NCBI GenBank assembly: GCA_033964015.1
Contig: CM066913.1
Span: forward strand, 26,128,790-26,192,789
From: Scolanthus callimorphus
Taxonomy: Eukaryota; Cnidaria; Anthozoa; Actiniaria; Edwardsiidae
DNA: 64,000 nucleotides
Direction: 5' to 3'
Positions 1 through 64,000 of the stretch are shown here, piece by piece. Numbering within the stretch: position 1 is the first letter of the stretch; each line of letters opens with the position of its first letter. A program made the position numbers and the translations under genes. Under the pieces are notes generated by a model, which ran no database searches, was not told the origin of the DNA, and saw nothing but the letters and a program-made list of their open reading frames with translations.

Positions 1-771
1 TTGGCTTGTTTAGCTTCCAAGGAAAGCAGCACAAGCAAAAGGTAATAGGCGAGGTTGATTTTAAACGGAAATTTAGCAGTTTTGTAGCACTGACAACTAA
101 CCATCCACATTCCACGGTCACCTGTATGAATGTATACTTAATCATAGCTTGCTAAAAGCAATTATGTTTTAACAGGTGCCCTGTCTTGTTGGACAAGCCA
201 ACAGCGGAAAAACGAGCTTGCTTGCAGCTGTATTGGAAGTTGTCAACCCCTCGAATGTGGCGCGAGTTACAAAGCAACGCTCGTTCAACAAGGCAATGAT
301 CGATGACAGCACTGAGGTAGTTATCCTAGATGAGGCAACTGCAGACATGATGGATGTGGATGGCTGGAAATTACTCACCCATGGTGGCTGGACAGCTCAT
401 GACGTGAAGTACAGTAGCGCCAAGGGATTTATAAACAAGTATGTCTGGGTGATTTCTTACTTCCGATGCAGACTATAACAACTAGCTAGATGGCAGCGAT
501 TTTGCCCAGGTTCAACGCAGCAAGCTATTTGTTAACCCTTATTATCAGTAAAACATATATTCCTTTTCTTCAGATGCCCTATGATCATTGCATCCCAGGC
601 AGAACTGGCCTTTAAAGATGTAGACAAACCAGCCATGGATGCACGACTTAACGTCTATACGTTCCAAAGTTTAAACAATGTCGATACAGCAGCATTCCAA
701 TGGATTCGAAGTCATCCCGTTCATTGCATCGTATATGCTATCCAGCAGGCCAAGAGGATTCCAGCCTCCAG
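1..771 (+). pseudogene. U0 SF3 helicase, 3' part (partial at window edge)
   Basis: This is the 3' part of an intron-containing superfamily 3 helicase, the type used by small DNA viruses and related replicons to unwind their origins. Exon a ends at 41 before a GT. Exon b is 176-438 and exon c starts at 574; the introns are GT-AG and the joins keep the frame. Exon b has Walker A GQANSGKT, Walker B VVILDEAT and a B'-like KLLTHGGWTAHDVKY. Exon c opens with motif C, CPMIIASQ. At 771/772 the helicase stops abruptly and runs into antisense of the recombinase gene, so the real C-terminus is missing. The SF3 subfamily is not assigned. Confidence 0.75.
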
Positions 772-791
772 CGTGTTCAGAGGTGGTGTTC

Positions 792-2320
792 CTACATGGC
801 GCTTATGTGCGAGTACTTCCTTTTCGGGTTCCACATCATCTGTCGAGGAGCTCTCCGATTTTTCGCCTTGCTCTTGCGAGGATGTCGACTTGTCTGAAAG
901 GCGTGCGCGAACATCGTCATCAAGTTCTGACCCCTTGTCACATTGCAGTTCCTTGAGAAACGTGTGCGCCTTGGTTGCACTTCGCGCGACCTCTGTTTTT
1001 GGTAGTGTACTTTGGCGACAATAGACCTGTGTTTCTGGTCCTCCGAGATGGTTCTTTGCGCAGTGCTGTCCAGGTTTCTTGAACTGGCCGTCTCTACAAT
1101 TTGTCGAACGCGCGTGGGATGAACATACTTGCCGGTTGCGTCAACACTAGCTTGCTCATCGATTCGCCTAGCTTGCTGTGTTGGCCGCCGTTTTTTGTCA
1201 CCAATACGAAATCGCACGTGGGCTTTAAACGAGGTCGGATGTGAGAGATATAGCCATCCAGTACTTGCATATTTGTATCTGTCAGATAAATAGAGTCAAA
1301 CCCATATTTCGGTGCAGTCTTGAACATTTTCTAATCAATAAATCCGCCGTTTGTCTTGGCCTTGATAACCATGTCAACAGTCAAATACTGATACGTCATT
1401 GGGCGAGAACCTTTGACCTTTATAAACAAAAATAAGCGCAAGGAATTTGGTAGCAAATGACAAGTCTAACGGAGATGCCACGCTTTGTTTTTCCTTGCAC
1501 GATTTAAGCACGCTTTCGTAGCGTGGTAAGTGCTGCGCAACTGCTTCCAAAGCTCTTCTAACGTCGCCCAGTGTCCTTTAGCCTCTAATGCTTCTATGTC
1601 AAGGTCGCCATTCCACTGAATGCGCATCATTTTAGAAACTGTTCTGCGTACCTTTTTCAAGTAGACTTCCGTGGTAGAAAAATTACTTAGCACCTTTGCC
1701 GACGCTCCGTTTACCTTTCTAAAATCTATAAGTTCTGCAATTGCGTCGATGTACCCCACCCGCCCAGCATGCCCAAGCTTCCATTCATCCTGAAGCACGT
1801 CAATAAACTTAAAAAGCAGATTAGGAGAGCACAAACTGAAGTCTATTATCTCAATGTTAGGTCTTCTTCGTCTTCGCAGCAAATTTCAAGAACTTCAAGC
1901 ACCTGCTAACTATTTGCCGAGCTTGGCGATCACTTTTACAGCCACCTCCAGTGCCAGTTAGCCACGAAAAAACTTGCTGAGCAATTTTACTTGAAATGTC
2001 ATACGTAGGCATTGATCTCAAATTACGCGCAGAGTTCCCAGCAGCTTCACGTTTTACAGAGGTACTCAAATTCTCTTTAGCAAGGTTGATATCAGGCTTT
2101 TCGTCAAAGTAATAAAACCAAAGATGCTTTATCTTTACGTGTTTTCTGCATCCTCGCTGTGTGGCGAATCCATCGTGTTCGCATTCTTGAACTGGACAGT
2201 GAAAAAGGCCATCCACTTCGTCTTCCTCTAGGTGAAGTCTTTTAGGCTTGAGCGAAGCATTCGGTAATTAGCCTGCGAAAGCCGACGCCACTTAGCGCTC
2301 GTCGAAAGAGACTCCCGCAA
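792..2320 (-). pseudogene. U0 zinc-finger tyrosine recombinase
   Basis: The minus strand reads from about 2320 to a TAG at 792-794, roughly 500 codons. Near the N-terminus is a C2H2 finger (CPVQEC, then H-x4-H, about 2110-2200). The C-terminal half has the tyrosine recombinase signature: box I arginine in GSRPMTYQYLT (about 1385-1410), HPTR as the HxxR motif (about 1112-1128), and IVAKVHYQK with the presumed nucleophile Tyr at 1002-1004. Such enzymes cut and rejoin DNA at short inverted sites; Crypton-type transposons use them. Frame breaks occur near 1142 (shared by most units), near 1550 and near 1865, so this copy is dead. The true start is unclear: no ATG lies in the extended frame before 2216. 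Confidence 0.75.
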
Positions 2321-2592
2321 AGAGGCGTCTGCGCGCTCAAGCCCAAACATTCCATACTGATGACGTATTTTGACCCAGATCTGGTCAGAAGTATTACGCA
2401 GCCAGTTTGACTGTTTGATATTTAATTTTTATAGCATACAAAGCATTTTATAGCAAGGTATTCAAGTAAGACGAAAGAAGATGCAACAAAGTTAAAATGG
2501 ACACGCAATTCTTTGACCAGCTCTTGGTCAGAATACGTCAATCATGTCTGATTGCTTCGTAAAATGCTTTTTTTTTTGCTTACTTGTTTTAG
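2321..2592. promoter_or_regulatory. U0/U1 divergent spacer with candidate recombination sites A and B
   Basis: The spacer lies between the 5' end of the recombinase gene (-) and the splice acceptor of the next helicase gene (+). Site A (2368-2390) reads TTTTGACC-CAGATCT-GGTCAGAA. Site B (2511-2533) reads CTTTGACC-AGCTCTT-GGTCAGAA; in other units its left arm is TTCTGACC. Two 8-bp inverted arms around a 7-bp spacer is the usual layout of a tyrosine recombinase core site. AT-rich TATA-like stretches lie between the sites. A T-rich tract precedes the acceptor at 2592. The recombination role is inferred. Confidence 0.5.
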
Positions 2593-3793
2593 TTGGCAAT
2601 GAAAGCACTGAACTACGCCCTTGCAAAAGGTACTTTGTACAAGCTGGATTCACGAGCAGTCTACACGTACCAACCCAAAGGTGACATTAAGTCATTCATT
2701 GGAACACTGGAAGGGAATGAGGCATTCAAAGATCGCCTGGTAAGTATGGCAAGAAGGTGAACGAGAGGTTATCTAATCCAGACAGCCAGGTCACCGACAA
2801 ATACGTGTTAACTATGATTAATTGAAGTTCGAAATGGATGGTGTCTCTCCATTTCAAAACGGCAGTTTCTTCAACGTGCCATCAACAAGAGTGAAGTGAA
2901 ATGGTCTTGTTACGCCACGAGCATACTTTAGTTATGACCATACATCCAATGAGGATTGCCCATATTTCCGTGGGATATTGGAAAACAGCTTGTCCCCTAG
3001 CGACATTTCCTAGTTCTGCGAAGACTTCCTTGGCTTGTTTAGCTTCCAAGGAAAGCAGCACAAGCAAAAGGTAATAGGCGAGGTTGATTTTAAACGGAAA
3101 TTTAGCAGTTTTGTAGCACTGACAACTAACGATCCACATTCCACGGTCACCTGTATGAATGATACTTAATCATAGCTTGCTAAAAGCAATTATGTTTTAA
3201 CAGGTGCCCGTCTTGTTGGACAAGCCAACAGCGGAAAAACGAGCTTGCTTGCAGCTGTATTGGAAGTTGTCAACCCCTCGAATGTGGCGCGAGTTACAAA
3301 GCAACGCTCGTTCAACAAGGCAATGATCGATGACAGCACTGAGGTAGTTATCCTAGATGAGGCAACTGCAGACATGATGGATGTGGATGGCTGGAATTAC
3401 TCACCCATGGTGGCTGGACAGCTCATGACGTGAAGTACAGTAGCGCCAAGGGATTTATAAACAAGTATGTCTGGGTGATTTCTTACTTCCGATGCAGACT
3501 ATAACAACTAGTAGATGGCAGCGATTTGCCCAGGTTCAACGCAGCAAGCTATTTGTTAACCCTTATTATCAGTAAAACATATATTTCCTTTTCTTCAGAT
3601 GCCCTATGATCATTGCATCCCAGGCAGAACTGGCCTTTAAAGATGTAGACAAACCAGCCAGATGCACGACTTAACGTCTATACGTTCTAAAGTTAAACAA
3701 TGTCGATACAGCAGCATTCCAATGGATTCGAAGTCATCCCGTTCATTGCATCGTATATGCTATCCAGCAGGCCAAGAGGATTCCAGCCTCCAG
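2593..3793 (+). pseudogene. U1 SF3 helicase remnant
   Basis: Exon a is 2593-3070 (first ATG at 2599), exon b 3204-3464 and exon c 3599-3793. Exon a encodes the N-terminal region starting MKALNYALAKG, which I do not recognise as a known domain. Lesions include one-base losses near 2795 and 2900, a lost base at the start of exon b (about 3209), a lost base near 3396 and a 3-base loss near 3660. It also has the in-frame TAG at about 3011, shared with most units. Fusion to antisense recombinase sequence occurs at 3793/3794. Confidence 0.7.
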
Positions 3794-3813
3794 CGTGTTC
3801 AGAGGTGGTGTTC

Positions 3814-5330
3814 CTACATGGCGCTTATGTGCGAGTACTTCCTTTTCGGGTTCCACATCATCTGTCGAGGAGCTCTCCGATTTTTCGCCTTGCTCTTGCG
3901 AGGATGTCGACTTGTCTGAAAGGCGTGCGCGAACATCGTCATCAAGTTCTGACCCTTGTCACATTGCAGTTCCTTGAGAAACGTGTGCGCCTTGGTTGCA
4001 CTTCGCGCGACCTCTGTTTTTGGTAGTGTACTTTGGCGACAATAGACCTGTGTTTCTGGTCCTCCGAGATTGTTCTTTGCGCAGTGCTGTCCAGGTTTCT
4101 TGAACTGGCCGTCTCTACAATTTGTCGAACGCGCGTGGGATGAACATACTTGCCGGTTGCGTCAACACTAGCTTGCTCATCGATTCGCCTAGCTTGCTGT
4201 GTTGGCCGCCGTTTTTTGTCAACAATACGAAATCGCACGTGGGCTTTAAACGAGGTCGGATTGTGAGAGATATAGCCATCCAGTACTTGCATATTTGTAT
4301 CTGTCAGATAAATAGAGTCAAACCCATATTTCGGTGCAGTCTTGAACATTTTCTAATCAATAAATCCGCCGTTTGTCTTGGCCTTGATAACCATGTCAAC
4401 AGTCAAATACTGATACGTCATTGGGCGAGAACCTTTGACCTTTATAAACAAATAAAGCGCAAGGAATTTGGTAGCAAATGACAAGTCTAACGGAGATGCC
4501 ACGCTTTGTTTTTCCTTGCACGATTTTAAGCACGCTTTCGTAGCGTGGTAAGTGCTGCGCAACTGCTTCCAAAAGCTCTTCTAACGTCGCCCAGTGTCCT
4601 TTAGCCTCTAATGCTTCTATGTCAAGGTCGCCATTCCACTGAATGCGCATCATTTTAGAAAATGTTCTGCGTACCTTTTTCAGTAGAACTTCCGTGGTAG
4701 AAAAATTATTAGCACCTTTGCCGACGCTCCGTTTACCTTTCTAAAATCGATAAGTTCTGCAATTGCGTCGATGTACCCCACCCGCCCAGCATGCCCAAGC
4801 TTCCATTCATCCTGAAGCACGTCAATAAACTTAAAAAGCAGATTAGTGAAGCACAAACTGAAGTCTATTATCTCAAATGTTAGGTCTTCTTCGTCTTCGC
4901 AGCAAAAATTTCAAGAACTTCAAGCACCTGCTAACTATTTGCCGAGCTTGGCGATCACTTTTACAGCCACCTCCAGTGCCAGTTAGCCACGAAAAAACTT
5001 GCTGAGCAATTTTACTTGAAATGTCATACGTAGGATTGATCTCAAATACGCGCAGAGTTCCCAGCAGCTTCACGTTTTACAGAGGTACTCAAATTCTCTT
5101 TAGCAAGGTTGATATCAGGCTTTCGTCAAAGTAATAAAACCAAAGATGCTTTATCTTTACGTGTTTTTCTGCATCCTCGCTGTGTGGCGAATCCCGTGTT
5201 CGCATTCTTGAACTGGACAGTGAAAAAGGCCATCCACTTCGTCTTCCTCTAGGTGAAGTCTTAAGGCTTGAGCGAAGCATTCGCGTAATTTAGCCTGCGA
5301 AAGCCGACGCCACTTAGCGCTCGTCGAAAG
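3814..5330 (-). pseudogene. U1 zinc-finger tyrosine recombinase
   Basis: Same gene as in U0, with TAG stop at 3814-3816. An extra T near 4261, absent from the other complete short units, lets 4349-3942 stay open in a single frame across the HxxR and Tyr motifs. Reading through there uses a different frame in the stretch before HPTR from the one that looks native. Other indels sit near 3955, 4520, 4710, 5035 and 5195, the last inside the zinc-finger region. Not functional. Confidence 0.7.
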
Positions 5331-5611
5331 AGACTCCCGCAAAGAGGCGTCTGCGCGCTCAAGCCAAACATTCCATACTGATGACGTATTTTGACCCAGA
5401 TCTGGTTCAGAAGTATTACGCAGCCAGTTGACTGTTTGATATTTAATTTTTTAGCATACAAAGCATTTTATAGCAAGGTATTCAAGTAAGACGAAAGAAG
5501 ATGCAACAAAGTTAAATGGACACGCAATTCTTCTGACCAGCTCTTGGTCAGAATACGTCAATCAAGTCTGCTTGCTTCGTAAAATGCTTTTTTTTTGCTT
5601 ACTTGTTTTAG
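5331..5611. promoter_or_regulatory. U1/U2 divergent spacer with sites A and B
   Basis: Site A is at 5389-5412, with one extra T in the right arm (GGTTCAGAA). Site B is at 5531-5553 with perfect arms TTCTGACC / GGTCAGAA around AGCTCTT. The acceptor for the next helicase copy is at 5611. Confidence 0.5.
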
Positions 5612-6497
5612 TTGGCAATGAAAGCACTGAACTACGCCCTTGCAAAAGGTACTTGTACAAGCTGGATTCACGAGCAGTTCTACACGTACCCACCCAAAGG
5701 TGACATTAAGTCATTCATTGGAACACTGGAAGGGAATGAGGCATTCAAAGATCGCCTGTGTAAAGTATGGCAAGAAGGTGAACGAGAGGTTATCTAATCC
5801 AGACAGCCAGGTCACCCGACAAATACGTGTTAAACTATGATTTAATTGAAGTTCGAAATGGATGGGTCTCTCCATTTCAAAACGGCAGTTTCTTCAACGT
5901 GCCATCAACAAGAGTGAAATTGGTCTTGTTACGCCACGAGCATACTTAGTTATGACAAAGACTCCAATGAGGATTGCCCATATTTCCGTGGGATATTGGA
6001 AAACAGCTTGCCCTAGCGACATTTCCTAGTTCTGCGAAGACTTCCTTGGCTTGTTTAGCTTCCAGGGAAAGCAGCACAAGCAAAAGGTAATAGGCGAGGT
6101 TGATTTTAAACGGAAATTTAGCAGTTTTGTAGCACTGACAACTAACGATCCACCATTCCCGGTCACCTGTATGAATGTATACTTAATCATAGCTGGCTAA
6201 AAGCAATTATGTTTTAACAAGTGCCCTGTCTTGTTGGACAAGCCAACAGAGGAAAAAAACGAGCTTGCTTGCAGCTGTATTGGAAGTTGTCAAACCCTCG
6301 AATGTGGCGCGAGTTACAAAGCAACGCTCGTTCAACAAGGCAATGATCGATGACAGCACTGAGGTAGTTATCCTAGATGAGGCAACTGCAGACATGATGG
6401 ATGTGGATGGCTGGAAATTACTCAACCAGGTGGCTGGACAGCTAATGACGTGAAGTACAGTAGTGCCAAGGGATTTATAAACAAGTATGTCTGGGTG
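5612..6497 (+). pseudogene. U2 SF3 helicase remnant, cut by assembly gap
   Basis: Exon a is 5612-6086 and exon b about 6221-6485. The acceptor before exon b is altered (aacaag instead of aacagg), and the Walker A region has extra A residues near 6250 that break the frame. Exon c and the fusion junction fall in the following N run and are absent. Confidence 0.65.
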
Positions 6498-6597
6498 NNN
6501 NNNNNNNNNNNNNNNNNNNNNNNNNNNNNNNNNNNNNNNNNNNNNNNNNNNNNNNNNNNNNNNNNNNNNNNNNNNNNNNNNNNNNNNNNNNNNNNNN
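6498..6597. other. Assembly gap (100 N)
   Basis: Exactly 100 N. The left side is helicase exon b and the right side is the middle of the recombinase gene. About 1.25 kb expected from the other units is missing, so the gap length is nominal. Confidence 0.99.
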
Positions 6598-7090
6598 GAG
6601 CACAAACTGAAGTCTATTATCTCAAATGTTAGGTCTTCTTCGTCTTCGCAGCAAAATTTCAAGAACTTCAAGCACCTGCTAACTATTTGCCGAGTTGGCG
6701 ATCACTTTTACAGCCCCCTCAGTGCCAGTAGCCACGAAAAAACTTGCTGAGCAATTTTACTAGAAATGTCATACGTAGGCATTGATCTCAAATACGCGCA
6801 GAGTTCCCAGCAGCTTCACGTTGTACAGAGGTACTCAAAGTATCTTTAGCAAGGTTGATATCAGGCTTTTCGTCAAAGTAATAAAACCAAAGATGCTTTA
6901 TCTTTACGTGTTTCTGCATCCTCGCTGTGTGGCGAATCCATCGTGTCGCATTCTTGAACTGGCAGTGAAAAAAGGCCATCCACTTCGTCTTCCTCTAGGT
7001 GAAGTCTTTTAGGCTTGAGCGAAGCATTCGGTAATTTAGCCTGCGAAAAGCCGACGCCACTTAGCGCTCGTCGAAAAAGAGACTCCCGCA
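6598..7090 (-). pseudogene. U2 tyrosine recombinase, N-terminal fragment
   Basis: Only the zinc-finger half of the recombinase gene survives, starting at the gap edge. Indels near 6695, 6730, 6838, 6945 and 6962 disrupt the frame. The catalytic half is missing from the assembly. Confidence 0.65.
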
Positions 7091-7354
7091 AAGAGGCGTC
7101 TGCGCGCTCAAGCCAAACATTCCATACTGATGACGTATTTTGACCCAGATCTGGTCAGAAGTATTACGCAGCCAGTTTGACTGTTTGATATTTCTTTTAT
7201 AGCATACAAAGCATTTTATAGAAGGATTCAAGTAAGACGAAGAAGATGCAACAAAGTTAAAATGGACACGCAATTCTTCTGACCAGTTGGTCAGAATACG
7301 TCAATCATGTCTGATGCTTCGTTAAAATGCTTTTTTTTTTGCTACTTGTTTTAG
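7091..7354. promoter_or_regulatory. U2/U3 divergent spacer with sites A and B
   Basis: Site A is at 7138-7160 with the usual sequence. Site B (7277-7296) keeps both arms, but its spacer is reduced to 4 bp (AGTT). The acceptor is at 7354. Confidence 0.45.
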
Positions 7355-8547
7355 TTGGCAATGAAGCACTGAACTACGCCCTTGCAAAAGGTACTTTGTA
7401 CAAGCTGGATTCACGAGCAGTCTACAAGTACCCAGCCCAAGGTGACAGTAAGTCATCATTGGAAACCTGGAAGGGAATGAGGCATTCAAAGATCGCTGGT
7501 AAAGTATGGCAAGAAGCGTGAACGAGAGGTTATCTAATCCAGACAGCCAGGTCATCCGACAAATACGTGTTAACTATGATTTAATTGAAGTTCGAAATGG
7601 ATGGTGTCTCTCCATTTCAAAACGGCAGTTTCTTCAACGTGCCATCAACAAGAGTGAAATGGTCTTCTTGTACGCCACGAGCATACTTTAGTATGACCAT
7701 ACATCCAATGAGGATTGCCCATATTTCCGTGGGATATTGGAAAACAGCTTGTCCCCTAGCGACATTCCCAGTTCTGCGAAGACTTCCTTGGCTTGTTTAG
7801 CTTCCAAGGAAGCAGCACAAGCAAAAGGTAATAGGCGACTTGTTTTTAAACGGAAATTTAGCAGTTTTGTAGCACTGACAACTAACCATCCACATTCCCG
7901 GTCACCTGTATGAATGTATACTTAATCATAGCTGCTAAAAGCAATTATGTTTTAACAGGTGCCCTGTCTTGTTGGACAAGCCAACAGCGGAAAAAGAGCC
8001 TTGCTTGCAGCTGTATTGGAAGTTGTCAACCCCTCGAATGTGGCGCGAGTTACAAAGCAACGCTCGTCAACAAGGCAATGATCGATGACAGCACTGAGGT
8101 AGTTATCCTAGATGAGGCAACTGCAGACATGATGGATGTGGATGGCTGGAAATTACTCACCCAGGGTGCTGGACAGCTCATAACGTGAAGTACAGTAGCG
8201 CCAAGGGATTTATAAACAAGTGTCTGGGTGATTTCTACTTCCGATGCAGACTATAACAACTAGCTAGGTGGCAGCGATTTTGCCCAGGTTCATCGCAGCA
8301 AGCCTTTGTTAACCCTTATTATCAGTAAAAGATATATTTCCTTTCTTCAGATGCCCTATGATCATTGCATCCCAGGCAGAACTGGCCTTAAAGATGTAGA
8401 CAAACCAGCCATGGATGCACGACTTAACGTCTATACGTTCCAAAGTTTAAACAATGTCGATACAGCAGCATTCCAATGGATTCGAAGTCATCCCGTTCAT
8501 TGCATCGTATATGCTATCCAGCAGGCCAAGAGGATTCCAGCCTCCAG
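7355..8547 (+). pseudogene. U3 SF3 helicase remnant
   Basis: Exon a is 7355-7827, exon b 7959-about 8218 and exon c 8351-8547. Several one-base losses occur: near 7365, 7460 and 7690; at the usual TAG site (about 7775, where an indel removes the stop but shifts frame); in Walker A (about 7995); and near 8068 and 8166. Exon c continues in frame past the 8547/8548 junction into antisense recombinase DNA, giving an open stretch to about 8731. Confidence 0.65.
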
Positions 8548-8567
8548 CGTGTTCAGAGGTGGTGTTC

Positions 8568-10080
8568 CTACATGGCGCTTATGTGCGAGTACTTCCTTTT
8601 CGGGTTCCACATCATCTGTCGAGGAGCTCTCCGATTTTCGCCTTGCTCTTGCGAGGATGTCGACTTGTCTGAAAGGCGTGCGCGAACATCGTCATCAAGT
8701 TCTGACCCCTTGTCACATTGCAGTTCCTTGAGAAAGTGTGCGCCTTGGTTGCACTTCGCGCGACCTCTGTTTTTGATAGTGTACTTTGGCGACAATAGAA
8801 CTGTTGTTTCTGGTCCTCCGAGATGGTTCTTTGCGCAGTGCTGTCCAGGTTTCTTGAACTGGCGTCTCTACAATATCGAAACGCGCGTGGGATGAACATA
8901 ATTGCCGGTTGCGTCAACACTAGCTTGCTCATCGATTCGCCTAGCTTGCTGTGTTGGCCGCCGTTTCTTGTCACCAATACGAAATCGCACGTGGGCTTTA
9001 AACGAGGTCGGATGTGAGAGATATAGCCATCCAGTACTTGCATGTTTGTATCTGTCAGATAAATAGAGTCAAACCATATTTCGCTGCAGTCTTGAACATT
9101 TTCTAATCAATAAATCCGCCGTTTGTCTTGGCCTTGATAACCATGTCAACAGTCAAATACTGATACGTCATTGGGCGAGAACCTTTGACCTTTATAAACA
9201 AAATAAAGCGCAAGGAATTTGGTAGCAAATGACAAGTCTAACGGAGATGCCACGCTTTGTTTTTCCTTGCACGATTTAAGCACGCTTTCGTAGCGTGGTA
9301 AGTGCTGCGCAACTGCTTCCAAAAGCTCTTCTAACGTCGCCCAGTGTCCTTTAGCCTCTAATGCTTCTATGTCAAGGTCGCCATTCCACTGAATGCGCAT
9401 CATTTTAGAAACTGTTCTGCGTACCTTTTTCAAGTAGACTTCCGTGGTAGAAAAATTACTTAGCACCTTTGCCGACGCTCCGTTACCTTTCTAAAATCTA
9501 TAAGTTCTGCAATTGCGTCGATGTACCCACCCGCCCAGCATGCCCAAGCTTCCATCATCCTGAAGCACGTCAATAAACTTAAAAAGCAGATTAGGAGAGC
9601 ACAAACTGAAGTCTATTATCTCAAATGTTAGGTCTTCTTCGTCTTCGCAGCAAAATTTCAAGAACTTCAAGCACCTGCTAACTATTTGCCGAGCTTGGCG
9701 ATCACTTTTACAGCCGCCTCCAGTGCAGTAGCCACGAAAAAACTTGCTGAGCAATTTTACTTGAAATGTCATACGTAGGCATTGATCTCAAATTACGCGC
9801 AGAGTTCCCAGCAGCTTCACGTTTTACAGAGGTACTCAAATTCTCTTTAGCAAGGTTGATATCAGGCTTTTCGTCAAAGTAATAAAACAAAGATGCTTTA
9901 TCTTTACGTGTTTTCTGCATCCTCGCTGTGTGGCGAATCCATCGTGTTCGCATTCTTGAACTGGACAGTGAAAAAGGCATCCACTTCGTCTTCCTCTAGG
10001 TGAAGTCTTTTAGGCTTGAGCGAAGCATTCGGTAATTTAGCCTGCGAAAGCCGACGCCACTTAGCGCTCGTCGAAAGAGA
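8568..10080 (-). pseudogene. U3 zinc-finger tyrosine recombinase
   Basis: TAG stop at 8568-8570. Lesions lie near 8735, 8803, 8870 (in the HPTR region, where bases are lost), 9480, 9530, 9555, 9725 and 9890. The region around 9146-9466 stays open and covers the box I arginine and the helical segment before it. Confidence 0.65.
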
Positions 10081-10359
10081 CTCCCGCAAAGAGGCGTCTG
10101 CGCGCTCAAGCCAAACATTCCATACTGATGACGTATTTGGACCCAGATCTGGTCAGAAGTATTACGCAGCCAGTTTGACTGTTTGATGTTTAATTTTTAT
10201 AGCATACAAAGCATTTTATATCAAGGTATTCAAGTAAGACGAAAGAAGATGCAACAAAGTTAAAATGGACACGCAATTCTTCTGACCAGCTCTTGGTCAG
10301 AACGTCAATCATGTCTGATTGCTTCGTAAAATGCTTTTTTTTTTGCTTACTTGTTTTAG
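10081..10359. promoter_or_regulatory. U3/U4 divergent spacer with sites A and B
   Basis: Site A (10136-10158) has TTTGGACC as left arm. Site B (10280-10302) has perfect 8-bp arms and the AGCTCTT spacer. The helicase acceptor is at 10359. Confidence 0.5.
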
Positions 10360-11571
10360 TTGGCAATGAAAGCACTGAACTACGCCCTTGCAAAAGGTAC
10401 TTTGTACAAGCTGGATTCACGAGCAGTCTACACGTACCAACCCAAAGGTGACATTAAGTCATTCATTGAACACTGGAAGGGAATGAGGCATTCAAAGATC
10501 GCCTGGTAAAGTATGGCAAGAAGGTGAACGAGAGGTTATCTAATCCAGACAGCCAGGTCATCCGACAAATACGGTTAACTATGATTTAATTGAAGTTCGA
10601 AATGGATGGTGTCTCTCCATTTCTAAACGGCAGTTTCTTCAACGTGCCATCAACAAGAGTGAAATTGGTCTTGTTACGCCACGAGAATACTTTAGTTATG
10701 ACCATACATCCAATGAGGATTGCCCATATTTCCGTGGGATATTGGAAAACAGCTTGTCCCCTAGCGACATTTCCTAGTTCTGCGAAGACTTCCTTGGCTT
10801 GTTTAGCTTCCAAGGAAAGCAGCACAAGCAAAAGGTAATAGGCGAGGTTGATTTTAAACGGAAATTTAGCAGTTTTGTAGCACTGACAACTAACCATCCA
10901 CATTCCACGGTCACCTGTATGAATGTATACTTAATCATAGCTTGCTAAAAGCAATTATGTTTTAACAGGTGCCCTGTCTTGTTGGACAAGCCAACAGCGG
11001 AAAAACGAGCTTGCTTGCAGCTGTATTGGAAGTTGTCAACCCCTCGAATGTGGCGCGAGTTACAAAGCAACGCTCGTTCAAACAAGGCAATGATCGATGA
11101 CAGCACTGAGGTAGTTATCCTAGATGAGGCAACTGCAGACATGATGGATGTGGATGGCTGGAAATTACTCACCCAGTGGTGGCTGGACAGCTCATGACGT
11201 GAAGTACAGTAGCGCCAAGGGATTTATAAACAAGTATGTCTGGGTGATTTCTTACTTCCGATGCAGACTATAAAACTAGCTAGATGGCAGCGATTTTGCC
11301 CAGGTTCAACGCAGCAAGCTATTGTTAAACCTTATTATCAGTAAAACATATATTTCCTTTTCTTCAGATGCCCTATGATCATTGCATCCCAGGCAGAACT
11401 GGCCTTTAAAGATGTAGACAAACCAGCCATGGATGCACGACTTAACGTCTATACGTTCCAAAGTTTAAACAATGTCGATACAGCAGCATTCCAATGGATT
11501 CGAAGTCATCGTTCAGCATCGTATATGCTATCCAGCAGGCCAAGAGGATTCCAGCCTCCAGCGTGTTCAGA
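10360..11571 (+). pseudogene. U4 SF3 helicase remnant
   Basis: Exon a is 10360-10834, exon b 10969-11233 and exon c 11368-11571. It carries the shared TAG at about 10775, an extra A near 11080 in exon b, an extra base near 11177, and small losses near 11510 in exon c. Walker A and Walker B coding are still visible. Confidence 0.65.
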
Positions 11572-11581
11572 GGTGGTGTTC

Positions 11582-13112
11582 CTACATGGCGCTTATGTGC
11601 GAGTACTTCTTTTCGGGTTCCACATCATCTGTCGAGGAGCTCTCCGATTTTTCGCCTTGCTCTTGCGAGGATGTCGACTTGTGTCTGAAAGGCGTGCGCG
11701 AACATCGTCATCAAGTTCTGACCCCTTGTCACATTGCAGTTCCTTGAGAAACGTGTGCGCCTTGGTTGCACTTCGCGCGACCTCTGTTTTTGGTAGTGTA
11801 CTTTGGCGACAATAGACCTGTGTTTCTGGTCCTCCGAGATTGTTCTTTGCGCAGTGCTGTCCAGGTTTCTTGAACTGGCCGTCTCTACAATTTGTCGAAC
11901 GCGCGTGGGATGAACATACTTGCCGGTTGCGTCAACACTAGCTTGCTCATCGATTCGCCTAGCTTGCTGTGTTGCCGCCGTTTTTTGTCACCACAATACG
12001 AAATCGCACGTGGGCTTTAAACGAGGTCGGATGTGAGAGATATAGCCATCCAGTACTTGCAATTTGTTGTGTCTGTCAGATAAATAGAGTCAAACCCATA
12101 TTTCGGTGCAGTCTTGAACATTTTCTAATCAATAAATCCGCCGTTTGTCTTGGCCTTGATAACCATGTCAACAGTCAAATACTGATACGTCATTGGGCGA
12201 GAACCTTTGACCTTTATAACAATAAAGCGCAAGGAATTGGTAGCAAATGACAAGTCTAACGGAGATGCCACGCTTTGTGTTTTCCTTGCACGATTTAAGC
12301 ACGCTTTCGTAGCGTGGTAAGTGCTGCGCAACTGCTTCCAAAAGCTCTTCTAACGTCGCCCAGTGTCCTTTAGCCTCTAATGCTTCTATGTCAAGGTCGC
12401 CATTCCACTGAATGCGCATCATTTTAGAAACTGTTCTGCGTACCTTTTTCAAGTAGACTTCCGTGGTAGAAAAATTACTTAGCACCTTTGCCGACGCTCC
12501 GTTTACCTTTCTAAAATCTATAAGTTCTGCAATTGCGTCGATGTACCCCACCCGCCCAGCATGCCCAAGCTTCCATTCATCCTGAAGCACGTCAATAAAC
12601 TTAAAAAGCAGATTAGGAGAGCACAAACTGAAGTCTATTATCTCAAATGTTAGGTCTTCTTCGTCTTCGCAGCAAAATTTCAAGAACTTCAAGCACCTGC
12701 TAACTATTTGCCGAGCTTGGCGATCACTTTTACAGCCACCTCCAGTGCCAGTTAGCCACGAAAAACTTGCTGATAATTTTACTTGAAATGTCATACGTAG
12801 GCATTGATCTCAAATTACGCGCAGAGTTCCCAGCAGCTTCACGTTTTACAGAGGTACTCAAATTCTCTTTAGCAAGGTTGATATCAGGCTTTTCGTCAAA
12901 GTAATAAAACCAAAGATGCTTTATCTTTACGTGTTTTCTGCATCCTCGCTGTGTGGCGAATCCATCGTGTTCGCATTCTTGAACTGGACAGTGAAAAAGG
13001 CCATCCACTTCGTCTTCCTCTAGGTGAAGTCTTTAGGCTTGAGCGAAGCATTCGGTAATTTAGCCTGCGAAAGCCGACGCCACTTAGCGCTCGTCGAAAG
13101 AGACTCCCGCAA
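11582..13112 (-). pseudogene. U4 zinc-finger tyrosine recombinase
   Basis: TAG stop at 11582-11584. One of the better-preserved middle sections: 12794-12168 stays open for about 208 codons up to the box I region, and 13008-12730 is open across the zinc finger. Breaks lie near 12765 (bases lost), 12225 and 12280, plus the shared break near 11935. An indel near 12060 alters the segment before the catalytic HxxR. Confidence 0.7.
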
Positions 13113-13381
13113 AGAGCGTCTGCGCGCTCAAGCCAAACATTCCATACTGATGACGTATTTTGACCCAGATCTGGTCAGAAGTATTACGCAGCCAGTTTGA
13201 CTGTTTGATGTTTAATTTTTATAGCATACAAAGCATTTTATAGCAAGGTATTCAAGTAAGACGAAAGAAGATGCAACAAAGTTAAAATGGACACGCAATT
13301 CTTCTGACCAGCTCTTGGTCAGAATACGTCAATCATGTCTGATTGCTTCGTAAAATGTTTTTTTTTTTGCTTACTTTTTAG
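13113..13381. promoter_or_regulatory. U4/U5 divergent spacer with sites A and B
   Basis: Site A is at 13158-13180 and site B at 13302-13324, both in consensus form with 7-bp spacers. A long T run precedes the helicase acceptor near 13381. Confidence 0.5.
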
Positions 13382-14250
13382 TGGCAATGAAAGCACTGAA
13401 CTACGCCCTTGCAAAAGTACTTTGTACAAGCTGGATTCACGAGCAGTCTACACGTACCAACCCAAAGGTGACATTAAGTCATTCATTGGAACACTGGAAG
13501 GGAATGAGGCATTCAAAGATCGCCTGGTAAAGTATGGCAAGAAGGTGAACGAGAGGTATCTAATCCAGACAGCCAGGTCATCCGACAAATACGTGTTAAC
13601 TATGATTTAATTGAAGTTCGAAATGGATGGTGTCTCTCCATTTCAAAACGGCAGTTTCTTCAACGTGCCATCAACAAGAGTGAAATTGGTCTTGTTACGC
13701 CACGAGCATACTTTAGTTATGACCATACATCCAATGAGGATTGCCCATATTTCCGTGGGATATTGGAAAACAGCTTGTCCCCTAGCGACATTTCCTAGTT
13801 CTGCGAAGACTTCCTTGGCTTGTTTAGCTTCCAAGGAAAGCAGCACAAGCAAAAGGTAATAGGCGAGGTTGATTTTAAACGGAAATTTAGCAGTTTTGTA
13901 GCACTGACAACTAACCATCCACATTCCACGGTCACCTGTATGAATGTATACTTAATCATAGCTTGCTAAAAGCAATTATGTTTTAACAGGTGCCTGTCTT
14001 GTTGGACAAGCCAACAGCGGAAAAACGAGCTTGCTTGCAGCTGTATTGGAAGTTGTCAACCCTCGAATGTGGCGCGAGTTACAAAGCAACGCTCGTTCAA
14101 CAAGGCAATGATCGATGACAGCACTGAGGTAGTTATCCTAGATGAGGCAACTGCAGACATGATGGATGTGGATGGCTGGAAATTACTCACCCAGGGTGGC
14201 TGGACAGCTCATGACGTGAAGTACAGTAGCGCCAAGGGATTTATAAACAA
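13382..14250 (+). pseudogene. U5 SF3 helicase, exons a and b
   Basis: Exon a is 13382-13854 and exon b 13990-14250. Exon b starts with a lost base near 13995 and loses another near 14062, but Walker B and B' coding are clean. The shared TAG is at about 13797. The following intron is split by a 4-kb insertion at TA 14299-14300; exon c resumes at 18356. Confidence 0.7.
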
Positions 14251-14300
14251 GTATGTCTGGGTGATTTCTTACTTCCGATGCAGACTATAACAACTAGCTA

Positions 14301-14582
14301 CAATGCCGGACAAAATTAGTTGTCGCGTCTATCACAAATAGCTGATTTTGGTTACCCTATACTAGTAAATTATTTTTCTTCCTAATACAATATCACGCGA
14401 ACCCCCCTTCCCCCCATTTCAATGTTGGAGGTAACAGTCATCAAATTCCGAGGATGACTTTTCGCGGTAAACAACATTGTAGTGGGGGGAGGGGGAGGGA
14501 AGATGAGGGGACCGGTGTGGTACATGGAACCCCTATTTACTGGAAGGTTCAAAATAGGCGACAACAATTTTGTCCCGCATTG
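14301..14582. mobile_element. TIR element copy 1 (MITE-like, TA target)
   Basis: It starts caatgccggacaaaatta and ends with the near reverse complement (ttttgtcccgcattg), so the terminal inverted repeats are ~25 bp with few mismatches. TA is on both sides. No coding capacity. G-rich and C-rich runs lie inside. Confidence 0.8.
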
Positions 14583-14745
14583 TATTTAGTACGTTTTCTG
14601 TTTTTATGAAAAAGAAAGAAAGAGCCATGGACTGATGTATAGGTGGTGTATTAGACTCGACAGGATTTGTATAGAACGGTAATTGGAATTTCCGTAATTG
14701 CTTAAACAACAATGGAATTATCGATAATTAAGGGCAATTTAGTCA

Positions 14746-15868
14746 ATGCGCGCGAGCAAGGAATGGCGCACGAGGAAAATGGCGTTCAAAGCAAAAATTA
14801 GGCCAGAAAAAGAGCTTATCTACGTTTTTCTTCGATGTCACGGTGGAGTGAAATCTTCAGTGCTGGCTAAAAGGTATTGTGTGTCACAGCGGACTATCCA
14901 GCGGATTGCTAAAGAACAATTTACAGGACGCATTTCACAGTCAAAAGAAAGAAAACCCAGGAAGGAAAAATGAATGCCGTGCGGCCGCGAAAATTAGCGC
15001 CACGTGATGTGCGACGATTAGTACGCGAAATAGACAATCTTCGGGAAAAAGAAGTTCGTTTACCGTCAAACGCCTTATGCAAGTTTCAAAAATACCGGCA
15101 AATATGGTTTCAATACGAACTGTTCGTAGGTATTTAAACAGAAATAAGTACTACTCACTTCCAGCCGTAAAAAGGGGGTATTAGACAAGGATGCTTGCAA
15201 TAAACGGATGGCATTTGCGCGAATGGTGAAACGAAAGTACGATGCCTCAGTCTGGACGCAGAAGTTGCCTTTTTTCTGGACGGGGTGAGTTTTGTGTTTA
15301 AGAGAAATCCTCGTGCACAAGCAGCGTCACCGAAAGCGCGAATTTGGAGGAAAAAGGAGGAGGGCTTGTCTCGTAATTGCACAGCGAAAGGACACAAGGT
15401 GGGGACAGGAGGGAACTAGTACGACTAATGGTAGCTATAACATACAGAGAGGGTGTTGTACTGTGCGACCAGTATGAAAAACTTAATGGGCCTTACTTCG
15501 CGGACTTAGTGAAAAGAGAATTTAGTGACACATTTCGGCGAGCCAAGAAACAGAGAACTAAGTTATGGGTACAAGATAGTGCTGAAGCGAGGAGGGCTTT
15601 GAGAAAAGTAAGAGCGAAACTGTTATCTATTCCACCGAAGTCTCCTGATATTAATGTAATCGAGAACTTTTTCCATTTAGTGAGGAGAGAGCTGGATTCT
15701 GACGCTTTGCATAAAAATATTGAGAGAGAAACTTACACTGAATTTGCAAAGCGAGTGTAAGATACAATTTATGGAATACCGAAAAACCTAATAGATAAAA
15801 CTATAGAAAGTTTACCTGAAAGAATTGACGGAATTACCAAAAGTAAAGGACAACGGCTTAAATATTAA
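14746..15868 (+). pseudogene. Tc1/mariner-type transposase (broken)
   Basis: The N-terminal stretch 14746-14973 encodes a helix-turn-helix-like domain (VLAKRYCVSQRTIQRIAKE). Downstream, in shifted frames, are pieces typical of the DDE/D catalytic core: FFLDGVSFVFKR near 15270-15300 (first Asp), LWVQDS near 15565-15582 (second Asp), and SPDINVIENFFH near 15640-15675 (third acidic residue, IEN). The C-terminal part is open over 15377-15760. A stop near 14971, at least three frameshifts before 15380 and a TAA near 15759 make it inactive. It cuts and pastes DNA at TA sites if intact. Whether it mobilised the flanking TIR elements is unknown, though the TA targets agree. Confidence 0.75.
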
Positions 15869-16269
15869 GAAATGAAATGTAAAAATGCGTTTTCTTTAAT
15901 TCCGAAAAAATAACCGGATATGACGTAATGTAGGCCCGTGCGCTTGGACGCGCGCACGGCTGTACTATCGTACACGTGACTATTGAACATTGATTCATTC
16001 ATATATTTATCAATTACTTTATAAGTAATAAATATGTATTTACAACAGCATTCGCTTATTTACTTCGGTCCTGGCGATGAGAATACTGTACGGGAGTGAA
16101 CGCCAAAACGCCAACGGGTTACACGGGTAACGCTTCCAACAAAGAAAAAGTAACTAGAGGTCTTAATCTTTTTCAATATAGTGTTACCCGTGGTGTTACC
16201 CGTCGCCAGTCTTTCTCGGTTTATTTTGGCTATGGCGGGAGAATTAATCGCGCAAAGCACCTGGCACAT
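15869..16269. other. Intergenic, with short GC hairpin
   Basis: No gene recognised. A hairpin with arms 15936-15943 and 15952-15959 (CCGTGCGC / GCGCACGG) lies just after the transposase remnant. The stretch 16090-16269 may hold the decayed 3' end of the Rep gene on the - strand. Confidence 0.4.
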
Positions 16270-17042
16270 GGAGACATTTCTTTGTGTTGTGCTTCTGGTA
16301 TTGGCGATGAAAGTAAAATGTTTTCCATCGCACAGACATCATATCAGTTTCTCTCTGATCAACTGCGCCGCCTTTTATGTAAACAAACGGGTTTTTCCTG
16401 TACAGAATATGGGAGTATCCTGATCGAACACAAGATCCTTACTATAATACGTTTTGGGAGCTGGTAGATGAACCAGCTGACCCTCTAAAAGTAATAGAAA
16501 ATCATGCCATGGGATAACGTTTGCAGACCAACGGAAGTCGTTTAGGAAAAGACTCTGATTCCTGGGCTCCCACCCAGGCAAAAGTCGTGCTCGCTGGGTT
16601 ACAGAATGTTGCATAAATCAGAGTTAGCGGCATCAAAATAAAGGTTTTCGCACAGTTTGTAGGGCCCACTATCATCACATTGCGGTATTTCCCTCGACCT
16701 TTTTCTAAAAGATCCCGTACAGAGTCGGCAAAATACGAGGTCTGAATCCCATTCGTGTGTAAAACCTCTTTAGCACTTTGAAGCCACTGACCATTACAAC
16801 CCTCGACGCAAGGAGAGTCTTTGCCCTATTAGCAATTCCATTCTAGTTTGTTTAGAACGACGAAGCTTCTCGTTAGCGGTATGCAAGTCCCACGCTGTTT
16901 CAATGATTTCATTGACTGCTTTTGCTCCGCGATTCACAATAAACTCGGCAATATCAGTTTTTCCCTCAACTCCTGTGAATGGGCGAATGCTAACAGTTCC
17001 AGTCTGCTTTTAATGCCTTTTTCCACAATAATTCGAGACAGT
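16270..17042 (-). pseudogene. SF3 helicase half of HUH Rep (broken)
   Basis: This continues the minus-strand gene downstream of the HUH domain, in several frames. A Walker A-like VGPTNCAKT is encoded around 16646-16675, with Ala replacing the usual Gly before Lys. Further on, 16614-16375 encodes FLNDFRW (Walker B position) and PIFCTGK (motif C position). HUH followed by SF3 is the layout of CRESS-DNA virus Rep and parvovirus NS1 proteins, and of genome-resident relatives. Stops and frameshifts near 16370, 16600, 16820 and 16940 make it a fossil. Confidence 0.6.
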
Positions 17043-17666
17043 TCATAAGAACTTAATCTCCGCTTTTTCGTTTTGGGCCTTTTCTCTGTCTTCATCGCCA
17101 TCGGAATCGGCAATGTCGTCTTCCCGTTTTCGATTGTTCTGGCCTGCACTGTCACTAAGCTTATTGCTGTCTGCCTTCGCCATTAGCGCCACGCTCGCAC
17201 GAGTTGTCTTTGGCCTTTCAAAGTCGCGTAAATCGGGATGTTTGTCACTTTCTATATAACCATCGTCACACTTAGTCACATATTTCCAAGCACTATAATA
17301 ATTACAATGGATGCTTGAAAAATTTACAGAAATTCCATGAACTTCTTCCAGTCTTCGTTTGGCACTAAGCCATCGCTGATTACGGTCAAGTTTTATTGCC
17401 ATGTGATAGTGTTGACCTCCTCCCATGTGATGCTCTCTGCAGCAACACCACTGAACAACATTTGATGCAGTATCCTTGAACGAGTTTACAACAGCATAGG
17501 CGAAAGTTTCACGATGTGGAAACTTTTCAATGTTCGCTTGACTATAAGTTATTAAGTATACTTTTCTCACTTCTTTCGAGGCCAGTGTTTTCGACTGCTC
17601 ACAGCTGCACTCGCACAACCCACTACTTGAACTAGAATCGGAAGCATTCGCCGGAATTTCAGCCAT
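17043..17666 (-). CDS. HUH endonuclease domain of a Rep-like protein
   Basis: An open stretch of 207 codons from ATG 17666. It has three rolling-circle motifs in order: YLITYSQ (motif I, about residues 37-43), GGQHYHMAIKL (motif II, the His-hydrophobic-His metal site, about 83-93) and AWKYVTK (motif III, Tyr as presumed nicking residue with downstream Lys, about 125-131). These proteins nick an origin and stay bound through Tyr. A Ser-rich, Cys-rich N-terminus precedes it and an acidic/basic linker with KRED follows. The end of this stretch is a frame break, not the natural end: helicase coding continues in other frames. Spacing of motifs resembles CRESS-type Reps; family assignment is tentative. 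Confidence 0.7.
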   Translation of the reverse strand: MAEIPANASDSSSSSGLCECSCEQSKTLASKEVRKVYLITYSQANIEKFPHRETFAYAVVNSFKDTASNVVQWCCCREHHMGGGQHYHMAIKLDRNQRWLSAKRRLEEVHGISVNFSSIHCNYYSAWKYVTKCDDGYIESDKHPDLRDFERPKTTRASVALMAKADSNKLSDSAGQNNRKREDDIADSDGDEDREKAQNEKAEIKFL

Positions 17667-17986
17667 TTTCTGACAAAAACAGCACAGAAGTATTCGTTCA
17701 ACCTTCTATCACCCAACGAATGCATTGAGACCTCAGCAAAAGTCCCTGAGGAAGGCGAAGGCAACCGTTACCATGGGCAACGCACGTGCCGTGGAGCGAA
17801 AGCTATTTTGGTTTTCTCTTCCACGAGAAAAAAATCGCCTTTTTTGCCCGTCATGCTGGAAATTAATAGAGTGACAATAGAAAAACCGAGTTGCATTTTA
17901 ACTTCCATCGGTTAACTTTCGATAAAACTAATTACAGCGGTTTCCTATAGAGAATTTTCGAAAAATACACAAGAAAGTGTCAAATA
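17667..17986. other. Upstream region of the HUH Rep
   Basis: No gene seen. This is the 5' flank of the Rep remnant, ending at TA before the second TIR element. AT-rich, with runs such as gagaaaaaaatcgcc; no clear promoter assigned. Confidence 0.4.
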
Positions 17987-18267
17987 CAATGCCGGACAAA
18001 ATTAGTTGTCGCGTCTATCACAAATAGCTGATTTTTGGTTACCCTTCACTAGTAATTATTTTTCTTCCTAATACAATATCACGCGAACCCCCCTTCCCCC
18101 CATTTCAATGTTGGAGGTAACAGTCATCAAATTCCGAGGATGACTTTTCGCGGTAAACAACATTGTAGTGGGGGAGGGGAGGGAAGATGAGGGGACCGGT
18201 GTGGTACATGGAACCCCTATTTACTGGACAGGTTCAAAATAGGCGACAACAATTTTGTCCCGCATTG
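17987..18267. mobile_element. TIR element copy 2 (MITE-like, TA target)
   Basis: Near-identical to 14301-14582 and in the same orientation, with a few indels (for example in the G run near 18175). Flanked by TA at 17985-17986 and 18268-18269. Confidence 0.8.
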
Positions 18268-18355
18268 TAGATGGCAGCGATTTTGCCCAGGTTCATCGCA
18301 GCAAGCTATTTGTTAACCCTTATTATCAGTAAAACATATATTTCCTTTTCTTCAG

Positions 18356-18553
18356 ATGCCCTATGATCATTGCATCCCAGGCAGAACTGGCCTTTAAAGA
18401 TGTAGACAAACCAGCCATGGATGCACGACTTAACGTCTATACGTTCCAAAGTTTAAACAATGTCGATACAGCAGCATTCCAATGGATTCGAAGTCATCCC
18501 GTTCATTGCATCGTATATGCTATCCAGCAGGCCAAGAGGATTCCAGCCTCCAG
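18356..18553 (+). pseudogene. U5 SF3 helicase exon c
   Basis: The acceptor at 18355 is followed by motif C (CPMIIASQ) and the post-motif segment ending KRIPAS at the deletion junction 18553/18554. Reading then continues into antisense recombinase DNA to a stop near 18806. Identical in layout to U0 exon c. Confidence 0.7.
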
Positions 18554-18573
18554 CGTGTTCAGAGGTGGTGTTC

Positions 18574-20100
18574 CTACATGGCGCTTATGTGCGAGTACTT
18601 CCTTTTCGGGTTCCACATCATCTGTCGAGGAGCTCTCCGATTTTTCGCCTTGCTCTTGCGAGGATGTCGACTTGTCTGAAAGGCGTGCGCGAACATCGTC
18701 ATCAAGTTCTGACCCCTTGTCACATTGCAGTTCCTTGAGAAACGTGTGCGCCTTGGTTGCACTTCGCGCGACCTCTGTTTTTGGTAGTGTACTTTGGCGA
18801 CAATAGACCTGTGTTTCTGGTCCTCCGAGATTGTTCTTTGCGCAGTGCTGTCCAGGTTTCTTGAACTGGCCGTCTCTACAATTTGTCGAACGCGCGTGGG
18901 ATGAACATACTTGCCGGTTGCGTCAACACTAGCTTGCTCATCGATTCGCCTAGCTTGCTGTGTTGGCCGCCGTTTTTTGTCACCAATACGAAATCGCACG
19001 TGGGCTTTAAACGAGGTCGGATGTGAGAGATATAGCCATCCAGTACTTGCATATTTGTATCTGTCAGATAAATAGAGTCAAACCCATATTTCGCTGCAGT
19101 CTTGAACATTTTCTAATCAATAAATCCGCCGTTTGTCTTGGCCTTGATAACCATGTCAACAGTCAAATACTGATACGTCATTGGGCGAGAACCTTTGACC
19201 TTTATAAACAAATAAAGCGCAAGGAATTTGGTAGCAAATGACAAGTCTAACGGAGATGCCACGCTTTGTTTTTCCTTGCACGATTTAAGCACGCTTTCGT
19301 AGCGTGGTAAGTGCTGCGCAACTGCTTCCAAAAGCTCTTCTAACGTCGCCCAGTGTCCTTTAGCCTCTAATGCTTCTATGTCAAGGTCGCCATTCCACTG
19401 AATGCGCATCATTTTAGAAACTGTTCTGCGTACCTTTTTCAAGTAGACTTCCGTGGTAGAAAAATTACTTAGCACCTTTGCCGACGCTCCGTTTACCTTT
19501 CTAAAATCTATAAGTTCTGCAATTGCGTCGATGTACCCCACCCGCCCAGCATGCCCAAGCTTCCATTCATCCTGAAGCACGTCAATAAACTTAAAAAGCA
19601 GATTAGGAGAGAACAAACTGAAGTCTATTATCTCAAATGTTAGGTCTTCTTCGTCTTCGCAGCAAATTTCAAGAACTTCAAGCACCTGCTAACTATTTGC
19701 CGAGCTTGGCGATCACTTTTACAGCCACCTCCAGTGCCAGTTAGCCACGAAAAAACTTGCTGAGCAATTTTACTTGAAATGTCATACGTAGGCATTGATC
19801 TCAAATTACGCGCAGAGTTCCCAGCAGCTTCACGTTTTACAGAGGTACTCAAATTCTCTTTAGCAAGGTTGATATCAGGCTTTTCGTCAAAGTAATAAAA
19901 CCAAAGATGCTTTATCTTTACGTGTTTTCTGCATCCTCGCTGTGTGGCGAATCCATCGTGTTCGCATTCTTGAACTGGACAGTGAAAAAGGCCATCCACT
20001 TCGTCTTCCTCTAGGTGAAGTCTTTTAGGCTTGAGCGAAGCATCGGTAATTTAGCCTGCGAAAGCCGACGCCACTTAGCGCTCGTCGAAAGAGACTCCCG
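18574..20100 (-). pseudogene. U5 zinc-finger tyrosine recombinase (best-preserved short-unit copy)
   Basis: TAG stop at 18574-18576. Open blocks 19999-19640 (zinc finger onward) and 19685-19113 (middle to box I) overlap across a single lost A near 19665. 19109-18876 and 18999-18574 overlap across the shared one-base loss near 18924. Apart from those two breaks it reads through C2H2, box I (GSRPMTYQ), HPTR and IVAKVHYQK. A lost base near 20043 affects the extreme N-terminus. Confidence 0.75.
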
Positions 20101-20377
20101 CAAAGAGGCGTCTGCGCGCTCAAGCCAAACATTCCATACTGATGACGTATTTTGACCCAGATCTGGTCAGAAGTATTACGCAGCCAGTTTGACTGTTTGA
20201 TGTTTAATTTTTATAGCATACAAAGCATTTTATAGCAAGGTATTCAAGTAAGACGAAAGAAGATGCAACAAAGTTAAAATGGAAACGCAATTCTTCTGAC
20301 CAGCTCTTGGTCAGAATACGTCAATCATGTCTGATTGCTTCGTAAAATGCTTCTTTTTTTTTGCTTACTTGTTTTAG
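20101..20377. promoter_or_regulatory. U5/U6 divergent spacer with sites A and B
   Basis: Site A is at 20150-20172 (TTTTGACC-CAGATCT-GGTCAGAA) and site B at 20294-20316 (TTCTGACC-AGCTCTT-GGTCAGAA). Both are intact with 7-bp spacers. The T-rich tract and acceptor for the U6 helicase end at 20377. Confidence 0.5.
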
Positions 20378-21543
20378 TTGGCAATGAAAGCACTGAACTA
20401 CGCCCTTGCAAAAGGTTCTTTGTACAAGCTGGATTCACGAGCAGTCTACACGTACCAACCCAAAGGTGACATTAAGTCATTCATTGGAACACTGGAAGGG
20501 AATGAGGCATTCAAAGATCGCCTGGTAAAGTATGGCAAGAAGGTGAACGAGAGTTTATCTAATCCAGACAGCCAGGTCATCCGACAAATACGTGTTAACT
20601 ATGATTTAATTGAAGTTCGAAATGGATGGTGTCTCTCCATTTCAAAACGGCAGTTTCTTCAACGTGCCATCAACAAGAGTGAAATTGGTCTTGTTACGCC
20701 ACGAGCATACTTTAGTTATGACCATACATCCAATGAGGATTGCCCATATTTCCGTGGGATATTGGAAAACAGCTTGTCCCCTAGCGACATTTCCTAGCTC
20801 TGCGAAGACTTCCTTGGCTTGTTTAGCTTCCAAGGAAAGCAGCACAAGCAAAAGGTAATAGGCGAGGTTGATTTTAAACGGAAATTTAGCAGTTTTGTAG
20901 CACTGACAACTAACCATCCACATTCCACGGTCACCTGTATGAATGTATACTTAATCATAGCTTGCTAAAAGCAATTATGTTTAACAGGTGCCCTGTCTTG
21001 TTGGACAAGCCAACAGCGGAAAAACGAGCTTGCTTGCAGCTGTATTGGGAGTTGTCAACCCCTCGTTCAACAAGGAAATGATCGATGACAGCACTGAGGT
21101 AGTTATCCTAGATGAGGCAACTGCAGACATGATGGATGTGGATGGCTGGAAATTACTCACCCAGGGTGGCTGGACAGCTCATGACGTGAAGTACAGTAGC
21201 GCCAAGGGATTTATAAACAAGTATGTCTGCGTGATTTCTTACTTCCGATACAAACTATAACAACTAGCTAGATGGCAGCGATTTTGCCCAGGTTCAACGC
21301 AGCAAGCTATTTGTTAACCCTTATTATCAGTAAAACATATATTTCCTTTTCTTCAGATGCAATATGATCATTGCATCCCAGGCAGAACTGGCCTTTAAAG
21401 ATGTAGACAAACCAGCCATGGATGCACGACTTAACGTCTATACGTTCCAAAGTCGATACAGCAGCATTCCAATGGATTCGAAGTCATCCCGTTCATTGCA
21501 TCGTATATGCTATCCAGCAGGCCAAGAGGATTCCAGCCTCCAG
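20378..21543 (+). pseudogene. U6 SF3 helicase, 5' exons
   Basis: Exon a is 20378-20854 (ATG 20384), open for about 138 codons to the shared TAG at 20795-20797; coding resumes after it in the same frame (FCEDFLGLFS). Exon b is 20988-21220, with Walker A GQANSGKT and Walker B VVILDEAT, but it lacks 30 nt present in every other unit (in frame, between short CTCG repeats). Exon c starts at 21357 and lacks 11 nt near 21453, which shifts frame. At 21543 it passes into unique sequence instead of antisense recombinase DNA. Parts of the natural 3' helicase exon may lie just after, but the transition to the next exon is not clear. Confidence 0.7.
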
Positions 21544-21590
21544 TTTTGGATCATTAAGGAGTATTAACTCCAACATAGAATTATTTGCAG

Positions 21591-22628
21591 TGTGTTGCTA
21601 AAATGAAGGAGATGGCAGATGCTGCCGTACAGCGTGAGCAAGATATGTTCCAAGACATAGTCACGTCGAATCGGGCTCAGCTTATGGCCTTGGGAATGGC
21701 CAGCGAAGACGAAGCGCGAGAGGTCATTACAGAACTATTTCAGCCTCTACCTGAACACATCGAGGAAAGGAGAATGGAGCAATTAAGAGAGCAATGAAGG
21801 GAACAGGAGGAGGAGGGAAGAAAGAGAGAAGAAGAGGAGTTGAAACACGTCTTTAAAACTCCATGGCTCATAGAGAAGGAAAAGGAGCTTTGCGGGTAGG
21901 TATTATATTGTTACACCTCCCGCACAGGACATGTACAGTACTACAAGGGGGACTTGATCAAAATTAATTATGTTTATGTTACATCTCGTTTATAGGTGTG
22001 TGCATTGGGGATTAGATATAATTTAGGCCTAAAGTTTCTGGTTCTGTTTGTTTTCAGATACGTGCGAGAAATGGAGAAAGAGAAGGTGGAGGACAGAAAG
22101 ATGGCTCTAATTAACATGATTGAAATCACTGAGCACAAGCTCAAGCTGTTCCATGAAAATGAAGGTACCGCCAACAACAGGGAAGCCTTGCGGGAGAGGC
22201 GCAAGCTGTATGTGATTCTTGGTCTCGTGGCGCCAGAGAATGCTTCTAATATCGACAACTTACACTCTCGATTATGGTTCATTCCACAACCAGTAACACC
22301 ACCAAGAAACGACGACGATGACGACTTCATGCCTCCCACGCCAAGCGGAAACCCTTCTGCAGTTATCGACTATACAACCGGAGTAGCGACACCAAGAAGG
22401 AGCCAGACCTTCAACCCAGAAGTTGCACCCCCAACCCTTAGCTGGGTTCCACGGCCATTGGAGGACTACAGCCTTCCAAGCACATGGGGAGGAATTCCAG
22501 TGAACACCCCCACTCGACCAGCAAAAAGAAAGTCACAGGGAAAGCAAAAGGCTGGAAAGCGTGGCAAAAGTCTCTCAGGACAGAAAACAATATTGAACTT
22601 TTTTTTCCAGTCAGTAGAGTCTATATAA
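21591..22628 (+). pseudogene. Coiled-coil protein with NLS-like stretch and C-terminal PIP box
   Basis: Two exons, 21591-21895 (after an AG acceptor) and 22058-22628 (after ttttcag), join in frame. The N-terminal half is charged and helical (MKEMADAAVQREQDMF; later EEEGRKREEEEL), suggesting coiled coil. A central acidic DDDDD stretch is followed by a Pro-rich region, then a basic run (RPAKRKSQGKQKAGKRGK) like an NLS. Near the C-terminus is QKTILNFF (22581-22604), which fits the PCNA-interacting peptide consensus Q-x-x-I/L/M-x-x-F-F. TGA at 21795-21797 interrupts exon 1. It may be the natural C-terminal part of the helicase or a separate gene. PCNA binding is inferred from the motif only. Confidence 0.6.
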
Positions 22629-22699
22629 ATAAATTGAGACGACCTTGAAAATCACGTGTGTGCGAGAACAACGTTTCTTTAGCCTGAATGCTATAGACC

Positions 22700-22782
22700 A
22701 GGGAAGGAAGAAAAATAGCAGGCAAAAAGCAAGCTATTTTTTGTCACTCTGTACTCCCAACACTGATTTTTCTTCCTTCCCT
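22700..22782. repeat. 17-bp perfect inverted repeat between convergent genes
   Basis: Arms 22700-22716 (agggaaggaagaaaaat) and 22766-22782 are exact reverse complements with a 49-bp loop. It sits between the 3' ends of the PIP-box gene (+) and the cyclin-box ORF (-). A shared 3'-end structure or a binding site is possible; the role is unknown. Confidence 0.7.
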
Positions 22783-22974
22783 AAACAAAATAGCAAATGT
22801 TAACTGGATCTCCAAAATACCACAACCTCTTAGCGCATCATATGTTTAATTTGATTTCCGTCAAAAACAAGAACTATTTGAATCTAGAATCGCTTAATAA
22901 AGGGCATTACTGATATTAAAGTGTCTGATAATGGTATATGTCTTCACAGTCGTGCAAAGTAACCGATTCTTCAG

Positions 22975-23337
22975 TTAAAGGCCTAGAATGTCCAAATGTG
23001 CCATGGGCCTCCAATTTACTGACTCCAGAACGCGAATCTCTTCCTAGATAATGTCCGTTCTTGGCACCGACAGAGAAAGCACGTCTATGAGAAAGCTGTT
23101 TCTTCTAAAGTCGCTGCTGTCCAGTTTTACGGCAAAGAAGAGACAGGCCAATATAACTTCTCTGAGAGTTGACCTTTTCCTGTTCGACGTCCTGTTTAAA
23201 TGGCGCCAAAGCAAACTTTCCGCCACATAGGCCGTCTCTTTAGAAAAGTTGAGTTCACAAATTTCTTGCAAAAGCTGTCCAGCAAACTTCATGTCCCGTA
23301 CGCTAAGCTCCGGATGTTTGTCCACTAAGCTTTCCAT
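22975..23337 (-). pseudogene. Cyclin-box protein (one in-frame stop)
   Basis: The minus-strand ORF runs from ATG 23337 to TAA 22975, 120 codons, with one in-frame TAG at 23044-23046. The sequence reads like a cyclin N-box: a first helix (QLLQEICELNFSKETAYVAE), LLWRHL at the D-R-F-L position, the core helix TLREVILACLFFAVKLDSS (compare the ACLFIAAKYEE pattern of cyclins), and EEIRVLESVNWRP after the TAG at the usual IL-x-x-L-N-W position. Cyclins activate CDKs; viral cyclins push cells into S phase. It is shorter than cellular cyclins (one box). Found only in U6, convergent with the PIP-box gene. The call rests on pattern recognition, not a search. Confidence 0.6.
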
Positions 23338-23339
23338 TG

Positions 23340-23639
23340 TCACTCGCGTTGTTCTCGTCTTGTAAAAAAAGAGAGCAAACGCTTTCTATGACGGTATTTT
23401 ATGGAAGCGCATTTTACCCAGCCTTCTCCTTGATTGCTCTCCCTGTGTCCTATTGGTTCATGATTGCTCACTTCTTGCCATATGAGGGAAATCTGCGCAC
23501 TGCACGGCATAGCAATTGTTGGATGTTCTTCGTTTTTTAAAACGAACTCGGGGTCTCCGAGGATGGCCTTCCATTGTCCAAGCCGTATCGTTTTAGCCCG
23601 ACTTTCAATATCTGTCCTCTTCGAGAGAAAATGGAACAT
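23340..23639 (-). CDS. Small ORF, unrecognised (99 aa)
   Basis: Open from ATG 23639, between the recombinase stop (23688) and the cyclin-box ATG (23337), on the same strand. It contains LGQWKAILGDPEFVLKNEE and several Cys/His. No domain recognised. It may be real U6-specific coding or chance; nothing in the other units corresponds, as they lack this region. Confidence 0.25.
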   Translation of the reverse strand: MFHFLSKRTDIESRAKTIRLGQWKAILGDPEFVLKNEEHPTIAMPCSAQISLIWQEVSNHEPIGHRESNQGEGWVKCASIKYRHRKRLLSFFTRREQRE

Positions 23640-23687
23640 TTTTCCTTCTTTGTGACATTGCTGTTTTCGTGTTCAGAGGAGGTGTTC

Positions 23688-25134
23688 CTACATGGCGCTT
23701 ATGTGCGAGTACTTCCTTTTCGGGTTCCACATCATCGCCTTGCTCTTGCGAGGATGTCGACTTGTCTGAAAGGCGTGCGCGAACATAGTCATCAAGTTCT
23801 GACCCCTTGTCACATTGCAGTTCCTTGAGAAACGTGTGCGCCTTGGTTGCACTTCGCGCGACCTCTGTTTTTGGTAGTGTACTTTGGCGACAATAGAACT
23901 GTGTTTCTGGTCCTCCGAGATGGTTCTTTGCGCAGTGCTGTCCAGGTTTCTTGAACTGGCCGTCTCTACAATTTGTCGAACGCGCGTGGGATGAACATAC
24001 TTGCCGGTTGCGTCAACACCAGCTTGCTGTGTTGGCCGCCGTTTCTTGTCACCAATACGGATGTGAGAGATATAGCCATCCAGTACTTGCATGTTTGTAT
24101 CTGTCAGATAAATAGAGTCAAACCCATATTTCGCTGCAGTCTTGAACATTTTCTAATCAATAAATCCGCCGTTTGTCTTGGCCTTGATAACCATGTCAAC
24201 AGTCAAATACTGATACGTCATTAGGCGAGAACCTTTGACCTTTATAAACAAATAAAGCGCAAGGAATTTGGTAGCAAATGACAAGTCTAACGGAGATGCC
24301 ACGCTTTGTTTTTCCTTGCACGATTTAAGCACGCTTTCGTAGCGTGGTAAGTGCTGCGCAACTGCTTCCAAATGCTCTTCTAACATCACCCAGTGTCCTT
24401 TAGCCTCTAATGCTTCTATGTCAAGGTCGCCATTCCACTGAATGCGCATCATTTTAGAAACTGTTCTGCGTACCTTTTTCAAGTAGACTTCCGTGGTAGA
24501 AAAATTACGCCGACGCTCCGTTTACCTTTCTAAAATCTATACGTTCTGCAATTGCGTCGATGTACCCCACCCGCCCAGCATGCCCAAGCTTCCATTCATC
24601 CTGAAGCACGTCAATAAACTTAAAAAGCAGATTAGGAGAGCACAAACTGAAGTCTATTATCTCAAATGTTATGTCTTCTTCGTCTTCGCAGCAAAATTTC
24701 AAGAACTTCAAGCACCTGCTAACTATTTGCCGAGCTTGGCGATCACTTTTACAGCCACCTCCAGTGCCAGTTAGCCACGAAAAAACTTGCTGTGCAATTT
24801 TACTTGAAATGTCATACGTAGGCATTGATCTCAAATTACGCGCAGAGTTCCCAGCAGCTTCACGTTTTACAGAGTTACTCAAATTATCTTTAGCAAGGTT
24901 GATATTAGGCTTTTCGTCAAAGTAATAAAACCAAAGATGCTTTATCGTTACGTGTTTTCTGCATCCTCGCTGTGTGACGAATCCATCGTGTTTGCATTCT
25001 TGAACTGGACAGTGAAAAAGGCCATCCACTTCGTCTTCCTGTAGGTGAAGTCTTTTAGGCTTGAGCGAAGCATTCGGTAATTTAGCCTGCGAAAGCCGAC
25101 GCCACTTAGCGCTCGTCGAAAGAGACTCCCGCAA
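23688..25134 (-). pseudogene. U6 zinc-finger tyrosine recombinase
   Basis: Open from 25134 to 24505 (about 209 codons, with the C2H2 finger FHCPVQECKHDG then H-x4-H, and the middle region), then broken by an 11-nt loss near 24507. 24482-24153 carries box I as GSRLMTYQ (Pro to Leu) and the helix before it. 24149-23688 carries HPTR and HSSIVAKVHYQK but has lost segments near 24056, 24019 and 23735 relative to the other units. The start is unclear: 25134 is a TTG, and no ATG precedes the finger in that frame, so an upstream exon or a later start is possible. Confidence 0.7.
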
Positions 25135-25211
25135 AGAGGCGTCTGCGCGCTCAAGCCAAACATTCCATACTGATGACGTATTTTGACCCAGATCTGGTCA
25201 GAAGTATTACG
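25135..25211. promoter_or_regulatory. U6 site A and right end of array
   Basis: Site A is intact at 25181-25203. Homology to the other units continues only through gtattacg (25204-25211) and then switches to ttcccgggcggga. Site B and the rest of the spacer are absent, so the array ends 8 bp beyond a candidate recombination site. Confidence 0.6.
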
Positions 25212-25636
25212 TTCCCGGGCGGGAAACACCCTAAAAACGTACATTTTGTTTATTTCTATTTTTATTTTTTATTTTATTTATTTTTTTATTTTTATTTTTT
25301 TAAAAGAACCTTTTTTATTAGGACGTTGAGCCTGAAATTCACCCAAATTTTGAGAAGATGCTAAAAGAATGCCTGATGCTCAGATAGGAGCAAAATAGAT
25401 TTGTTTCCAGTGATGCGTTCTAAACCGTCTAAAATCCAGAACCAAATGTGTTATTAATAAGCAAACAACAACAACAAAAAAGAAAGTATATAAACATTTA
25501 AACATATCCGATGGAAACACATACTCATGTAGGTTGGCAGGGGGCAAGGGGCGACAAATGCCCGCGCATAGACACACACACACACACAAAATTGTCAAAC
25601 AGGCCCGCGCTCTAGAAAGAAAGGCGCAACAAGAAA
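25212..25636. other. Right flank of the array; T-rich low complexity
   Basis: 25240-25305 is almost pure T/A (ttttatttttta type). 25573-25590 is a short CA run. No gene seen. Confidence 0.6.
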
Positions 25637-25990
25637 CCCAGCGCAGTTGGCTACGCAAGGAAGCCGGTTGTCGGGTTGCACGCTATACGGGTTCTGTTGG
25701 CAAATAGAAATATCGAGCTGGCACCCAGCTCCGGTAATGTACTGGCACCCAGTACTGCAGGCCTGCATATAAATATCGAGCTGGTACCAAGCTCTAGTAA
25801 TGTGCTGGCACCCAGCACTGTAGGCCTGCATATAAATATTGAGCTGGCACCTAGCTCTAGTAATGTACTGGTACCCAGTAAAGGTAGGCAAATGGTTCAT
25901 TAAGGAGCGCGGACTAATAATGGTGTCTAGAGCGCCAAACGCAAGTACCGCCCCTCGCAGACTGCGATAACATTTGTGTATTAACCAACC
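25637..25990. repeat. Dispersed repeat, copy 1
   Basis: The stretch cccagcgcagttggctacgcaagga... through gcacgctatacgggttctg (25637-25700) and the end segment accgcccctcgcag (25950-25965) recur, diverged, in the same order at 26937-27000 and 27133-27148. The minisatellite at 25707-25890 lies inside. Confidence 0.6.
25707..25890. repeat. ~63-bp minisatellite of short palindromes (about 3 copies)
   Basis: Three tandem copies start near 25708, 25771 and 25834. Each has two short stem-loops of the form NNNCTGG-YAC-CCAGNNN: GAGCTGG..CCAGCTC, then GTACTGG..CCAGTAC or GTGCTGG..CCAGCAC, plus a GCAGGCCTGC palindrome between copies. The A/T to G/C change occurs on both sides of the second stem. Confidence 0.75.
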
Positions 25991-26610
25991 GCATGTAAAT
26001 GAAATCCGTCTGGATGGTCTAGGACATTCACTCTAGTGCTCCAAAACCCAAACAAAATAATGAAAAATGCCATTTACGAGCACCGAAATTTACATAGAGC
26101 AGAGGTCATGTAAAATTCCCGTAGGCGACATATACAATTTATTACTGAATGAGTTTCGAAAAACTGTTGAAATTAAACCTGATCGTTTACCGGGAATCAA
26201 GTAATGGTCGTATAGCTTCCTACTTAAGAAATCGATCTAGCCAATGTGTCTGACCGCTATGAGTTTGACGAGATTAATAATTTCCGCATAAGCAGCGCCT
26301 AAGAAACTAAACCAGAGACATTGTTGCCTAGAGATGATAGCGGTACATATGAAGCTCGTGCTAATTAGGTACGAGAACAAAAGTTTGTTGATAGTGCTCG
26401 GCCGATAGCATATTCTGGCGATGGAAGGCATGGACGTGCAGAGATGAAATTCCTCGATAATAGGACGAACGGGGCCTAAAATTGGGTCAAATGAAATCGG
26501 TCGAATTTGTAAACACAATATTAATCAAAACATTATCAGGTCAAAATGTCACCAAACTGTGCACGTCAGAGATTACATATTGCTTCGTGAATATCAAATT
26601 TAGGCTTGTT

Positions 26611-26668
26611 GTTCGTGTACCGGTATCCAAATAGTTAAATATTATGTTCGTGTACCGGTATCCAAATT
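26611..26668. repeat. Short direct repeat
   Basis: gttcgtgtaccggtatccaa occurs at 26611 and again at 26646, 35 bp apart. No gene seen nearby in 26000-26860. Confidence 0.8.
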
Positions 26669-26879
26669 TATATCATTGCAGCGATCTGCATCCGTGCGCC
26701 CCATGTATTTATTCGATACAGACTATTAAACGCGGCCCGGCATGTAAAATTCAGTACGCTGTATAGTAGTGAAGTAAGACGATTTTGTACTCGCTTGAGC
26801 CCAAGTTACTTGCTAACGATTAGAATCTGGCAAGTCGCACTGCCAAATATCGAGCAGAGTCGAGCAGAGGCCAAGGGCG

Positions 26880-27160
26880 GTGCTAACCAGAAGACGCGTA
26901 TACACCAAGCCGTGTTCCCAAAAAGCAAAACACCAGACCCAGCGCAGTTGGCCACTCAAGGAGGCCGGTGGACGGGTTGCACGCTCAACACGGGTTCTGG
27001 CTGCAATAAACTCCCAGACCCGCAAGGATACGGCATAAACCGTAAAGTACAGTGCACTAAAACTGCGGGCAATTACACAATCAGGAGTGGGGAACCGGGT
27101 AAAATCACGTCCACGGAACTAGTGCACATAATCACCGCCCCTCGCATGCTACGTTAGCAC
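26880..27160. repeat. Dispersed repeat, copy 2
   Basis: Diverged copy of 25637-25990 in the same orientation, sharing cccagcgcagttgg, gccggtggacgggttgcacgc and accgcccctcgca. A 120-codon + strand open stretch (26795-27157) covers it but has no recognisable protein features. Confidence 0.55.
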
Positions 27161-28186
27161 TGCACAAACTACAAATACATAGACACTTTTTGTAGGTTTC
27201 ATAATGATCCGTTTATGTATCTCGTATATCCAAAAGTGCCTTAGAAGGTGTTTAAAGGAATAAAGCTTCTTGTTTTTTTTTTTGTTGGAATTCAATACCA
27301 CACGAGAGAACTGATCGCTCGCATTTAACCTTTAAATTTACTCGTATCTACACGTGGCTAGAAACCAATGACACGGAATTTACAAATCAAAATGAAATCG
27401 AATGAGGATTATAGAAACAGATGAAATCTTATATTCAAAGAAATTATAGAAAGATCAATTTGATGTAATCGTCTACTGATTACCCAGTCCCTGATACAAC
27501 AGAATTTAAGCTCAAATGCGCTTGATAGCCTTCCTTCACATTCTTTTAATTGCTAAGCAAATCTGATGAAACGAATATTTATTTGAGAACGAAATGGAAA
27601 ACAAAACTCTCACAAAGCTCTCAAAAACACAGGGAACAAAGTACCCAAAACTGGTGGCACAAACAGCCGCCCCGTGAACTCATAGTGCAGAGCGATTGCT
27701 CGAATCAAGTGGCTGTCTCGCTAGGACTGCACGCTGTCCTGAAGACGTCGGGACTTGAAGGGGACACAAACCCACAATAGATTAATTAAACGTGCAGAAT
27801 GTAATTCCTGAGAGTAGGGGAGTTTTGATTCCCAATAAATAAACCGTAAAGAAACTACGGAACATGAACGACGAAACAGCAACAGGTTCATGTGAATAGC
27901 ATGCAACCAGATAATGTCCTGATAAACAGCATATAAAATAAGAGAGACTATACTCGCCTGAAAAAACCTTGAACTCAAGAAATTTGGGTTGAAGGCTGTC
28001 GCTGTTTCTTCCAAAGAATAAGCTTAACTGAAATGCTAGTCAGCCGATACATACAGGAATGGAACCACTTTAGTGCTCTGCCTTGATTGGCTAATACAAT
28101 TGCTTGGTATTTTCCCACTGACAGCCCGCGCGCCAGTTTGTCTACCAACTGATAGTATGAAAAGATACGTGCTCAGATAAATGTCA
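27161..28186. other. No gene recognised
   Basis: AT-rich sequence with a T run near 27272-27283. Short open stretches here look like chance. Nothing supportable was found. Confidence 0.5.
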
Positions 28187-29115
28187 TTATCTGTGCCAGA
28201 TAATGTTTGTTTTTATCTGACTCGCCCATGAAAGTGTATTGTCAATTTCGACACCCAGGCATTTATTAGAAGTTACATGGCTGATTACTTTATTGTTCAT
28301 ATGAACTGGTTGAGCTGGGTCATACTTATTGTTGATGTTATACCTCGATCCTATTACCATGAATTTAATTTTGGATGGATGAAATTGAAGCTTGTTTTTA
28401 TGTAGCCAGTTGTAGACACTTTGAAGGTCGTCGTTTATTTTGTCCGTAAGACCGAGTGCATCATCCGAAGACATAAAAATCTGAGTGTCATCGGCATAAC
28501 ATACAGGGCATACAGGTATTAAGACAGTCTGGAAGGTCATTTATGTACAGGAGGAACAGCAGTGGTCCCAAGATTGAACCTGCGGAACACCACATACAAT
28601 GTTTTTTTGGTGTGGACAATACATTGTTTACAAAACACTGCTGTGTCCTCTAAGTAAGATGAGATGAAAACCAATCTAGACTGGGCCCTAAGATGCCATA
28701 CGACTTCATCTTATTCAAAAGTATAGAATGATTTATTGAATCCAAAGCTTTCCGAATATCGAGGAACACAATACCTGAAAGTCTTCCATTATCCATATTA
28801 TTGTATATCTCATCACACATTTGAATAAGGGAGTGCAATGGGCGGAAGCCTGATTGAAAGGCCGAAAGAATCGAATGTTTACTTAAATATTTGTATAGCT
28901 GTTTAAAAACTTCTTTCTCAAAAGTTTGCTAATTATTGGTAGGACAGATATAGGGCGGTAATTTTCCGGCATACGACGGTCTTCGCTTTTGAAAACCGGC
29001 GTCACACGAGCGCACTTCCATTCATCGACAAAAACGGAAGTGGTAAGCGACAAATTGAATATTGAAGTCAGGGATGGCGCAATGACATCTGCTGCAATTT
29101 TGCTTTACTTTGCAT
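28187..29115 (-). pseudogene. Non-LTR retrotransposon reverse transcriptase fragment
   Basis: Minus-strand pieces in RT order: YRPISVLPIISK (near 28960, fingers), IVFLDIRKALDSINHSILLNKM (palm motif A, split here for length; near 28710-28780), and CYADDTQIFMS (28470-28505, palm motif C, YADD). Several frame breaks. Style is CR1/Jockey-like. No endonuclease domain or 3' tail is seen, so it is an internal fragment. Confidence 0.75.
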
Positions 29116-30000
29116 AAACTCGTGGCGACAATTGGACCACTTTTCCATGACAAAGAGTCAATCAACAAATTAGTACATAATGATTGAACAATAGTCCAGT
29201 TTTAATATGAAATCACTACCAGAGCTTTAGGCCTAGGGGAGTGGGGAGGGGTACTTCCTATATTTTATAGGTAGGGGTGTGCCGCCTCAACCTCAAAACC
29301 CCTACCCTATCCCATACCTAAATTTGCAAAACATGTCACCCTATCCCAGACCTTTGAGTGGAAAGACATACCCCACAGAGCCCACTATTGCTATTCGGAT
29401 TTGCACTAGAACAATGTGCGATTTGATCAACTAATCTGTGTAAAGTGGTACTACAGTACTCAGTATGAAGCATACTCACTTAGACAGTATGAAGCATACT
29501 CACTTAGACAAATTAGTACCATATCTCAGACGTTTCTCATAAAAATGACGCCCTATCCCTGACCAGAGAGTTAAAAAACAATAACCTATAGGGCAGCACA
29601 TACCCATATACCTTATATGACCTGTGATGCATGGGGTGACTCCGTGTAGATGGGACATGGATGACGTGGAAGTACATAAGAAAAAATTATGTGCAATGCT
29701 GTTGACACATTTTTCTTCCATCTATCTACAATATTGTAGTCATTCCACTTGTATCAAGGAGCCACCCCTTGCAGGCAATCAAACACCAAATTAAATCCCC
29801 CACTATGTAATAATGCCCCGGTATTCCCCGGGTAAGGGGTGCGGGGCTTTCCACTGACTAGTGCATAAGAGCACAAGAGAGTGTGTGCACCAACCAGTCA
29901 TAAGTGTAAAGTGAATGGATGATTTAACAATGAGGACAGACATGCCCCCTTTCTTGTGTAACATTTTTTGGCTAAAAAGGGAAAAATTACCGCTTGTTAT
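29116..30000. other. Repeat-like region without genes
   Basis: 29463-29510 holds a 25-bp tandem duplication (agtatgaagcatactcactt twice). 29230-29620 has runs of cccctaccctatccc and related phrases that look like an old repeat. 29805-29850 is GC-rich (ccccggg). No coding found. Confidence 0.45.
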
Positions 30001-30721
30001 GCATTAGTCATTTGCTTCCACCAACCCTCAACCCCCTCGACATGCGGGGATTTTACCAGGCAATAGTGGGGGAAATATCAGTGGTTTGTAGGAAACGTTT
30101 CCCCGGGGTGTAGGGAATTTTCCAAGGCATCCTCCCTGGTAGGCGGTGGAATTATTTCAAATTTGACAACTCATCTGTTTCATAGCGGAGCTCCCGCCGC
30201 GCGAGCGGAGCACCATAGATAAGAGAAAAACGTATACATTAACCCATGGAGTTCATTTTTGAACGTCACGGACATTATGGTCCATTTTAATGACGTCATT
30301 GATGACGTAAGGGCACGTGAATTTGGTGTAAAGTTCCTCTTATGGTCTTTGAAACTTTGTCCAAGTTTGGCTTCTATAGAAGCTTCCCTTCGGGAGATAT
30401 GATGTTTTCTTTATTTTTCTGGTATTAAACCTATAGTGTCCGTCCGTACGTCCGTACGTCCGTGTACACATGGGAACCCTGTGATATACAAAGAAAAAAA
30501 TATTTCTCCTCAAGGGAACATGCTAAGACAACCATACTTGGGATATTTTGTCTATGCTACAAGGGGGGTGCTGTAGCACGGTCACGTGATGTGACGTTAT
30601 CGATGACGGCTGATTACGGCTGCGCCCGCGATCTCTTACCACAGAAAACCCATGAAACCCGGAATGATGATTGAGACATTCATTTCTCGTGGGAAGGGAA
30701 GACTCTAAATGAACTAAACTT

Positions 30722-32352
30722 TAGCCTGCGAGCCGGCTCTCCAGTGGGTTTTCCAGAGAAGAATTCGTTAGGGCGCGCGCGGGGTTCCTGTGTCGTCGAG
30801 ATTCCTGTGTCGCGAGGGGAGAGAGAAGAAAGGAGAGCCGGCAGGAAAGGCCCATGTTTTGTCGTGCCCGCCCCCGTCACGGCTCAACGCTTCGCATCGA
30901 ATAACATGCACAATACCTGTCAAATCTAGCCAATAAGCGGTCGGAACATGCAAACACAAAATGACAGCTTTCCTATTTACAGTTGTAATATCAAGTTGGT
31001 AATTTTAGCGTTCTTGTGGAGCTAACATGCTCGTCGAATTTCTCGCCGCTTCCTTCACTGTTTCTCTGTTTCTTTTTCCTGGAAATACACGCAAACGCTT
31101 GCTAATTAGACTGCTGGCATCAGCAGTAAGCGCTCGCTGTGCGTTTTGGTGAAGTTTTCATGCTGGGGATCTCGCTCGTCGAATTTCTCGCCGCTTTCAT
31201 GCCTATTTCAATCTATGTTATTTTCCCTGGAAATACACACGAACGCTTGCTACGCTTGCTAACACGAAGATGGTTTACCGGGACCTACCGAAACTGAAAG
31301 CAATCTCGTCAAAACAATCAACGCACAATTCCGTAGATGATCCTGCCGTGCTTGAGTTTACTAGTTTGAGTTTGAAAGAAAAGTTCGGTGTATCTGGCAA
31401 AGAACAAGTGACCTCCTCGACAGAAAATATATTTCTACCACCCAGAAGAGAGAAAAGACTCGGAGAAATTCGTGCATGCAAAGAATCTGTGTGTAATTTG
31501 AATATCATTTTGTAAATTCTGTGCCGTGGAAGAATCAGGAGATAGTGTTCAGGTTTAGCGTGAATTTCCGCCGCCTCTTCGCTCTCGATCGTAGCTCACT
31601 TTGCAGAGTCACACGACAGCGAGTCAATCAACGGCTGAAATTTAGCTTACAGAAGATTCTGGTTCTTACTAAATCACTGTAATGTTTCCTTATGTTTGGT
31701 GTTTTAATCACACAGACTTTTTGACCAAGCCGTGCTAAGGCTAAGAAAACGGAAACAGGAGAATTGCTCGGAAATAATATGTTTGTTTGTGAAGATTGCT
31801 TCGACAACAAGTCAAAATATTCGAAACTGCAAAGACAAAATTAAGCTTTCATTTATTAAGCTTATTAAACGTTTCGAATTTTTGTACTTTGGCTTTTTCA
31901 TCTTCTGAGATTCATCTTCCACGATAATACGCTCAACTGACTGTCTTCGGTCTTCGCTTGAGAGCGCGTCCAAAATTCAGCGCTTCGAGCCCCTTCTTCG
32001 CTATTCAAAATAAAAGGGCTTTCACCGTTGGCAAAATTGCAAGTATGTATCTCCTTTCAGTAAGGCAATCGATTGCTAAGCATGAAATAGTCAGGAATAG
32101 CTTTCTCGACTTAATAAACCACGTTGTTTTCCTTCAATGTCCCCGTGAATAAACTCACATCTGTTGAATGTTGACACATTTCTGACAGCTCATATGAGTT
32201 GGCCAATCAGCGGCCTCCGTTCGTCAGCGAACGGGAAGCATGAAAAAAGGTGGGCCTTTCCTGCCGGCTCTCCTTTCAGTGACACAGGAATCCCGCGCGC
32301 CAAAAAAATCGAATATCCGAAAAAACCCACTGGAGAGCCGGCTAGCAGGCTA
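30722..32352. mobile_element. Nested element with long TIR and 9-bp target duplication
   Basis: Ends are tagcctgcgagccggctctc (30722) and its near reverse complement gagagccggctagcaggcta (ending 32352); inverted homology continues inward about 130 bp. The 9-bp duplication actaaactt flanks it at 30713-30721 and 32353-32361, and removing the insert restores the host phrase ctaaacttgggtagtg. A 9-bp duplication with long TIR suggests a Mutator-like family. Inside, 31270-31515 (+) is an 81-codon open stretch starting MVYRDLPKLKAISSK, of unknown nature; no transposase seen, so non-autonomous. Confidence 0.75.
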
Positions 32353-32394
32353 ACTAAACTTGGGTAGTGTTGTCTAGGTCACCATAGGAGTGAA

Positions 32395-32960
32395 ATCTAG
32401 TGGTCACGTGATGTGACGTCATCAATGACGTCATCTATGCTTGAAAAATTAATATCTCGTGAAGGGAAGATTTTAAAACAACCAAACTTGGGTAGTGTTG
32501 TCTAGGTCACCAGAGGAGTGAAATAAAGTGGTCACGTGATGTGACGTCATCGATGACGTCATCTATGCTTGAAAAATTAATATATTGTGAAGGGGAGAGT
32601 CTAAAACAACCAAACTTGGGTAGTGTTGTCTAGGTCACCAGAGGAGTGAAATATAGTGGTCACGTGATGTGACGTCATCGATGACGTCATCTATGCTTGA
32701 AAAATTAATATCTCGTAAAGGGAATACTCTGAGACAACCAAACTTGGGTAGAATTGTCTAGGTCATTAGAGGATCGAAACAAAGTGGTCACGTGATGTGA
32801 CGTCACTGATGACGTCATCTATGTTTGAAAAATTTATTTCTCGTGAAGGGAAGGCTCTAAGACAACCAATTTGGTAGAATTGTCTAGGTCACCAGAGGAC
32901 TGCAACGTAGTGGTCTCATGAATGATGTGTGCGTCATAGAGACATCAACGATGACGCCAA
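32395..32960. repeat. ~128-bp tandem repeats with E-box and CRE palindromes
   Basis: CACGTG occurs at 32405, 32533, 32661 and 32789, each followed by gatgtgacgtcatcgatgacg or a close variant. Each repeat also has accaaacttgggtagtgttg and gaaaaattaatatctcgt. A fifth, degenerate copy is at about 32910-32960. Related single copies lie near 30290 and 30585 in the same element. Confidence 0.85.
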
Positions 32961-33083
32961 GCTTTATAAATGGCATAAAATTGACTGGCAGCTCCGCTTT
33001 TAGGCAGTGCCTAAATCTATATATTATTCCCCTGCTATATGTCGCGGGGGTTGAGGGTCGGTGGAAGCAAATGACTAGTGCAT

Positions 33084-33841
33084 GCTGTTGTCTCGCACCT
33101 CTCCCTTTTATTCAAGATCAAACTTTAAATCACCCGATCAAAGTAAGCAATAATAAATATCGAGTTAAGCTTAATTGTAAAGCCCTGCAAAAAGAAACCA
33201 AAAAGAGAACAAGAGAAGCAATTGATAACCTTACTTGGATTTGGAAGTTTTGTCGAAGGTTTGATTCATGTTCGTTTGTCTGCTTTGCATTCGTGTACAG
33301 TTTAGAAATCAGTTCTATAGCTTTCTGTTGCCGTTGAGATGACAAGGATTTGAATTTATGATTCACATGCTCCAAGCCTTAAAGGCCTGCAGGTACAGGT
33401 TCGCTGCGCAACAGCAACACGTACACCATCCCCATGGAAAAACAGCTCTTTTGTTTTATGCCGTAGAACGATTAATTGCTGACCATTACTCCTTTAGAAC
33501 CACTCAAAGACTAAATATTTTAGGTTTAATTTTTTTTTTAAACCAAATCAGGCGAATCAGGGGCCCCTGACTAAATGGTTTTGTAGGAAAGCAGGAAGCG
33601 TGGAATCATTATCGGGTGAAAACGTCCCATCTGCTCGAGTGGCCGCCATTTTGGTTCTGGTGCTGCATTCCTAAATCAGCAGGCTTGGCTCCTTATTCAG
33701 CTGGTAGAAATGATCATTTGGGCTCGCTTGAAGCGGCATTCCTAAATTTAGGAAAGTGTGGTTGAAGCGTATTAGGAGATGTGAGTAGGGTGGGATTGGT
33801 GTGTGGATCGAATTCGACCCACACACCCAAACAGCAATCCA
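33084..33841. other. No gene recognised
   Basis: Unique-looking sequence. 33800-33830 has a small palindrome (gggtcgaattcgatcc type). Nothing coding supported. Confidence 0.4.
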
Positions 33842-33931
33842 CAGAATGGGACTATAGGATTATGATGCGTCTTTTGTCACGCAATACGGTATTGTGACGT
33901 CATAATGAGTAACCCCTATAGTCCCATTCTG
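33842..33931. repeat. 90-bp inverted-repeat element
   Basis: The 17-bp arms cagaatgggactatagg (33842-33858) and cctatagtcccattctg (33915-33931) are perfect reverse complements around a 56-bp loop containing tgacgtcata. A tiny MITE-like hairpin. Confidence 0.75.
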
Positions 33932-35165
33932 AAAAAACTACAATTTTGATTTTATAACATCGTCATGGTCCCTGCTTCGATACATTCATCGTCTGGCTGT
34001 TTGAATCCCACTAACTTTGACCATATATGGTCAATTGGCGGGAAATTTGAATTTCATTTATTAGCTGTAACTTCTTGCCATTTTATCCGATTGAAACGGG
34101 GTTTTCACGGTATATATGCTCTTCGTGCAGGAAACAATATCTGTAACATTTGGACATGGTTTAACAATTTTTAGCGCTGTTACTAAAAATATATGCCACT
34201 TATGACGTCATAATTAAAAAAAAAACTTCAAAAAGAACCTTACATTTGTATTTTTATGTAGAAGAAATTGCCTACATAACATTTTATTATGTTTAGCCTA
34301 ACTTGTAATAGAAATTTCTTCTCTGTCAGCCAAAATAAATTTCAAGATGCTTCCGGGAGGAAAAGCCATAGCAACCGACCATTGTGATTGTTTTAATGGA
34401 AAGCCGTCGTTATCACTGTTTTATCTCTTTCTGTGTGCATTTGTCAGAAATGGCAGAAATGGATAAAAACTCCTAATTACGTTACTCTGAACAAAAGGTT
34501 TGTTAACAAAAGTGTTTTGTTCTATAGAAATTATATCCAATAGCAGCGCAACACAACGCGTCACCTTTTCTGAGGCTTGGCAGTGGGATATTTGAATTTC
34601 AGATTGCTTCCATGCTAGCCGTGTAAACATATCTGCGGAATAGTTGCGCATTTTGTAAACCACATGGCCATGAGCAATATTTGGGATGAACGTTAAACAT
34701 CGTCCATGGGATAGACAAAGAAAGGTAAATAAGTAATGTTTCCGATTGAAGTACATTTTTGCTTAATTTGAGTTTCTGTAGTGAATAAAACTGGCGCACA
34801 TGATTGAATCATAGTATAATGTTTCTCACTGTTTTGCTTTTGCTTTTAGCCCTAAAAGTAGCTTATAATTGTATTCGTTCCTAACATGCATTTTCTTCAA
34901 TTTAGATTGGGCAGTTCATTCCCTGGATATTACTGCAAGCCGGCGAAATGTAACAAGCAATGACAATATTCGTGAGTTTGAACTTTTTCTTGAAATAACA
35001 AAGGGAAGAATACAATTTGTATTGAATAGCATTGAACTGATTTGAAATGGATTGAACATGATTGTATTGATTGTTTACATTAAAAATTTCGTTACGATAG
35101 TCAATGGATACAGTTGTACTTTCGTGTACTTTTGAGACAGAAAAGTAGTGCACAATTTAAAATTG
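33932..35165. other. No gene recognised
   Basis: AT-rich, with several short open stretches but no recognisable protein, RNA or repeat. Confidence 0.4.
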
Positions 35166-35174
35166 CTTTTTGGG

Positions 35175-35401
35175 CATTCTCGAACCCAGAGCTCCCCGGC
35201 TCGTAACCTCAACCTCGCAGGGGAGGCTCTGGTGACAGCCATTGACGCATGCGCGAGACTTAATGCAGAGCCGTTGAGAAAAAGACCTTTCAGCGCATGC
35301 TCCAACGCTCAAAATTAGCCAATCACCGACGACCCTCAAATGGATGTCCCCAGAGCCTCCCCTGCGAGCAGACGAGCCGGGGAGCTCTGGGTACGAGAAT
35401 G
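35175..35401. mobile_element. CATTCTCG-TIR element, copy 1, 9-bp target duplication
   Basis: Ends are cattctcg-aacccagagctc and the reverse complement gagctctgggtacgagaatg. ctttttggg flanks it at 35166-35174 and 35402-35410. Inner sequence has tgacgcatgcgcgagact. Related copies are at 37582-37802 and about 62920-63090. Non-coding. Confidence 0.85.
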
Positions 35402-35460
35402 CTTTTTGGGGGGACTTATTATTTAATTATTGCACTAGAATAATGTAAAAGTGATTTGAT

Positions 35461-35566
35461 TAATTTAGAGGAGCGTGTAGCTTAATGTTAGACCCGGTAC
35501 AGGTTTTACATTTGGATGTAAGACCTGTACAGGGTTTTACATTCAGCCCCACACTCCCCTAAATTA
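35461..35566. repeat. Fold-back element, ~50-bp arms
   Basis: taatttagaggagcgtgtag at the left matches the reverse complement of the right end (ccacactcccctaaatta). The centre is gtacaggttttacat-ttg-gatgtaagacctgtac. The whole stretch folds into one imperfect hairpin. Confidence 0.7.
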
Positions 35567-35577
35567 AACAAATACCA

Positions 35578-35720
35578 ATCCCAACGGGCTGATTGGTAGT
35601 TGGTAGAGCGGCGGTCTAGATACCCGAAGGTCGTGGGTTCGAGTGCAGCCTGGATTTTTTTCATATCCAGGTAGTTTTCTCTGTACTCCGGCGGATTAGC
35701 GTAAAAATTGCGCACTTTTG
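35578..35720 (+). repeat. tRNA-derived SINE-like sequence
   Basis: tagttggtagagcggcggtc looks like a Pol III A box and gggttcgagtgc is a B box about 35 bp downstream, the spacing of a tRNA. The anticodon and T arms do not pair well, so it is not a working tRNA. The tail ctccggcggattagcgtaaa recurs reversed near 53850-53865, which fits a dispersed SINE family. Confidence 0.5.
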
Positions 35721-36548
35721 GCTAAAGACACCAAACTTTGCATGTCAATAGTTTTCAGTATTTTATTTAAAATAAGATATGGAGGCACGCTAAGTTTTAT
35801 TCATAGCGAAAGCTAGAACAGTTTTAATGTGAACCATTGTTTTGCCATTGGCAGCTATCTTTGAATCCTTTGTTATAGTCCAGTCAATCTGTGGTTTGGG
35901 TTCGAACAAATTGCAATATAATTTGTTTCACCGGGAAATTATCGATGGTGGTAACCTTATCAACATACTAAAAGTTCTAAAAAATTCTCCCAGCGCATTT
36001 GCTTTTACAGAGCATTTCCTAAATCATGCAAAAACCACAGGGTACCCGCGTCATGAATATGATTTTTTTGCTCAAAACATAGCTAAATGATTTGCTATTT
36101 GAACACTTTATCGTCGGAGTTTATTCGAGTGGGAGCTAACGTCAGTACTGTGTTAAAAGTCGCCTTTTTCTCACGTGATACAGGCTATGTTTAATCACTG
36201 ACCCTGTTTGTTGAAGACCCGGTAATAAGAGTCTCGAAACATTTGTCGAAAACCACACAGAAAGACAAAAACTCGATCGCGATGCCTTTGCAAGACGCAA
36301 GCAACCCTAGCCGATAGAATCCCAGTTTATCCTAAATGAGAGACACTGCGGTCCGAAAAAAAAGATATATCAACCGTTTTTATTACGAGCATGATGAAAC
36401 GCTTTCTTTCTTACGTATATTGATGACTATCTGCGTGAAAACATCAAAGTACGGCCAGCAGGTCTTTGTCATTATCTACTAATACTGTTGAAGCAGAGCT
36501 GCATTCAATTAGCAGATCCGCATCGCATCTAAAGCATGGACAGTAATC

Positions 36549-36711
36549 AGGGGCGTAGCTAGAAGGGGTTCCTGGGGTGCATGTGACCCCCCCCCCCCAT
36601 TTCAGAAGAAAAATACAGTAGACATTTAGAAAAAAATTCGGTAAGCTGGAAAAGGGCGGCATACATTTGAACAGATGTGATTCCCCTTTCTCAAAACCTG
36701 GCTACGCCCCT
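36549..36711. mobile_element. AGGGGCGTAGC-TIR element (163 bp)
   Basis: aggggcgtagct at the left and ggctacgcccct at the right are reverse complements. C-rich run inside (36587-36598). No coding. Confidence 0.7.
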
Positions 36712-37581
36712 CGTAGTGCATCCAGCTGACCCCTCCGAATTACGAATTTTGTAATCAAAAATTAACTGTCGAATTGGTTTTGACGTTTTTGCCTTCCTTA
36801 ATCATCTTTTAAAACTATGCAGCCAGGCTGCACTATTTAAAGTGCATGATTTTGGCGGGAGCGAGAACACACGTGCGACACAGAAAGAACTACAGATTCA
36901 GAAAACAACACGGCAGAGAGAGGAGCAAATTGAAATGAATGCTGAAAAATGATTCATAAAGCCAGATATTTCACTTCGAAATATGCTCCGATGCATTTTT
37001 GTATTTCTTCTCCAGTGCAACAGTCAGGCCCGGCCAGGGTTTTTAGAGGTATTTCAGGTATTTGGTATATTTTGTGTTTCTTTTAGGGTATTTGACATCT
37101 TGTCTAAAAGTAATTTTGGCATTTTTTTTCATTTGTTCGGAGCAATTTATAAAAGAATAGAAGCCGAACTCTGAGTAGCTACATGCCCATTACCACATAA
37201 TCTGCGGAATCCCACTTTTTCGCTGATAGGCCTCGGAGCAGGTATGTCACGAGTAACGAAGCTGAGAACTTAGAGGAGACATCTCATGGAGAGTGTTAAC
37301 AAGTTTGCGCCTCTTGAGACTGAAAAAGGTCCAAATACACTCGGATCGTTGGGAGATTACTTCATAGCGCCGGGAACATTTTGGGCATGAGAAAGGGGGA
37401 ACCTCGAATCATAAATCCCCAAAGGGGTACCACAACAAATTTTCGAAGAACTTATTGCAGCAACAACTATATCATTTGCGCTTTTCAGAAGTCTAGTCGG
37501 TCATTATTGAGCACGTTAAAAATTTCAGCGCGTTTCGCGCGCATCGTAATAGCATCTAATATGCAGAACATGGACGCCCAT
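36712..37581. other. No gene recognised
   Basis: Contains aggtatttcaggtatttggtat near 37050 (short repeats of ggtattt). No supported gene. Confidence 0.4.
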
Positions 37582-37802
37582 CATTCTCGTACCCAGAGCT
37601 CCCCGGCTCGTCTCCTCGCAGGGGAGGCTCTGGTGACATCCATTTGAGGACCATTGCTGATTGGCTGGTTTTGAACGTTGGTGCATGCGCAGAAAGATCT
37701 TTCTCTCAACGGCTCTGTATCAAATCTCGCGCATGCGTCAGTGGCTGTCACCAGAGCCTCCCCCGCGAGGAGACGAGCCGGGGAGCTCTGGGTAAGAGAA
37801 TG
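37582..37802. mobile_element. CATTCTCG-TIR element, copy 2
   Basis: Same ends as 35175-35401, with ggacgcccat directly repeated at 37572-37581 and 37803-37812. The inner part shares ttgctgattggctggttttg and gcatgcgtcagtggctgtca with the copy near 62950. Confidence 0.85.
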
Positions 37803-38739
37803 GGACGCCCATCTAATATGCAAGCAATGGAACAATACGACCGACCGCACTGTGTTTTTTATTGAGACTACGAATGTAATTACAAAAAAATGTATCTTGG
37901 CGGCCAGGAGAAACAAACTCTCCCTTTCCCAAAAAAACGCTCTGTAAATAGGCCTCGGAGCAGTCTCGGTTCGAAAGAAGACGCCTTATTATTAGGTAAG
38001 CGGGACTTCGACTACGAGGATAGAGAATCTTCATTTGGACCCGCGTTTCACGCACATCAAGAATACTTAATTCGGGCTTTGTTTTACTATTTAACAATTA
38101 GTCGCCTCAGGCTCCGTGATTATCGGCGAATAGTCGCCGAGACGAAGTTGTTTTTGTTGGTCTCTTTCACGATCATAACAAAACTCGCGCGTGCACTCCA
38201 AATCCTTTCAATGTTGTTATCACCTGTAGGTGATTATAGCGAGAGAAAACGAACCTCTCGACCAATTAGCGCGCGGAAATTCTTATAATCACTTGAGTAA
38301 TTTTACTAAACCAGAAACATATAAGTGAGTTATATGTTTCTGACTAAACACAATTAATGGTATGGTCATATACTTTTTCTCTGAGGCTTGATGAAATGCT
38401 TTTATAAAACGTCAGTGCGCGCGAAGCGCGCAACAAAAGAGATCTTTCTGTAAAATGTCTTCCGCTAGTTTAAATACGGGAACACGAAAACGTTTAACAG
38501 CTCTTTGGGAGATCACGTTAGTTATTTCACTTTTAGAGGGACCAATTTCGACCCATGTATGCTCAAAATCCTTCGACCCCTGTAAATTTGGGCGCTGGTC
38601 TTACCATATTTTGACTGCTCAGCGCAGCCTGCGACGGCCTCTGAAATCGCGTCGCAGAGAAAGTAGAAAAAGCTACAAAATCGTGCAGCTCTTAGTGTCT
38701 TCCCAAATAGACTGTCCTGGAACACTCCTTGCTGTTTGA
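37803..38739. other. No gene recognised; one 13-bp inverted repeat
   Basis: 38312-38324 (cagaaacatataa) and 38330-38342 are exact reverse complements. Open stretches at 37890-38288 and 38455-38739 (+) have no recognisable domain and are not called. Confidence 0.4.
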
Positions 38740-38870
38740 CGGAATAAAGGCAGTACTGATATACAAGTGTCTCAATGGACTGGTCCCTTTTTACCCATCG
38801 CTGCACGAAGCGCAGCTGTTATAACGGCGCCGAATTATGGAACGAGCTCCCCCCGGTCCTGTTAGTTTTA
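38740..38870 (+). pseudogene. LINE RT C-terminal scrap
   Basis: Reads LNGLVPFYPSLHEAQLL, then in another frame GAELWNELPP, which matches the order of LNDLAPPYLKDLL ... APRLWNELPSSV in the LINE at 43621-47243. Very short and broken. Confidence 0.4.
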
Positions 38871-39121
38871 ATATATTGGTGAAGTTTGCGGTTTGTCACT
38901 TCTCAAGATGAAAATAATTGTACCAGAAGATGAATATCAGGTATCTTTAAAACGTTTTGAGGTAGGCGGTATTTTAATGCTGTTCCAATTGTGGGTATCT
39001 TGAGAAAAATATCGGATGTTCCCGAAAAAATATTGGGACAGACGTAGACAAACGCCAAAATATTCGGACAGTAGACAAACCACTACCAGTAGAAAAAGAA
39101 TTATTGAACTCATGTAAAATA

Positions 39122-39276
39122 CAGTAAAAACCCGCGTATAAGAACCTACGTTTTCTTGGTTTAGGCTAAATAATTTTTGAATTATTTCTCTCATGTTTAC
39201 TGTAAGGTTCTTATAAAACGTGTAGTAAAACTGGGGAAATTGAGGCTACCAGGTTCTTATATGTGGGTTTTTACTG
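39122..39276. mobile_element. Tc1/mariner-type MITE (155 bp, TA target)
   Basis: cagtaaaaacccgcgtataagaacct-like left end and the reversed aggttcttatatgtggg-tttttactg right end, TA on both sides (39120-39121 and 39277-39278). No coding. Confidence 0.8.
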
Positions 39277-39778
39277 TAGCAGAACCCGCTAAATAGAACA
39301 GAGAGTAGCGGGACTTTCTTACAAAACGCAGACAAGCACTGTAGGCTCACTGTCACAAGGCTAGACATGCAGCTTTCCAATTTTAAAGCAAAGCGACGAG
39401 AAATCACTTATCTAACGTATCAGTGCATTGTGAATATAAAAGAAAATAAAAAATATTTCTAAAAGTTCATAGACGTCATAGAAAAATTAGTTTACCAAGA
39501 CCCTTTTTTCAGGCAGCATGCTGGCCGTACGTATCACAGACCTTACAATACATGCCGCTTGGTGCACAAAATAGCTGATAATACTTGTTTGGCAATAAAA
39601 ATATATTTAGTTCTCATATGGATATATAGTTCATGTAGAAAAAAACATATTAAGGAAAGAACGGCCGAAAACGGCACTTCAATCATTTTTCTCGACGCGG
39701 GTACCCTGTGGTTTTTACTTGATTTAGGAAATGCTCTGTAAAAGCAAATGCGCGGAGAATTTTTTAGAACTTTTAGCT

Positions 39779-40330
39779 TTGTGTTTGTGCGCGGCTTTAT
39801 GTATGTTGGAGGGAGTATTCGGACCAGGATTCCAGTTGATAGAGCAAAATGAAAATATAAAAAAATGAAAATAAATGAAAAATGGGATTTGAAAAATCTT
39901 ATGTGTTTGTGTGTGGTTTTATGTATGCTGGAGGGAGTATTAGTATCAGGACTCCAGTTGATAGAGCAAACTAAAAATAAAAATGGGATTTAAAAATCTA
40001 TATATAAAAAATATATAGCGATAAAGATAAAAATGAATAAAAAACAAAAAATATTTTTAATAAATAAATAAATAAATAATAAATAAAAATAAGAAAATAA
40101 ATAAATAAACAAGCTTGTGCGTCGGTCTGTGTGCTTTCTTTATCTGCTCTAGTGGAGAAAATAAAAATAGAAATAGAAATAAATAAAAGGATAAGGAATG
40201 AGTATGGAAATACATAAATAAATGAATGAATGAATGATTGAATAAATAAATATAAAATAAAAAGTAAAGGCCTGTGTGTTGGTGTGTAAAAAATATTGAA
40301 AATGAAAAATAATGTGATGTATTGCCAAGG
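39779..40330. repeat. A-rich region with ~122-bp tandem duplication
   Basis: gtgtttgtgcgcggctttat (39781) and gtgtttgtgtgtggttttat (39903) begin two copies, each with ggagggagtatt and ccagttgatagagcaaa. Weaker echoes are near 40110 and 40273. Between them are A-rich runs and aaataaataaat microsatellite. Confidence 0.7.
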
Positions 40331-41526
40331 CACCGTAAGACTATCGAGACTTAAAAAATGTCCTGCTTTAATATCACACCGAAAAGTCCAACAAAATACA
40401 TATACAGAATTTACTACTGAGTGGATTCAGTCATTGTAGTGGTTGCGAGTGAATGTTTAATTTCCCTTATCTGTGTTGCGAGCAGTTAGTGTGTTGAGTG
40501 CGTGACAGGATGGCCGTTGAAAACGCGCGCAAAGAAGAATTACTGTATGATGCAAGAGTATGTACGGATGCAGATAAAAGTATGTTGCAGTCAAGTGGAA
40601 TAGGGGGAGAGAACTGTAATAGTATGATGTGAATGAACATAAATTTGTCAATAGCAACATTTTCATTGCGAGTTGTAATAATGAACATATCAAGTTTTGA
40701 AGGCCAGAGTCAGCCCACTGAGGGAATAGAGACCATACGTAGGCTTGAACGATTAAAGTCCTCAGGGGACGAGTGATCGTTGTAGATTTAACCGGGGGAC
40801 AGAGGCAAAAGGGGGAACCGGGGGAAGGGGCCTACGAGAACGGAGGAAAAGGTAAGGGGCGCATGGTTTCCCAACCATGTGCGTCTAGTGTAAAAGGGAG
40901 ATAGAGAGGTGTGAAAACCGGTTAAATCCGCCTGTGTTTCGAAATATACGGAAGATCTTCACATATATCTCGCCCCTACACAGGCGGCTAAGCGTGTGGT
41001 CTCGAGGAAAAGAAAAATAGCTGCAGGTTTGTCTTACCTTTTCTTCGTGATTGTGATGGAACTATGCTCATTGCCTTTTCAGTAGGAGTGATTGAGACGA
41101 GATGGGTGTAATGCATGTGAGCACCGATGGAAGGATATGATATGATTGTTTTGTTTTTCTTCAGTCTGATGAGTGTGTTTTCAAGTGACACGTTCTCTGA
41201 CATCCGTAATTTTCCGTTTATCGCATGATCCGTGGAATGTAGAAGAGATAGCAGATATGTATGTAGATCTTAGTGCGAGAAATTGCGCGCGCGATAGAAA
41301 TGTGATGAAGTAAAATATGATTAAATGTATGCTGAGAGAAAGTGAAGTTGTTTGGATTTTGTGGATTCGTACTAAAAAAGGAATCCTGTAGATTTGCGTG
41401 GGGTCTTCGAGGTAAAGCGTACCGGGTTCCCTGTGGCGTGAGTGGCCTGCGACCCTGTAAAGGGTTGTATTTCATAAACTAAAACAAAACTATATCTAAA
41501 GGTACAAAGTTCGTAACTACTTAGCT
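40331..41526. other. 3' flank of BEL element; no LTR recognised
   Basis: This should hold the 3' LTR of the minus-strand BEL element, but I see no copy of the right-hand LTR ends (tgtaacgcc ... ggccgttaca). A stem ccgcctgtgt (40928-40937) / acacaggcgg (40977-40986) bounds a ~60-bp hairpin. G-rich and A-rich runs lie near 40795-40860. Confidence 0.4.
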
Positions 41527-42870
41527 CTAAGGCTCCTCGGCTGGATGAAGCAGCACTAGCTTCTGCACTGGTCTGTCCAAGAACTTCCTTGGGCGGGTCC
41601 TCTTTCCTTTACTGTCCAGCGTACTATCTGCTATGGCGAGCTGAACAGTGCGTACTTGACCATCAGAACTGTGCTTGACATCTGTGACGCGAGCGAGCTG
41701 CCACTTGTTGCGAGGAACACGTTCTTCGCCCTTGATGATAACGACGTCACCCTTGGCCATGTTCCTCCTCGTCTTTGTCCACTTTTGACGCTGTTGGAGT
41801 GTCTGGAGGTACTCCTTCCTCCAGCGGACCCAGAACTCATTCGCAAGATGTTGTATGCGTCTCCATCGTTTCCTTGAGTACTGATCCGCGGACTGGAAAA
41901 CACCTGGAGGTGGGAGCACGACCTTTGTTTTCATCGTGAGCAGATGGTTAGGTGTCAGGGGGATCAGTGATCCTGGGTCATTGATTGTATCCACAGTCAA
42001 GGGGCGACTGTTGACAATCGCTTCCGCCTCGCACATCAGGGTGTGTAGGGACTCGTTGTTTAGCTGTGTGCCGTGGATCTCCAGTAGGGCTGCCAGGACA
42101 TTTCGTACAGATCTTATCTGGCGTTCCCACACGCCCCCCATGTGACTTGCGGCAGGGACATTCATGTCAAACGTTATCCAGTCACAATCTTGCTTCTGTA
42201 GCTCATTTCTTCTACTCGAGTGGTCGAGCTCTTTGAGTGAAGCCTTTAGCTCCGATCGTGCGCCTACGAAGTTAGACCCCTGATCACTCCTGAGTGAACG
42301 AACGGGACCTCTTCGACAGATAAACCTTCTCAGTGCGTTGATGAAGGAGTCTGTCTCTAACGTATCGGCAACCTCAATATGCACAGCCCTTGATGCCATA
42401 CAGGTGAATAGGACACCATATCTCTTAATCTCCTTGTAGCGCTCTTTGATGAGGAATGGGCCAAAATAGTCGACGGCGCAGTTTGTGAAGGGAGGTGCCG
42501 GCTCACACCGATCTACGGGAAGATTTGCCATCTGCTGCTCTTGCACAGACCCCCGTTGCTTGCGGCATGTTACACACTTCGATATGGCGCTTGCTACAGC
42601 TGCTGACGCTCCTAGGATCCAATACCCTCTTGATCTTATTTCGTTGAGTGTGATTCCCTTGCCTTGATGATGCATCCGCTCATGGTAATAGCGGATTACT
42701 AAATCGGTCACATGACTTTTACGAGGGAGAATTATGGGATGCTTAAGCTCACGGCACAAACTGGCATGTTTTAGTCGTCCTCCAACTCGCATGACACCGT
42801 CATGGGTGACGAGAGGGTTAAGCTTCCCGAGTGATGATGAGGCTGTGATCGACAGCGTTTCGGACTGCAA
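41527..42870 (-). CDS. BEL/Pao integrase and C-terminal domain
   Basis: 447 open codons. A zinc-binding HHCC module (YYHERMHHQ ... CVTCRK, about residues 60-105) precedes a DDE integrase core: DYFGPF, LRSDQGSNFVGA and GGVWERQIRSVR carry the D, D and E. After it, LTPNHLLTMK and the region ending KLVLLHP match the C-terminal domain common in BEL-family polyproteins (DUF5641 type). It joins viral-like cDNA ends into host DNA. Coding continues a little upstream (to about 42935) before the LINE-related sequence interrupts. Itself intact. Confidence 0.9.
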   Translation of the reverse strand: MQSETLSITASSSLGKLNPLVTHDGVMRVGGRLKHASLCRELKHPIILPRKSHVTDLVIRYYHERMHHQGKGITLNEIRSRGYWILGASAAVASAISKCVTCRKQRGSVQEQQMANLPVDRCEPAPPFTNCAVDYFGPFLIKERYKEIKRYGVLFTCMASRAVHIEVADTLETDSFINALRRFICRRGPVRSLRSDQGSNFVGARSELKASLKELDHSSRRNELQKQDCDWITFDMNVPAASHMGGVWERQIRSVRNVLAALLEIHGTQLNNESLHTLMCEAEAIVNSRPLTVDTINDPGSLIPLTPNHLLTMKTKVVLPPPGVFQSADQYSRKRWRRIQHLANEFWVRWRKEYLQTLQQRQKWTKTRRNMAKGDVVIIKGEERVPRNKWQLARVTDVKHSSDGQVRTVQLAIADSTLDSKGKRTRPRKFLDRPVQKLVLLHPAEEP

Positions 42871-43620
42871 TGCCTTTACAATAACAGTCTCGGCTTCGCT
42901 CAGCTCCTTTACTGTTATAGGCTTACTGTTATAGGCTTGATTAACTACTCCTTCTAAGTGACTAACTTAACACTGGTTCTACAACTCTAGACTGCGCTTC
43001 TCGAGTTTCGATTCACCTCGTACTATACGTGATTCGAATTTTTCTTATTTGCCTAGTTCTATTTTTCCAACTAAGTTTTCTACCCGGCAGATAATTAAAT
43101 ATACGAAGCTAGAGTCATTCAACCATATTATTACTTACTTTGATTTGCATAAGCGCACTAAGTCATTCAACCATATTATCTGATTAATAGCTACTTCGAT
43201 TTGCATAAGTATTACCTTGAACTGTGCCCTTTGTGTTATTTCACTGTGCGAACCATTTAACCTGCCGCGTGCGGCGGGAATAAAAAGGATATAAAGGGAT
43301 TTACTGACAAATATAAATAAAGGGAATAAGGAAATAAAGGGAGAAAGTTATTTTTATATTTTATAAATCTGAAAGAGTTATAATAGGGAGAAAGTGATTA
43401 CGGGAAACGAAAATAAAGGGGAATTAATAGTTAATAGAGGGATTAAACAACGGGAAAAGGGAAATAAAACAAATAAAGGGAAACGGTGAATAACGATAAA
43501 AAGGAATTAAAAGGGAAACATAAGGAAATAAAAGAAATTATTTGAGGTGGTTGTTGATAAATCGACTACTATTAAACAATAAATCCTAAAGCTCTGAACA
43601 CAAAATATCAACATAGCATT
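42871..43620. other. BEL/LINE junction and LINE 5' region
   Basis: 42871-42935 still encodes the start of the BEL integrase segment (minus). A 14-bp tandem duplication (actgttataggctt twice) is at 42910-42937. 42960-43620 is AT-rich, with repeated aaataaaggga phrases and a duplicated agtcattcaaccatatta; probably LINE 5' untranslated sequence. Confidence 0.5.
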
Positions 43621-44819
43621 TTGAACATCAATACAAAATATCAACACAATATTATAGTAATTTCATCTCCTGGTGAATTAAGCATGAAGACCTTTTGGTG
43701 CTCCCCCTTCGCTTTTTGTTTTATGCTATTGATGTTATCCCATGGCGTGTTTGAGCTGTATACTGGCTATGATGAATTGTCTTCTGAAACGACTTGGGCC
43801 CTTCAGCGGCATCCGTATGTCGAGGTTGGTGTCTTACTCAGATTGGAATTGCGACGAGCAGCCGGCTATCATCTATCTCGGATTGCTGTGTCGAAGTGGA
43901 CAAAGCATGGCCAAACTATCCTCCATATTCCTGGCCACGACCCCCCTTTTGATATTACTGTGTATATGGATGTTTCTACCAACCCTGGTCCGTCACCGCG
44001 TTATCAAATCCCAACTGTGGTGTCTAGACGGCCTAGGTCTCGATCACTATCACTTAACAGCATAGGCATGAATGCCAACAATCTCACACACATACCGTTA
44101 TCACATAATGTGTCGTCCAGAAACAATCAATCTGATAAACCGCTTTCTTTTGGTCTCTTCAATGCACAATCAGTAGCGAACAAGGCCCTATTTATCAAGG
44201 ACTACTCCATTTTGACTTGTTGGCGATCACCGAGACATGGGCGAAATCAGAATCGGTACATGTGATCAGGGAGCTTTGCCCTAAAGGTCATGCTTTCTAT
44301 CATGTACCTAGAAGCAACAGAAAAGGGGGTGGAGTCGGCTTGCTATACAACACAAATCTGATGATCGAAAAACAAGCAGCAGAAACCTTCTCCTCTTTCG
44401 AGTTCATGGAAATTCTATTGCGTTCACCATCCGCCATAATACGACTCGTCATTATTTACAGACTTCATGCTAAGCCAAAGAAGAATGGTGTGACGGCTTC
44501 CTTGTTCTTTGAAGAGTTTTCTACTCTTCTTGGCCGTCTTGTTTTGTCACCTGGCAAACTCATGATTGTTGGTGATTTCAATTACCACGTCGACGAGCCC
44601 CATAAAGATCTTGGGGCTGCAAAATTCCTCGAAACGCTGCATTTGTACAACCTGATGCAGCATGTTACAGTCGCGACTCACAGGAGGAAGCACACGCTTG
44701 ACTTGGTAATAACGCGGGACGATGATGATGTTTTGCTGAGCCATACTGTTCATGACCCTGGTCTTTCAGACCATTCTTTATTCACTGCAATCTGTCCCTT
44801 GAAAACCCGCTCCCTGTGA
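43621..44819 (+). pseudogene. LINE N-terminal region and APE-type endonuclease
   Basis: 43621-44265 is open. It starts with a hydrophobic segment (FWCSPFAFCFMLLMLSHGV) and ends entering the endonuclease (LFNAQSVANKALF). A frameshift near 44215 moves coding to 44217-44819, with LAITETWAK, GDFNYHVDEPH, HTLDLVITRDD and SDHSLF, the standard APE endonuclease motifs (E, D-N, D-H). The enzyme nicks target DNA to prime reverse transcription. Confidence 0.8.
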
Positions 44820-47001
44820 AAATAGAAAGATCGTATCGGAAAATACGAGGTGTCGATTCTGATGCTTTTCGCAGTGATCTTGCCAAGTCCTCGTTGTTAA
44901 GCTTGCCAACTTCATTGTCTGTTTCTGATCTTTGTACAAAGTATCAAGAGGTACTGTCTCATCTTGTTGAGACTCATGCCCCTTTAAGGCGGCGCCTTAT
45001 AACCCTACGACCTGCTGCCCCTTGGTACTCTGAAGAGATTGCCACAGCTAAATCTAAACGGCGCGCGCTTGAGAGAAAATGGCGCAAATCACACTGCAAA
45101 TTGACAAAGAATTGTTCGCAAATCAATGTCAAGTCGTAAGAGACCTTGTGAGGTCTACTAAAGCGAGTTTTTATTCCACAATGATCTCTGAAAACTCATC
45201 AAATCAGAAGGCCCTTTTCAGTACTGTGGATCGACTGCTTCACCGTAAGCCTGATGCACTTTATCCATCATGCACTACCAGACTTGAACTCTGTGAAAGG
45301 TTTTCCCAATTCTTTTCCGAAAAAATCACCACCATAAGAAATGAACTTGCTCCCGTGTCAAACAGTGTCATCGATAGTTTCAATATTTTTGATGACAGAA
45401 AAGGTAACTGCGAGTTAAACAGTTTTTCACCGACTAATGTTAAAGAACTTTCAAAATTAGTGCGCAAAAGTGCGTCCAAGTCTTGCTCTCTGGATCCCAT
45501 TCCCTCGGGTCTACTCCACCTATGCTTGGATGATTTGCTGCCTGTTATAGCGAGAATTGTGAACGTTTCCTTCGAATCCGCTACTTTGCCATCTTCCCAA
45601 AAACAGGCTGCTCTGTCTCCACACTTGAAAAAGACCCTCCTTGACCATGAATTGTATACTAATTTCAGACCTCTGTCAAATCTTCGGTTTTTATCTAAAT
45701 CTATTGAAAAAGTTGCCGCAGTTCGTGTTTCTAGTTATCTCCGCGAAAATAATCTTGAGGAGCCCCTTCAATCTGCATATAAGGAACACCATAGTTGTGA
45801 AACGGCCTTAGCACGCGTCCAGAATGACATCTTGCAGTCAATTGATAAAAATCGTTGTGTGGTGCTTGTGTTACTAGATCTATCAGCAGCTTTCGATACT
45901 GTGGATCATGGCATATTATGAAATAGACTCAATTCTCGATTTGGTTTCAATGGTAAAGTGCTCGCCTGGTTTAAATCGTACCTAGCTGATCGCACTCAGT
46001 TCGTAAAAATCGATGATGCCTCTTCTCAGCCTCGCCTGGTTAGTTGTGGAGTTCCTCAAGGTTCTGTTCTTGGGCCGTTGTTGTATTCTCTATACACAGC
46101 CCCACTTGGTGACATCTTCCGCAAACACAAACTATCCTTCCATCTGTATGCGGATGACGCGCAAGTGTATTCCACGTTCGACTGTTGTGATGGTGTTGAG
46201 CTCGCCTCTGTAAAATGTCGCATTGAGTCTTGCATGTCTGATATATCTACTTGGATGACTATAAACAAGCTAAAGTTGAATACTGACAAAACAGAACTCC
46301 TTGTACTTCATTCTAAATTTCGTCCCCATCTGCCTCTGACGTCTCTCTCTGTAGGCAGCGACACCATCTTCCCGTCCAAACATGCTCGAAACATCGGTGT
46401 CATATTTGACGAGACTATGTCTCTTTCCAAACAAGTAGATGCGGTTGTAAAATCCTCATTTTATAATTTACGCAATATAGCTAAAATACGTAATTGCTTA
46501 TCACTTGAGACAACCAAAACTCTAGTGGTTGCCCTAGTTCTTTTGAAATTGGACAACTGTAACTCCCTTCTCTATGCTATGCCCACAAAATTAATTGCCA
46601 AACTACAAAGGGTTCAAAATGCTGCAGCGCGTATTATTGTCAAGGCAAGTAAATATGATCGAATTACTCCTGTCCTTAAAGACCTACATTGGCTGCCAGT
46701 TGAGCTAAGAATAATTTTCAAGATAAATTTAATCACCTACAAATGTCTAAATGACTTAGCTCCTCCTTATCTAAAAGATCTTTTGTTGGTCTACAAACCA
46801 GCCAGAAATTTACGCTCCTCCCATGATGCAGTCAAACTAAACTTACCCTCTTTTAATCTGAAAACTTATGGATACAAGGCATTCTCTACAAACGCACCCA
46901 GGCTCTGGAATGAGCTCCCATCGAGTGTAAGGGATGCAGGGAGCATAGCAGAATTTAAATCTAAGCTGAAAACTCATCTTTTTAGGCTCAATTTTCATTA
47001 G
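44816..47001 (+). pseudogene. LINE reverse transcriptase and C-terminus
   Basis: Pieces 44816-45139, 45079-45921 and 45958-47001 are consecutive parts of one ORF, broken by a shift near 45100 and a TGA at 45919-45921 just after palm motif A ([13 protein letters not shown]). 45958 onward has VPQGSVLGPLLYSLY, then HLYADDAQVYS (catalytic YADD), thumb and the C-terminal APRLWNELPSSVRDA block ending at TAG 46999-47001. Copies RNA into DNA at the nicked target. Confidence 0.85.
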
Positions 47002-47244
47002 TATTATCTTAGCTTTTTATGATTTTTACTTATTTTTACCCTGTTTTTACCATATATTATTTTACACTTCATGTAATTGCCATTTCTCTTTTTATTTTTT
47101 ATTTTATTAAGTGTTACGATTTTACTTATTTTTATTTTGTTTTAACTATAATTTTTCATTTTATTTATGTCATTCTAGTTGTAAAGCGCTTAGAACGGTC
47201 GTATAAGCGCTATATAAGTGTATATTATTATTATTATTATTGAT

Positions 47245-50200
47245 CTTGGTTGGGGGTTCCCTTTTCCGGCCGGCACGCGTCTGAGCTTGAGTTTTCCCTT
47301 TAATCCTCTGACGAAGCTTATCCACAAAGCGACGACACAGGACCACAGATCGTTTTGCTCTTTGCCAGTCGGAGAAGTACTCAAGGCGCTCGATAAGTGT
47401 TGGCCAACTCTCCGATACTGATGTAACCATGGTTACATTTTTCTTGACCTCTGGGTCTGTCTCCGCAAGCTGAGCGTTGCCGTTATTTGGGGACTTGCTT
47501 GGCCACTCAGACTCATCCAGCCAGAGAAAGGCTGGACCATTGACCCACCTTGAGCGGTCTAAATCGCATGGGCGTAACCCACGGGAGGCGTCGTCCGCGG
47601 GGTTCGACTTTGTGTCGACGTACCGCCATTGATCGGTTGACGACCTATCTTGGATTTGTTGCACTCTATTTGCAACAAAGACTTGGAATCGCTTTGCAGG
47701 ATTGGCGATGTATCCTAGCACTACTTGACTGTCAGTCCAGAATACCTCTTTCATGCGGCTAATATTCAGATCCCTTCGAAGCTTTTCGCTGACTTTCACG
47801 GACACTACAGCGGCAGTCAGTTCAAGCCTCGGAATTGTCATTTGTTTGAGGGGCGTCACCCTTGCCTTGCCCATCACGAAAGAACAATGTACTTGACCTT
47901 GCGCGTTCCTTTGGCGTAGGTACGAGCACTGACCATAGCCCTTGTCACTGGCGTCTGAGAAGTGATGGAGTTCGACCGCTACAGCCTCACCAAAATTATC
48001 CGGCTTGTAGCATCTAGCTAGTTGCAACTGTTCGATTGCTTGTAGGTCTTCTTTCCACTTAATCCACCTCTCTCTTATCTCACCAGGAATCGGTTCATCC
48101 CAACCTATGTCTAATACACAAAGCTCCTGTAGGATTCCTTTTCCTTCGAGTAGGACTGGCGCCACGAATCCCAGAGGGTCGAATACTGAGCTAACAGTGG
48201 ACAAGATCCTGCGCCTGGTGCATGGCCGCTCCTTGGTGGAGAGTTTGAACTTGAACGAGTCAGACTCTATACACCATCGTATCCCTAGCGCACGCTCCAA
48301 TGGCAGGGTGTCACGCTCGAGGTCTAGATATTTGATATCTTCAGCTCTGTCTTCCACCGGGATTTGCTGGATAACTTCCTTTTTGTTTGATGTAAATTTG
48401 TGAAGGTTGAAGCCACCTTTGCGACACATTTCTTTGACACTCTTGATGAGGTTTACTGCCTGTTTTACCGAGGGAACGGACTTCAGCCCATCATCCACAT
48501 AGAAATCGCTTCTGAGGAATTCGGCTGCTTCCGAACCTAATTCACCTTCGTGGTCGTTGGCTGCTGTCTTGAGCGCAAAGTTCGAGCAGGCGGGCGAGGA
48601 CACAGCACCGAAGAGGTGAACGGTCATACGGTATTCCTGCGGTTCTTTAGAGGTGTCGCCGTTTTCCCACCACAGGAAACGCAGCAAGTCTCTGCAATCT
48701 TCTGATACTTTCACTTGGTGGAACATCGCCTCGATGTCACACATGAAGGCCACCGGTTCTTTGCGAAATCTGCTTAGCACTCGTACCAAGTTGTTGGTCA
48801 TGTCGGGACCTTGGAGCAGATGTTTGTTGAGAGATTCCCCTTTAAATTCCGCTGAGCAGTCAAACACGTACCTTATTTTTCCAGGTTTCTGCGGGTGGTA
48901 GACACCATGATGGGGGATGTAAAACACGGGTCGTTCGCATTCACTCGAGGCTTTCTCGTCTTTCACTGGTACTCTTTCGGCGTAACCATTTTCGATTATT
49001 TTATTCATGAAGGTTACGTAATGGCCTCGATAAGCGCTGTCTTTCTCAAACTTCCCCTTTAACGGTCGGAGGCGTTGCAGCGCCATGCATCGATTGTTGG
49101 GAAGAAGGTCGATCGACTTTCCTTTGATTGGTAGGGGCATCTCATAATGGCCACATTGTGCAGTCGTGAAAAAATTAAAATAAAAGGAATACATAAATAC
49201 GTAAATACGTAATTCCAGATGTCTTATGTTCTCTTGGACGATTTTGAGGAACTTGCTGTCTTCTTGTGAGAAGGCTTTGCCTCCGACTTCGCCCTCAGAA
49301 AAGTCTAGCTCGAACATTTTGTTAACTTGATGGGGATTTAGAATTTCCTTCACTTGGGAGCTGGCGACGAAGCGACTAACATTGTAAGATGACTTGTCTC
49401 CGATCTCCTTGGTGACGATCCTATGACACAGAGAAGTGACGTCATCACATGCTGCCGAGACTGGATCTACTTCGACCGGGCCGATAATACCCCATCCAAG
49501 AAGAGTTCTTATCGCGTAAGGGTCGTCTCCGCTCCCGAGGATAACCTCTCTTGGCTTCAATGCCTTTGGACAATTGCATCCAATGAGCAAGCCTACTTCC
49601 AGTCCATCCTGATATTCAGGAATCTTATCCTTGATCTTGCTCAGGTGCGGCCATTTACTTGCGGTTTCTCTGGTAGGAACTTGATTCCTTTGCGAAGGAA
49701 TTGAGTCGCGAGAATATGCCTTAGGGAGCTCCACTTTGGCTTCGTTATCTAAGCCTTTCACCACCAGGCCCTCAACCCTTTGTACTGGTATATTCTCCTT
49801 GCCATGCATTGTGTGCAACCTAAGTGTGACTTCGGGGCCTTGTACACTTAGAGCCTCGAGCGTCGAGGTCTTCACAAATGTTGTATCGCTTGCGTCATCT
49901 AGAAGTGCATATACTTTGACTTCAACATCGGGGTTGTCATGGTGATGAAGTATGACCGGTATGATGAGCGAATTAATTATCCCTCCCGACAAATCTGTCG
50001 TGCTACAGACGGTAGCGCTCTCATTTGACCTTGTGTCGGAAGAAGCTCTTGAACTGGTATTCCGTGCTGCTGGACTTGCCTCGTTCTTGTCTTCTCGAAC
50101 CCTTCGCTTTGGCTTGACACCGTGTAATGACGTTGGGTGCGGCTTGTCGCATTCCCGGCATTTCAGTCGATTCTGACATTCCTTCGAGAAGTGATCGCCC

Positions 50201-50712
50201 AACAGACATCCAAAACAAAGTCTTTTGCCGATGACAAAGTCTCTGCGCTTGTCCTTTTCTTGTTTCTTGAAGTCTGCACAATTGTCTAGGGCATGGTCCC
50301 TTTCACAGAACGGGCACTCAGTTTCTCTCTTATTGGTCCCAGGCTGAGGCTCTGCACTGCTGAAGTGGTCTGTGGCGGCATTTTTTCTGTTAGGCGGGTC
50401 CCGAACGGCAGATGTAGCAAAACTACTGGAAGCTGGTTTGCCCTTTTCATTCCTTTGACTTGGTTTCTTGTCTGCCAGTCTCTTTTTTTCTCTTTTTAAT
50501 GCATCTGGCGAGAAGACTGGGTCATTCGCTAGTTGCGCTTCCTCCCTGACAAACTTAACGAGCTCCTTAAAGCCAACCGCTTGCTGTGTTTTCATTTGCG
50601 TATCGTGAGCGAAACGACACCATTTAACGCCTGAGTACGAAGGCAGCTTAGCCGAGATTAGAAGCAACATATGCGAGCCATCTAATTCGCCTAAAGACTT
50701 AGCTACCTTCAT
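47245..50712 (-). CDS. BEL/Pao pol: zinc knuckles, protease, RT, RNase H
   Basis: An open frame of over 1150 codons. The N-terminal part continues gag (LVKFVREEAQLANDPVF), then zinc knuckle-like modules (CPFCERDHALDNC, CFGCLLGDHFSKEC, CRECDKPHPTSLH). Aspartic protease of the BEL type: ALLDDASDTTFV. RT: GKIRYVFDCSAEFKG, VHLFGAVSSPACSNFAL and FYVDDGLKS (YVDD). RNase H: HHFSDASDKGYGQ, PRLELTAAVV, FWTDSQVVLGYI, and NPADDASRG. A ~60-bp AT-rich in-frame insertion lies near 49150-49220, upstream of the HYEMPLP motif. It ends by running into the LINE tail. Confidence 0.9.
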
Positions 50713-50718
50713 AGACTC

Positions 50719-51963
50719 CTAACAGCGCACAAGGAAATCGGCAAAGGTCTGAAGGGCAGAACTTTCGCCATCGTTAATCTGAGGCCAGTTTCTTAATTTG
50801 GCCTTATAGGCTTCTGCTACATGTATTGGGTTCCCAAATCGTTCGCGTAACAGCCTTCTTGCATTCTCATAACCGTGATCTGAGCTTAACGAAAGGAAAC
50901 CCTTAACGATATCGTTGGCCCTTCCAGAAGTATACTTGTTAAGAAAATACAGCCGTTCTTGGTTTGATTCAACCCTATTTGCAATAATGCTATCGAAGGC
51001 GGCGGTAAAAGTTGGGAAATCAAAGGGATTCCCATCAAATACAGGTGGTTCCTGTATTGGCAAAGCATTTGTTCGTTGTTGATATACCATCTGAGCACTA
51101 AGCTCAGTTTGTTTGGCCTGCAAGTTTATTAGCTCTCTAAGTGTTGCACTGTTGGGGTCGGTGTTGCTCCAATTTTATTGCTTTGAGATTGCAGAAGTCA
51201 CAGTGAATGTAGGGGCGATTGGATTCAAGCTTTGCTCACTAACTGCCTGCGCGTCTGGTTTCCTCGACTCCAAGTTTGGTTTGGTTTCAGCATTTGGTAT
51301 AGGAAAAGGAGAATTAGGTTCCAAATCTGGGCTATTTTGTTTGAAGTCTTGAGGCGAGATCGGCGGGGGGCTGGGCTCTAGTTCTGGTTTGATGTGTGGG
51401 TACTGAGAAGATACTGGCTCTAGTTTTGCTCTTAACTCTAGCTGAGGCGCAATAATAGAAAGGTCTCTCGCGATATTAGGTTCCTCCTTTACAGGGTAGG
51501 CCGATGGCTTATTTTCTCCCTCTTCTACGAGCATTTCCATGGCTAATTGCTCTGCCTGAGCCATTTCAAGCTTCTTTTGCAATTGGAAACGTCTAAATTC
51601 ATTTTCTCTATCGAGATGCTTTAATTCGACTCTAATTCTAGCAGACTCTGCCGCTGCGTTGGCGCGTTTCGAGTGGGCTGAAACCGCTGAACTACGAGTC
51701 ATCCGAGAGGCGTGACTAGCCCGAGAGCGCCTAGAGGAAACAGATTCAGGCTTATAAGCACTTAGCTCTAGTGCACGGATCAGTTCGTTGACCCGTAGCC
51801 TGCATTCTGTGTATTCTCTATCTCTTAAGTCGAACCAGCGATAGGAGATTTCTTTCTCTTCTTCGGCGATAATCGAATCATACGCTCTATGTGCCTCGTT
51901 TAAATCTTCTTTAATTGAGTCTAAAGCGTTTTTCTCTTCTTCTAATTGTGAAATGATTGACAC
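50719..51963 (-). pseudogene. BEL/Pao gag, middle and C-terminal parts
   Basis: Two open blocks in one frame, 51963-51175 and 51123-50719, separated by TAA at 51175-51177. The first is coiled-coil and charged (QLEEEKNALDSIKEDLNEA) and ends in a Pro/Glu-rich region. The second matches the DUF1759-type gag domain (PPVFDGNPFDFPTFTAAFD ... YLNKYT-like, ALQTFADFLVRC). TAG at 50719-50721 then separates it from pol, which follows in the same frame. Confidence 0.8.
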
Positions 51964-52238
51964 CTATCGTTGAGCAGCCCGAATAGCTTGTCGATTTGTT
52001 TTCTGAGATAGCGATCAGCCTCAGCTCTTTTGCGTGACCTAATTTCTAGTTCATAGCTCAACCCTTTCTCTGTTAGCTTTCTCACACGGGGCTCCATATA
52101 CTCCGTCGGTTGCTGTTGAGGTGAGCTAGGTTCTTCATGGTCTACGTTTTCCGTGTCTTCCAAAGTACTCGGTTCACCGGGCTCGAGCGGTAAATCGAAC
52201 GACAAAAGATCACCGTGTTCTTCACTGTTTTCACTCAT
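51942..52238 (-). pseudogene. BEL/Pao gag N-terminus
   Basis: Open from ATG 52238 (MSENSEEHGDLLSFDLP), acidic then basic. It ends by frameshift near 51950; the coiled-coil region follows in the next frame. The ATG is about 60 bp inside the candidate LTR edge, a normal distance for BEL elements. Confidence 0.7.
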
Positions 52239-52298
52239 TCTTTAGATTTCGTGCAGACGAATGTGTTTGTTCAAGTCATACAACTGGTGTTATTTTAC

Positions 52299-52990
52299 TG
52301 TAACGCCACGCAGAAATTCGCCGACAACGAAGGCTTGTTCCACGCGTCGCTTTAGTAGATACGAAAACACACGAGATGTATTTTACGGATACCAATTTTA
52401 ATCAACGCCTTTACTTCTTGAAATATCGTAAACTGAAAGGTAATGAGCAAAAAGACTAAACTAAACACATAAACATTCCGATCATTCCACAAAATATGTA
52501 CGGATTGTAGATATCACTTACAAGTAACACAATAGACGGTAAATCAAAGAGATATATGCGACTAGGAATCTAGAAACTACGAAGATCAACTAAAGGATTA
52601 CTAAAAACGCAAGCACAATGTAAAATCACTAGCGAGTACATGATACAATAATTCAGCGATACTGGGTGTGCCATTGTGCGCTTGTTATATACACTATAAT
52701 TGTGCGTATCTTACATGGGTCATTGCACCAACTTGCACAAACTATAAAACCAATCACTGTCCTTAAACAGCATGTGCACGTAGAGAACTAAATCATACAA
52801 ATAAATCGTTTATACTAGTACTAATGATAATAGTGGAAAACAACTTACATAACATTCCCGCTTGTCTGGGACTTGAGCACACAATTCTCCACTACGTTCG
52901 ATAGAATAACAACTAACACAACTCTAGATATCTGTTACGCCCTATGAAAATATGTGACGTTATTCGAACCAGGCCTCGACGGCCGTTACA
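52299..52990 (-). repeat. Candidate 5' LTR of the BEL element
   Basis: Bounded by tgtaacgccacg at the left and cggccgttaca at the right, short inverted ends of the TG...CA kind. It lies directly upstream (minus sense) of gag. No second copy was found on the 3' side, so the limits are tentative. A primer-binding site was not identified with confidence. Confidence 0.4.
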
Positions 52991-53177
52991 CTGAGAGAGG
53001 TTGAAGTGTTGATGTCGTTATTGGTTGTTCTTTCTCAGATATTGTGTGTTGTTTGGTTGCTGGTTGTGGCTGGTTGTTCTTTCTCGTGTTCCCTTTGGTG
53101 GGGTATTGAGTTCTTGACAATTCCCAACGGCGGTAAATTCTGTAGCGTGTATTGTGTTTTATGTAGTGTAGTGTGGA

Positions 53178-53790
53178 TCATGTGTTGTGTGTGAATTTAG
53201 TGTGTACTAGAATGTCCTTGAGGTTCTTGTGTCTGGTGAAGGCTGTTACGGGTGGTTTTGGAAAAGTGTGTGTGAGTTCCCTTTCCGTTGAGATTAGATT
53301 CCAATTTTTGTGTAATATTCTTCTTGCGTTTTCTGTGTTTTTGTTGAATGGTATTATGAAAGGTAGAGGTGTGTGTGTGTTGTCTGTTTCATTTTGTTGT
53401 GGTTGGCTAAGGTTTCTTGTTAGGAGTTCATGCTGTGTGTAGTGTGTTGCTCTGTTGAATTGTTCAGTGATGAGTGAGTTCGGGTAGCCCCTCGATAGGA
53501 GTATGCCCCTGAGTTTGTCCAGGCTGGCCTGTAGTTGATCATTGTCAGAAGTAATGGTGCGGTAACGTAGTGCTTGACTGTATATTGTTCCCTTTTGCAT
53601 GATAGAGGTTGTCTGTAGGTTTGGTGTATAGTGAGGACTTCAAGTATCCATCCTGGGTGAGGTGTATGTATGTGTCTAAGAAGTTCATTTTTGTTCTAAA
53701 ATGTTCATGTGTGAATTTAATAGTGTTGTGAAATGTGTTGATGTGAGTGAAGAATGAAGAAGTCGTGAAGTGATGGTTCCCCATGTGTCC
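53178..53790 (-). pseudogene. Penelope-like retroelement RT fragment
   Basis: 53784-53545 encodes MNFLDTYIHLTQDGYLKSSL then YTKPTDNLYH. 53600-53178 encodes KGTIYSQALRYRTITSDND, LRGILLSRGYPNSLI, then LPFIIPFNKNTENARRILH and KNLKDILVHTKF. This order is the C-terminal RT part of Penelope-type elements (fixed block YTKPTD ... YSQALR ... RGYP). One frame break joins the two pieces. No GIY-YIG domain was recognised downstream. Confidence 0.7.
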
Positions 53791-53880
53791 AGATAAGGAA
53801 GATGTCGCTTTAGTCTAAAATGCGCAATTTCCTCGAAAATTTGCACTAATCCGCCGGACTACTGGTAGGCATACTTAGTC

Positions 53881-54275
53881 TGTTAGGGGTGTTAGGAATG
53901 TTAGGGCTGTTAAGGGCTGTTAGGAGTGTTAGAGTGTTAGGAGTGTTAGGTCTGTGAGGAGTGTTATGGCTGTTAGGTCTGTTAGGACTGTTAGGGCTGT
54001 TAGTTCTGTTAGGACTGTGAAGAGTGTTAGGGCTGTTAGGTCTGTTAGGACTGTGAAGAGTGTTAGGGCTGTTAGGTCTGTTAGGACTATTATGCGTGTA
54101 TGGTATGTTAGGTCTGTTAGGGCTGTTAGGCCTGTAAGGGCTGTTAGGGATTTTAGGCCTGTTAGGGCTGTTAGGACTGTTAGGGATGTTAGGCGTTGTT
54201 AGGGATGTTAGGGTTGTTAGGGATGTTAGGGGTGGCAGGGATGGTAGGGGTGGTAGGGGTGGTAGGGATGTTTAG
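53881..54275 (+). repeat. Nonamer minisatellite containing TTAGGG
   Basis: Roughly 40 copies of a 9-bp unit, consensus CTGTTAGGG with variants (aCTGTTAGGt, aaGAGTGTTAGG), ending in ggtggtagggatg. The 3-codon period gives spurious open stretches reading RAVRTVRSV. The unit contains the metazoan telomere hexamer TTAGGG, but the period is 9. Confidence 0.9.
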
Positions 54276-54541
54276 TATAATAGGTGCCTGTCTCTTTAGA
54301 GGTGGGAGTAAAGAATGTTTCCTCGCTGCTGTTTGGGACTGTTAGGTCTGTTAGGCCTAACAGCAGCCCTAACAATAATTTCCCTGTCCTTTTCCTTGAC
54401 AGATATAAACAAAACACTTTTAAGTGACTACTCCCTCGGGAAACATCAGTTTTGTGTCCCTCGAATCTAGATGTTTCCCTCGACTTCGCCTCTTCGACTT
54501 CGTCTTTACGTTGTCAATTCGATTATGAGCACATATATATG

Positions 54542-54687
54542 TTATTTACCGGCTGGGAGGTCCGGATCGTGAAATACCGTGACCGAGGTCTTGAAAATAC
54601 TGACCGAGACCGGAGGTCGAGGTCAGTATTTTCAAGGCCGAGGTCACGGTATTTCACGATCTGGACCGACCCCAAGCCGGTAAATAA
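54542..54687. repeat. Fold-back element, ~60-bp arms
   Basis: Arm 1 (54542-54604: ttatttaccggctgg ... cttgaaaatactgacc) and arm 2 (54621-54687) are near-perfect reverse complements around a ~16-bp loop. No coding. Confidence 0.85.
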
Positions 54688-54699
54688 TATATTTATTTT

Positions 54700-55351
54700 T
54701 TTGCTTTCATTGAAACAGCATAAAACTTCACAGAAATTAGCGCGCGCGCGATTCATCCGGACCCGAGGTCCGGATCGTAGGATTCCGGCCCGCTCGCGAG
54801 CCAATCAGAGCGCGCGATTTGATGGATACCGGACCGCTGAAAAAATAATGCGGGATATTCAATTTACAAAAAAACTAATGAGCCTCTTGCCACCCAAGAA
54901 ATTGAAGGCTTTTGAGAAAGCCTCTTGCTCTTAAAAATGTAATAAAAATGCTCGAGATCAAATAATTACTATTCCCAATAACGTATGAACGTTTTCATAA
55001 AGTTTAGGGAGGCTCTACCAAGGTTTTTAAAAATGAGTGTATTGCTGCCAAAGGCCAATTATCCCATAATTTCTCTCATGTTCTCTCTAAAATGAATATT
55101 TAACTGCACCGTTATAACTGAATGTACAACTTTCAAATTTCTGAGTAGGCTTCATTTGTTGTCCGCTTGCTGATTATTTTCGAGTTCTCTCCAAACATTC
55201 TGAAACAAGACCCTGCTTCTGCAAATGAGTTCAGACTGTAAACAAAGGATCCTCCTATATTTACCGTTTAAATAAACTTTTTGAACAAAGCATATACTAC
55301 CTGCGTTCTAATTGGCTGAGAAAATGAGTGACGTAAGCTTTACGTGAAAAC
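54700..55351. other. No gene recognised
   Basis: Starts with a GC-rich cgcgcgcgattcatccgg patch and another inverted phrase (ccggacccgaggtccgga near 54757). The rest is AT-rich. No supported gene. Confidence 0.4.
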
Positions 55352-55634
55352 TAATATATAGATTTATCCACTGGCTAAAAGCGGAGCTCCCGGTCATGTC
55401 ACGTGATGTTGGTGGTGCACCTCCCTTGCCTCCAAAATAACTTTACCGATGTTTGGTCACCTAGCGATGTTGCCTTCTTGAGATATTGACTTTTCTAATT
55501 TTGATGACGTCATGCCGGACGAACGAACGAACGAACGCACAAACCCGAAGTCCATGATAGAATCGTTCGATGCATATACACTTTGTTTTGTTCCTTTTTC
55601 TCCTGCATGTAGCTATGGGGCTCCGCTAAAAATA
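55352..55634 (-). mobile_element. AGCGGAGCTCC-TIR element, short copy (reversed)
   Basis: Begins aatatatagatttatccact, then ggctaaaagcggagctccc, which is the reverse complement of the right end of the copy at 57078-57720. Ends ctatggggctccgct. Inside are tcacgtgatg, tgatgacgtcatg and (gaac)n. About 280 bp. Confidence 0.65.
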
Positions 55635-56334
55635 ACAGGCTTTATTTTCCAATACGCTGTTACACTTTCTTTCTCTCTTTCTTTTCCTGACAAAAGGAAA
55701 AAATCAATAAAGACGCAGAGGGGCTCGCCCGGGTATTTGGATTTGTTTGGGGAAACGTAAAGGTAATATTTCCTTTATTTTCTAAAATATTAACTCCATG
55801 GCTATAAAACTAGAAGTACTCATTTTGGGGTGTGATCCCACTGCTGGAACTGCTAGAATATGTCATTGATATTCTAAATGGCAAGCAAATTGAGCAACGA
55901 AAAGCTTATCAACTTTATTTTGTCTTATTTTAAACCTGGCAGGGAATTAATAACTGCAAGCCTACCGTCAGTGGGTGCGGTTTCTTCAGCTTTGGAAAGT
56001 TTGAGAGCTTCGGTACCAGCCTTGTCAAGACGGTCTTTTGTTTATATCTATCTTTAATTGATTCCATGCGTATTCCATGCATTCATTTGGGGAGATGGCT
56101 CCACTTCTACATTTTTCAGTACATGTAGCTTGAGCTGTATGGCGCTTCACTTATTTCCATACTATATTATTCTCAACTCGAGTAGGAGAAAGAAACAATT
56201 TCCATCGGCTGATTTAGGGAATGCAGTGCATTCTCCTATACTATATTATTTTCAGCTTTGCGAATGGCTAAAATGATGTATAACCAAATTTTCTTAACCG
56301 AGAATTGTAATTTCGCTGGATTGCGATTCAGATT
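55635..56334. other. No gene recognised
   Basis: AT-rich. A 56058-56276 open stretch has no recognisable features. It may be 3' flank of the CAP-Gly gene on the minus strand. Confidence 0.4.
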
Positions 56335-56963
56335 TTACGAGTGGAAACGTAAACCTTTATGCTTCATCATCTTACACCGGCCGAGCATGAAGAAGTAGCC
56401 TCGTTTTGGTGGTGACTTAAAGTACCTAACCCCCTGATAGGACCCGTCGGTACCCAGGGTATCCTTGTCAGCCAGTTCTACACCCGCTATAAGTGGCCCT
56501 TTAGGTATTGTCTCCAAGTTTCCAACCCATTTAAGGATACCCCTTTTTGGCATTTTATGCTTCGGTAACATGCATTTTACTTGCGTGCCAATCACGTGAA
56601 GAAATCGTTTGTCCGTTTTCGGCATTCCTGATGTAGTCTTCTTTGCATCTGTTTTCAACGCAGTTACAGTTAATTCGTTAGTTGTCTCTTCTGTAGTGGG
56701 AGTTGGCGTTAGCTTTGGTTCGACTAGAGTATTTATTACGGTTGTTTTTGTGGTTGCTGTAACATTTGATGGGGCATTACTGGTCTTGGGCTGTTCCAGG
56801 ACTGCTTCTTCTGTCGTATTGTCCTGCGCAAGAATTTCTGGTTTCTCGTTATATGCTGTAGTGTTGGTGCTGTTGTTTCCTCTTGCCCTCTTGATCTCTG
56901 TTGTTTTCCCCTCGATAGTATTTAAGACCCTGCCATATTGTACATCGGATATGCTTGACCTGA
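56335..56963 (-). CDS. CAP-Gly domain protein, terminal exon (CYLD-like)
   Basis: Minus strand. A tttttcag acceptor precedes the exon at about 56963, and the frame stays open to TGA/TAA at 56335, about 209 codons. The N-terminal part is Thr/Asn-rich linker (TTKTTVINTLVEPKLTPTPT). The last ~85 residues form a CAP-Gly domain: RGILKWVGNL, AGVELADKDTLGTDGSYQG, VRYFKSPPKRGYFFML. The TDG-x-Y/F-x-G-x-RYF pattern resembles the CAP-Gly repeats of CYLD more than those of CLIP proteins, which have GKNDG. CAP-Gly domains bind microtubule ends or acidic tails. Upstream exons were not identified. Confidence 0.65.
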
Positions 56964-57077
56964 AAAATATCGTAATTACAAGACAACAGAATTTTATCTT
57001 CGAGTGTTGAAAAGAAAAGATAAATTTTAACACGAGAAGATAAAATTCGTATCTCCAAGCGGCCATGTAATGTTCTG

Positions 57078-57720
57078 TTATAGCGGAGCTCCATTGCGGC
57101 CGAAGGCCGCAGAGCGGAGCACCATAGGTATCGCGTAGGAAGAATTCAATAGCTCAAAGTAGAACTCAGGTATACTATCGACTTCATTTTTCAACGTTCA
57201 GCGGTATTCCCATTATGGTATCGCTGGCGCGTCCGCGCGTGTCTGCCTGCCCACCACAGGTAGACCAAGACCTTCAGTTTATTATTCATATCTCAGGAAG
57301 GGATGATGCTCAGACAACAAAACTTGGGTGGGGGAGGGGGGAAGTTGTGTTAGTGGCAAGGGGGGTGCAATTGCATGGTCACGTGATATGACGTCATCGA
57401 TGACGTCATCATAGGAGAAATAGAATATATCTCGGAAAGGGATGAACCTCAGACAACCAAACTTTGGTGAAGTTGTGTTAGTGGCAAGGGGGGTGGAATT
57501 GATTGGTCACGTGGTATGACGTCATCGATAACGTCATCATAGGAGAAGTATAATATATCTCGGGAGGGGATGGACCTCAGACAACCAAACTTGGGTGAAG
57601 TTAGTCAAGTGATATGACGGTGACAGGCTATCTTTGTACAATGGCAACCTTTTTGTCTCATTAACACAGCAAAATATGTAATTGGGAGCTCCGCTTTTAG
57701 CCAGTGGCTAAATCTATATA
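57078..57720 (+). mobile_element. AGCGGAGCTCC-TIR element, medium copy with CRE repeats
   Basis: Starts tatagcggagctccattgcg with gagcggagcaccatag 40 bp inside. Ends gggagctccgcttttagcca and ggctaaatctatatatta. Inside, at least two ~123-bp tandem repeats carry tcacgtgatatgacgtcatc-gatgacgtcatc and ggatgaacctcagacaacc. It lies upstream of the CAP-Gly exon on the other strand. Confidence 0.7.
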
Positions 57721-57730
57721 TTATTATTAT

Positions 57731-57847
57731 ATAAACATCAGTGAAATACCAACTTGACATTTATTTTACAAAAAATCATATCTTCACAGTGTGAAGATAT
57801 CATTTTTTTTTGCGCGAGAGATACCTTGGTATTTCACTAATGTTTAT
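57731..57847. repeat. Fold-back element (117 bp)
   Basis: ataaacatcagtgaaatacc (57731) and the reversed ggtatttcactaatgtttat (to about 57847) form the outer stem. The centre has atatcttcacagtgtgaagatat. Immediately follows the preceding TIR element. Confidence 0.8.
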
Positions 57848-58118
57848 GTAATAAAGGAAACTATCTTAGTTGTTATATTTTTTGTAAAGGCGACAAAATG
57901 AAATAGCGAATTGGTGAAGTAGCACATTACTAGGCCTGGCACTTATTATTCACATTGGTTAGCTAGCCTAGTACACCAGTAACTGGGATGCATCAGTTGC
58001 CGTTCGTTCGACACATGTCCGATACTTTGCTTCCTCTTTCCTGTGTTTAGTCTGGTATAATCCTCTACAGGAATGTTTTCCTTTTGTTATTGATATTAGG
58101 ACAATACCGCATGCATAC

Positions 58119-58261
58119 CTCGGCTGTGCTTTCAGTGGTCCTTCATTTCCATTTGGTGTCGCCACTACATTAGTTCCCTCTTCTCTGTCTCCATAGTTGG
58201 GCTTGATCACGTGTTCTCGAGGGTCCGGTGACTGGTCTATGAGAGGATAATCCTGACCAGA
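58119..58261 (-). CDS. M14 carboxypeptidase gene, downstream exon
   Basis: The exon lies between acceptor gttctcag (58262-58269, minus) and donor GTATGC (58118-58113). It encodes SGQDYPLIDQSPDPREHVIK and continues to KAQPR, in frame with the exon at 58514-58822. Low-complexity linker, no domain recognised. Later exons were not found. Confidence 0.5.
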
Positions 58262-58513
58262 CTGAGAACACGGAAAACAGTCATTAAAGCACTGTTTCAT
58301 CTACTTAACACATTGACATTGCCTTCGCTTGTTCGAGCAGCCCGAACCTCAACCATATACAATGGATTCCAGCATAGATACTCTACGACGGAAAGTGCAC
58401 AAACGGAAATTGCGGTTCGTTTTCTGTCATCATATCATTTATTGCCATGTATCTTCATAACAAAATACATCTGTAGTTACCCCTCTCCCAGAAGTGCCAG
58501 TTTTTTCGCTTAC

Positions 58514-58822
58514 CATAATGTTGTTCACAAGATCATTGCTACCATCGTTGAAGAGCCTTGCCTTCAGCAACTCATTCGTGTGTTTGAGTGTGAAGTTGAC
58601 TTGTTTCGAGACTTCTTCCCCTCTCAGTTCCACCAGCTTCGTCTGAGGTTCATATCCTTTAGCCGTGGCGGTAATTTCGTAAGAGCCTGGAACTAGCAAC
58701 CTCCAGTAGTCGCCATCTTCAGCGGAAGTGACGTCATGGCGTCGATCTGAGACCTTGACGACCGCATTAGCGAGGTACTTGCCTTTGGTGTCCGTTACGA
58801 AGCCATGGACACCGCGATGGAC
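58514..58822 (-). CDS. M14 metallocarboxypeptidase, transthyretin-like domain exon
   Basis: An exon of exactly 103 codons between tttttag (acceptor, minus) and GTAAGC (donor at 58513). It encodes the transthyretin-like domain that follows the catalytic domain in the CPN/E subfamily (carboxypeptidases D, E, M, N, Z): RGVHGFVTDTKGKYLANA, RRHDVTSAEDGDYWRLLVPG, SYEITATAKGYEP and VNFTLKHTNE. GDYWRLL-PG-Y and VNFTL are hallmarks. These secreted or membrane enzymes trim C-terminal Lys/Arg. The catalytic domain should lie to the right but was not recognised in 58823-60100. Which member is not decidable. Confidence 0.8.
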
Positions 58823-59204
58823 CTAAAAATATACCAATCAGGATTTTCTTTTTAAATAACAATAACTAGAAGTTTCTAATAGAAAGTGAAGTGCTCGCGG
58901 CAACAGACATTGTGCCTCCGTGGCGCGCGGCCTGGTATGCTAATCGACCAATAGAAATCACCAGACGCGGGTTGTGGGTGGATTAAATTTAAACCAGGTT
59001 TAGTTCTGAACAAAACCATCGAGTCACCATGGTAATTAATCCTGGATTAGTGCTAAACCACTTTCGAGCAACTGGACCCAGAAGAGCAATGTCCAAGGCA
59101 AATGATTTATTTCATCGTCATTTTGTTTAATATTGATTTGTCATACACGCGAGAGAAAAACAGGAAAAGCAATAAAGATGTGCACTTAGTATAGGTAATC
59201 GCAT
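58823..59204. other. Intron sequence (inferred)
   Basis: Upstream intron of the carboxypeptidase gene. aatttaaaccaggtttagtt (58987-59006) and nearby ggattagtgctaaacca phrases suggest an old short repeat. No exon seen. Confidence 0.4.
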
Positions 59205-59583
59205 GGGGCCAAGAGTGGATTACCAAGAGTTTCCATATTTACTATGAACGCCCGAATCACAGTCAGAAAAGTGTCTATTTTTAGAACTAGGATTCCGGCG
59301 AAAATTGCGTCATCCACAGGGTTCCCACTTTCTCGCCACGCAAACAGTTGTGAGATCCAGCCTAAAATTAAATCGCAGATCAATCGAAAAACCTTTAAAG
59401 TCGCAAAGATAAGGTAGGATATTCTCTATTTATTGTGTATTGGGTGTACGAGCATTCGAACCTGAGCATTCGAATACTTTCGCGCGCGAAATTCAAATCT
59501 AAAAATAGACACTTTTCCGACTGTGATGTGGACAAATACTGTACGAAAGATTCTAACTCTTGTTAATCCACTCTTGATGGGGC
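59205..59583. mobile_element. Long-TIR element (~80-bp arms)
   Basis: Left arm 59205-59288 (aagagtggattaccaagag ... cacagtcagaaaagtgtct, attttta) and right arm 59503-59583 (taaaaatagacacttttccg, actgtgatg ... caagagtgg reversed) are ~85 percent reverse complements. A short unique centre carries cgcgcgcgaaattc. No coding. Confidence 0.75.
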
Positions 59584-59587
59584 TGAG

Positions 59588-59709
59588 TAAAATTAGGGAT
59601 TAATTTCACGAGTGTTTTCAAATTTTTTCCAAAATTGCCCGAGTCGTCTGCGGCGAGGGCAATTTGAAAAAAATTGAAAACACAAGTGAAATTAATCCCT
59701 AATTTTACG
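59588..59709. repeat. Fold-back element (122 bp)
   Basis: taaaattagggattaatttc at the left and gaaattaatccctaatttta at the right are perfect reverse complements. Inner arms (tttccaaaattgccc / gggcaatttgaaa) continue the stem around cgagtcgtctgcggcga. The phrase attttgccct recurs to 59820. Confidence 0.85.
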
Positions 59710-60098
59710 AAGAACCCATGTGATTACATTTTTATGATATAAAAGGGCAAAGTAATTTTGCCCTCAAGAAAGGAAAAATGCCCTCGCTCTTAGCCAATCA
59801 GCATCGAGTAATTTTGCCCTGTATATTATAATTATAATAATCTTATTGTTAATAACTGGAAAAGCAATCATATATGTTTGGGCACTCTTATTCTAAAGCC
59901 ACTCTGTTGCTAATAAGAGAGGCTTTTTCTCATTTTCAATTTTTTTTGTCGGAAGGAGCAGGCGATAAAGAACTCTGAAACGATTACAGTCGAAGCAGCA
60001 CCTCAAATTAACACCATAACAAACTAAACTTTCATTTTAACATGAATAAAGACTTCGTAAACTGGTACAAGTATTTTCGAAGTCCTTTTGTTGCGAAG

Positions 60099-60752
60099 CT
60101 ATATAATATTGAACATTACAATTTTAAATTCGTATTTTTTACTTGAGCTGCGTGTGGGTGGTGTCACTGCGACGGCTGACTTGGGTGAGCTTTGCGTGTC
60201 TGTTTCTGAAGTTGACGACTCGAATACGGTGGCGGGCCCTCTACGACGCTGCGGGAGGCTGGTATACTTGTTGTTGTCGTTGACGGAGTCTTTACTGTTG
60301 GGCCCGGCCGTATTTTCCATTTGAGGGATGTTGAGTCGCTCAGCCACATAGCAGACATGATTTACAAATTCTTCAAACGAAGGTAACTTATCTGTTCCAT
60401 TAGCTCTCTGAAACTTGAGGACCTTATTGGACCACTTGGGTTTGAACCACGCTGGTGTTGACTGGGAAAGACGCTGTATTCGACTAATCCGTGATAGGGC
60501 TGCGGTAATCTGAGAGGCGTTGTCTTGGGGTGGGTAGAAAGCAGGAGGGTTACCGAAGGAACTTGGTGGGAAGGGACTTGGACAGTTCGTCGTGATTGGA
60601 GGAGAAGGTCCTATTCTAACAGGTGGAGCCTGACCTGCGGCACCACTACTCTCTCCTATATCTTGTTTCGTTGGCTTATCTGAGGCTAGAGTTTCCGTCT
60701 CTATTACAAATCTCGTTGGCGTTTTGACTCGGTCTTGGTGCTGGGGGTCCAA
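60099..60752 (-). pseudogene. BEL/Pao-like gag fragment
   Basis: 217 open codons from ATG 60752 (MDPQHQDRVKTPTRFVIETE). A Pro-rich middle is followed by WFKPKWSNKVLKFQRANG, LPSFEEFVNHVCYVAERLN, which aligns in pattern with the gag segment of the BEL element at 50712-50500 (LPSYSGVKWCRFAHD ... FKELVKFVREEAQLAND). It ends in a Ser/Thr-rich tail without zinc knuckles or protease. A lone gag fragment is most likely; a host gene derived from gag is possible. Confidence 0.45.
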
Positions 60753-62750
60753 GTAAATTATGGCCGACAGCTTGACGAGACTGCTTGAGTTCCGTCTGAA
60801 ATCTGAGTCTTCTGAGAAATTTGTGATGGAATTTCGCGCACGTCCGTGGGACTGGGGCGAGGGACAGGACCTTTAGCACATGATCATCATTACTTTGGCG
60901 TGACGCAAGGTGCGTTTCACCCAAGGACTCTGCCTGATGGGGAAGGACTTGCGACGGGTTTCCTGTGGTAAAAGCCCTTTGCGGAAGTGCACAGCCGTTA
61001 TGGAATATTTGATGAGGACACTTAGTTCGCGCCTGCGCAGATCAGATCTAGACAAAAATAGAACTCATTACGTATGCACAGATCACAGCAGACATGGACG
61101 AGACACAAATTGGAAGCTGATGCCCGTCTGATTTTGGCGGTATTTTTCCTCATCTAGTGGGAAGTTCGGCTTTATATTCCGCAACCATGTAAGTCGAGTA
61201 TTTAACTTCACTGTGCGAAAGTAATTACAACGATCAGCATTGTTTTTGCTTCAGTATTTATCGCATCGCTTTCGAATACCTGTTCTGACGAGGTTTGCAG
61301 AATTGCGAAATTATTCGTCATACTTTTAGATATACTTGGCCATATCTTTGTTCTCGACATTTTCCCGAAAATGTGATTGCCCGCCGCAGTTAGTACATGC
61401 CTTTAGCGGCTTAAAAATCAGGTGAGTGTCATTGGCCGCTAGCTAGATCGCGAGAATTACGTGCTTTCAGTTAGACATTGTTTCGAAAATCGAATGCAAT
61501 TTTCACATAAATATATACGTGGCATGAAATGATTTAGAAAACTAATTCGAGGACGCAGGTTTTGCTTACAATGTAAGCAAACTGGCAATAAAATACTGAA
61601 ACCTTTTTGTCAGCATTGGGAGGTAATGCTAATCGGGTTTTGTGGGAACAGTTTAAAATCTGGAAAATATAGGGTGTTGAAAGAAGCATAATAAAGTTGA
61701 CTTTTATTTCATTTGGTATGAATGTGAGCTGCTGCAGCAGGCACCTGTAACCTTGAGCTAATCCCTTGATTATGCTGTTCTAGTGTACAGCTGCTTTGAC
61801 ATTGGTTGTCATGGTTTCTGATCTATCTGCAGTGGTACCAGGGGCGGATTAAGAATATCGCAACTGCAGCAAATGCAACAATCAGATTTCAGGGAGATCT
61901 TATGTTTGTTTTGTCAGTTGTCATAAGTCACTACTGCACTACAGTCAGAGTTTACCCTAGATCCACCCTGAGTGTGTGCGCACCCCCCTTTTGTAGCAAA
62001 AAGGGAAAGGAAGGAAAACTAATGTAACAAAATTAAGTTCAAAGGACAATTTGTTGCATTATGTTATCGATATCGGAAGCAATAGAATTTCTTGCTTGGA
62101 AACTGACAAAAGCTTTGTAAAAACCCCTCTTCAAAAAAACTGGATCTGCCACTGAAAATACCTACAGTCAGTTATTCTGAAAGTAGAGTAATGTCAGCGT
62201 TAAGGTACCTTGCTGTCATTACTTGTGATCACCTTGTACTCAATGTTCCATGTCGAAAAGCTTGTCTGTGGCATAGCCAGCATTTGGGAAAGGGGGGTCA
62301 CAACTACTGAAAATATTTTACTACTCTGGCCATTTTCCAATAATTTTTTTTTTGAAAACACTAACAGCAGTAGATCTGGATCTAAAATGGATGCAATGCC
62401 CCAGTAAAATGGAAGACAAATAGAGAGAAAGGACAAAACAGTGGTGCTTGGAAGTGCTCACAAAACATTCCATACTGGTTTTGACCCAAATCTTGATAAA
62501 ATAATTATGTGGCTGACAAGACGATAGCAAATGAAACACAATAGTGGAGAATTCAAAAAAGATCTGAAAAAGATCAAACTGGCCACATAATTATTTTGAC
62601 AAGATCTGAGTCTGGCTTGAGCATGCAGACACCTCTTATTTTGGTGAGTGCAAAGTTGTATTGATTTTTATAGTTTGCTAGTGGGGTCATAGCAAGGTAA
62701 AATGTATGTGGCAGCCAGCAGGTTAAATAAGATTATCATTATGAAACAAA
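60753..62750. other. No gene recognised
   Basis: Short open stretches only. 62496-62516 and 62581-62600 are an inverted pair (aaaataattatgtggc / gccacataattatttt). ccaggggcggattaag near 61848 resembles ends of the 36549 element family. Confidence 0.4.
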
Positions 62751-62880
62751 GCATTGGGCAATTCCAGTAAACATATGTACCCCGGGGAGATGGGAGACAT
62801 TTGGAAATTCTGAATGGGAGGGAGGTTTTTATGCCTGCATGGGGGGGGGGGGGGGGGGGGGAGGGTGTTGAACTAGAACC
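62751..62880. repeat. GGGCAATTCCAG repeat fragment with poly-G
   Basis: gcattgggcaattccagtaa followed by acccc, acatttggaaattctga and a 20-base G run (62841-62860) is a partial copy of the elements at 63288-63596. Confidence 0.6.
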
Positions 62881-62919
62881 TAGGTTAACCACTCAGGAAC
62901 CTCTCCACTTTCCTGCACT

Positions 62920-63090
62920 TTCTCTTAGGGGTTTGAGGGCCTTCGCTGATTGGCTGGCTTTGAACGTTGGTGCATACACAGAGGGATCTTTCTCTTAATG
63001 GCTCTGTATCAAATGTTGCGCATGCGTCAATGGCTGTCTCCAAAGCTTCCCTCAGCAGTGACGAGCTGGGGCGCTCTGGGTGAGCATGAT
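62920..63090. mobile_element. CATTCTCG-family element, copy 3 (degraded)
   Basis: Shares cgctgattggctggctttga, acgttggtgcat, gcatgcgtcaatggctgtc and gacgagctggggcgctctgg with copies 1 and 2. The left terminus is lost; the right end is degraded (gggtgagcatgatg). Non-coding. Confidence 0.65.
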
Positions 63091-63259
63091 GTATTATAAA
63101 TAATAAAATCAATATAAGCTAAAATATTTAACTTTGTTTCACAGTAGTAATTTCAAGTTGACCTTATACAATGCTTTACATGATAACACTGTTTGAGATT
63201 AGTAAGATATTGGTTAGCTAGAGTAAACCAAAGACTTTAAGCATTTCTAGTTATAATTA

Positions 63260-63598
63260 GCTACATCATAGAGAAAACCCCCTTGCTGCTATTGGGCAAT
63301 TCCAGAAAATAAAGGTACCCCCCCCCCCACGGGCGGCATTTGGAAATTCCGATGGGATGGGGAGGTTTAAGAGCTCGGAATTCTGATTGCAAGGGGGGGT
63401 TTTCGAAGCTGGATTTCTTTAACCTGCCCGGAATTCTATATGCATGGGGACCTTTATTTTCTGGAATTGCCCAATAGCAGCAAGGGGGTTTTCTCTATGA
63501 TGTAGCTAATACATTTTGGAAATTCTGGATGCATGGGGGGGTCAAAAACTAGTGCCGCCCGTGGGGAGGGTACCTTTATTTTCTGGAATTGCCCATTA
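63260..63598. mobile_element. GGGCAATTCCAG-TIR elements, overlapping inverted repeats
   Basis: 63260-63317 (agctacatcatagagaaaac ... ccagaaaataaaggt) is repeated exactly in reverse at 63450-63507. gggcaattccagaaaataaa (63288) also pairs with tttattttctggaattgccc ending near 63596, with cgggcgg / ccgcccg just inside. Two TIR units share the middle arm. C and G runs near 63317 and 63400. Confidence 0.75.
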
Positions 63599-64000
63599 CC
63601 AAAGACTTTTACGACATGGCCAGGAAATTAAATAATATCTTCAAAACTGTCACATTATCAGACAATCTAGGCATCTAGCATTGGCCACTGTATGCCTGTT
63701 GTTCACGCAAATTAGCATTTCAGTCCACATAAAAGGTGTGACTGTACAGGGGCAGATCCAGGATTTCTCAAGGGTTACAGCACTACGTTGGACTGGTTAT
63801 AATCCGTACTGAGTTCCAAGCAAACACAGCTTCTATGGGGCTTCAGCATGTCTCCTTAATTCAAATGTGCTTATAATCGCCATATACAGTTCAAATAATC
63901 ATTTGACAATATGCACAGCCCTTCAAAAGATGTGCAGTGTATATTGGTAAATGTATAAATGAATGAGAGGGAGGGGTACAGGACGGCTCACTGGTCTTAT
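63599..64000. other. No gene recognised
   Basis: acaggggcagatccaggatttctc near 63747 looks like the end of a dispersed repeat. Nothing else seen. Confidence 0.4.

Follow-up and report, generated by a model that had tools for sequence, protein, structure and literature searches.

DNA transposons are generally held to leave their replication to the host. Pogo-type transposases carry a PIP box, the viral cyclins of herpesviruses are two-box proteins encoded by large viruses, and Polinton-like viruses and virophages are virus-like, with capsid genes and genomes larger than the element described here; we know of no cyclin or PIP box in the latter group. An SF3 helicase and a tyrosine recombinase (YR) co-occur in Polinton-like viruses and virophages (both terms appear in PMC4642659), and bacterial IS transposases bind the beta clamp (PMC4549789, accessible part), another example of replication-clamp use by mobile DNA. 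The animal Cryptons (CryptonA and CryptonI) are likewise DNA transposons mobilised by a tyrosine recombinase and have cnidarian members; the available sections of PMC3212892 report that no terminal repeats were found in them and that their recombinase has no C-terminal domain, and the words 'helicase' and 'Myb' are absent from the main text of that paper. Further points of likeness are found in the endogenous nimaviruses of crustaceans, namely a tyrosine recombinase with a C2H2 zinc-binding domain, insertion into simple repeats and possible concatemers, although the pemoniviruses, a nimavirus genus, measure 300–360 kb (PMC10871703, available text) compared to approximately 9 kb for the present element, in which no structural gene was found.

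The element was not filed as a Crypton because it has 12-bp inverted arms, which are joined through an 8-bp core, a Myb domain at the C-terminus of its recombinase and two further genes, for a helicase/PIP protein and a cyclin. The clamp-binding motif, which in pogo-type and IS elements belongs to the transposase, sits here in a helicase-type protein, and the cyclin, compared to those of herpesviruses, is a single-box protein of 119 aa contained in a transposon. No description of this gene set was found among the papers listed by the literature searches, which do not reach Repbase, bioRxiv preprints or most subscription papers.

Copies of the element in the window and in the genome

Within the window, a 64,000-nucleotide stretch of Scolanthus callimorphus DNA, lies a rearranged piece of a mobile element that measures approximately 9 kb when whole. 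The search for intact copies proposed in the original prediction revealed many whole copies in the same genome, mostly of 8.3–9.4 kb and with open genes; some array spacings of 10–11 kb and one of 7.6 kb fall outside this usual range. The element is terminated by 12-bp inverted arms that enclose a gene for a protein of about 1000 aa with a P-loop/SF3-like helicase part, a coiled coil and a C-terminal PIP box, a gene for a cyclin with a complete cyclin box, convergent to the helicase gene, and a YR-like gene for a protein of about 590 aa. Three families (A, B and C) were compared, and the window copy belongs to family C.

Independent searches with recombinase, cyclin and helicase coincided in location and gene order for the majority of the entries listed. 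The genome listing held 96 entries for the YR (95 scored of 607 candidates), the best 150 of 367 for the cyclin and the best 150 of 332 for the helicase. Among the matches listed, the cyclin lay directly 3' of the YR in 69 of the 96 YR entries and a convergent helicase was present in 65, one recombinase gene (C2:2006720/2007623) being counted as two entries in these linkage counts. All genes had been described as broken, which is true of the window, whereas 77/96 YR and 138/150 cyclin entries among the matches listed for the genome have no stop.

Eight dispersed copies were chosen by their match to the centre of the unit, and helicase and recombinase genes flanked the centre in all eight, with an insertion intervening in one copy. 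A 2.1-kb centre unlinked to these genes elsewhere had been named as the counter-case to the prediction; the centre lies between both genes in the eight copies and in families A and B, and five short units of the window have one deletion joint in common, so the centre was rejected as an unrelated insertion. The predicted combination of four genes in one mobile element is therefore real as a linked gene set, although the 4.9-kb unit does not constitute that element. That unit does repeat and does hold all the genes, yet the idea that it forms the element and has its origin in the spacer is scarcely credible and was rejected. The spacer sequence turned out to be a truncated version of a foldback MITE of about 365 bp that is present in high copy number on many contigs (974 first-look candidates, of which the best 40 were scored), and full copies run past both borders, the copy on contig C1 extending approximately 2.6 kb and 0.9 kb beyond 20327 and 25083, with outer ends that are common to other copies.

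Within the element the helicase and recombinase genes are convergent; the divergence from the spacer originally described is apparent only, since it is seen solely where array units meet at the MITE. The MITE palindromes TGACC..GGTCA were rejected as recombination sites because they belong to the MITE. The CMITE paper (PMC2872659) was rejected as a source of the repeats, as the TIRs given in its available text are unlike those found here and the target is TTAA. The similarity of the recombinase gene to dispersed copies stops at 25083. The array, which starts to the left of the window at approximately C3:26114336, is an in-place amplification of the interior of one copy, and the insertion of the MITE into the recombinase gene most likely preceded this amplification. 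The window's own copy is dead.

Table 1. Features of the window, with positions counted from its first nucleotide.
Feature	Position	Strand	Basis or remark
Other array units	1..20180		about 3.0 kb each, without centre 21544-23667
Foreign mariner-type block inside an array unit	14299..18269		TA target; not the element's own
Truncated foldback MITE (spacer)	20051..20323		palindromes TGACC..GGTCA part of the MITE
Inner part of one family-C element copy, both true ends absent	20327..25083	helicase/PIP +, cyclin -, recombinase -	span matched by dispersed copies (query 147-4903 of 20181-25211)
Helicase pre-P-loop exon, frame closes at stop	20378..20797	+	ORF; aligns with exons in all three families
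Walker A/Walker B exon (GQANSGKT...VVILDEAT)	20988..21260	+	
Exon with motif-C-like and arginine-finger-like stretch	21359..21543	+	sequence reading; family-B equivalent joins in frame
Coiled-coil exon of helicase gene, piece	21585..21797	+	ORF; matches copies in G000
Final exon, with coiled coil and a PIP box close to C-terminus	21996..22628	+	ORF; PIP motif before stop
PIP box QKTILNFF	22581..22604	+	sequence
Cyclin gene, one internal stop	22978..23343	-	open ORF part 23044-23343; genome place C3:26151767-26152132
Recombinase 3' end, Myb-domain stretch, degraded	23340..23666	-	our reading against the Myb region at the C-terminus in P0027 and L013
Tyrosine-recombinase gene (putative), pieces 23688-24149, 24153-24482 and 24505-25083	23688..25083	-	homologs; relatives of about 590 aa; tentative fold match of a relative
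Second remnant of spacer MITE, end of array	25084..25211		

The helicase, cyclin and recombinase genes

SF3 helicases contain, in order, Walker A, Walker B, B', motif C and an arginine finger. In the element protein the GxxNSGKT and DEA motifs are present and conserved, and motif C has Q in place of the usual N; the motif-C-like and arginine-finger-like stretches lie in the third exon in Table 1. Pfam scans of the helicase gave DUF5906 below its cut-off (E 2.4e-4, and 1.9e-4 for the family-C copy in L013), Parvo_NS1 at E 0.13 and MMR_HSR1 above its own cut-off in two single exons, while a PDB sequence search with the helicase gave no relevant match. The protein is a likely SF3 helicase. An HUH Rep ORF at 17043-17666 was rejected as the N-terminus of the helicase, as it sits in the foreign mariner-type block.

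The consensus of the PIP box is Q-x-x-[ILM]-x-x-[FY]-[FY], and it is matched by the motifs of family C (QKTILNFF) and family B (QSKLTRFF); in family A (KGRITIFF) K replaces Q. Besides the window, 8 of 12 loci scanned carried the motif ahead of a stop, with three families represented. The PIP-box coiled-coil gene originally described has its exons at 21585-22628 on the + strand, including QKTILNFF, but it is not a separate gene, since in family B it forms the final exon of the helicase gene. The helicase-type protein may bind PCNA through this motif. The other genes described for the window were recovered: the P-loop helicase-like gene (+ strand, 20378-21543), the recombinase pieces (- strand, 23340-25083) and the cyclin-box ORF (- strand, 23044-23343), which scores above the Cyclin_N cut-off.

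The score of this ORF in Pfam was 25.6 bits (E 1e-5) against a Cyclin_N cut-off of 23, and the cyclins of families C, A and B gave 36.7, 38.3 and 35.3 bits. The element cyclin shows the five-helix cyclin-box fold and would promote S phase by activating a host CDK; all fold matches reported here come from a single structure aligner. Cyclins and PIP boxes are host devices and the element cyclin has the N-terminal box only, consistent with the cyclin, and the PIP box, being captured host passengers in a recombinase transposon whose other genes do not serve replication. This explanation is quite unlikely, as the cyclin is linked to most of the YR entries listed (69/96), is stop-free in 138 of the 150 listed, and is conserved in three families with a dN/dS of 0.14 between B and C and 0.39 between A and C (A/B is saturated); 13 related proteins with 54–63% identity were found on other contigs.

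Tyrosine recombinases share a catalytic motif that runs R...HxxR...H/W...Y. When 24 homologs were aligned, H402 and R405 (P0151 numbering) were invariant and R307, H432 and Y441 were present in at least 90%, the assignment to the motif being our own. Pfam and PDB matches were confined to the Myb part or were at chance level, giving no match to a curated YR family; because of this, the protein is described as one that probably works like a tyrosine recombinase, membership of the YR family being likely. No relatives of the recombinase were confirmed in the viral or genome contigs searched.

These genes could also be the remnant of a small anthozoan DNA virus, with helicase, cyclin and integrase as early genes and the structural genes lost or unrecognised. 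Such an origin is unlikely: the roughly 9-kb copies whose genes are open have scant space for others, the sole capsid-named Pfam match among the ORFs scanned was RNA_capsid in the coiled-coil exon, at chance level (E 0.055, 13.9 bits against a cut-off of 27), and pattern searches of viral contigs, which cover close relatives only, confirmed no relative of the recombinase or helicase.

Terminal arms and the proposed mode of propagation

A YR site consists of two inverted arms of 11–13 bp around a core of 6–8 bp (PMC3212892, available sections). The 12-8-12 layout of the element ends is that of such a site, and its use by the element's own recombinase is putative. Head-to-tail copies meet at a joint of arm, 8 bp and arm. 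When the genome was scanned for exact arms with 2–14 bases permitted between them, 35 sites were found and all 35 had exactly 8 bp between the arms, compared to 0 in the control. A listed recombinase gene lay at a nearly constant distance from 21 of the 35 junctions, the gene with two entries being taken once here. For 13 sites neither flank holds a recombinase among the entries listed; the junctions in L011 and L012, which are one duplicated locus, account for two of these. The 8-bp cores differ among families A, B and C, and family A and several family C copies are inserted in (AAT)n.

The arrays might instead have arisen solely by unequal crossing-over or replication slippage, with the recombinase having another role, such as multimer resolution, and other machinery carrying out integration. 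The in-place amplification of the window array is an example of such a process; as a general account it is improbable given the exact 8-bp core between the arms at the 35 junctions genome-wide, the nearly fixed distance of 21 of these from a listed recombinase and the variation of the core between families.

With fair confidence, the window can be said to hold part of an autonomous anthozoan DNA transposon, about 9 kb in length, that acts like an integrating plasmid. In the proposed mechanism the recombinase would join the two arms to give a circle, and the helicase, with its PIP box holding PCNA, would drive replication of the circle by host polymerases. The cyclin would activate a host CDK, so that replication would take place in S phase or S phase would be brought on. 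Circles or concatemers would then be inserted by recombination at the 8-bp core, the target being (AAT)n-like repeats or an already resident copy, and tandem arrays would result.

Implications for animal mobile DNA

On balance we lean towards regarding the element as a new class of mobile DNA in animals, namely a chromosomal plasmid without a capsid that replicates itself and is active in the genomes of living anthozoans, with a PCNA-tethered helicase, a cyclin of its own that sets the cell cycle and a lox-like 12-8-12 system that inserts circles or concatemers into microsatellites. The near-identical copies with open genes render each step of the mechanism testable. If the mechanism is correct, the lox-like sites, with common arms and family-specific 8-bp cores, would amount to site-specific recombination systems of natural eukaryotic origin directed at microsatellites, and would account for the tandem arrays of full-length elements. 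The PCNA-tethered helicase and the selected cyclin would couple the copying of a transposon directly to the cell cycle, as in small DNA viruses, and the element would form a link between transposons, plasmids and viruses in animals.

The window array and the full-length element

The genome examined comprised 597 Mb in 302 contigs, with the window located on contig C3 (26128790-26192789). The left part of the window is a tandem array of units of approximately 3.0 kb and one unit of 5.03 kb, the latter containing an extra centre (see table). The genes named in the original prediction were found in the 5.03-kb unit as P-loop exons, a coiled coil with a PIP box, a Cyclin_N match (E 1e-5) and pieces of recombinase. 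A search using the centre matched 14 places in the genome, and the predicted linkage was borne out in all eight dispersed copies fetched, where helicase and recombinase flank the centre. An insertion separates the genes in one of these copies (L015/L029), and two others (L011 and L012) look like one duplicated locus.

The proposal that the window unit constitutes the element did not hold, as the dispersed copies run past the unit borders. The copy on contig C1 carries approximately 2.6 kb of extra sequence on the left and 0.9 kb on the right, reaching common ends, and both extras are common to other copies. The spacer between units is a truncated copy of a foldback MITE of approximately 365 bp; a first look at the genome gave 974 candidates for this MITE, and scores were computed for 40. 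Leftwards beyond the window the array passes into the ordinary left part of the element. Since the units are bounded by the MITE, the array runs into this left part and the dispersed copies extend beyond the unit, the window array is a single old copy of the element that was amplified internally at its original location. From the joint we infer that insertion of the MITE into the recombinase gene preceded amplification. The mariner-type block, inserted at a TA of one array unit, resembles a composite transposon with a Rep gene as cargo.

Coordinates of features in the window and in retrieved genome regions
Feature	Location	Coordinates	Strand	Description
Tandem array	window	1-25211		~3.0-kb units and one 5.03-kb unit
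5.03-kb unit	window	20181-25211		contains the extra centre
Extra centre	window	21544-23667		
Mariner-type block	window	14299-18269		3970 bp flanked by a pair of 97%-identical mariner-type MITEs of 286 bp; mariner-like transposase pieces inside, by our reading
HUH Rep ORF	window	17043-17666	-	within the mariner-type block; PF23343, E 5.7e-4, below its cut-off; P-loop piece downstream
Foldback MITE	window	20051-20323		long inverted arms; also in L038, L040, L041
Inverted stretch	L009	3419-3748		330 bp of the helicase part whose orientation is opposite to that in the other dispersed copies compared
Reverse-transcriptase-like frames	L042	2632-4086		identified by eye; directly adjoin the family A array

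Gene order, linkage and conservation

A recombinase search of the genome produced 607 candidates, of which 95 were scored. Among the 96 rows listed, 77 lacked a stop and many had frames of 580–622 aa. Those listed recombinase homologs that carry an organism name belong to Nematostella, Porites, Actinostola and Oculina, which makes an anthozoan host most likely. Linkage was counted from independent genome searches with the recombinase, cyclin and helicase proteins. The cyclin lay 86–608 bases 3' of the recombinase on the same strand in 69 of the 96 listed rows, and a convergent helicase exon, with starts 2.2–4.2 kb apart, accompanied 65; a nearby helicase solely in another arrangement occurred in two. 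Family A falls among the misses, its cyclin and helicase being outside the matches listed, yet both are present in the DNA of L042 and L043.

Three families were read: A (L042, L043), B (L044) and C (L009–L016, the family of the window copy). Starting at the helicase end, arm CATTCCCCAAAA is followed by the helicase gene in forward orientation, then by the cyclin and the recombinase, both in reverse, and finally by arm TTTTGGGGAATG; the helicase-end arm is CATTCCCCAAAT in single copies of family C. Whole units also form tandem arrays, for example four copies at spacings of 8844, 8846 and 8845 bases; spacings are mostly 8.3–9.4 kb, with some of 10–11 kb and one of 7.6 kb.

In family B the five exons of the helicase gene, separated by GT-AG introns, join into a single frame of 988 codons, counted from a provisional start codon. 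The predicted protein comprises 284 aa, a 320-aa P-loop part and approximately 385 aa ending in a PIP box. At some places elsewhere in the genome, the scan put the helicase match in an open frame of 936–1028 aa, as would be expected for an intron-less gene; compared with the at least five exons of family B, this raises the possibility of intron gain or loss within one element type. The helicase matched DUF5906 over positions 1–105 of 114 (E 2.4e-4, below the curated cut-off), and a GTPase family scored above its own cut-off in two single exons. Despite only 27–39% identity between families in the last-exon frames compared, a PIP-like motif ends this exon in each family; besides the window copy, 8 of the 12 further loci scanned carried it.

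Between families the dN/dS was 0.095–0.099 for the recombinase and 0.14 (B/C) and 0.39 (A/C) for the cyclin, with A/B saturated; these values are rough because, in all comparisons, synonymous divergence approaches or exceeds saturation. The equal scores and open frames of many listed copies within a family indicate that movement was probably recent.

Arms, cores and targets

Units in arrays are joined as arm–8 bp–arm. A genome-wide scan for TTTTGGGGAATG and CATTCCCCAAAA separated by 2–14 bases gave 35 sites, all with exactly 8 bases between the arms, of which the core length alone counts as a finding because exact arms were demanded; the reversed control gave no sites in the whole genome. Twenty-one sites lay 1281–1385 bases before a listed recombinase, and 13 had none of the listed recombinases on either side. 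The cores are family-specific: GTAATAAT (A), TATATCAC (B) and GTAATAAC (C).

The family A array has (AAT)n on both sides. Of seven helicase-side ends in family C, four lie in (AAT)n (two being the duplicated locus), two do not, and in one the arm is out of view; the recombinase-side sequence starts GTAATAA in six of seven, counting the duplicated locus twice. An AAT hexamer of this kind occurs in 706 of 38600 14-bp stretches in the rest of the window (1.8%). In family B, two ends show ...CATCAC and TATATCAC. A tyrosine recombinase site is described as two arms and a core of 6–8 bp (PMC3212892), and, judged by sequence, the arm–8 bp–arm layout follows this logic, part of the core also being present in the target.

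Relationship to known elements and proposed mechanism

Identity as an animal Crypton was rejected, as the published features of that family, namely no terminal repeats and no C-terminal domain, were not matched (PMC3212892). Microsatellite-specific tyrosine recombinases also occur in endogenous nimaviruses (PMC10871703), but these differ in kind from the element and greatly exceed it in size. Among the ORFs scanned against Pfam, the sole capsid-named match was at chance level. The literature search found no description of a helicase/PIP, cyclin and recombinase gene set; Repbase lay outside this search and may list some of the families under a different name.

From the observed gene order, arms, cores, arrays and open frames we infer the steps of activity as follows. 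The recombinase would form a circle through the arms, which the helicase would unwind, its PIP box linking it to PCNA and the host replication fork, and the cyclin would activate a CDK. Circles or concatemers would then return via the core into microsatellites or a resident element. This last step would account for solitary insertions in (AAT)n as well as for head-to-tail arrays in which one core separates adjacent units. It is likely, in our judgement, that the element works like an integrative plasmid.
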